From positions 1 to 28,002 of IMG/VR virus record IMGVR_UViG_3300043436_002173: DNA of 28,002 nucleotides; one strand, 5' to 3'. A model generated the notes under the pieces. That model was not told where the DNA came from and made no database searches. It worked only from the letters and a program-made list of their open reading frames with translations. The position numbers were made by a program, and so were the translations under genes. Below, in pieces: positions 1 through 28,002 of this stretch; the stretch's first letter is position 1; each line of letters starts with the position of its first letter. The DNA comes from a virus.

Positions 1-114
1 CTCGAACCTGTAACCACGTCTGGTATAGTTTCACTTACTGCCATTTGGATTGTACATTTCCACAGGATTCAGTTACTTGCTATAGCGTCTACCATTCCGC
101 CACCTGACTATGTT
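1..114. repeat. Direct terminal repeat, copy 1 (circular assembly overlap)
   Basis: These 114 bases are identical to 27889-28002. Exact end-to-end identity of this length is the usual mark of a circular or circularly permuted genome assembled as a line with overlapping ends; a true short terminal repeat in the virion is the alternative. Positions 1-109 hold most of a tRNA-like gene that is complete only in the right-hand copy, because its last bases lie at 27875-27888. Confidence 0.95.
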
Positions 115-258
115 GCAACTATTGCCTATCAAGGGTCAGTAGGTCAGTTGCCAACCTATCGGGCTTACGTTCCCGCTCAACTTAATCACAGAGGTTGAGG
201 ATCTACGATCTCTTGTACTTCGAGCGCAATGTCTTAACTGGTCTTTAAAAGGATTGAA
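110..258 (-). other. Structured non-coding stretch between small membrane gene and tRNA-like gene
   Basis: No open reading frame is convincing here. Read on the minus strand it contains consecutive hairpins: GATC-GTA-GATC, CTCAAC with a 12-base loop to GTTGAG, CGGG with an 8-base loop to CCCG, and TAGGT with a 9-base loop to ACCTA. The element GATAGG also occurs twice. No Bacteroidota promoter or T-rich terminator is seen. It could be a leader or processing region of the tRNA-like gene, or a separate structured RNA; I cannot assign a class. Confidence 0.4.
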
Positions 259-399
259 TCATTGGTTTTTGTCCCTTTTATCCGATATCCAGTTTATTAA
301 CCTTGCAACCAATAAAGCAATTCCGAATAAAATAGCTACGAATAAAATTAGCGCAAAAATTGAAACTGCAATAATATCGTCAATGGTATAAACAAACAT
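259..399 (-). CDS. Small membrane protein, 46 aa
   Basis: This short gene begins with ATG three bases after the stop of the 78-aa gene at 402 and ends with TGA at 259. It encodes 46 residues: a short acidic N-terminus (MFVYTIDDII), a hydrophobic stretch over about residues 9-33 rich in Ile, Leu, Phe, Ala and Val that fits one transmembrane helix, and a charged C-terminus (DKRDKNQ). The layout is that of a small single-pass membrane protein. It ends the operon that also contains the initiator and the 249-aa gene. The function is unknown; a holin, spanin or membrane-targeting toxin cannot be told apart by sequence. Tight spacing and a clean hydrophobic profile are the support. Confidence 0.6.
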   Translation of the reverse strand: MFVYTIDDIIAVSIFALILFVAILFGIALLVARLINWISDKRDKNQ

Positions 400-401
400 A
401 A

Positions 402-638
402 TCAATCCTCCCAACTATCCAACCGTTCTTCCTCGTATTGCTTCAAGGCTTCTTTGGCTTGCTCTTCCGTTTCCTCTTGCATGATTGCCCACTCTTCGAT
501 ACTGGGTGAATGCGGTGCTCCGTTAAGTGTGATGGTTTCGGTTAGAATCTCCCACTCACCGTCCTCGGTGGTTAGTGAGTAGTTGAACTCGATTTCTCCC
601 GCTTCAACTTCAATGGTGATTTCTTCTCGTAGGTACAT
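402..638 (-). CDS. Acidic hypothetical protein, 78 aa
   Basis: A 78-residue, strongly acidic protein with no motif I recognise. The N-terminal half alternates charged and hydrophobic residues as in beta strands (MYLREEITIEVEAGEIEF), and the C-terminal third (about residues 47-78) is a Glu/Gln-rich probable helix ending in WED. The ATG lies about 20 bases downstream of a promoter-like element (658-689), so this gene may be transcribed on its own as well as by read-through from the replication genes. The 46-aa membrane gene follows after 2 bases. High acidity is common in small phage proteins that bind host nucleic-acid-binding proteins, but nothing here shows such a role. Confidence 0.65.
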   Translation of the reverse strand: MYLREEITIEVEAGEIEFNYSLTTEDGEWEILTETITLNGAPHSPSIEEWAIMQEETEEQAKEALKQYEEERLDSWED

Positions 639-657
639 TTCGTTTTGGTTTATGCTT

Positions 658-689
658 CAAAGTAACTAAATAAAATTTAATTGTGCAAG
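658..689 (-). promoter_or_regulatory. Promoter-like element upstream of the 78-aa gene
   Basis: On the minus strand CTTG is followed by 20 bases and TTACTTTG, a degenerate version of the Bacteroidota TTTG / TAnnTTTG promoter. The spacer begins CACAATTAAATTT, identical over 13 bases to the spacer of the much better promoter at 5021-5051. This shared block suggests common ancestry or a shared regulator site. It falls in the gap between the 249-aa and 78-aa genes. Confidence 0.45.
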
Positions 690-695
690 TTTTTT

Positions 696-1445
696 TTAAA
701 GTCCGTGGTTTGTTTCGTTTTTCTTTCGGTGGTACGCTACCAACTGCGGTGTTTTTTCGTAACTGGCTACGTAATGATCTTTGCTTACGTTATCATAATA
801 GCTGATTGCGGTTCTCAAATCTGATTCCGTAGCGAACTGATCGAAGAACAATTTGCAGGCGTAAGCCGAAGCCGTAGCGTTTCCTTCCATACCTTCGGCA
901 TCCTTTGCAATAAACGGGTTGAACATCTGTGATAGGTTCAAACGTTTACCCATTTCGATACACCAGTTATACTGATCGTCCGTTAAAGAGAATCCGCAGT
1001 GTTTGTAGATTGCTTTGTACGTCGGTTGTCCGAAGTCAAAGAACTTCGCCATATCCCGCTCGTTTTCATGGTATTGTCGGTAGCTTGAAATGATCCACGC
1101 TTTTCTTTGCTCGATTGGATAGGTGCGTGAAAACTCCACACCAGTGCTCGCAATCTTTTGCTCGGATTTGTTGTAGCGAATCATGTAGGTCGTTAGCCAT
1201 TGCATGATTGTACGAATGGAAGGCTTGAACGTGTCGACTGATTCACGCCTACCGATTTTGAGTGCTGATTCAAACTGCTCTTTTGTGAGGGTGTGGTAAA
1301 GTTCCATTTCTTCTTCAAGGGTTTCAATTTGTCGGGTAAACGTTTCATCGAGTGCTACGTTGTTACCGAAGTAGGCGTACAGCTTAATCAGTTGCTGGGT
1401 GAGGTACTGGGTACGCTCGTTTGGTTGCATTTGTTTAATGATCAT
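696..1445 (-). CDS. Protein of unknown function, possible helicase-loader partner of the initiator
   Basis: A 249-residue, mostly helical protein that overlaps the end of the initiator gene by 11 bases (ATG at 1445; an alternative ATG at 1430 would leave a 4-base gap). I do not recognise a named domain and see no Walker A motif, so it is not a DnaC-like ATPase. Its place directly behind a winged-helix initiator with internal iterons parallels the lambda O-P pair, where the second gene recruits the host replicative helicase. That role is inferred from position only. An aromatic-rich middle (about residues 105-175, with YRQYHEN and FGQPTYKAIYKHCGF) may be the folded core. Confidence 0.7.
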   Translation of the reverse strand: MIIKQMQPNERTQYLTQQLIKLYAYFGNNVALDETFTRQIETLEEEMELYHTLTKEQFESALKIGRRESVDTFKPSIRTIMQWLTTYMIRYNKSEQKIASTGVEFSRTYPIEQRKAWIISSYRQYHENERDMAKFFDFGQPTYKAIYKHCGFSLTDDQYNWCIEMGKRLNLSQMFNPFIAKDAEGMEGNATASAYACKLFFDQFATESDLRTAISYYDNVSKDHYVASYEKTPQLVAYHRKKNETNHGL

Positions 1446-2199
1446 GATTTTTGTGTATTTGGTTTGATACCCATTTGGCTATTTCATCAGCAGTCATTTC
1501 GCCTGCTTTTTTTGTTGGTTGGTTAGGTTGTTCTCGATCCACGTCAAAGGTACGAATCCACCTGGCGAAGTGTTTGTAGACGTCGGTGCGGAAAAGGTAC
1601 TTTGTTTGTTGCAGTTGTTGGTGAAGTATGAACGGTTGGATTGAACGGATTAGCTTTTCGGTTTCGTAACCCGTTGCTTGTTTTAGTAGGTAGTAGTTCT
1701 CGGTGATCTGTTCGGTTAGGTAATCGCCCATGGTTTCGAGGTTGATTTTCTCCACTGGTTCCATGGTTGATTTCGGGTGAACAAACACCTTTTTCTTTTC
1801 AACTTTTTGTGGCTTAATATTAATATTTATTTGTTCTTTGTTTTTTGTTCTTTTTTCTTCTTTCTTTAATGTGTTAACAGTGGTGTTAATATTCTTAACA
1901 TCATCGTTAACATCATCGTTAACATCATCGTTAACATCAAGGTAAATTCGTATCCCTTTTTTGGCTGTTACCTCAACGATTTTAATGAACCCAACCTCCA
2001 CCAATTCATAGAAATACTTGGAAGCAATTTGGCGTGAAATCCCCAATGTTGTAGCCATGGATGAAATCATAATCGTAAAGACGTGCGCCTTCTTGAAGTT
2101 CTGAATCTTCTTTATGTAATGCCCAACGGCATACCCGTTAATGCTTATTTGCTCGGAGTTAACCAAGTCAAAAAGGCAATTGTCAATATCGTAACCAGT
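1435..2199 (-). CDS. Winged-helix replication initiator-like protein
   Basis: From the ATG at 2199 the protein has 254 residues. The N-terminal 85 or so (GYAVGHYIKK, then TLGISRQIASKYFYELVEVG) form a winged helix-turn-helix of the kind found in phage replication initiators. A low-complexity hydrophilic linker follows, with three NDDV repeats and a Lys/Glu/Asn-rich part, and then a C-terminal helical domain (about residues 155-230). DNA-binding domain, linker and partner-binding domain is also the plan of lambda O. The linker DNA carries a tandem 12-base repeat and an AT-rich tract, suggesting an origin. The frame extends to TTG at 2274, but that would place a terminator-like hairpin inside the coding region, so I prefer the ATG. 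Confidence 0.7.
   Translation of the reverse strand, partial: TGYDIDNCLFDLVNSEQISINGYAVGHYIKKIQNFKKAHVFTIMISSMATTLGISRQIASKYFYELVEVGFIKIVEVTAKKGIRIYLDVNDDVNDDVNDDVKNINTTVNTLKKEEKRTKNKEQININIKPQKVEKKKVFVHPKSTMEPVEKINLETMGDYLTEQITENYYLLKQATGYETEKLIRSIQPFILHQQLQQTKYLFRTDVYKHFARWIRTFDVDREQPNQPTKKAGEMTADEIAKWVSNQIHKNHDH
1800..1938. other. Candidate replication origin inside the initiator gene
   Basis: The linker-coding part of the initiator gene holds 3.5 tandem copies of a 12-base unit (1897-1938). Beside it lies a very AT-rich, strand-asymmetric stretch (about 1800-1880) with runs such as TTAATATTAATATTTATTTG. Iterons next to an easily melted region inside the initiator's own gene is the architecture of lambda ori within gene O. 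The DNA pattern is visible; origin function is inferred. Confidence 0.45.
1897..1938. repeat. Tandem 12-bp direct repeats (iteron-like)
   Basis: The unit AACATCATCGTT occurs three times back to back (1897-1908, 1909-1920, 1921-1932), followed by the half unit AACATC (1933-1938). Each junction creates GTTAAC, and two related sites (GTTAACA near 1873, GTTAATA near 1884) flank it. On the coding strand it encodes the repeated tetrapeptide NDDV in the initiator's linker. Confidence 0.9.
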
Positions 2200-2205
2200 C
2201 ATGGT

Positions 2206-2228
2206 AAAAATAAACCCCACCGAGGGGT
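2206..2228 (-). terminator. Terminator-like hairpin just before the initiator ATG (possible attenuator)
   Basis: On the minus strand ACCCC, a 5-base loop TCGGT and GGGGT are followed by TTTATTTT, six bases before the ATG at 2199. A short GC-rich hairpin followed by a U tract is an intrinsic-terminator pattern. Since it lies between the promoter-like site at 2308-2315 and the coding region, it could act as an attenuator controlling the initiator. Confidence 0.5.
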
Positions 2229-2275
2229 GTATAGCGGTACACGTCCAAGGCAGGGTTATTAGTTTTTTATTCAAG

Positions 2276-2293
2276 GCGATTCCGCTAAATCGC
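2276..2293 (-). other. Hairpin in the initiator leader
   Basis: GCGATT and AATCGC pair around a 6-base loop. On the plus strand a run of seven T follows, which would be a terminator, but there are no plus-strand genes upstream to serve. On the minus strand it would sit near the 5' end of the leader started at about 2302, behind an A-rich stretch. It may stabilise the message or form part of an attenuation switch with the hairpin at 2206-2228. Confidence 0.4.
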
Positions 2294-2307
2294 TTTTTTT
2301 ACTTCAA

Positions 2308-2315
2308 CAAAGGTA
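2308..2315 (-). promoter_or_regulatory. Promoter -7 element for the replication operon
   Basis: TACCTTTG on the minus strand matches the Bacteroidota -7 consensus TAnnTTTG. No TTTG is present 19 bases upstream, so the -33 half is poor and activation by another factor is possible. It lies just after a terminator-like inverted repeat and about 110 bases before the initiator ATG, exactly where a new transcription unit would start. Confidence 0.45.
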
Positions 2316-2339
2316 AATCAAAAGTCCAGTTTTTTGCTT

Positions 2340-2375
2340 AAAAAACGTGACAAATTTTGAAATAGTTTTGTCACG
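2340..2375 (-). terminator. Inverted repeat with U tract after the 58-aa gene
   Basis: CGTGACAAA (minus strand, 2375-2367) pairs perfectly with TTTGTCACG (2354-2346) across a 12-base spacer and is followed by TTTTTT. It begins four bases after the stop of the 58-aa gene and precedes the replication-operon promoter, so it probably ends the upstream operon. A perfect 9-bp dyad could also serve as an operator. Confidence 0.6.
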
Positions 2376-2379
2376 GGAT

Positions 2380-2556
2380 TTACTTTTTCACCCGTACCAA
2401 TGCTCTTTTGCCACCTTTCAAAATACTGATTCCGTTGGTGCAAAACTCAAAACCATGCAACGGTGAACCACACGATTTGTCGATATTCCACCCATCGGGT
2501 AACTCTTCAAAAAGTTCCCAATTGCGGAAAGTGTTGATTGTCTTTTCTGTTTGCAT
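2380..2556 (-). CDS. Small hypothetical protein, 58 aa
   Basis: The ATG at 2556 opens a 58-codon frame ending in TAA at 2380, filling a gap that would otherwise be empty. The protein contains an aromatic/acidic N-terminal part (NWELFEELPDGWNID), a CGSPLHGFEFC segment with two cysteines, and a very basic tail (KGGKRALVRVKK). Composition is that of a genuine protein rather than random translation. It lies 12 bases after the 70-aa gene and directly before a terminator-like inverted repeat, so it is the last gene of the operon starting at 5000. The cysteines and the Pro-Leu-His turn might bind a metal, but the spacing fits no finger I know. Function unknown. Confidence 0.65.
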   Translation of the reverse strand: MQTEKTINTFRNWELFEELPDGWNIDKSCGSPLHGFEFCTNGISILKGGKRALVRVKK

Positions 2557-2568
2557 AGTTTTATTGAT

Positions 2569-2781
2569 TTACGAACCGCATCCAAAACATTCAAAATTTG
2601 AATCGTCAGGTCTTAAAGGTGTTTCAACTTTACCAATCAGTTGCTTGATTTCGTAAATCTCTTGCCTGATCATCATTTCTTCATCGCATAACTGCCCCGT
2701 TAATTGGTTTTCAAGGTGCGACATTTTCCACTTTAAGGCTTCCACGTCCTGGGCGTTCTGAGGTTTTTGATACTTGTTCAT
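2569..2781 (-). CDS. Small protein with coiled coil and C-terminal CxxC
   Basis: A 70-residue protein. Residues 12-55 (VEALKWKMSHLENQL and onward) show heptad-like spacing of Leu, Met and Ile, suggesting a coiled coil or helical hairpin. The C-terminus ends FECFGCGS, a CxxC that could bind zinc or be redox-active. It starts three bases after the stop of the AP2-like gene. No named family is recognised. CxxC tails of this kind occur on small Bacteroidota phage proteins in recombination and replication clusters, but that gives no specific role. Confidence 0.65.
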   Translation of the reverse strand: MNKYQKPQNAQDVEALKWKMSHLENQLTGQLCDEEMMIRQEIYEIKQLIGKVETPLRPDDSNFECFGCGS

Positions 2782-2784
2782 TTA

Positions 2785-3000
2785 TTATTTGTTTACTTTT
2801 TTCAATACATTTATCGGCTCTAATCCACGGGCAATTAAATTCATATCAACACATTTCCCTGCATCCTTTTCGTTATCAAAATACTTTCTAACTGCTTTAC
2901 CATCAATTTGAATCGATGCTACGTAATACCACGCATTCGATGAATGAGCAACTGTAACGTATTTGAATGCTGATTTAGGTGGTTTGATTTTTATCGGCAT
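2785..3000 (-). CDS. Stand-alone AP2-like DNA-binding domain protein
   Basis: From the ATG at 3000 the protein has 71 residues, nearly all of it one domain. The order YVASIQIDGKAVRKYFDN, EKDAGKC, then RGLEPINVLKK follows the AP2/ERF-type pattern known from phage HNH endonucleases: aromatic-x-A-x-I, G-K, x-F, E-A and a closing G...N. Three beta strands and one helix are expected, with DNA contacts from the strands. No HNH nuclease part is present, so this is a free DNA-binding module, perhaps a regulator or the remnant of a homing endonuclease. The start overlaps the preceding gene by 26 bases; an upstream ATG at 3030 would overlap more and seems less likely. Confidence 0.6.
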   Translation of the reverse strand: MPIKIKPPKSAFKYVTVAHSSNAWYYVASIQIDGKAVRKYFDNEKDAGKCVDMNLIARGLEPINVLKKVNK

Positions 3001-3325
3001 CTTCCATTGCTTGTTTAAATTGTTCTTCAATCTGATTCAATGCGTCTTCCAACACCGCCAACTGCGAGGGGTGCCACGTAGCCAGTGCCCCGGTTACCTT
3101 GTCAATGCCTCGGCTAATCAACATCATTATTTCTTCGTCCTCATGCCAAAACAAAGCCGATAGGGTATTTAGGTACAAACGTAAATCGGTTTCCAAAAGG
3201 TTCAATCGGTTCTTCATTGACTGCCGATAGACGGGTGTGTTTTTCAGTTCGTCGATGTTTTCCGCTAGTGCCTGCATTAAGCAAACACTTCGGAACAAAG
3301 TTAGTTGTTGTTGTACGGTACTCAT
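2975..3325 (-). CDS. Hypothetical helical protein, 116 aa
   Basis: A 116-residue, almost entirely helical and mildly acidic protein. It starts in a 4-base ATGA overlap with the preceding gene, so the ATG at 3325 is secure. Leu-rich segments (about residues 26-60 and 88-110) suggest two long helices that could pair. No catalytic or metal-binding pattern is visible. The gene lies in the ERF operon between small proteins of unknown role, which hints at involvement in recombination or takeover of host DNA metabolism but shows nothing more precise. Confidence 0.7.
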   Translation of the reverse strand: MSTVQQQLTLFRSVCLMQALAENIDELKNTPVYRQSMKNRLNLLETDLRLYLNTLSALFWHEDEEIMMLISRGIDKVTGALATWHPSQLAVLEDALNQIEEQFKQAMEDADKNQTT

Positions 3326-3594
3326 AGTGCGGTATAGTTATATGTTTTTGAAAGTTCAAAGCCTACTCGGTTAATCAGATGCATGGCTTGCAACGCCTTG
3401 TAAAAGTCCTTATGCTCGATGCACTGGGAGCGCAACCGATACAAACGTTGCAGGCGGTGGTTTAGAATATCGAAACGGCTAACCCTCGAAAGGTCGAGTT
3501 TCTTTGCGGTGTATTGGGCGTTCACGTGTACTTCCATTGCTTTGAGTTTTACGCCTTGGATAAAGTCTATAAGTTGTTGTGGGTGTGGTTTCAT
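3322..3594 (-). CDS. Hypothetical basic protein, 90 aa
   Basis: The ATG at 3594 overlaps the preceding stop in an ATGA, giving 90 residues; the open frame extends further upstream but would overlap the previous gene heavily. The protein is basic and helical, rich in Arg, His, Tyr and Leu (RFDILNHRLQRLYRLRSQC, then HLINRVGFELSK). Such composition is compatible with nucleic-acid binding, but there is no recognised fold. Its own stop is overlapped by the start of the 116-aa gene, so the two are probably translationally coupled. Confidence 0.65.
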   Translation of the reverse strand: MKPHPQQLIDFIQGVKLKAMEVHVNAQYTAKKLDLSRVSRFDILNHRLQRLYRLRSQCIEHKDFYKALQAMHLINRVGFELSKTYNYTAL

Positions 3595-4061
3595 TTGATG
3601 GTTACTTTTAACGTTGTTGAACTTGATTTGAGCGGTGGAGTAATGGTTACAATTTCTCCGTTTCCATCCACTAAGTTTTCGGGTTTGGTCAGTGATCGCA
3701 ACCACTTCTCCCGTGCTTTCAGCATTTCGTTTGCACGTTCTACGTTTTCCTTTAATATCACCCATTCAACGTCGTTACAAGAAGCGTAATCGTATTTCGT
3801 GCCTGCTTCAAATGTTTCCGCCACTGCGCCAAACATTTCAGCCGTTCTCCCGTACTTTGCTTGCTCGGTTAGTGCTAAGTCCTTGGTGTTGCTCAACGTT
3901 TCTTCCAAAGCCTTAATTAGCATCTTAGCACGAATGGCAAACTCTAACGGGTTGGTGTAGCCTTCTTCGATTTGGGTGGTGAATCCCTCGGTTAACGCTC
4001 GCACTTGGAGTTTCCCGGTAACCCCTTGCAGGAGTTGTTCTGTTTGGTTAATCAGTTCCAT
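3591..4061 (-). CDS. Phage protein of the ERF cluster, 156 aa
   Basis: From the ATG at 4061 the protein has 156 residues and overlaps the preceding gene by 14 bases. It has a helical N-terminal two thirds (MELINQTEQLLQGVTG onward), a central GTKYDYASCNDVEW segment, another helix, then a proline-led beta-like tail (ITPPLKSSSTTLKVTIK). I recall proteins with this AGTKYDY...C...W core and PP-K-S-STT tail from many Bacteroidota phages close to single-strand annealing proteins or nucleases. An accessory role in recombination or single-strand DNA handling is therefore plausible. No catalytic residues can be named. Confidence 0.7.
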   Translation of the reverse strand: MELINQTEQLLQGVTGKLQVRALTEGFTTQIEEGYTNPLEFAIRAKMLIKALEETLSNTKDLALTEQAKYGRTAEMFGAVAETFEAGTKYDYASCNDVEWVILKENVERANEMLKAREKWLRSLTKPENLVDGNGEIVTITPPLKSSSTTLKVTIK

Positions 4062-4392
4062 TTTGGTTTTGTTTATAGATTTTTTTGGTTGCTTCAAAAA
4101 ATGGGTGGTTGAATCGACGTATTGGCGTTTCCTCTTTGTATTGCTTCACCAACTCCCAATAAGGCGTTTGGGAAACAATGTAACGGTGATGCCTTCCACG
4201 TTCAACGATTGCAGGTATAATGATACCCTCATTCTTCGCTTTTATCATTCCGTTTTTGAAAGCAAACTGCTCAATCGAACCCTTACTCACTCCCAAAATT
4301 TCGGCAATTTCTTTATTTGAAAGGACGGGGTGGAGCTTAAAAATAAGCTCCTTTTGCCCCTCCGTAAATCTTGACCCTTTGTGCCTTTCCAT
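4048..4392 (-). CDS. Helix-turn-helix DNA-binding protein, 114 aa
   Basis: Start at the ATG at 4392, which shares one base with the stop of the ERF gene (TAATG); an upstream TTG is less likely. Residues about 12-48 read as a helix-turn-helix of the homeodomain-like or sigma region 4 type: an acidic/aromatic first helix (GQKELIFKLHPVLS), then NKEIAEILGVSKGSIEQFAFKNG, where the EIAEILGVSKGSIEQ segment is the turn and recognition helix. The second half (about 55-114) is basic with aromatic residues and is unrecognised. Standing next to the ERF gene on a host-type promoter, it may be an early regulator or a small recombination-associated DNA binder. Confidence 0.7.
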   Translation of the reverse strand: MERHKGSRFTEGQKELIFKLHPVLSNKEIAEILGVSKGSIEQFAFKNGMIKAKNEGIIIPAIVERGRHHRYIVSQTPYWELVKQYKEETPIRRFNHPFFEATKKIYKQNQNGTD

Positions 4393-5000
4393 TACTTCCA
4401 AATCTTATTCGTGTCCTTGTAAAAACGCTCTTTCCATTCCTGAGTAATGCGGTAGTGATCTTCCAACTTACTACATAATTGAGGATCGGTTTCGTGGAGT
4501 TCAAGAAGCTTTTGATATTTCTCCTCCGTGAATGGTTGCAACTGCTTAACCTCGGCTTGCTTGGTTTGCGGTGCGCTCGGTTTGGTTACTGGCTTGTTAG
4601 GTACTTGCATCGGTAGCTTGTTGCTCGCTCCATTGGCATCGTCGTCTTCCTGAATAACACCGAAGCAAGCGGAAAGGCTATAACGACGGGCGTAGGTCAA
4701 CGCACTACCGTACCCGTGTGGATCATTCTTAGGCGCAGGGACAAACGTAATACCGTTGCTCATAGTTTCCCCGCTTTCATGAATGATAAGCGTTTCTACA
4801 CCCACGCCAGATTCTAATCGGTGAATCACTTGGGAGTAGGTTAACCCGTTCTCATTTAGCGGTTTCTTGATGGCATCCGTAACACTGGCAAGGTCAGCGT
4901 ATCGGTTGCGGAAGTGTGGGTTGGTGGAGTCCTTAGATGCTCCTTCAATTTGGGCGGTAGCTTTTACCAAAGCCTTCGCCAGGTTCTTAATTGTTTCCAT
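4392..5000 (-). CDS. erf: ERF-family single-strand annealing protein
   Basis: ERF proteins anneal complementary single strands in phage recombination. From the ATG at 5000 this protein has 202 residues. The family core is clear: IKNLAKALVKA at the start, then NPHFRNRYADLASVTDAI, then the conserved YGSALTYARRYSLSACFGVIQEDDDAN (about residues 96-123), the ERF signature with the Gly-Ser-x-x-(T/S)YxxRY block and the acidic DDDAN. After about residue 130 comes a Pro/Lys/Gln linker and a separate C-terminal helical part. The ATG is 15-20 bases downstream of a near-perfect promoter (5021-5051), which decides the start against a longer frame. It heads the operon down to 2380. Confidence 0.9.
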   Translation of the reverse strand: METIKNLAKALVKATAQIEGASKDSTNPHFRNRYADLASVTDAIKKPLNENGLTYSQVIHRLESGVGVETLIIHESGETMSNGITFVPAPKNDPHGYGSALTYARRYSLSACFGVIQEDDDANGASNKLPMQVPNKPVTKPSAPQTKQAEVKQLQPFTEEKYQKLLELHETDPQLCSKLEDHYRITQEWKERFYKDTNKIWK

Positions 5001-5020
5001 AATTATTTTGTTTTGGTTTT

Positions 5021-5051
5021 CAAAGATACAAAGTAAATTTAATTGTGCAAA
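5021..5051 (-). promoter_or_regulatory. Bacteroidota-type promoter of the ERF operon
   Basis: On the minus strand TTTG (5051-5048) is followed by exactly 19 bases and TATCTTTG (5028-5021), a perfect match to the Bacteroidota -33/-7 consensus. Transcription should begin near 5015, giving a leader of about 15 bases before the ERF ATG. The same two boxes and spacing occur at 6349-6379. Confidence 0.85.
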
Positions 5052-5064
5052 CTTTTTGCGTAAT

Positions 5065-5517
5065 TTATTTTCGATAAGGTACGTAGGCGGTTCGCTTTCC
5101 GATCTTGGTTGCTCGCAAAATCTGCTTGCGGTTGTTGGTTTGTGAGTACGAAACGTGAACCCAGTCCGGTTCTTCCAACGTGCCAAACTCCCAAATTATT
5201 TGATCAAACACATCTAACTTGCAGGCTTCCTCAAATAGTTCTTTATTGGTGGTTAAAATGCCTTGCATATCAATCGCCTCACCTTTGCAGTGCTGGCTTG
5301 TTTTACTCCCTCCAATGGCTCGGTTAAGTTCGGGCGATCGGTAGAAGGAAGAAACACGGATTGCTCCCAATTTATCCCGTAATGGTTGGAATATCTTTTC
5401 AGCCGTTTCAATCATGGTTTCAATCGTGGCTTGGTTTGGTGTGTTATCAATCCCTAATCGGGTTGCCGTGTTGCTTTTGGTCGCTTCTTGGAGCGTTAAA
5501 TTTTCGGTTAGTTTCAT
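5065..5517 (-). CDS. Peptidase M15-type endolysin
   Basis: A 150-residue peptidoglycan peptidase of the M15 (D-Ala-D-Ala carboxypeptidase / L-Ala-D-Glu endopeptidase) fold, expected to cut cell-wall peptides at lysis. The zinc site is visible: SSFYRSPELNRAIGGSKTSQH supplies His76, GEAIDMQ supplies Asp83, and DWVHVSY supplies His121. The Glu in IIWEFGT (Glu110) lies near the position of the family's general base. The length suits a single-domain enzyme; there is no signal peptide or wall-binding domain, so it needs a holin. It sits in the unit started by the 6349-6379 promoter, separated from the holin-type genes by a terminator. The ATG overlaps the preceding stop (ATGA). Confidence 0.85.
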   Translation of the reverse strand: MKLTENLTLQEATKSNTATRLGIDNTPNQATIETMIETAEKIFQPLRDKLGAIRVSSFYRSPELNRAIGGSKTSQHCKGEAIDMQGILTTNKELFEEACKLDVFDQIIWEFGTLEEPDWVHVSYSQTNNRKQILRATKIGKRTAYVPYRK

Positions 5518-5729
5518 AGTCCTTCAAAGAATTGGGTTAGCTTTCGTAATGTGTTCCCATCCACCAAACCGCTAATGATTGCTTTGCGGTAGGTTGGTGC
5601 GCTCACTGGTAATTCAAACACGGTGATTCCGTGCTTCGCTCTTAAATCCTCCCACCGCTTTGCAAGGTGTTCTGAAATTAAGGGGGTAGCAGGTTTGCGC
5701 CCCCTTGTTAATCCTTTAATTGTTCTCAT
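5514..5729 (-). CDS. Small Cro/CI-like helix-turn-helix protein, 71 aa
   Basis: Start at the ATG at 5729 in an ATGA overlap with the gene before; 71 residues. A basic N-terminus (MRTIKGLTRGRKPATP) precedes helical segments HLAKRWEDLRAKHGI and PTYRKAIISGLVDGNTLRKLTQFFEGL. The last segment resembles helices 3-5 of small lambda-repressor-type domains, where 'PTYRKAI' would be the recognition helix and LRKLTQFF the following one. Similar short proteins are frequent in Bacteroidota phages. A regulatory role is likely, but whether it acts as a repressor is unknown. It is coupled to the endolysin gene that follows. Confidence 0.65.
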   Translation of the reverse strand: MRTIKGLTRGRKPATPLISEHLAKRWEDLRAKHGITVFELPVSAPTYRKAIISGLVDGNTLRKLTQFFEGL

Positions 5730-6097
5730 AGATAGTGAAAAATGATTGAGTAGTTTTCGTAGTTTGCCACGTTCAATTTGAATGATATTGCGCACCCGAT
5801 ACCGATTTGCTCGGTATAACTTCCATCGGATGCCACGAGGTTTGAGTTTGGCAGTTCGCTTTGAATGATCATGTTTAAAAGTTCGGTAACCGATAAATCA
5901 AAGTTAGTACCTCGGTTATCTGCAACGTGCCATTTCAACCCCTTCCAAATTGCCTTGGCGTACTTGAATGCGTGGTGGTTCACTGGCTCGCACGGGATGT
6001 CTGTACGGTTGTGGCTAATCAGGATATTCCATGCGCCTGATTCGTAGCCTTCGCTCAACTTCATTTCGGGGAGCGTGTTTAAATTGATTGTTCTCAT
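5726..6097 (-). CDS. Hypothetical protein, 123 aa
   Basis: A 123-residue protein with mixed composition and no domain I recognise. Residues 50-75 (KAIWKGLKWHVADNRGTNFDLSVTELL) and the C-terminal half (GIGCAISFKLNVANYENYSIIFHYL) suggest an alpha/beta fold ending in beta strands. It lies between the small gene after the 6349-6379 promoter and the Cro-like gene, with a 55-base gap upstream. Its ATG overlaps nothing. Expression is expected early, from the host-type promoter. Confidence 0.65.
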   Translation of the reverse strand: MRTINLNTLPEMKLSEGYESGAWNILISHNRTDIPCEPVNHHAFKYAKAIWKGLKWHVADNRGTNFDLSVTELLNMIIQSELPNSNLVASDGSYTEQIGIGCAISFKLNVANYENYSIIFHYL

Positions 6098-6152
6098 TTT
6101 GTTTTTGGTTTAATTATTTGTGCGTTATGGATGCGCACCCCCCGTTTTGTTT

Positions 6153-6311
6153 TTAGATTACTTTCCACAAAGTTGAAGTCATTAACTCTTCGATTGTGAT
6201 GCAACTTACTTTTTCAATAACTTCATCAAATTTAGAAACTTCAAATTGAATTTTGAAAATAGCTTGTTGTCCTGCTTTTCCTGTTGCTAATGTTACATTC
6301 ATTGTTGTCAT
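6153..6311 (-). CDS. Small early protein, 52 aa
   Basis: From the ATG at 6311 (MTTMNVTLATGKAG) the protein has 52 residues; upstream codons of the same frame belong to the leader of the promoter at 6349-6379, so the shorter form is chosen. The middle (AIFKIQFEVSKFDEVIEKVS) alternates hydrophobic and charged residues, giving probable beta strands followed by a helix. No family is recognised. As the first gene after a consensus host promoter it is a candidate early host-takeover protein, inferred from position only. Confidence 0.6.
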   Translation of the reverse strand: MTTMNVTLATGKAGQQAIFKIQFEVSKFDEVIEKVSCITIEELMTSTLWKVI

Positions 6312-6348
6312 GATCTTGTTTTTTTTAGTTTGTTTCTCTTTGGTCTTA

Positions 6349-6379
6349 CAAAGATACAAGCGAAAACTAATTATGCAAA
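6349..6379 (-). promoter_or_regulatory. Bacteroidota-type promoter of the small-gene/endolysin unit
   Basis: TTTG (6379-6376), 19 bases and TATCTTTG (6356-6349) match the Bacteroidota consensus in both boxes and spacing. Transcription should start near 6343, about 30 bases before the ATG at 6311. It follows the strong terminator at 6418-6444, so it opens a new unit. Confidence 0.85.
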
Positions 6380-6417
6380 CTTTTTCAGAAAAAAAATGAA
6401 ATTATTTTTTGAAGGCA

Positions 6418-6444
6418 TAAAAAAACCCTCCGTTTCCGAAGGGT
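6418..6444 (-). terminator. Strong intrinsic terminator ending the late operon
   Basis: On the minus strand ACCCTTCG pairs with CGGAGGGT around a GAAA tetraloop and is followed by a run of six to seven T. The one G-T wobble is favourable only on this strand. It lies about 55 bases after the last lysis-type gene and just before the next promoter, separating late and early transcription. The stretch 6380-6497 holds nothing else. Confidence 0.9.
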
Positions 6445-6497
6445 CAAACCAAAATTAAACAGGAATGAAAACAACCTATTGAGCGTAAATATACAAC

Positions 6498-6707
6498 TTA
6501 TTTACTCTCGTCAACTGTTATTTGTGAAATAGTTGTAATGATTGTGCCAGCCGTAATTAAATACGTGCTCAAACTAACCAACGCCACTGGTAAAGCTACG
6601 GGGGCAGTAGCCAAAGCACCGCCAATAACACCCACGACGATACCAATAGTGCGTAACTTAGCAAAGAACGGAGGAGTCGGAGCCTTAACCCGTTCCATAA
6701 GATCCAT
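6498..6707 (-). CDS. Small membrane protein of the lysis region
   Basis: From the ATG at 6707, one base after the preceding stop, the protein has 69 residues; another ATG at 6749 would add 14 residues but overlap the previous gene by 41 bases. After VKAPTPPFFAKLRTIGI come two hydrophobic helices (about residues 22-38, GIVVGVIGGALATAPVAL, and 40-62, VALVSLSTYLITAGTIITTI) joined at Ala-Pro turns. I recall proteins with the APTP-x-FF-x-K-x-R-x-IG start and Ala-Pro-Val-Ala-Leu-Pro core beside holins in Bacteroidota phages. A holin, antiholin or spanin-like role is likely. It is the last gene before the 6418-6444 terminator. Confidence 0.65.
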   Translation of the reverse strand: MDLMERVKAPTPPFFAKLRTIGIVVGVIGGALATAPVALPVALVSLSTYLITAGTIITTISQITVDESK

Positions 6708-6708
6708 T

Positions 6709-7020
6709 TCATTTGCCTTTTTCGGTAGAAGATTTTTCAAGTTTTTCATTATTCATAAATTTAGTTGCAAAAATTTCAGTTCCTTTTAATCCCAAGTAAC
6801 CCATGATAAACGCAATGCCGTATTGAGCATTTGCGCCTTCCATGCCCAACCCATCGACCACAATAGGGGTTAAGTAGTTAGCAGAAAACACACCGCTCGG
6901 AATGGTTACAATTGCCTTCTTCCACGAAAAGTCTTTCTTTCCGATCATCACGAGCGAACCTGCAAACCCTGCGAACGACAAACCCAGGTTAATACCTAAA
7001 TCATGTAGTAGTTGCTTCAT
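6709..7020 (-). CDS. Putative holin
   Basis: A 103-residue membrane protein with three hydrophobic segments: about residues 8-26 (LGINLGLSFAGFAGSLVMIG), 36-58 (AIVTIPSGVFSANYLTPIVV) and 66-86 (YGIAFIMGYLGLKGTEIFAT), followed by a charged cytoplasmic tail. Size, segment number and charged tail fit a class I-type phage holin, and the TANYLTP-like centre is familiar from Bacteroidota phage holin candidates. The gene overlaps the preceding small gene (ATGA) and lies at the end of the structural operon with a second membrane protein. The endolysin is about 1.2 kb further on in another unit. The holin call comes from topology and place, not from a unique motif. Confidence 0.65.
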   Translation of the reverse strand: MKQLLHDLGINLGLSFAGFAGSLVMIGKKDFSWKKAIVTIPSGVFSANYLTPIVVDGLGMEGANAQYGIAFIMGYLGLKGTEIFATKFMNNEKLEKSSTEKGK

Positions 7021-7154
7021 GGTACAAAGATTTCATCGTAAACGCCCTCGGCTCGCTTTTGAAATATACGACCGCCAAACAAATTGTAAAAATCAACCGC
7101 TTCGCCAAAGTTGGGGAAGTAGTTTTCAGTGTCAGTTATAACCAAGTATTCCAT
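7017..7154 (-). CDS. Small hypothetical protein, 45 aa
   Basis: The ATG at 7154 shares a base with the stop of the fibre-like gene (TAATG) and gives 45 residues rich in aromatic and acidic amino acids (MEYLVITDTENYFPNF, then YNLFGGRIFQKRAEGVYDEIFV). It reads as a compact beta-rich domain. Its position directly after the fibre gene and overlapping the holin suggests either a small fibre-associated factor or a lysis-region accessory. No family is recognised. Confidence 0.6.
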   Translation of the reverse strand: MEYLVITDTENYFPNFGEAVDFYNLFGGRIFQKRAEGVYDEIFVP

Positions 7155-8539
7155 TAGTAAATAATTTGAATAAGACAATGTTCCACAATGATTGTACCCG
7201 ATGCGGAAGAACCCCAAAAGGAAAGGGTGTGAGTACCGCTCGATGCGTTGATATCAACGTACGCAGTGGTTGTAGATACCCCAAACCCGTTACCGCCCAC
7301 ACGGGTGATTCTAAGCGTTCCATTTACGCCACCGATATAACGTGCCACGAAGTAGAATTGACCGCTCGTAAACGTTCCCGTAGATAGCGTGGGACTTGTA
7401 TTATTTGAACTCAACCCGAAACCCTTTGCACTCGATGCGCTACCAGTGTAAAAACCAGTACAGATAAAGGTCGTGCCTACTCGCATATCAGTAATGTTGA
7501 TCGGTGATCCTTCAAAGATTTTCGCCAAAGTGGTAACCGATGCCGATGCAGAACTATTGGCAAAGTAAACACGTGGATAAGCCGTCAAGGTCGGTAAATC
7601 AGAACTTTCAATAGGTCTGTTTTTCCAAAGTCCTGCGGTGCTATCGTACATCAACGCATCCCTATTGGCTAACGTGGCGGGATCGATATAAACGTCGTGA
7701 AGTTCCGCTAACTCCCACCCGTTCATAATCTTAACGTAAATCTTCCCGTTGTTTGCGTGGGCGTATTCAACGTAACCGATAACCACGATGTGACCCGTCA
7801 ACCCATTTGGCTTAACATTCGTAATCCGTCCCGCAGTTGTTGGACTTAGATACAATACGTCCCCATCCGTCCACGTTTCACCTTGTAAGCTTCCCGTGGT
7901 ATTGATGCCTTCGATTTGTCCAACGGTAAGGATAAAACCTTCTTGGTTGGGTGCAATGGTTTCGATTACCATCCCGAGGGTATCGGCTGAATTAAGGTCG
8001 TTGTTTGCTCTCGCTAACTCAACCGCTAATCGTTGACCTTGCGCCCCCGCTACCTTAACAACCTGATAGGATGCCTTGGTTAGCGTGGTGTTTGGGTTAA
8101 CCTTATTCACTACCCGTGCAACCAAATCAACGCCATTCTTCAATGTAACCGATCCACCTTTCAAAAGTGTTTCAGAACTTCCAATCGCATCATTCCATTG
8201 TGTCCCTCCAACCGCTAACGTTCCCGTAGGCGTTACGTTCAAATTGACTTGATCGGCAGTTAGATTGTACGTTCCAAGATCAACGTTTTGCGTCGCTCCC
8301 GTGTAAGGAACTCCACCACCACCACCGCCACTCTTAGCAACCAAATCGCCATTGGTAACGCCATTCTCAAACCAATACTCGGTCGCACCGCTTCCAGTAT
8401 CTACAATCAACGTCAAACCAATATAACGCCTATCTTCGGCAATGTAATTTAAAGCCGAAGCGGTTGAACTGAAAACACCCAAACGATCGTCAACGGGTGC
8501 TGGCTTGTTTACTTCTAAGTTATCGCTTAATCTAATCAT
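7154..8539 (-). CDS. Tail/receptor-binding fibre-like structural protein
   Basis: From the ATG at 8539 (ATGA overlap) the protein has 461 residues. The N-terminal 65 or so likely attach it to the particle. A hexaglycine hinge (about 71-76) leads into PYTGATQNVDLGTYNLTA, a motif I know from Bacteroidota phage fibre proteins. A beta-rich domain (about 105-290) contains the turn-rich GLTGHIVVIGYVEYAHANNGKIYVKI. The last 160 residues are Ser/Thr/Gly-rich beta repeats ending in hydrophobic strands, typical of a trimeric receptor-binding tip. It follows the neck protein gene rather than the tail-tip genes, so it could be a head/neck fibre or the distal receptor-binding protein. Confidence 0.65.
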   Translation of the reverse strand: MIRLSDNLEVNKPAPVDDRLGVFSSTASALNYIAEDRRYIGLTLIVDTGSGATEYWFENGVTNGDLVAKSGGGGGGVPYTGATQNVDLGTYNLTADQVNLNVTPTGTLAVGGTQWNDAIGSSETLLKGGSVTLKNGVDLVARVVNKVNPNTTLTKASYQVVKVAGAQGQRLAVELARANNDLNSADTLGMVIETIAPNQEGFILTVGQIEGINTTGSLQGETWTDGDVLYLSPTTAGRITNVKPNGLTGHIVVIGYVEYAHANNGKIYVKIMNGWELAELHDVYIDPATLANRDALMYDSTAGLWKNRPIESSDLPTLTAYPRVYFANSSASASVTTLAKIFEGSPINITDMRVGTTFICTGFYTGSASSAKGFGLSSNNTSPTLSTGTFTSGQFYFVARYIGGVNGTLRITRVGGNGFGVSTTTAYVDINASSGTHTLSFWGSSASGTIIVEHCLIQIIY

Positions 8540-9351
8540 TGCAAAGTCATTGGTGCAGTGGCTTCCGTTTGCCACCTTGTTACATAAATAGTGTATCCGT
8601 CTTGGGTATCGTACACCTCAAATAAATCGAGGAAGTTCCCTTGGTCAAACGCACTTCTAAACCAGTGCGAAAGGCTGTAAGCCGAAGGAACGGCAAACCA
8701 CAAAAACATATTGCTAACCGCTCCACCATCGAACACTAACTGAAACGGTTGGTTAGGGGCAACGGCTTGCTCATTTCCCTCGTAAAGGTCAATATCAATA
8801 GTCGCTTCAACCGCTCCGTAATAACAAATGTCGGGGTTAGCCTGCGTTGGTATTTCGCAAATGGATAACGCCAAAGGAACGTTAAACGTAAGCACCGCAC
8901 GGCATCCCGCCACCCGATCACCAAACCGATCAACGAAATAATCCACGTTCGCATCGGCTGTAATGTCGAAGTCATTGCCAAAGGTTCTTTGGTATTTAAT
9001 CATGAAATCGCCTGCAAGTTGAGTCATATCGCTCATAACCTCATCGGGTTGCAACGTTTGAAAGTCCAAGGCGTCCGAACCAGTTGGGCGGTCTGCTACC
9101 TTTTGCGATTCCTCGACCTTATCCATGAACACTAAGCCAACGCTGAACTGAACAGAGTTTGTGGCGAATCGTGAACCTTCCAACGTTGCAAACACCAACG
9201 GGTAATAAATGCGATCAACCGCAGGACTTACGAAGTTGGTAATATTTGCGCTATCGGGGTCAAGTATATTGCCCGTCCCAAACGAGTTAACGAGTGGGTG
9301 CGTTTCGGCGAACTCCCGAAGGCTTCTTTTTATCGTGTTCCAACTTTGCAT
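8536..9351 (-). CDS. Neck / tail-completion-like structural protein
   Basis: A 271-residue protein. The first 170 residues (TIKRSLREFAETHPLVNSFGTGNI, YYPLVFATLEGS, VMSDMTQLAGDF, VDYFVDRFGDRVAGCRAVLTF, broken here by spacers) follow a pattern I know from a conserved Bacteroidota phage protein encoded just after the DUF6712 adaptor. By position it probably forms part of the neck or terminates the tail. Residues 171-271 are an extra beta-rich, aromatic domain (MFLWFAVPSAYSLSHWF) that I do not recognise and that may be a decoration or attachment module. The ATG at 9351 is chosen because the conserved N-terminus begins there. Confidence 0.65.
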   Translation of the reverse strand: MQSWNTIKRSLREFAETHPLVNSFGTGNILDPDSANITNFVSPAVDRIYYPLVFATLEGSRFATNSVQFSVGLVFMDKVEESQKVADRPTGSDALDFQTLQPDEVMSDMTQLAGDFMIKYQRTFGNDFDITADANVDYFVDRFGDRVAGCRAVLTFNVPLALSICEIPTQANPDICYYGAVEATIDIDLYEGNEQAVAPNQPFQLVFDGGAVSNMFLWFAVPSAYSLSHWFRSAFDQGNFLDLFEVYDTQDGYTIYVTRWQTEATAPMTLQ

Positions 9352-9403
9352 TTTTCTCTAAATAAACCCTTAATTTGTCTTGATTCTTTTTGTGTGCGCT
9401 CAT
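9287..9403 (-). CDS. Possible small basic ORF overlapping the neck gene, 38 aa
   Basis: An ATG one base after the stop of the DUF6712 gene opens a 38-codon frame (MSAHKKNQDKLRVYLEKN at its start) that overlaps the neck gene by 65 bases in another frame. The product is short, basic and helical. The one-base gap matches the packing seen throughout this genome, and without this frame the 53-base gap would be empty. Codon-level conservation cannot be judged, so it could be chance. Confidence 0.3.
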   Translation of the reverse strand: MSAHKKNQDKLRVYLEKNAKLEHDKKKPSGVRRNAPTR

Positions 9404-9404
9404 A

Positions 9405-9986
9405 TTAATAGCAATCGCAATCTCTGTTAAAATCGGCTTGGTAACGTTTGGCGTAATCACCACAACAACGGTTGTTGTTCAACACCAATCCCGAAGTATA
9501 GTTACGTCGGTTTGGGTAAATGGTATCGATAAATGCCGTCGGTGTTTGATACGCAGGGTAATCGGTCAAATTCGCTAAGATAAAACGTGTAATGCGTTCA
9601 GCGTACCACTCCGACTTACTACGGTAGTAATCAATCAACCTTTGCAACTCACCAACGCTCGCTTGTGTGCTGTTTTGGTCAGTGCCACGCTCCACGTTTT
9701 TGTTACGCAGTTGGAAACCGAACGCCATTGGAAATTCCATTTGAACAAACATCTGTAAGCATGGCTGAATGTAGTCGCTTAATAGGTCTTCGTTTTCTTG
9801 GGTCAAGGTGTTAGCAATAATTTGCGTTTGTAACTCCTTGTAAAGGTCGCTTCCAATAATCGGTTGAATGTGCATCTCTTGACACATGATTACCGTAGGA
9901 CGTAATTTTACCATGCTCACGTTCTCGTTAATCAACGAAGCATCTTTGAGTTGTTTCTCGGTTATGAATAATGCTTTTTGGCTCAT
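9405..9986 (-). CDS. DUF6712-like head-tail adaptor protein
   Basis: From the ATG at 9986 (ATGA overlap with the portal) the protein has 193 residues. The start, ALFITEKQLKDASLINENV, then LRPTVIMCQEMHIQPIIGSDLYKEL, and a middle YIQPCLQMFVQMEFPMAF match my memory of DUF6712, a helical family encoded next to capsid and portal genes in Bacteroidota phages and probably equivalent to gp6-type connectors. The C-terminal 25 residues are unusual: two adjacent cysteines (NNNRCCGDY) and a final DCDCY, four cysteines that might bind metal or crosslink in the particle. The family call is moderate; the connector role comes from position after the portal. Confidence 0.7.
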   Translation of the reverse strand: MSQKALFITEKQLKDASLINENVSMVKLRPTVIMCQEMHIQPIIGSDLYKELQTQIIANTLTQENEDLLSDYIQPCLQMFVQMEFPMAFGFQLRNKNVERGTDQNSTQASVGELQRLIDYYRSKSEWYAERITRFILANLTDYPAYQTPTAFIDTIYPNRRNYTSGLVLNNNRCCGDYAKRYQADFNRDCDCY

Positions 9987-11941
9987 GCTTTCGGTTTTAC
10001 AAGTACTTGCATCCAAGTATGTCGACAAGATGGGTAGTGTTGATTGCTATCGGGTTTCGTGTACCATCCGCCTTTTCGCTCCCAAACTGAGTAACCCATG
10101 ATTTGGGAAATTTGGTTGATGTCCTCACGGGTGTAATATCTACCGAGTTCAATCATTTTCACGCAAAATTCACGGCTTCCGCTGATCAACTTTTGTGGAC
10201 CATACTCAGGTAACACGTCGTATTTATACATCACTTGAACCAACGGCACGTTATCGGGGTTACGTGGCTTAATAAAGTCCTTTGCAGACTCACCAAGCTC
10301 TTTTAACGCTCCACGTATATTGATAGCCTTCGCTTCAATAAGTGCGCTGATACGGTCTGAAATTACCTTAATTGACTGCTTGGTTTTTTCAGCGATTTTA
10401 TCCGAGGTAATCGCAGGATCTTTCTCGATTAGCTTCAAGATTTCCGCATCCAATTCAGCGTACTCGCTCGCAAAGTCCTGCTCCATTAGTTCGAACCCGT
10501 AACGCATCGGGCGTGCTTTCAATTCAACGAATGAACCGCTATCTACCCCGAACTTTTGGAACAACTCTAACTCTTGTTTCTCTTTTCGGAATTCAACGTG
10601 AGTAAATGCTTGGTTATCGGTAGCAGGTTTTGCACCAAGTCCAACAAGTTCACGTATTTCAGTATCGCTTAGTTTTTCAAGTACCTTATTTGCAACCAGT
10701 GGCGAAAGTGCTTGGATGGAATCAGTAGTTTTCGGAACGTTCACGGTATCGTCTTTGAGTCCCATCATTTCACGAAGTTCGGCACGGCTTGCAATTTGTA
10801 GTAATGTTTGCTCGCTCAAACGCTCAGTGATTGGATCGGTCGGTTCGATTTCCAAAACTGCCAAACCATTGAAGGAAAACAAGTAGTTAAACACTCGCTC
10901 CAACTTTTGCACTCGATCGTTAACGTAAACCGCTTTGAATAGTTCGTAGGCTTCAACCAATTCACCACGCCCACCAAGTTGACCGCTCGTGCGAACACCG
11001 AAAAGCATGGGTGATGTAACACGGTGCGCCACAAAGATTTCCGTTTGGATGGTTTCATTCAAGATATTGAACTGCTTATCCAAGTCGTTAGCGTTCAATG
11101 GCTCAATTTTCAAGCCAGTATCCTGCGTATCGTTGAAGTTCACCACGATTCTTTCGCCATCGTCACCCTTCATTTGGCGCAATAACTGCCTTTTAATGTC
11201 CCTTTGCTCCTCGTCGCTCGGTACTCCGTTGTTGAAGTTGAACAGGAAACCCCCTAAGAAGCCATTGCGTAGATTGTTAACGTGGTAGTTTGCGATCCTC
11301 GCATCGGTTTCAATGTACGCCAACGCTCCCAAATACTCGGGAACGGGGTAATATCGAACGCTCGGAGCGTAACTGCAATAGTAATAAAGCTGTTTGCCTA
11401 ACCTCTTTTCGGGGTTGAATGGTTCGTAAGTGGTTAATCCCTCGGGTTCTCCAAACTCCTTCCACTCATCCGCATACCAAAACTTATCGCCTTCGGGTGA
11501 ACGTCTGATATTACCGAAGTTCTTATGCGCAATTTGTGAAATTCGACCTTGCAAGTTCCAAACGATTTCCAACGCAAACCCGTTGAAGATTTCGAAATCC
11601 AATGTGGTCTTGTAAAGGATATCGTCCAAGTCGTCGTAAGGGTTTGGGTTATCCATTAGCTTGTTTAATTCAGCTAACTGCTCACCTTGTACTTTCGTAG
11701 CGTCGTAAGTAAACCCTTTGCCCGTGATATAGTTCACCTTTCCGTTAACAATAGCGTTGTGCTTTGCCGAACGTTGGTACATTTCCAAAAGGTAATCGGG
11801 GTAGCGGTTATTCTCCCCGTACATCACATAATCTTTTCCGTTAACTACCTTGTATTCGGGTAACTTGCTTTCAAAGTCCTGCTTCGTAACAATACCCGAT
11901 TTCGGTAGTCCGTACTTCTTTTTTTCTCTTCTTGCCGTCAT
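9983..11941 (-). CDS. Portal protein with C-terminal winged-helix and CRHxW extension
   Basis: A 652-residue protein. Residues about 28-430 look like a portal: YGENNRYPDYLLEMY, AIVNGKVNYITGKGF, FEIFNGFALEIVW, LNETIQTEIFVAHRVTSPMLFG and a helical stem/crown region. The portal is the dodecameric DNA gate of the head. Beyond it are a winged-helix-like segment at about 496-545 (LDAEILKLIEKDPAITSDKIAEKT, then VISDRISALIEAKAI) and a final domain at about 568-650 ending GGWYTKPDSNQHYPSCRHTW. That last motif, with its Cys-Arg-His, recurs in phage head proteins and may bind zinc. Such length is well above the usual 400-500 residues. It starts in an ATGA overlap with the 123-aa gene. Confidence 0.8.
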   Translation of the reverse strand: MTARREKKKYGLPKSGIVTKQDFESKLPEYKVVNGKDYVMYGENNRYPDYLLEMYQRSAKHNAIVNGKVNYITGKGFTYDATKVQGEQLAELNKLMDNPNPYDDLDDILYKTTLDFEIFNGFALEIVWNLQGRISQIAHKNFGNIRRSPEGDKFWYADEWKEFGEPEGLTTYEPFNPEKRLGKQLYYYCSYAPSVRYYPVPEYLGALAYIETDARIANYHVNNLRNGFLGGFLFNFNNGVPSDEEQRDIKRQLLRQMKGDDGERIVVNFNDTQDTGLKIEPLNANDLDKQFNILNETIQTEIFVAHRVTSPMLFGVRTSGQLGGRGELVEAYELFKAVYVNDRVQKLERVFNYLFSFNGLAVLEIEPTDPITERLSEQTLLQIASRAELREMMGLKDDTVNVPKTTDSIQALSPLVANKVLEKLSDTEIRELVGLGAKPATDNQAFTHVEFRKEKQELELFQKFGVDSGSFVELKARPMRYGFELMEQDFASEYAELDAEILKLIEKDPAITSDKIAEKTKQSIKVISDRISALIEAKAINIRGALKELGESAKDFIKPRNPDNVPLVQVMYKYDVLPEYGPQKLISGSREFCVKMIELGRYYTREDINQISQIMGYSVWERKGGWYTKPDSNQHYPSCRHTWMQVLVKPKA

Positions 11942-12309
11942 AAATTCGGTTCAATATAGGTAACATCGTTAGCACTGAAAACAATATCAGCAACTTCGGA
12001 CGCTAAAACTTCGTACAATCCAACTTCCAAAACCCTCAAAATTTCCTCATCTGTTTTGCTTTGCGCTCCTGCATTGCCCTCGTAAATAGTATATAAGCAT
12101 TGACCATCGGGTATATCACCAATAGCAACGTCCCAGCAATCAATACGGTTAGTAAATGCACTAAGATTGGAAGCCTTTTCAAAAGCATAAAAGAAATCTG
12201 TATTTGTCGAAACATGGTGAACGTTTAAATAACACCATAAACCGCTAACCATGTTCTCGGTAGCAGTAAAAAACAATCTGTTAGTGGCGTTTGCATTTAG
12301 TAATTGCAT
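11938..12309 (-). CDS. Structural-region protein, 123 aa, upstream of portal
   Basis: A 123-residue acidic, beta-rich protein (NRLFFTATENMVSGLWCYLNV, then GQCLYTIYEGNAGAQSKTDEE, and VLEVGLYEVL). The phrase 'GQCLYTIYE' followed by a short helix and 'VGLYEV' is familiar from small Bacteroidota phage structural proteins beside tail tube or portal genes. I cannot name a function; a head-tail joining or decoration role fits the place. Its ATG is part of the four-copy upstream motif (12308-12341), so it heads a transcription unit with the portal and neck genes. Confidence 0.65.
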   Translation of the reverse strand: MQLLNANATNRLFFTATENMVSGLWCYLNVHHVSTNTDFFYAFEKASNLSAFTNRIDCWDVAIGDIPDGQCLYTIYEGNAGAQSKTDEEILRVLEVGLYEVLASEVADIVFSANDVTYIEPNL

Positions 12310-12341
12310 ACTTATATAATGGGCAAATTCAAAAATGTAAC
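12308..12341 (-). promoter_or_regulatory. Four-copy module-start motif, copy A (123-aa/portal unit)
   Basis: On the minus strand GTTAC, 13 bases, then CCCATT-AT-ATAAGTAT, with the last AT being the start of the ATG of the 123-aa gene. It follows the terminator at 12346-12373. Copies B, C and D lie at 21270-21302, 25500-25533 and 14537-14570; in the 16-base core only the two bases between CCCATT and ATAAGTAT vary. Confidence 0.7.
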
Positions 12342-12345
12342 GAAT

Positions 12346-12373
12346 AAAAAAAAGGGAGCGATTGCTCGCCCCC
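12346..12373 (-). terminator. Terminator after the tail-tube gene
   Basis: A GC-rich hairpin on the minus strand (GAGC-AATC-GCTC, extended by outer G-C pairs across a two-base bulge) is followed by eight T. It begins 25 bases after the stop of the tail-tube gene. It likely trims or reduces transcription into the portal unit, which has its own upstream motif. Confidence 0.75.
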
Positions 12374-12397
12374 TCTAATTATGGAAAGTAGGTAGGT

Positions 12398-12889
12398 TTA
12401 ATCCAAAGGTACAGTGCCAGTAAATGAAACGACTGGTGACTTTTCCATAGAGGTAAAGGTCAAAGTCATTCCGTTCAAGTCACCCATAGCCGTACCCGTA
12501 GCGGAAGTACCCGTAGTTAGGTACGCTCCGTTTTCCAATCCCATGATCCAAAGAGAACCATTGCGATCTTCGGCAATCACTGCCAATTTCGCCTGAGCCA
12601 ACAACTTCAACTCATTGCGCATTGAAGCAGTCAATTTAGGAAGAACGATTGAAAGTTCTGTTTGGTAGAACGTAGTTCCGTTTTCGATTGAAGAGGTTAC
12701 CGTTTCGGTGAATTGTGCCGTGTTCATTGGCAATTCATAGGTGAAGAATCCACCCGTAGCGGTTGAAATTACACCCGATGTTTCTGCTCCGTAAGCTACG
12801 TCCTCGAAATTATCGATGTAAACTTTTTTTAATCCACCCACGCTGTCTTTACAAGCGAGTGTGTATCCAGCGGTTAATGCGCAAGCCAT
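12398..12889 (-). CDS. Probable major tail tube protein
   Basis: A 163-residue protein beginning MACALTAGYTLACKDSVGGLKK, a start I recall from Bacteroidota phage tail tube or structural proteins, followed by beta-rich segments (YIDNFEDVAYG, GFFTYELPMNTAQFTETV, TTFYQTELSIVLPKLT) and a long helix-containing middle (RNELKLLAQAKLAVIAEDRNG). It ends in a Ser/Thr/Gly-rich beta part. Size and pattern fit a two-sheet tail tube subunit. It is placed right after the capsid gene and bracketed by terminators, as expected for a protein needed in many copies. A capsid decoration protein is the alternative. Confidence 0.65.
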   Translation of the reverse strand: MACALTAGYTLACKDSVGGLKKVYIDNFEDVAYGAETSGVISTATGGFFTYELPMNTAQFTETVTSSIENGTTFYQTELSIVLPKLTASMRNELKLLAQAKLAVIAEDRNGSLWIMGLENGAYLTTGTSATGTAMGDLNGMTLTFTSMEKSPVVSFTGTVPLD

Positions 12890-12912
12890 ATCTTTATTTT
12901 TTTATTTGTTTC

Positions 12913-12943
12913 AAAAAAAAAGGGTGGGCGTTGATACCCACCC
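12913..12943 (-). terminator. Terminator after the major capsid gene
   Basis: GGGTGGG and CCCACCC pair perfectly around an 8-base loop on the minus strand and are followed by nine T. It starts 24 bases after the capsid stop. Partial read-through must supply the tail-tube gene, because no promoter is visible between them. It may also protect the 3' end of an abundant capsid message. Confidence 0.9.
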
Positions 12944-12967
12944 CTTGGTTAATAGTTCAGTTATCGA

Positions 12968-13942
12968 TTAAGATGCAGCCATCATGAAACGACGGGTTTG
13001 ATCAGGGAAGGCGATTTGAACACCTGCCTTGAACTCAACCACGAAACGAACTTCGTCAGCTTCCTTAGCGTAGAAGATTTCGAAACGCTCTTCTTCGTTC
13101 AACAAGTCAGTGCCGAAGATGAAGTGAGCCAAACGACCTGCATACAAATCGTAAGTACCATTCAATCCGTTAACACCGATCAACTTGATGTTAGAACCTG
13201 GCAAAGTCAATTCGTTGTTTTCAACTCCGTTCAAGTAAGAAATGTTGAAGTAGTTTTCAGCAACCAAACCTTGCTTAATAGCAGTGAATACGTCGATACC
13301 GCAGAAAATAACAACATCGTCGTAACCTTTGATGTCGGCAGGAAGGTAAGTTTCAAACGTGTTCAACAATTTGATAGCGTTTGTTGGAGTAGATTGAAGA
13401 GTAGCAAAAGACAAATCGGTTGACCATCCGTAAGCAGAAGCGTTCAAATCGATACAAGCAGTCGTTGGTGCAGCAGTCGCAGCATCAGCGAAAATCTTAG
13501 CGAATCCATCCATTGCACCAGAAGTTACGGTAGAATCAGATTGCCAAACCGCAGTTTCCAAAGATTTTTGGATTGACTTAACTTTCTGCTCAGCGTAAGC
13601 CTGCTCGAATGGGATGGTGGTAGGACGTGAACCCGCAGTCAATTGGGTTTGCATCCAGTACTGCTCCAAACTCTTAGGACAAATAGCTTCATGTACCTTG
13701 GTATGAACCGCAGTTAATGAACGCTGTGTGAAATCGGTGGTGTTGTTTGCGCCATTGAAACCGCAAGTGTTACCATACGAAAAAGCCGTGGTGGTATCCA
13801 TCAAGTTCAAAGCAGAAACATACTTAACACCTACTTGCTTTGTGATCAAAGAAACGGTGCGAGCGTCGAATAACGACTTGGTGATTAGGGGTAGGGTTTG
13901 TTGATTAGTATAAGTACTTAACCCGGCTAAATTGTAACTCAT
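12968..13942 (-). CDS. Major capsid protein (HK97-type fold likely)
   Basis: A 324-residue protein in the place expected for the capsid: after protease and scaffold, before a strong terminator. It begins MSYNLAGLSTYTNQQTLPLITKSLFD, with a helical and loop-rich N-terminus (CGFNGANNTTDF, then CPKSLEQYWMQTQL) and a C-terminal part with capsid-like features: DDVVIFCGIDVFTAIKQGL, LPGSNIKLIGVNGLNGTYDLY, and an ending VEFKAGVQIAFPDQTRRFMM in which a small beta strand pair closes the A-domain. No long N-terminal delta domain is seen, consistent with a separate scaffold-like gene. The name follows from context plus this pattern; no catalytic motif is expected. Confidence 0.85.
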   Translation of the reverse strand: MSYNLAGLSTYTNQQTLPLITKSLFDARTVSLITKQVGVKYVSALNLMDTTTAFSYGNTCGFNGANNTTDFTQRSLTAVHTKVHEAICPKSLEQYWMQTQLTAGSRPTTIPFEQAYAEQKVKSIQKSLETAVWQSDSTVTSGAMDGFAKIFADAATAAPTTACIDLNASAYGWSTDLSFATLQSTPTNAIKLLNTFETYLPADIKGYDDVVIFCGIDVFTAIKQGLVAENYFNISYLNGVENNELTLPGSNIKLIGVNGLNGTYDLYAGRLAHFIFGTDLLNEEERFEIFYAKEADEVRFVVEFKAGVQIAFPDQTRRFMMAAS

Positions 13943-13945
13943 TTT

Positions 13946-14524
13946 TTATTTATTTAATGCGTTTAAAAGATTTTCAAATTTTTTCTCTTGCGAGGTTTTG
14001 GGATTAATGTAGGTAAATGAAGCAGGCTTGCTCACTTCCGCAGTTGGTGCGCTTGCAATCACTTCAACCACGGCAGTCATCGCTTCCGTAGCCTTACCCA
14101 TTCCATCCATGCGAGTCATCAAATCGGCTAACATACCTTCCAATTTGGTGATACGCTCGCTCATTGATTCCATTTCCATTGCGTGGTCTGGCATCGGTTC
14201 AGCCTCAGCCATTTCTTCGCCCGCTTCGATTTCTACTTCGATCGATGGTTCTTCTTCGATAGGCATGATTTCCATAATCTTACCGCCCTCGGTTTTGATT
14301 TTAGCAACGCCAACCAAAACGTGTTCGCCGTCAGGTGCAGGTACTTCGTTACCGTCTCCGTCAATTACCATAACATCAACACCAACTGCGATTTCGCCGT
14401 TAATGCTAACTTGACCGCCACCTTCCAAGTCGTACATTGCGAACGCTTGGGGTGTTGGTTCTACGGGACTTTCGGAAGACATCAAGTAACTCTTAATCTT
14501 TAAAAGTTCAGCTTTAATATCCAT
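13946..14524 (-). CDS. Scaffold-like acidic protein
   Basis: A 192-residue, very acidic protein encoded three bases before the capsid gene. Residues 30-85 form a beta-rich domain with repeated Gly (YDLEGGGQVSINGEIAVGVD, DGDGNEVPAPDGEH, KIMEIMPIEE). Residues 88-115 are Glu/Met-rich, 116-150 (SMSERITKLEGMLADLMTRM) are a short coiled coil, and the tail is basic. Acidic middle, coiled coil and basic C-terminus upstream of the capsid is the usual plan of a scaffold or of the scaffold half of protease-scaffold pairs. Its start lies 13 bases after module-start motif copy D. Confidence 0.7.
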   Translation of the reverse strand: MDIKAELLKIKSYLMSSESPVEPTPQAFAMYDLEGGGQVSINGEIAVGVDVMVIDGDGNEVPAPDGEHVLVGVAKIKTEGGKIMEIMPIEEEPSIEVEIEAGEEMAEAEPMPDHAMEMESMSERITKLEGMLADLMTRMDGMGKATEAMTAVVEVIASAPTAEVSKPASFTYINPKTSQEKKFENLLNALNK

Positions 14525-14536
14525 GTGTAAAAGTTT

Positions 14537-14570
14537 ATACTTATGAAATGGGAACGCCTAAAAAAGTGAC
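14537..14570 (-). promoter_or_regulatory. Four-copy module-start motif, copy D (scaffold/capsid unit)
   Basis: GTCAC, 13 bases, CCCATT-TC-ATAAGTAT on the minus strand. Here the ATG lies 13 bases beyond the motif instead of being fused to it, which argues that the motif is not merely an extended start-codon context. It separates the protease gene from the scaffold and capsid genes. Confidence 0.65.
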
Positions 14571-14578
14571 AGAAAATT

Positions 14579-15160
14579 TTATAGCAACGCCAAAATTTCG
14601 TCAATCAATGTAAGTTCCAAATCGTGTTTGCTCGCTTTGTACGGAGCGTGAATGAAATCACCCTCAACCGAGAATCCTCGGAAGTTACCCGCCTCAACTT
14701 CTTTCCAAGCATCCTCGTTATCTACTTTGTACGAACCAAACCACGTGCCTTCTACGCAGTCCTCAAAGCCTTTGGGAGCGTTGATACCACGGGATGAATC
14801 GGTAATAAAGGACTCGAACATAAACACGCCCTCGATCGGGGTTTTATGTTCCACGTTCACGTTCGTGCTGTACTGGTTCGCCATGAATTTGAGCGCAATC
14901 TTTTCTACCGTTGGTTTGTCGTAGGTTACATAGTACTCGCCCATCTTTTCATCACGTCGGTAGATCAGTTGATTTGGAATCATTAGCGCACCCGTAATAA
15001 TTCGGCGTGCTGAATCAGCTGAAAATTGTTGTCGGTTGTTGAAGGCGTGGAAGTTGCGTTCAATCGCTGGGGTGTTTACGAGTGCTACGTAATCCACTCC
15101 CGTTTCGTCTGTTTCGTTTATCACTAATTGATAAACGGGTAAATCGTTGTAAGTATTCAT
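14579..15160 (-). CDS. XkdF-type prohead serine protease
   Basis: From the ATG at 15160, just after the tape-measure stop, the protein has 193 residues. The sequence follows the XkdF-like phage serine protease family closely: VDYVALVNTPAIERNFHAFN, then RIITGALMIPNQLIYRRDE, YYVTYDKPTVEKIALKF, NVNVEHKTPIEGVFMFESFI (His in VEH is the likely catalytic residue), and GTWFGSYKVDNEDAWKEV, NFRGFSVEGDF (the Ser in GFSVEG is the likely nucleophile). It should cleave scaffold and capsid precursors during head maturation. The length is normal. A longer frame to 15232 would overlap the tape measure and is rejected. Confidence 0.85.
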   Translation of the reverse strand: MNTYNDLPVYQLVINETDETGVDYVALVNTPAIERNFHAFNNRQQFSADSARRIITGALMIPNQLIYRRDEKMGEYYVTYDKPTVEKIALKFMANQYSTNVNVEHKTPIEGVFMFESFITDSSRGINAPKGFEDCVEGTWFGSYKVDNEDAWKEVEAGNFRGFSVEGDFIHAPYKASKHDLELTLIDEILALL

Positions 15161-15161
15161 A

Positions 15162-17222
15162 TTATTTTCCAAGTGTTGCTGTTTGTTGAAGTCTTTTTGA
15201 ACGTTGTTGTTTTGCTGAAATATCCGTTTCAAGTACGTATGTGCGCATGGTTCTTTGTTGCATCAAATTACCTTGCGCATCCAATTGCAGTTGGGTAGAA
15301 TCAAGTCCGCTTGTTTGGGTAGCTTGGTTAGATGGACTTAAATTAGGTGCGTTGCTTGAACTTGAAGACGCTGAACCGCCTTGGTATTGTGATTGCCTAA
15401 TTTTTTGAACGTTCGCCAAACCAGTTGCAATAGCCGAAGCAGCTGCAATATATGGCGCAGCAGGAAATACCGAAGTAATAGGACTTTTTGCAGTTTGAGT
15501 AAACGCCCCTTGCGCCCCTGCAATGGCTTGAATTATAGCCTCCGCAATTTGTACTTTTTTGTTTCTTTCAAAATATTCTTTGCGTATTCTTTCCTGCTCT
15601 TTTTCATTGCCCTTAGCCATTTGTAATTCCTGATTCATTTGGTTTTCACGGAAAGCCAAAATGTTTGAGAATGTTTGTTGACTTGTTCTAACAATAAAAT
15701 CAAATATTTCTTTTCTTTTTTGAGCAGAACTTAATTCCAATTTTTGGATTGCTTCGTTATATTCTTTTTGCGAAATAATGCCACTCAAATAAGACTCTTT
15801 TAATAATTCCTTTTTCTTTTCAAGGCTTAATCGTGTGCTTTCCAAAGAATCATTTAAGTATTTCAAATCAGCATCCAAAGACATTTGACGCTCTTTGTCT
15901 TCAAATTCTCTTTGTTCAGTGGCAGCATCTTTTGCATCTTCTGAGGCCTTCGCTTCCTTATCAGCTTGTTCCTTTTTTAATCTATTGATATTGTCAAGGT
16001 ATTCCTTTTCGCTAATTGTGCCATTTAAAAAATATTCCTTGTTTAAATCAAGCTTTTTATCAAGGCTTAATCTATCACTTGCAAGCGAATCGTCTAGATA
16101 TTTTTTATCAGCGTCTAATGATAACTGCCTTTCTTTATCTTCAAAATCCCTTTGTTCCTTTGCATCCTTTTTTGCTTGTTCTTTTGATTCCTCATTGCGC
16201 TTTTTAACGCCTTTTTGGTAATTGATATCTAACGTTTCACGGTCTTTTACCAAATCACGTGCGCTCTCAACAAGTTCAAACAACTTCTTTTTCTCTTCAT
16301 CGGTTGCAGTTCCCAACGCCATCTTTCTTTTGATAGCGTCCTGTTCTGCATAGTTATTTTTCAAACGGAAGTCAAGCAACTCCTTTTCAAGTTGTAGTAT
16401 TTCTTTGTCGGTTTTACCCTTAGCCTTTGCAAGGTCGATGTTACGTTGCAACTGCTTTTCCACGCTCTTATTATAGTTCGCTACCTTTTCAATCGCCTTC
16501 AAAGATTCCTCGGCATTCTCCTTGGTCTTTGCTGTGCTGGCATCGTCAATTAACCCGAAAGAAATGGTGTGAAGAAAATCACGAACCTTAGCAATGATTC
16601 CATCGAAGGGTTTGAGCAAATTATTTACTACCTTCTTAACGTCCTCAAAGTTTGCAATTAGGTACGTTAATGCACCAATCAATAAACCAATTCCCAAACC
16701 TTTCAAAGCCATTCCAAAACCTTTGGTTGCTTTTGTAGCCACCTCGGTTGAAACCGCTCCCTCCTTTTGAGCCTTGGATAAAAACAACTGTGAGAACGCC
16801 GTTTCCTTTTGGAGGATGTTGGTGATAGCAGTTACCCCTTGAAGCAAAGCCATTGCGCCCTGAGTCTTTTTAATCGCTTGTTCAACGGCTTGGTTCTCGC
16901 TACCAAACAACGCCATCGCACCTTGGGCAGCTGCGAACCCGCCCGCAATTCCTTGTGCTGCCTGAGTGAACGCATCCAATCGAAACGTATCGGAAGACAA
17001 AGCTTTGATCGCTCCCTTGGTGTCGTTGATTTGGTCTTTTACTTCCCCCGCTCTTTTTTGTAATGTTTTAAAATCAGCAGAACCCGCTTTACCAGCTTCC
17101 GCCATTTTATTCAATGCTAACTCAATTTCTCTTAATTCATGTTTTAATGACTTAAAATCTTTTTGAGCGTCATCAGTTTCCGATTTTACTCGGAGTAAAA
17201 TATCCTTAGTAGTATCTGCCAT
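15162..17222 (-). CDS. Tail tape measure protein
   Basis: A 686-residue helical protein that should set tail length and be ejected ahead of DNA. An N-terminal coiled coil (about 1-75), an Ala/Gly-rich stretch (about 86-135), a hydrophobic segment at about 170-191 (GLGIGLLIGALTYLIANF) and very long charged coiled coils (about 230-560) are all typical. The C-terminal part about 555-610 (AEAIIQAIAGAQGAFTQT, PAAPYIAAASAIATGLANVQKI) is characteristic of Bacteroidota tape measures. Two 60-residue segments 80 residues apart are near-duplicates. The length predicts a tail of roughly 100 nm by the usual 0.15 nm per residue rule. The start shares a base with the preceding stop (TAATG). Confidence 0.9.
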   Translation of the reverse strand: MADTTKDILLRVKSETDDAQKDFKSLKHELREIELALNKMAEAGKAGSADFKTLQKRAGEVKDQINDTKGAIKALSSDTFRLDAFTQAAQGIAGGFAAAQGAMALFGSENQAVEQAIKKTQGAMALLQGVTAITNILQKETAFSQLFLSKAQKEGAVSTEVATKATKGFGMALKGLGIGLLIGALTYLIANFEDVKKVVNNLLKPFDGIIAKVRDFLHTISFGLIDDASTAKTKENAEESLKAIEKVANYNKSVEKQLQRNIDLAKAKGKTDKEILQLEKELLDFRLKNNYAEQDAIKRKMALGTATDEEKKKLFELVESARDLVKDRETLDINYQKGVKKRNEESKEQAKKDAKEQRDFEDKERQLSLDADKKYLDDSLASDRLSLDKKLDLNKEYFLNGTISEKEYLDNINRLKKEQADKEAKASEDAKDAATEQREFEDKERQMSLDADLKYLNDSLESTRLSLEKKKELLKESYLSGIISQKEYNEAIQKLELSSAQKRKEIFDFIVRTSQQTFSNILAFRENQMNQELQMAKGNEKEQERIRKEYFERNKKVQIAEAIIQAIAGAQGAFTQTAKSPITSVFPAAPYIAAASAIATGLANVQKIRQSQYQGGSASSSSSNAPNLSPSNQATQTSGLDSTQLQLDAQGNLMQQRTMRTYVLETDISAKQQRSKRLQQTATLGK
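15735..16154 (-). repeat. Internal duplication in the tape measure gene
   Basis: Residues 357-416 and 437-496 of the tape measure (DNA 15975-16154 and 15735-15914) are recognisably the same: QR(D/E)FEDKERQ(L/M)SLDAD, KYL(D/N)DSL, then SLxKK, EY/SYL, ISxKEY. The period is exactly 80 residues. It looks like a tandem duplication of a coiled-coil unit, which would lengthen the tail by one step. Confidence 0.85.
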
Positions 17223-19435
17223 TATTCAGTTATTATTTGAGGTGTTGGTTCATCACTAATACTCGCACCGGTACCGCTCGTAAGTTCAAACACGGTAGGT
17301 ACAAATCCTTCTAAATCTAATACTTTGAGCAACTCAACGGAGGTACTCTCATCGCTGTTCGCATCGTAATCGTTAACCGCCAAAAGGTAAAACAATACGC
17401 CATTAATGTAAATCAGTTTCCGAAAATCCAAGTTAGCAATATCAACGGGCGTTAACTGTAAAAACAACTTGACCTTCTTTGCATCCTTATCGGTGTACAA
17501 CTTCACATAATCCAACCAAAATCGGTTGAATAGGTTGTTGTTGGTGTACCTGAAAATCGCTCCCGTGGTTTCATTCGATTGGTAGTACAATTCCCTTGGA
17601 ATTCCAAAGCATAAATCCTTGGTTGGGTTGTACGGGTTATCCAACGTTCCTGCGTATGGGTAACTGGTATATTCATTACCCTCAAAAACAAACTCGGTAT
17701 CGCTCGGAAATTCGATGTATTCGTGGTAAAGAATGCGAAGATTTGGAGTAACTGGCTTAACATTCAACGCCACATCGCCACCGCTCGCAGTTCCTTTATT
17801 GTCGATGTCGTAATACCGTGCGTAAATCCTCGGTGAAATCTGAAATCCAACCATTACGCTATTGGAAAAACCAACGTCCTCCGATTGCTCACCATTTGAA
17901 AACTCATTCGAGGAAATGTACTTGCGTGATCCGTAGCCTTCGCCATACGCTTGTTGGTAGCGTTTCTCGAAGTAACCGCCCCCGTCTTTGTAAGCAAAGT
18001 TGTACGTCTTTGGATTCATGTAACCGCATGGCACTACTTCGTAACCCTTTTCCACGTCCCAAATGTTTGTCCAATCTAAGGGGTTCGCACTATCGTAAAA
18101 ATCCGCAAATGGTTCAACATACAACTTCTTAGGGTTGTACTTATCGGGCATGATAAACAAGTTAAACATACGCACCAAGTACATTAAGAACTCCGACTGC
18201 TTCACCTTTGGCACGATGGTTTGGTTCATATCCCAATTAAACCCAGGTTGCATCAATGGCGTTCCTGAAAATTGGTTTAACCAAAACGTTCCATCGGTAA
18301 AGAAACGAACGTAAGGGGCGGGAGAAATCGGTGTTGGGCTATCAACTGAAAAATCACACCACACTTCCAAGTAATCAGTATTGACTAATGCTAATTGACC
18401 AACTGCGGAAATCTGTTGTGCGGTTGAACCGCCACCACCAACCCAAGTGTATTGCCCTATTTGAGTATCGGTTGTTCCATTTTTGCGTAAATAGATACGC
18501 ATGGTTTGGTCAAATCCCAAAGAAAGATTGGGTTGAACGTTAACCCTTACTTGAATGTTATAGGTTGCTGAAATGGTTACATTCCAACGATAGGAAGCCT
18601 CATTGTAATTTCCCCCATCGAAGTAAGGAGCAGGGGTGTTTGCGCCTAAGTTCAACTTTTGTATTGTACCATCGGCAATATCTTGAACGCCACCACTTAA
18701 CCCAATGTAATACAAAGCAGGCTGAACCAAGTCGTTTGTTAAGTACGGAACGCCACTAATGCCATATGGTACTATCAACTGCTTGAACCATTGCGAGGTA
18801 AAAAAGTCGCTTTCATACGTGAATCCCGCAAAGGCAAAAATCTTATCGACGTACTTCTTTACCGAAATCGCAGGGTAGAAATCCTCGGTGTTGAAAATGT
18901 CAGCGTAAGGACTTGGCGTGGTAGCACGTTGGAAACCCGCCTGCCCGTAATCGATCGCAGGGTAGTAATAATCGTTCCCCGTACTTCCTACCGAGTTCGT
19001 CCACGAATCCACCACGTTGCTCGCATCCCATTCGTGATTCAGTTCGCTGAAATCTAAATCGGTTAACTCAGCATCACCAAGTTGTTTGAATAGGTTAGCC
19101 GTTTCACCGTACAACCCTAACTCATACGTGCCACTCGTGCCATTATCTTTAACCGCCAACAACTGAGCGATTCCCTCAAATACTTGTACCCCGTTCTGCA
19201 TAACGTAGGCACTGGCACGAACGCTCGGATCGAAGGAAACAATCCATTGATCAAAGCGGTAAATGCTCCCAAAAACTTGGTCGTTGTTTGGAGTCTTAGG
19301 AATTTCAATGGTACGGCTAACCGAACTTTTACGCTCAATGGGGTTTTCGATATCCGTTATCGAATAGGTTAAACGAATATCAATATCGTCGAATAAGTCG
19401 AGGCGATTGCCGTCAATGTACAACTCGGTTATCAT
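17222..19435 (-). CDS. Large tail-tip/baseplate protein, 737 aa
   Basis: A 737-residue beta-rich protein. It begins MITELYIDGNRLDLFDD, continues with a charge-rich segment IENPIERKSSVSRTIEIPKT and many aromatic beta strands, and ends with a short Pro/Thr tail. The opening, IDG-x-x-(L/V)DLFDD-x-I-x-(L/V)-(T/N)YS-I-x-D, and the RTI-IP-T-x-N-x-x-F block are familiar from tail proteins encoded next to the tape measure in Bacteroidota phages and prophages. It probably forms part of the tail tip, together with the 423-aa protein. No enzymatic motif is seen. Start and stop overlap its neighbours (ATGA and TAATG). Confidence 0.7.
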   Translation of the reverse strand: MITELYIDGNRLDLFDDIDIRLTYSITDIENPIERKSSVSRTIEIPKTPNNDQVFGSIYRFDQWIVSFDPSVRASAYVMQNGVQVFEGIAQLLAVKDNGTSGTYELGLYGETANLFKQLGDAELTDLDFSELNHEWDASNVVDSWTNSVGSTGNDYYYPAIDYGQAGFQRATTPSPYADIFNTEDFYPAISVKKYVDKIFAFAGFTYESDFFTSQWFKQLIVPYGISGVPYLTNDLVQPALYYIGLSGGVQDIADGTIQKLNLGANTPAPYFDGGNYNEASYRWNVTISATYNIQVRVNVQPNLSLGFDQTMRIYLRKNGTTDTQIGQYTWVGGGGSTAQQISAVGQLALVNTDYLEVWCDFSVDSPTPISPAPYVRFFTDGTFWLNQFSGTPLMQPGFNWDMNQTIVPKVKQSEFLMYLVRMFNLFIMPDKYNPKKLYVEPFADFYDSANPLDWTNIWDVEKGYEVVPCGYMNPKTYNFAYKDGGGYFEKRYQQAYGEGYGSRKYISSNEFSNGEQSEDVGFSNSVMVGFQISPRIYARYYDIDNKGTASGGDVALNVKPVTPNLRILYHEYIEFPSDTEFVFEGNEYTSYPYAGTLDNPYNPTKDLCFGIPRELYYQSNETTGAIFRYTNNNLFNRFWLDYVKLYTDKDAKKVKLFLQLTPVDIANLDFRKLIYINGVLFYLLAVNDYDANSDESTSVELLKVLDLEGFVPTVFELTSGTGASISDEPTPQIITE

Positions 19436-20703
19436 AGTGGCGTTGCTTCATCAAAGGTGAAACGATACGTTACCGATAGCGTTTTTAATTGGTCAAAATC
19501 CCTCTTCCAAACGTTGTACGAAGTATCGGTAATCAAGATGGGAATAAGTACGTCAATCACTCCCGATTCGCCCATGTAGGAAGAACGCAACCACGTGCGA
19601 GGTGAGCGTACCATTTCAGCCAACCACTCAAACTCCGCATCCGTTAACCAATCACTCGAAACCGTAAACTGCTTATTGAAGTCAATGCTTGCGTTAAATC
19701 GAGAATAGTCGCTACGTGTGTAACTATACGTATCGCCCATGCTTAACAAAGGCTTGGAAGCCTGCACCCGTTCAATCGTTTGCACCTCCCTTTGAGGTTT
19801 ATTGAATGCGTAACTATCTACCCCACCCAATTGATTCTGAAAGTGAATTTCAGTAATTTCAAATCGTTGGCATCCAACATTCAAGTTAACGACGTACTCC
19901 GCACTTTGCAGTTGCGAATCATCGTTTGTCCTGCTCAACGTCAATGAGTAGTAACCATCGTCGAAAGGAAAATCTACGCTTCCGTTATCTGAATCGGAAG
20001 TATGGGAGGATGGAATAAGATACACCTCGTTCGGCATGAATGGAACGGTGATAACGCTATTATCGTTTGGATCGCTCGCAGAGTGGAACGCCTCGTTTTT
20101 GGTAGCGAAGTAAAACTCACGTAAAACAGTACCAGCATTTGAGTAATACCGATACCGCACGAAGTCAATGTTTGGGGATGCTTGGATATTACAAGGCACG
20201 TACAAATAACCGCTTTGCATCCATCCGCCATTTTGCGCAATAGCAATCGAACTCTCGGGGCGGTTGGTTAGTAACAAATGCTCCAAGGCATCGTTTTTAA
20301 TTACGTAATCGTCGTTGTCGTAACTCGGGAAATCCAACGTGTTGATCGCACCGCAATAAACCGTACCCGTAAAGTCGTAGGTGGTTGCACTTGCACCCGT
20401 GTACTCTTCCGAAAATTCAACCGTGTATTCCTTCCACATATCGGGGCATTCAAACCCTCGACCTTCGCTGATGTCGGTGTTAATTCCGATTTGCGTTCTT
20501 AGCACCTCACGAATATTGAAGTACCCTTGATCGTTGTTTGGGTTTGGTGATGTCTTTAAACGCACCAACTGCGTTGCACCGATGAATACATCGGCAACAA
20601 ATTTGAAGTTCGGTTGTGCTACGTTCGTACTGGATAACACGAAGGTTATCGGATTGCCTACCGTAGTAAAGTCCTGCGGTTGTGATTCTATCGTTATTGC
20701 CAT
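19432..20703 (-). CDS. Tail protein (distal-tail-like), 423 aa
   Basis: From the ATG at 20703, one base after the preceding stop, the protein has 423 residues. It starts MAITIESQPQDFTTVGNPIT and is beta-rich throughout, with two regions suggesting jelly-roll-type modules: about 5-130 and about 300-423 (EITEIHFQNQLGGVDSYAF, YSRFNASIDFNKQF, WLTDAEFEWLAEMVRSP). The second region, in which a strand-rich core is followed by WL.....WLAE...SP, I recall from Bacteroidota tail proteins located between gp10-like and tape measure genes. A distal tail or hub-adaptor role is likely, inferred from position. No enzyme motif is visible. Confidence 0.65.
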   Translation of the reverse strand: MAITIESQPQDFTTVGNPITFVLSSTNVAQPNFKFVADVFIGATQLVRLKTSPNPNNDQGYFNIREVLRTQIGINTDISEGRGFECPDMWKEYTVEFSEEYTGASATTYDFTGTVYCGAINTLDFPSYDNDDYVIKNDALEHLLLTNRPESSIAIAQNGGWMQSGYLYVPCNIQASPNIDFVRYRYYSNAGTVLREFYFATKNEAFHSASDPNDNSVITVPFMPNEVYLIPSSHTSDSDNGSVDFPFDDGYYSLTLSRTNDDSQLQSAEYVVNLNVGCQRFEITEIHFQNQLGGVDSYAFNKPQREVQTIERVQASKPLLSMGDTYSYTRSDYSRFNASIDFNKQFTVSSDWLTDAEFEWLAEMVRSPRTWLRSSYMGESGVIDVLIPILITDTSYNVWKRDFDQLKTLSVTYRFTFDEATPL

Positions 20704-20704
20704 A

Positions 20705-21271
20705 TCATTTTGGTAGTAAAACTGCCACTGCTTGACCTGCCATGTAATCAGCCATTTGTTCGGCAAGGTCGTTTAAATTATCTTCTGTTAAATAAGGTTG
20801 CACGAATGGCTTTGCCTTGATGCCATACATAAATACCAACCTTCTGTATTTATCTGCTATCTGATCCAATTTCTTAGCTTCTGAACCCGAAGCAAGTGAT
20901 TTGAATGTTACCCACTTTTTAAACGCTTCTAATGGTGGTAAATGGTTTGTGTATTGGAATGGTGAGTTAGGCGCACCACTCCCACCACGTGCGCCCCTAA
21001 CCCCGTATTCTTGGAACTTCCAATATTTAGGTGCGACGATTTCTACTTGGTAACTTTTGCCAAACCTTTGAACGGGCAACGGCACGATTCCGCTTCTTAG
21101 ATTTCCAGTTGAATATAACGCACGACTACCGTACTTATCCATGTTGGCTTGGAAACCCTTGATTGCCTTATTCGCCCAATCGGTTAAAACCTTTACAGCA
21201 CCCTCAAAATTTGTATCAACTTCGTTAGGATTTAATCCAATAGGGTCAATATCTAATAATGTTTTTGCCAT
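20705..21271 (-). CDS. HK97-gp10-like tail completion protein
   Basis: A 188-residue protein with the features of HK97 gp10-like tail completion or neck proteins: an N-terminal helix (AVKVLTDWANKAIKGFQANM), GNLRSGIVP, then a beta region with YWKFQEYGVRGARGGSG, the conserved aromatic-x-EYG turn of the family, and a C-terminal helical part (KPFVQPYLTED). It normally helps join head and tail. Here it lies between the tail chaperone and the tail-tip genes instead of beside the portal and adaptor. Its ATG is fused to module-start motif copy B. Confidence 0.75.
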   Translation of the reverse strand: MAKTLLDIDPIGLNPNEVDTNFEGAVKVLTDWANKAIKGFQANMDKYGSRALYSTGNLRSGIVPLPVQRFGKSYQVEIVAPKYWKFQEYGVRGARGGSGAPNSPFQYTNHLPPLEAFKKWVTFKSLASGSEAKKLDQIADKYRRLVFMYGIKAKPFVQPYLTEDNLNDLAEQMADYMAGQAVAVLLPK

Positions 21272-21302
21272 ACTTATTAAATGGGCAATTGCAAAATGTT
21301 AC
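21270..21302 (-). promoter_or_regulatory. Four-copy module-start motif, copy B (tail unit)
   Basis: GTAAC, 12 bases, CCCATT-TA-ATAAGTAT on the minus strand, with the ATG of the gp10-like gene formed by the final AT plus G. It fills the whole gap after the frameshifted chaperone gene, whose stop overlaps the GTAAC end. Confidence 0.7.
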
Positions 21303-22062
21303 CTAAGTTTCGATTGCCGTTTTACCTCAAACGCTTCATGCTTGCTTTTCTCCACTTGGTAACTCGCATAATTCAGGAACTCAATCGCTGGCAGTTCAAA
21401 AACCGCATCCCATTTTAACACGTCGTTTCCTGCGAGCCTATCAACTACAACGATCCAACCGTATCTTTCTGTAAATCCCGTGCCGAGGTCAGGTCTTCCA
21501 TCTCCTTCGTCAACTCCTTCAAGTGCTTGTCCAAATAGGTTGGTAAATCGTCGAGTAACCTCAACCAACTGCCCAAAAAAAAAGCAGACAAACCAAGTGC
21601 CTCAACTGCTAACATCTTTTCTTGTACGTCCTTCGCCCGTTTAGCGTGTAACTTCCCATCGTACTTTTTAGCGAACCAACCGAAACGGCACTCACGCAAA
21701 AGCGATGCAACGCAAAGGTGCAAGTTATCAATGCTCTTTTCTTTGTCCTTTGTCCATTCGCCTAACTCAACGTATTGCGCCGTGGTGATTTCATCGAAGA
21801 AACGGGTTACATAATAACGCTTTCCGTTCACCTTAACGAAGTTCTTAAATGGTTTGTAAGGCTCGGTGTTTAACTGCTTTGCAATCGCTTCGTATCGGTT
21901 ACGTAGTTCAATCGGTGTGTAATTATCCACCGCATCGAACCCGTTATTCTCCACAATAGCAACGACGGAGCGCATATACTCCCACCCTTCCAAGTGAGTT
22001 AGATTGCTTAAAAGTTGGTATTGCCTTACCGTTAGTTTCTTCCAAATGTTATTTGATGCCAT
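21299..22062 (-). CDS. Tail assembly chaperone, frameshifted long form (gpGT-type)
   Basis: In siphoviruses a short and a frameshifted long chaperone bind the tape measure during tail assembly. Here the zero frame starts at 22062. A T9 run at 21583-21575 allows slippage to the -1 frame, which is open through the run and continues to 21299, giving about 254 residues (163 plus 91). The -1 extension contains GWIVVVDRLAG, KWDAVFELPAIEFLNYASY and a basic end; this W-D-x-(V/I)-x-x-L...(F/V)LN pattern is typical of the T domain. An independent gene here would have to start at TTG 21568 inside the previous gene, which is less likely. Frameshifting efficiency is unknown. Confidence 0.75.
21445..22062 (-). 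CDS. Tail assembly chaperone, short form (gpG-type)
   Basis: The zero-frame product has 205 residues, overlapping the terminase stop by 14 bases. It is helical, with KKLTVRQYQLLSNLTHLEGWEY at the N-terminus, a basic middle (VKVNGKRYYVTRFFDEI) and a C-terminal helical hairpin (ALGLSAFFLGSWLRLLDDL, then LKELTKEMEDL). The 42 residues after the slip site are replaced in the long form. Position upstream of the tail genes and the overlapping -1 frame support the chaperone role; the G domain itself has no motif I can name with confidence. Confidence 0.7.
   Translation of the reverse strand: MASNNIWKKLTVRQYQLLSNLTHLEGWEYMRSVVAIVENNGFDAVDNYTPIELRNRYEAIAKQLNTEPYKPFKNFVKVNGKRYYVTRFFDEITTAQYVELGEWTKDKEKSIDNLHLCVASLLRECRFGWFAKKYDGKLHAKRAKDVQEKMLAVEALGLSAFFLGSWLRLLDDLPTYLDKHLKELTKEMEDLTSARDLQKDTVGSL
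21574..21583 (-). promoter_or_regulatory. -1 ribosomal frameshift site in the tail chaperone gene
   Basis: The message reads GCU UUU UUU UUG GGC in the zero frame. U UUU UUG (or U UUU UUU) satisfies the X XXY YYZ slip rule, re-pairing in the -1 frame as UUU UUU. The -1 frame then continues GGG CAG UUG without a stop to 21299. No obvious stimulatory pseudoknot was found by eye. Confidence 0.75.
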
Positions 22063-23206
22063 AAATGCCTCTGTTTTTTTCTGCCAATTTATTCAATGCC
22101 AAATACCTCAACGCATCCATCCCGTGGTTGAACGAGTCAATGGGTACGTTGGTAGCGTTCCCGTCTTTTTCCTTCCATTTGTAGGCGTTCAATTCTTTGA
22201 TTAGGTTCGAGCTCCTACTCGTTACACTAAACCTAAAACGTTTCAATATATCAATCCCGTTTAGTATGCTATCTTTCCCTTTATTAGCACCCTCAACCCT
22301 CCAACCCATTCGCCTAAGTTCCTCGATGGACTTCGGCTCTGCGGAATCGGCAATGATTGACACGCTCTTATTTATACCCGATTGGGTAAAGAATTGGCTA
22401 ATATCCTGATTTGTATACCCTTTGTGGTATAAAAGTTCGTCAATGATTAACTCACCATTGTATCGGTATACCATTACGCACGCAGTTGGGTCGTTGGTAA
22501 ATCCAAAGTCTAACCCCATTCCAATCAATTGCGCTTCCGTTGGTATCGTTCCAATCGTTCCCCAATTGCGGTAAATCAACCCTTCGATTTTACCAGTTAC
22601 CCCACGGGCGTACACCTTCCAAAGTTCCTCGTCGTCCTCCCGTAACGCTTCAATCTTTTTGCGAATGATATCGGGAAGGAATGGGTTGTGTCGGTGGTCG
22701 CTAATAATCAACTCCGTTCCCTCTTTCCCTATCAACTTATCGTGAACCCAAAAACGAGCGTTTGGGTTGTAGTCAATGTATACCTTCTTCTTGGTTCGCA
22801 TGGCTAACTCGGAGTAGATTTCAAAGCTTATTCCATTCGCTTCATTCAGAAAGAAGTAATCACGCTTTCCGCTCTTTGCATCCTGGGAATCTTGGTAGCT
22901 TTTGAACTCAATGATTGAACCGTTATGAAACGTAAAGATACGATCGCTCGCATTGTACCCTTTTATCCAACTTTGAATATCAGTAGAACTGGCAACGATT
23001 GACTGCATATCACGGAGCGCACCGCTTTTAAGGTTCGGCACGTCTTGACCAACCACGCTAATCACTTGGTCGGGTTGCTCAATGGCTTTCAAGCAAAGGA
23101 CTTGCAGAATAGAGTAAGTTTTCCCCGATGATGTTCCGCCTTGATTTACAACGACTTCCGCAACTGAATTGTAATTGCGCTCAAAAATTACGGAGGTCTG
23201 AAACAT
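22049..23206 (-). CDS. terL: Large terminase subunit (ATPase and nuclease)
   Basis: The packaging motor of the phage, 385 residues from the ATG at 23206 (a TTG one codon earlier is unnecessary). The Walker A is GGTSSGKT at about residues 23-30, the Walker B YFFLNEAN at about 117-124, with the catalytic Glu. The C-terminal RNase H-like nuclease is seen in GLDFGFTNDPTA (first Asp), SIIADSAEPKSIEEL (second Asp) and DSFNHGMDALRY (third Asp). It belongs to the Terminase_3/6-type group. The length is slightly short but complete. The start overlaps the small terminase stop by one base. Packaging type (cos or headful) cannot be read from this. Confidence 0.95.
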   Translation of the reverse strand: MFQTSVIFERNYNSVAEVVVNQGGTSSGKTYSILQVLCLKAIEQPDQVISVVGQDVPNLKSGALRDMQSIVASSTDIQSWIKGYNASDRIFTFHNGSIIEFKSYQDSQDAKSGKRDYFFLNEANGISFEIYSELAMRTKKKVYIDYNPNARFWVHDKLIGKEGTELIISDHRHNPFLPDIIRKKIEALREDDEELWKVYARGVTGKIEGLIYRNWGTIGTIPTEAQLIGMGLDFGFTNDPTACVMVYRYNGELIIDELLYHKGYTNQDISQFFTQSGINKSVSIIADSAEPKSIEELRRMGWRVEGANKGKDSILNGIDILKRFRFSVTSRSSNLIKELNAYKWKEKDGNATNVPIDSFNHGMDALRYLALNKLAEKNRGIYGIK

Positions 23207-23655
23207 CAATCTAAAATTATTGCATCCTCGCTATCAGCTAACCCAACATCGCTTTTAATCACGCCAACTTTGATTTCCGCTTGTGGCATGGATACCGTAG
23301 TATCAACTGTTTCCTTCGGCTTTCCGTAAACCCTATCGAAGAGAACTTCCATCAAGTGAATTGAACCTCGGCTCATATCACGCTCCATCTTCTTACTTAT
23401 CATTTTCAACCAAAATGGTACATCCTCACGCTCTCCTAAATCCTTCACTTGCTTTTCAGTCATGCAAAGCATTGCCATAATCATATCATTGGCTTGACTC
23501 GATGAAAGGGTTATATCAAACTCTTCCATGAATACCTCTTTGATAACGTTTCTCAACGCCCGTGGTCTTCCATTGCGGTTGATGTTTTCGGGGTGCGCTC
23601 CAAAGCCGTGCTTCTTTGCTACCTCTTTATTTTTGAAATTCTCTCCACGTGGCAT
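23206..23655 (-). CDS. terS: Small terminase subunit-like protein
   Basis: A 149-residue protein immediately upstream of and overlapping the large terminase. The N-terminus, FKNKEVAKKHGFGAHPENINRNGRPRALR, has the NPENINR-x-GRP type of start found in phage DUF5681/terminase-small-like proteins, and a helical middle (TEKQVKDLGEREDVPFWLKMI, SIHLMEVLFDRVYGKPKETVD) ends in the conserved hydrophobic-x-DRVYGKP. These small subunits bind genome ends and regulate the large subunit. The helix-turn-helix is not obvious, so the call rests mainly on the N-terminal and C-terminal motifs and position. The ATG shares a base with the preceding TAA. Confidence 0.8.
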   Translation of the reverse strand: MPRGENFKNKEVAKKHGFGAHPENINRNGRPRALRNVIKEVFMEEFDITLSSSQANDMIMAMLCMTEKQVKDLGEREDVPFWLKMISKKMERDMSRGSIHLMEVLFDRVYGKPKETVDTTVSMPQAEIKVGVIKSDVGLADSEDAIILD

Positions 23656-23843
23656 TATACTTCGATTTTTTCAACGATTGCCTTCAATTTTGTTACGCAC
23701 ATCAACTTCAATTCATAATCAACAGAACCGCCAACACTAACCGCATCGGCAGTGTGCAAAATATCAATCAGCAAACCTGCGATTTCGCTGTACAATTGAA
23801 CCGCCCCAATGGCTTCATCAATTACGTTCGGTTGATCATTCAT
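23655..23843 (-). CDS. Small hypothetical protein, 62 aa
   Basis: The ATG at 23843 overlaps the preceding stop (ATGA) and decides the start over a longer frame. The 62 residues are acidic and helical (NVIDEAIGAVQLYSEIAGLL, then LKLMCVTKLKAIVEKIEV), suggesting a two-helix dimer. It is encoded directly ahead of the terminase genes. No family is recognised; a role in packaging or in capping the early region cannot be decided. Confidence 0.6.
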   Translation of the reverse strand: MNDQPNVIDEAIGAVQLYSEIAGLLIDILHTADAVSVGGSVDYELKLMCVTKLKAIVEKIEV

Positions 23844-24292
23844 AATCCTAACTCCTTTAACTTTGATTCGCTCCAACGTAACCCCGCTAAACCACCCCAA
23901 AGAAGGTACGAAATATAACCGCAATCGGTAGGCGAACCCGTTTCGTAATCCTCTTTCGCACGACTCAAATAGGAGTACATTCGTTTGATGGTTGAAACGC
24001 TTAACGGCTCACCATTTGCCAGTTGTTGCGCTCGCACCTTACCGACCTGAGTGGCACATTTGTTACCCTCTTTTTCATTCAACTCAATTCCCCTCTTTGC
24101 GTTATTGCTAACCGCCTTCGGGTAGTCGTTATAGCTTTCAAACTTTTGGTAACTTTCCTTTCGGTTCAAAGCATTGCACACAGCCAAACGCTGGATGCTA
24201 TCGGGGTACTCCGACTTCATAACCGTGTTGCTCATGCAACGATCCAAGAAATCATTTTTGGATTCGTCTTGTTCTCTTTTTGGTAGTGGCAT
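23840..24292 (-). CDS. Conserved phage protein upstream of terminase, 150 aa
   Basis: A 150-residue protein starting MPLPKREQDESKNDFLDRCMSN, followed by YPDSIQRLAVCNAL and then a module about 55-130: YNDYPKAVSNNAKRGIELNE, GKVRAQQLANGEPLSVSTIK, RMYSYLSRAKEDYETG and CGYISYLLWGG. I know both parts from phage structural and prohead-associated proteins; the 'P-x-A-x-x-NAK-x-x...G-x-x-RA-x-QLANGE-x-(L/I)S-x-x-T(I/V)-x-RM' module recurs widely near heads and proteases. Its biochemical role is not known to me. The start overlaps the preceding gene by 41 bases in another frame; the conserved MPLPK start makes that overlap believable. Confidence 0.75.
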   Translation of the reverse strand: MPLPKREQDESKNDFLDRCMSNTVMKSEYPDSIQRLAVCNALNRKESYQKFESYNDYPKAVSNNAKRGIELNEKEGNKCATQVGKVRAQQLANGEPLSVSTIKRMYSYLSRAKEDYETGSPTDCGYISYLLWGGLAGLRWSESKLKELGL

Positions 24293-24566
24293 CGGTTGTT
24301 TGTTTAATTGGTTCGTGTTGTGCTTTGAAACGTCGGTCTAATTCAGCATCGTACAAACTCATCACTTGACTGAATGCGTTGACCGTACAAGCTTGACAAC
24401 CGCCCGCCCATCGCTTATTCATCACCTCGCTCCATACTTGCCCCATGATAGCTACTTGGTCGGGTACAAGACGCAAAGTCTTTTCGTTCTTGAACTGCAC
24501 CCACTTTGGATACAATGGTTCTAACCGCTTAATCTGTTCGTCGGTTATGTTATTTATCAGTTTCAT
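24252..24566 (-). CDS. Hypothetical protein with CxxC, 104 aa
   Basis: A 104-residue protein. Residues 1-20 (MKLINNITDEQIKRLEPLYP) form an acidic helix. A central helical part contains GGCQACTVNAFSQVMSLYD, with Cys57 and Cys60 in a CxxC arrangement, and the last 20 residues are Lys/Arg/Thr-rich. The pattern W-x-E-V-x-NKRW-x-GGCQAC recalls small zinc or iron-sulfur proteins of Bacteroidota phages, but two cysteines alone need a partner to bind metal. The start overlaps the DUF3310 gene by 17 bases. Confidence 0.65.
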   Translation of the reverse strand: MKLINNITDEQIKRLEPLYPKWVQFKNEKTLRLVPDQVAIMGQVWSEVMNKRWAGGCQACTVNAFSQVMSLYDAELDRRFKAQHEPIKQTTDATTKKRTRRIQK

Positions 24567-24744
24567 ATTTCTTTATTTCACGTCGTAAATAATAAATGGC
24601 TTTGATTAAATCTTCTTTCGGGTTGTCGTGCTTGTAGTTCGCCCGTGCCGTGTACTTAATCACATTGCCGAGGTTGAAGTTCAAATCGAATGCATCGATT
24701 AAATCAATAGGTTGAACCCTTCTTTCGTAATACTCGGGATTCAT
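24550..24744 (-). CDS. DUF3310 family protein
   Basis: A 64-residue protein that fits DUF3310 almost exactly: YYERRVQPIDLIDAFDLNFN, then LGNVIKYTARANYKHDN and KEDLIKAIYYLRREIKKYE. The family is common in phages and small by nature; the conserved core is QPID...LNFNLGNVIKY-x-x-RA...ED-x-x-KA-x-WYL-x-RE. Its biochemical function is not established, although it is often encoded beside nucleotide-metabolism genes. It overlaps both neighbours by a few bases, so it is embedded in the operon. Confidence 0.9.
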   Translation of the reverse strand: MNPEYYERRVQPIDLIDAFDLNFNLGNVIKYTARANYKHDNPKEDLIKAIYYLRREIKKYETDK

Positions 24745-24992
24745 CGGTAAATCCTATCGATTAAGAAGTACGCCAAGATGGAAGCAGTAAACCCCGCACC
24801 AATCGAATAAACGTAGGTTTGGCAAATGGACAAATCTTGTCCAATCAGATAGAACAACGCACCGCTCCAAAACGATAAACAGACAAAGCAGTTGAACGGC
24901 TTGAAACCTACCTTATCCCCGATCCCCGTTAGCTTGGTAATCGTTACCCCTAAACTCGCACCCATTACGGACGCAATAATTAACTGAATCAT
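24741..24992 (-). CDS. Membrane protein with CxxC between helices, 83 aa
   Basis: An 83-residue protein with about three hydrophobic helices: 1-20 (MIQLIIASVMGASLGVTITK), 38-52 (LSFWSGALFYLIGQ) and 60-80 (YVYSIGAGFTASILAYFLID). Between the first two lies KPFNCFVCLSFWSG, where CxxC next to LSFW resembles the F-x-C-x-x-C-x-(S/T)FW signature of the DUF1360 type of small membrane proteins. The function is unknown; a redox or metal site in the membrane is possible. It overlaps the sigma-like gene and DUF3310 (ATGA). It could also take part in lysis, but it is far from the other lysis genes. Confidence 0.7.
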   Translation of the reverse strand: MIQLIIASVMGASLGVTITKLTGIGDKVGFKPFNCFVCLSFWSGALFYLIGQDLSICQTYVYSIGAGFTASILAYFLIDRIYR

Positions 24993-25501
24993 TTTAACTT
25001 TCCTTTTAATTTTTCTTTTACCTTGTTAATCGTAAGTCGCACCGAATTGTAGGGAATGGTTGTGGTGGTACTGATTCTCCTCATGTTCTTACTTTCAACG
25101 TAAACCATGAATAGATTTTTATCGTACCAGTGCAACTCCTCCAAGGCTTCTTGAATCCGCTCGGTGTTGTAGCTTTCCCGTTGGTCTTGCTCATGGTCGT
25201 AAATTTCCGCTACCACTTGCGCACGCTCCCAATCGAAGTCCACACGCACCAACCTATCACGGTACTTCTGATCCCATAAAGAACCCTTCCCAAGGAACAG
25301 CCGATAAATCAAACCGAGGACGTACCAACGATGCCCACCCGAGTGCCACACCTCCCACAACTTCTTATCGCCCTTTTCAAGGAGTGCCAAAAGCATTTCT
25401 TGGTAAAGGTCTTCCCCATCCTCAAACGTACCCCGCACCAAGTCGTAACACGCCTTGCGGTAACTTTGATGTTGGAGTACGTCGTAGATGAGTGGATGCA
25501 T
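24989..25501 (-). CDS. Sigma-factor-like transcription protein
   Basis: A 170-residue protein with the outline of a small sigma-70 relative. Residues about 15-41 (KACYDLVRGTFEDGEDLYQE, then MLLALLE) resemble region 2, where DLYQE corresponds to the D-(L/A)-x-QE helix. Residues 116-165 (IQEALEELHWYDKNLFMVYV, RRISTTTTIPYNSVRLTINK, VKEKLKGKLK) resemble region 4, with ISTTTTIPYNSVRLTINK as the helix-turn-helix. Similar proteins are annotated as sigma-like in Bacteroidota phages. Region 2 lacks a clear promoter-melting set, so it might be an activator rather than a true sigma factor. Its own ATG is fused to module-start motif copy C, so it may control itself and the structural units. Confidence 0.7.
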   Translation of the reverse strand: MHPLIYDVLQHQSYRKACYDLVRGTFEDGEDLYQEMLLALLEKGDKKLWEVWHSGGHRWYVLGLIYRLFLGKGSLWDQKYRDRLVRVDFDWERAQVVAEIYDHEQDQRESYNTERIQEALEELHWYDKNLFMVYVESKNMRRISTTTTIPYNSVRLTINKVKEKLKGKLK

Positions 25502-25533
25502 ACTTATTTAATGGGATTTCTTAAAATGGTAAC
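25500..25533 (-). promoter_or_regulatory. Four-copy module-start motif, copy C (sigma-like gene)
   Basis: GTTAC, 13 bases, CCCATT-AA-ATAAGTAT on the minus strand; the ATG of the sigma-like gene uses the final AT. The upstream half lies inside the end of the SSB-tail gene. The gene closest to a transcription factor carrying the same element as three structural units suggests a shared regulon. Confidence 0.7.
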
Positions 25534-25802
25534 CCGTCGAACTCGTCCTGCTTATACCCATGCTTTTCAAGTGCTGGGTTGATTTCGCTCGGTGCTTTCC
25601 TTGGTTGCTCGCCGTCCTTCGCCTTCCATTTCACCCAGTGCGTTGCTTTGCTCTTTTGGTCTTGCTCTTTGCGCTGACCTACAAATACCTCGATATCGCC
25701 ATAGGCGTTGGTGGGTAGGTTTAGCAAATCGTCTTTTTTCAGTTGTACTTTGATTCCGTAATCATTCTTCCAACCTTTGCCTACATACTTTTCGTTTTCC
25801 AT
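25521..25802 (-). CDS. Small protein with SSB-like acidic tail, 93 aa
   Basis: From the ATG at 25802 (the longer frame to 25859 would overlap the phosphoesterase) the protein has 93 residues. The first 60 (KYVGKGWKNDYGIKVQLKKD, AYGDIEVFVGQRKE, THWVKWKAK) look like beta strands of a small OB-type or similar fold. The end, YKQDEFDGLPF, copies the acidic D-D-x-x-P-F tail through which bacterial single-strand binding proteins recruit repair and replication enzymes. It could be the phage single-strand binding protein or a protein that competes for host SSB partners. The fold cannot be proved by eye; the tail is clear. Confidence 0.6.
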   Translation of the reverse strand: MENEKYVGKGWKNDYGIKVQLKKDDLLNLPTNAYGDIEVFVGQRKEQDQKSKATHWVKWKAKDGEQPRKAPSEINPALEKHGYKQDEFDGLPF

Positions 25803-25806
25803 ATTT

Positions 25807-26685
25807 TTAAATCGTTGAATAAATTGCTCTAAATTCTGCTTGCACTGTTGCGTTGTCAAGTCCTTTCGTGGTGTCCCTATCGTAGTTCAATTGCATCAAG
25901 TACCCGCCAATCGGTTTACCATACGCACCCCGTTCAATGTGCCATCCAAAAGAACCATCGTTAAACTCGTCTTTGTAGGTTGAAGTCCTGATATCGTGCT
26001 GAACCTTTTGAACGTTCAAGTATGGTTTATTTCTCGATAGGCTTTCTTTGATGTTGACGTGGTGGTATAGTTCGTGAACGTGCCCCATCCAAAGAACGTC
26101 CGCACCATCCACTTGCGCACCCATGCGTTGGTGTTGAATAACTCCCTTGGTTACCACTCCACCGCCCCCGTGTCCGTGATGGTATTTGACAAAGAACTTC
26201 CGATATGAATTACTGCTTAGCCTTGCGACTTTGAACACAATCCATCCAGCGTACCCGCCATTCAAAACGCTTGCACCGGTCTTGTAGTTGAGGGTTGTAA
26301 CGAACCGCTCGGTGAGGTCGATTTCGTGACGTTTCACCACGCTCGTTTCGTGGTTACCGTACCCAACAAAAAGCAAATGGTGAGCGTACTTCGCCCACCA
26401 TTCCACTGCTTCATTTACAACCAAGTCGAAGTAATTTGCTCCGATATGCTCGGGACGAATGTCCTGTTTACTTGCCCGTTTGTCGTACTTGCCTTGCATC
26501 AAACAAAAGAAATCTCCGTTAATTAGGATTTTCGCTCCTTCCTTGATTGCTTGGTCGAGGTGTTGCTCCAATAGATCACGCCTACATTTGGGGTGGTCGA
26601 AGTGGAGATCTGAGAGTAGCAGAAACTTATCGGCATCGTTGCTTTCGATTTCGATAATGTTACGCCCGTACTTGGCTGTTTTCAT
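25807..26685 (-). CDS. Calcineurin-like metallophosphoesterase
   Basis: A 292-residue enzyme of the calcineurin-like/SbcD-Mre11 type with all metal-binding motifs in order: LLLSDLHFDH (Asp26, His28), LINGDFF (Asp58), GYGNHET (Asn111, His112, Glu113), VKYHHGHGGGG (about 168-178) and WMGHVHE (about 200-206). These coordinate two metal ions and hydrolyse phosphoesters. Phage members are suspected nucleases or phosphatases in DNA metabolism; no second subunit (SbcC-like) is present here. The Gly-rich GHGGGG is somewhat longer than usual. It lies 2 bases after the 66-aa gene and 4 before the SSB-tail gene. Confidence 0.85.
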   Translation of the reverse strand: MKTAKYGRNIIEIESNDADKFLLLSDLHFDHPKCRRDLLEQHLDQAIKEGAKILINGDFFCLMQGKYDKRASKQDIRPEHIGANYFDLVVNEAVEWWAKYAHHLLFVGYGNHETSVVKRHEIDLTERFVTTLNYKTGASVLNGGYAGWIVFKVARLSSNSYRKFFVKYHHGHGGGGVVTKGVIQHQRMGAQVDGADVLWMGHVHELYHHVNIKESLSRNKPYLNVQKVQHDIRTSTYKDEFNDGSFGWHIERGAYGKPIGGYLMQLNYDRDTTKGLDNATVQAEFRAIYSTI

Positions 26686-26687
26686 GG

Positions 26688-26888
26688 TTAGAATATGTTT
26701 GATTCATGGACGGCTTGCTCAACCAGTTCATTTGAGTAACCGAGGTTGTAAAACATTAGTTGCGTTTCGCTTACAATTTGTTTAAGGTTCTCGAAGTCCC
26801 CAGTGTAAGGCAATTCGCTTGTAATGGTTCGAACTGATCGCTCTTCTTCAAACTTGAAGGAGATGCTGATGGTTGGTGTTTCATTCAT
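26688..26888 (-). CDS. Small acidic hypothetical protein, 66 aa
   Basis: A 66-residue acidic protein. The first 25 residues alternate polar and hydrophobic as in beta strands (TISISFKFEEERSVRTITSE) and the rest is helical (FENLKQIVSETQLMFYNLGY, then ELVEQAVHES). This beta-then-helix plan is frequent in small phage proteins but points to no function. A 37-base gap separates it from the gene before, without a promoter I can recognise. It precedes the phosphoesterase by two bases. Confidence 0.65.
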   Translation of the reverse strand: MNETPTISISFKFEEERSVRTITSELPYTGDFENLKQIVSETQLMFYNLGYSNELVEQAVHESNIF

Positions 26889-26925
26889 AAGTATTTGGTT
26901 TAATGGTTAATGAATTGTTTATCGT

Positions 26926-27315
26926 TCAGTTGTTGACTTTGTTGTTAATGATTGTAAGATAATACGCAGGGTCTTTCTTTTCGCTTTCCTCATACCTTTT
27001 TAACAAAATAGTTTTGAACTTTACCAAGTCGACTGCGTCTACTTTTTTAGATTTCAAGAATTTACCGTGGAATTGACGGCACGAATTACCAGTGGCGAAC
27101 TCGGAAATCGTTTGGCTGATTTGTAGGATTTCTTCTTTGATTTGAATGTAACGCTCCATGATTTCGGAGCAATCGAATCGCTCTTTTTTCAGTTGCTCAC
27201 GGTAACCACGGAGTGCGTGTTTGTATTTATGTAGCCATTCGAACCACTCGACCTCCTGACCGACCTCGAATCCGTAACGATTCCAACGGTATTTTTCAAA
27301 TGGGTGTGCTTTCAT
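26926..27315 (-). CDS. Hypothetical helical protein, 129 aa
   Basis: The ATG at 27315 overlaps the preceding stop (ATGA), giving 129 residues; a longer frame to 27384 is rejected for that reason. The protein is basic, with aromatic residues early (MKAHPFEKYRWNRYGFEV) and long charged helices after (KHALRGYREQLKKERFD, IMERYIQIKEEILQI), probably a coiled coil. A single Cys in GNSCRQFHGKFLKSK is unremarkable. No named family is recognised. It sits in the block of genes downstream of the tRNA-like gene. Confidence 0.65.
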   Translation of the reverse strand: MKAHPFEKYRWNRYGFEVGQEVEWFEWLHKYKHALRGYREQLKKERFDCSEIMERYIQIKEEILQISQTISEFATGNSCRQFHGKFLKSKKVDAVDLVKFKTILLKRYEESEKKDPAYYLTIINNKVNN

Positions 27316-27545
27316 GTGCCGTAGGTTGATTGGTAGTACTCTTCTGCGGAACAATAATCTCCTTTTGTCAATGAATTTAACCAAGCAACTTTGATTTGTT
27401 CCTTCTCCATTGCTTTGGCTTGGTCGATTATTTCAATCATTATTTCTCTTTTAGATTTAATTAACTCCTCGCTACAAAAAGAACCAATAAATCCTTCATA
27501 ATGAAATCTACCTATTAACCACTCGATCGCTGTTTTCTGTTTCAT
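27312..27545 (-). CDS. Small conserved-type phage protein, 77 aa
   Basis: A 77-residue protein beginning MKQKTAIEWLIGRFH and containing IIDQAKAMEKEQIKVAWLN, a combination I have seen in many small Bacteroidota phage proteins (KQTAIEWL...QAKxMEKEQI). The fold is probably two helices and the C-terminus (CSAEEYYQSTYG) is acidic and aromatic. Its role is unknown. Start and stop overlap both neighbours by four bases, so it is fully embedded in the operon. Confidence 0.75.
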   Translation of the reverse strand: MKQKTAIEWLIGRFHYEGFIGSFCSEELIKSKREIMIEIIDQAKAMEKEQIKVAWLNSLTKGDYCSAEEYYQSTYGT

Positions 27546-27862
27546 GTTTCTGTTATCTTGATTTTATGCTGTTGCTCAATCAATTTCTTCTTCAATTTGT
27601 ACAACGGTGTTCGAAACCCCTTCACGTCCTCAACGATCAACTCGTTTGCCAGCTTATCGAAGTAAACGAAGTCCGCTTTGTAGGTAAACATTTTCTTCCC
27701 TTCTAAGGCGAAAACGAAAGGCACTTGAAGGTGTATATCCACCACCTCGCCTATCGCCTCTCTACGCGTCAGAAAAACGTATCTATCGGCTTCCTTCTTG
27801 CTATCGAATAGAATCCCGTTGACGTTTGTTTTCTTGTTGTTGTATTTTGGTCGTTTTAACAT
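27542..27862 (-). CDS. DUF1064 PD-(D/E)XK nuclease-like protein
   Basis: A 106-residue protein with the DUF1064 pattern: KYNNKKTNVNGILFDSKKEA (the Ser-Lys-Lys-Glu start of the core), LTRREAIGEVVDIHLQVPF, then TYKADFVYFDK and LIVEDVKGFRTPLYKLKKKL. Glu23, Asp of KADF and the Glu-x-x-Lys of VEDVKG form a plausible PD-(D/E)XK active site. Such phage proteins are thought to be Holliday-junction resolvase-like or endonucleases used in recombination or packaging; this one is the first gene after the tRNA-like gene, with only 12 bases between. The family call is firm, the substrate is not. Confidence 0.85.
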   Translation of the reverse strand: MLKRPKYNNKKTNVNGILFDSKKEADRYVFLTRREAIGEVVDIHLQVPFVFALEGKKMFTYKADFVYFDKLANELIVEDVKGFRTPLYKLKKKLIEQQHKIKITET

Positions 27863-27874
27863 CGTTTGAATTTG

Positions 27875-27997
27875 TAGTCAGGACAGGACTCGAACCTGTA
27901 ACCACGTCTGGTATAGTTTCACTTACTGCCATTTGGATTGTACATTTCCACAGGATTCAGTTACTTGCTATAGCGTCTACCATTCCGCCACCTGACT
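27875..27997 (-). tRNA. Leucine-type tRNA-like gene with enlarged anticodon arm
   Basis: On the minus strand the outer parts are textbook: acceptor stem AGTCAGG/CCTGACT, D-arm GCGGAATGGTAGACGC of leucine type, a class II variable arm (CCA-GACG-TGG), T-arm ACAGG-TTCGAGT-CCTGT, discriminator A, no encoded CCA. The putative anticodon stem is TATAG/CTATA, but its loop is 51 bases instead of 7. The insertion can form two further short helices (ACTG/CAGT and TGGA/TCCA). No U33 or anticodon can be assigned. Total length is 123 bases against about 85. It may be an intron-bearing tRNA, a decayed tRNA or a tRNA mimic. It crosses the assembly junction; only this copy is complete. Confidence 0.6.
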
Positions 27998-28002
27998 ATG
28001 TT
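27889..28002. repeat. Direct terminal repeat, copy 2 (circular assembly overlap)
   Basis: Identical to bases 1-114. See copy 1. The end of the window therefore joins to base 115, so the unique circle is 27888 bases. Confidence 0.95.

Follow-up and report, generated by a model that had tools for sequence, protein, structure and literature searches.

Introduction

The late promoters of phage T4 lack a -35 box and require a sliding-clamp activator. A different arrangement is known from Salmonella phage 7-11, whose ECF-type sigma factor SaPh711_gp47 has been proven experimentally to read a few conserved bipartite promoters of the form GTAAtg-16-aCTA ahead of late genes (PMC8948821). The sigma factor gp36 of phage phiEco32 has no recognisable region 4, and its middle and late promoters carry a single element, tAATGTAtA; promoter positions are conserved between phiEco32 and 7-11 but their sequences differ, and the two sigmas, with a similarity of only about 15%, are regarded as independent acquisitions (PMC8948821). 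The housekeeping promoter of Bacteroidota, for its part, consists of a -33 TTTG and a -7 TAnnTTTG element (PMC6847099, PMC9723704). Here we describe a bipartite motif at four gene-module starts of a viral genome and argue that it is very probably read as a promoter by an ECF-like sigma factor which the phage itself encodes and which starts the late transcription units.

Results

Four copies of a bipartite motif in a complete phage genome

The window, which is the whole stretch of 28,002 nucleotides that we analysed (IMG/VR record IMGVR_UViG_3300043436_002173), carries a direct terminal repeat of 114 bp, bases 27889–28002 being an exact copy of bases 1–114; it therefore represents an entire genome that maps as a circle of 27,888 bp, and motif counts made in it are genome-wide. 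A scan of the window for CCCATTNNATAAGTAT returned four copies without a single mismatch, which start at 12308, 14537, 21270 and 25500 and all read on the minus strand, exactly as a preliminary description of this DNA had reported; each belongs to a longer pattern, GTNAC-N12/13-CCCATTNNATAAGTAT. That description had noticed no further good copy, and this holds across the genome: no fifth copy of CCCATTNNATAAGTAT with two or fewer mismatches was present, the next best sites having three. In 100 dinucleotide shuffles, no gapped word of 6+2+8 bases reached four copies (the maximum was two in 99 shuffles and three in one), a result that, with the conservation in relatives described below, rules out a chance origin. 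Described more fully, the first box leads from GTNAC into a run rich in T, with the consensus GTNACnTTT, and the motif as a whole is asymmetric and two-part, without dyad.

We refer to the four copies as P1 to P4 and predict each to be a late promoter of what we call type A. P1 (25500–25533, minus strand) consists of GTTAC at 25529–25533, a spacer of 13 nt between GTNAC box and core, and the core CCCATTAAATAAGTAT at 25500–25515; it is fused to the ATG of a sigma-like gene and is kept in type A relatives. P2 (21270–21302, minus strand) has a 12-nt spacer and is fused to the ATG of the first gene of the tail module, which is gp10/neck-like, while P4 (12308–12341, minus strand) has a 13-nt spacer and is fused to the ATG of a 123-aa gene that lies ahead of the portal gene. 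In these three copies the motif runs into the start codon, its final two bases supplying the A and T of the ATG, which verifies the fusion noted earlier. The exception is P3 (14537–14570, minus strand; 13-nt spacer), where the ATG of the scaffold-like gene downstream starts 13 nt beyond the motif end, with 12 nt between.

All genes of recognised modules run leftward. A strong intrinsic terminator of 11 pairs with a T-rich tail (12351–12376, minus strand) ends just upstream of P4, and terminator-like hairpins were seen by eye at the same place ahead of the P4 site in the three other promoter types described below; a second intrinsic terminator (12919–12946, minus strand) lies between the capsid gene and a 163-aa gene. 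A further terminator-like hairpin found by eye, CCCTTC-GGAAAC-GGAGGG then T7 (6419–6443, minus strand), separates the end of the putative late unit from the first of two predicted promoters of the Bacteroidota -33/-7 type. This first host-type promoter (6349–6379, minus strand; TTTG-N19-TATCTTTG) stands at the start of a predicted early region, and the second (5021–5051, minus strand) lies upstream of a gene whose product starts METIKN. The bare TTTG-N-TAnnTTTG pattern is not rare by chance; what is rare is the extended identity of the two copies, which share TTTGCANAATTANNTTTNNNTTGTATCTTTG at 6379–6349 and 5051–5021. Both leave room for ordinary leaders, of about 33 nt at the first. The combination of TTTG and TAnnTTTG at a spacing of about 19–21 was found at these two sites, at early genes only, and at none of P1 to P4, both of whose boxes differ from it, in line with the original remark that the motif is unlike the host promoter. 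Elsewhere in the window, a palindromic-looking TTAACATCATCGTTAA (three copies, 1895–1934), considered as a possible operator, proved to be a tandem coding repeat.

The motif keeps its place in related phages

A scan based on the large terminase (TerL) yielded 80 related loci. In all relatives whose sigma is 76–99% identical to that of the window, each of four places has the motif if the sequence extends over it: the sigma gene, the tail gene that comes first after g21445, the scaffold gene and the 123-aa gene. Type A contigs that were scanned whole hold the four copies and little else, except for CCCATTTGAnAAATAC inside g26926 (HPFDKYKYNRFGF), a coding lookalike that has no GTNAC and is explained by the conserved protein. 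At the tail site the downstream gene varies, its product beginning MAKTLLD.. in the window and MAFIEF.. in most other genomes, and the motif is kept all the same. Distinct contexts differ in the sequence of the spacer but hardly at all in the boxes, and the distance from box to box is fixed for each site, at 12 for the tail site and 13 for the others. The motif lies 0 nt from the ATG at the sigma and 123-aa genes, 0–1 nt at the tail gene, and about 10–16 nt at the scaffold gene (14–16 nt counted from ATAAGT of the core). The final T of the core varies in three relatives (L138, L141 and L154), and the distant loci L207 and L239 show no clear motif.

We also scanned 2.9 million viral contigs for the form with a 13-nt spacer and obtained 100 distinct type A contexts: 87 lie directly ahead of the 123-aa (30), scaffold (30) or sigma (27) gene, three more are, by their flanking sequence, the same sites cut by contig ends, and ten are unrelated. 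The search of related phages proposed at the outset thus finds the motif at the same four module starts and otherwise absent, with some 90 of the 100 contexts at a sigma, scaffold or 123-aa start, and this positional conservation supports the original suggestion of a phage-specific late promoter.

P1 lies at the gene of a predicted ECF-like sigma factor

The gene at P1 (24989–25501, minus strand) encodes a 170-aa protein that we propose to be the ECF-like sigma factor that reads P1 to P4, a proposal based on PHROG 1740, TIGR02937 and co-variation with promoter type. It matches PHROG 1740, 'RNA polymerase sigma factor' (E=1.4e-6), as do 12 of the 14 sigma members of the family, and over residues 14–169 it matches TIGR02937 (sigma70-ECF) at E=9.7e-6, below the curated NCBIfam cut-off. 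All 14 members, of every type, match TIGR02937, the best at 5.6e-8 and yet still under that cut-off. The TIGR02937 and PHROG 1740 matches indicate homology to sigma70/ECF sigmas over regions 2 and 4. Pfam gave a weak match to region 4 only. An AlphaFold2 model of moderate confidence (pLDDT 71.8) is mostly helical with a C-terminal helix-turn-helix, and the top Foldseek matches of this model were mostly ECF sigma chains, none at E <= 0.001. There was no significant match of the sequence to the PDB and none by tblastn to INPHARED; distant relatives are present in Bacteroidota genomes. In L202, an unannotated human faecal sequence that is the nearest phage record by TerL (53%), no sigma gene was recognised, and the sole match of the type C sigma (below) in a single-protein scan was itself.

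Sigma type and promoter type switch together

Ten related loci (L127, L128, L131, L135, L136, L150, L157, L162, L173 and L174) and the L170 contig (through L230) form a type B, whose TerL is 85–95% identical to that of the window and whose sigma is only about 36% identical. The type A motif is absent from type B loci. At their tail, scaffold and 123-aa starts stands GTAAC, GTCAC or GTTAC, followed after 12–13 nt by the core GTAATNCTATNGTT, so that the pattern at the equivalent starts is GTNAC-N12/13-GTAATNCTATNG. A lookalike of the B core, GTAATACTATCATT, on the opposite strand near the g24741 start in B genomes, is inverted and without partners, and we take it as coincidence. Type C (L186 and L203–L206) has yet another sigma, with TGCATTKG cores at the same starts and, in the few contigs available and with the box aligned after the fact, a -35 region whose last bases are AAT in place of AC. 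Type D (L209, a whole contig) has TGCATTNNATAWTT cores at its tail, scaffold and 123-aa starts, again in few contigs, and an extra core copy two genes upstream of its sigma, at the gene for the phosphoesterase. The cores of C and D are both of the TGCATT type. The sigma genes of types B and C have no promoter copy of their own.

We then counted, by hand, agreement between sigma and promoter on the contigs that show both the sigma and the promoter of another unit: 21 contigs agreed as A, 8 as B, 2 as C and 1 as D, with no mismatch among the 32, in a set of related metagenomic contigs that includes several near-identical sequences. Close relatives with a different sigma thus have signals changed to match, at the same places, and since the two types switch together, the sigma encoded at 24989–25501 is likely to be the reader of the motif as well as one of its targets. 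The early host-type promoters provide a control: type A and type B contigs carry close forms of the same extended consensus, which fits the expectation if only the promoters read by the phage sigma switch.

The best-surviving alternative is that the motif is an operator for a separate phage repressor or activator acting at host-sigma promoters. The copies are indeed few, highly conserved and placed at unit starts, and 4048–4401 encodes a small helix-turn-helix protein that weakly resembles sigma region 4. However, the motif has two unlike parts and no dyad, the host-type elements that such an operator would regulate are missing at P1 to P4 although they are found at early genes, and motif type tracks sigma type with matching conserved halves, all of which leaves the operator a very low probability.

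A promoter that merely hitch-hiked with its lineage would produce the same agreement if A and B were old lineages whose linked genes and promoters had drifted together without functional matching, and the contigs are related, with trees of the capsid and of g23840 segregating with type (one A/B change each). Trees of TerL, of the phosphoesterase beside sigma and of the tail genes g19432 and g17222, however, need 3–4 A/B changes, and a fuller phosphoesterase set needs 6–7, which indicates that these neighbouring genes recombine between backgrounds while the sigma-promoter match holds. These genes flank the sites and lie between them, and the match is unbroken; nor would drift hold the core identical at 3–4 sites within a type yet replace it between types. 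Independent pairs that differ in sigma on well-supported branches number 1–3 per tree and are all concordant, too few for a significant sign test. We consider hitch-hiking to have a very small chance indeed of being the explanation, and retain the reading of the motif as the promoter of the phage sigma. The terminator directly ahead of P4, the constant distance between boxes whose spacer differs in sequence, and the proven precedent of phage 7-11 also speak for this reading. A further-reaching possibility, which we offer tentatively and think doubtful as a whole, is that related phages swap sigma and all dispersed promoters as a matched lock-and-key set, that the two halves of the sigma each change along with the corresponding half of the promoter, that siblings cannot drive each other's late genes (orthogonality under selection), and that late messages are leaderless by design.

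Each box appears to follow its own region of the sigma factor

Aligning the sigmas revealed two complementary patterns: firstly, between types A and B the predicted recognition helix (IPYNSVRxTI) is 75% identical and regions 2.3/2.4 are 26% identical, and the promoters have GTNAC in common with the core replaced; secondly, between types A and C the helix is 25–33% identical and regions 2.3/2.4 are 54% identical, and the promoters have an altered -35 box with CATT of the core kept. At the level of sequence, then, the conserved half of the motif matches the conserved half of the sigma between types. In the -35 box, the G that faces the C is contacted by R171 of E. coli sigmaE and by K170 of B. 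subtilis SigW (PMC6713349). By alignment, the residue equivalent to sigmaE R171 would be R155 in both A and B, an R in type D and an S in type C. Types A and B never vary the C of GTNAC; in D half of the sites have it, and the boxes proposed for C do not. Counting against the promoter reading, GTNAC and core stand closer together than the elements of a classical -35/-10 pair, unless contacts to the -10 element fall across the middle of the core.

A model for late transcription

Starting from the motif, its positions, its conservation and its co-variation with sigma type, which are established directly, we infer binding and timing as follows. Host RNA polymerase with its housekeeping sigma would transcribe the early genes from the host-type promoters at 6379 and 5051, in a unit that would open at the hairpin near 6430 and the promoter at 6379, pass position 1 round the circular map and end in the sigma gene, also yielding some phage sigma. 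This sigma would join the host core polymerase, its region 4 reading GTNAC as the -35 box and its region 2 reading the CCCATTNNATAAGT core as the -10 region. P1 would then drive the sigma's own gene and the terminase genes in a positive feedback, P2 the tail genes, P3 the scaffold and capsid genes, and P4, just after the terminator, the 123-aa and portal genes. The feedback would be optional rather than universal, as the B and C sigma genes lack a copy and the D copy lies two genes upstream.

At P1, P2 and P4, transcription would probably start at the ATG itself and give leaderless messages. We infer these start sites from geometry: in phage 7-11, transcripts start 6–9 nt past the promoter, about 32–35 nt from its first G (PMC8948821), and at P1, P2 and P4 the ATG begins 32–33 nt from the first G. 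The same ATG geometry recurs at the tail and 123-aa starts of types A, B, C and D, and, as the N-termini (MHPL, MQLL/MQIL) are similar in every type, the ATG is the real start. On this spacing, a transcript start far upstream would land in the core and one far downstream would lose the ATG. We lean towards exactly or near-exactly leaderless late mRNAs; the leaderless messages first proposed remain plausible, and are now better argued by a geometry common to four promoter types, though short of proof. Leaderless mRNAs are a minority in flavobacteria, at 5.5% in F. psychrophilum (PMC9723704), so leaderless late messages here would depart from host habit.

It is extremely improbable that the motif is instead a translation-initiation element, Kozak-like or an enhancer, beside the start codons of highly expressed genes. 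In its favour are the fusion to the ATG at three sites, the A that type A has at positions -3 and -6, and the use by flavobacteria of Kozak-like signals in place of Shine-Dalgarno ones (PMC6847099). But the scaffold-gene motif lies at least 12 nt from its ATG with box-to-box spacing unchanged, A at -3 is not kept in types B and C, and nothing about such an element would lead it to change along with the sigma gene or to stand at the head of units, after a terminator. The operator and the translation enhancer, initially listed side by side as alternatives to a promoter, are thus both disfavoured by the sigma-linked switching, the spacing at the scaffold site and the absence of a dyad.

Discussion

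We found no published late promoters of Bacteroidota phages in the open-access literature, and the present analysis offers a concrete late-promoter prediction for four sigma/promoter types in such phages. The promoters and their sigmas are candidate orthogonal expression tools for Bacteroidota, where E. coli promoters fail.

Like T4, with its late promoter TATAAATA and its proteins gp55, gp33 and gp45, this phage appears to set aside a sigma-like protein for late promoters of its own, but its core is other than TATAAATA and its GTNAC box is invariant, so that the T4 type of late promoter is not what we find. The Bacteroidota housekeeping promoter is present at the early genes (6379 and 5051) and absent from the four module starts. 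With phiEco32 the lineage has in common a phage-encoded sigma and the same kind of promoter turnover; the difference is that the sigma types here are homologous.

The closest system is that of phage 7-11. As there, a few highly conserved bipartite copies stand upstream of structural-gene units, in the same architecture, and by alignment score the type A sigma is detectably related to gp47 (72, against a shuffle mean of 33 with a standard deviation of 6). The type B promoters, GTAACA-16-TCTA or GTNACT-17-ACTA, are near the 7-11 promoter in sequence and spacing without being identical, whereas the type A core CCCATTNNATAAGT and the D core differ from the 7-11 consensus, which itself does not occur here. 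The two systems also differ in phage family and host phylum, in the fusion of the motifs to start codons, in that function in the window is predicted from sequence, and in the presence here of four sigma/promoter types among relatives, A and B having near-identical terminases. Those who studied 7-11 expected that more sigma/promoter pairs, or hybrids, would turn up (PMC8948821). Such pairs, as predicted from sequence comparison, occur in the present lineage at much closer range, two of them in phages with terminases up to 95% identical. With pairs in phages whose terminases are this alike, natural covariation makes it possible to connect DNA bases with the residues in sigma regions 2 and 4 that set specificity.

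Genome ends and early region

The first 114 bp of the window (1–114) are repeated exactly and in direct orientation at its end (27889–28002); the window is therefore a complete phage genome of 27,888 bp, either circularly mapping or terminally redundant. In the early region, two near-identical 31-bp promoters of the Bacteroidota host type (5021–5051 and 6349–6379, both minus strand; TTTGCANAATTANNTTTNNNTTGTATCTTTG) lie upstream of early genes, and promoters of this kind were found alike in relatives carrying the type A sigma/promoter-core pair, as the window does, and in those carrying type B. Comparison of a 117-aa early-region protein (4048–4401, minus strand) with Pfam revealed a weak match, below the cut-off, to a helix-turn-helix like that of sigma region 4 (E = 1.4e-3), and this protein is possibly a second regulator. 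Separately, ORF 1435–2274 contains three tandem copies of a 12-bp repeat (1895–1934), coding for DDVNDDVNDDV.

Module promoters and the sigma gene

When the window is compared with L139, L133 and other related loci, the first tail-module gene (20705–21271) proves to have two strongly differing forms, one encoding MAKTLLD.. and the other MAFIEF... Both forms are preceded by the same promoter, which indicates gene replacement immediately downstream of it. Bacteroidota genome contigs (L242–L254) contain ECF-like sequences distantly related to the phage sigma, at 24–28% identity, and these are possible sources of the phage gene. Unlike type A, the type D contig L209 carries (upstream of 1147) an extra promoter copy at a phosphoesterase gene two genes before sigma, rather than at sigma itself.
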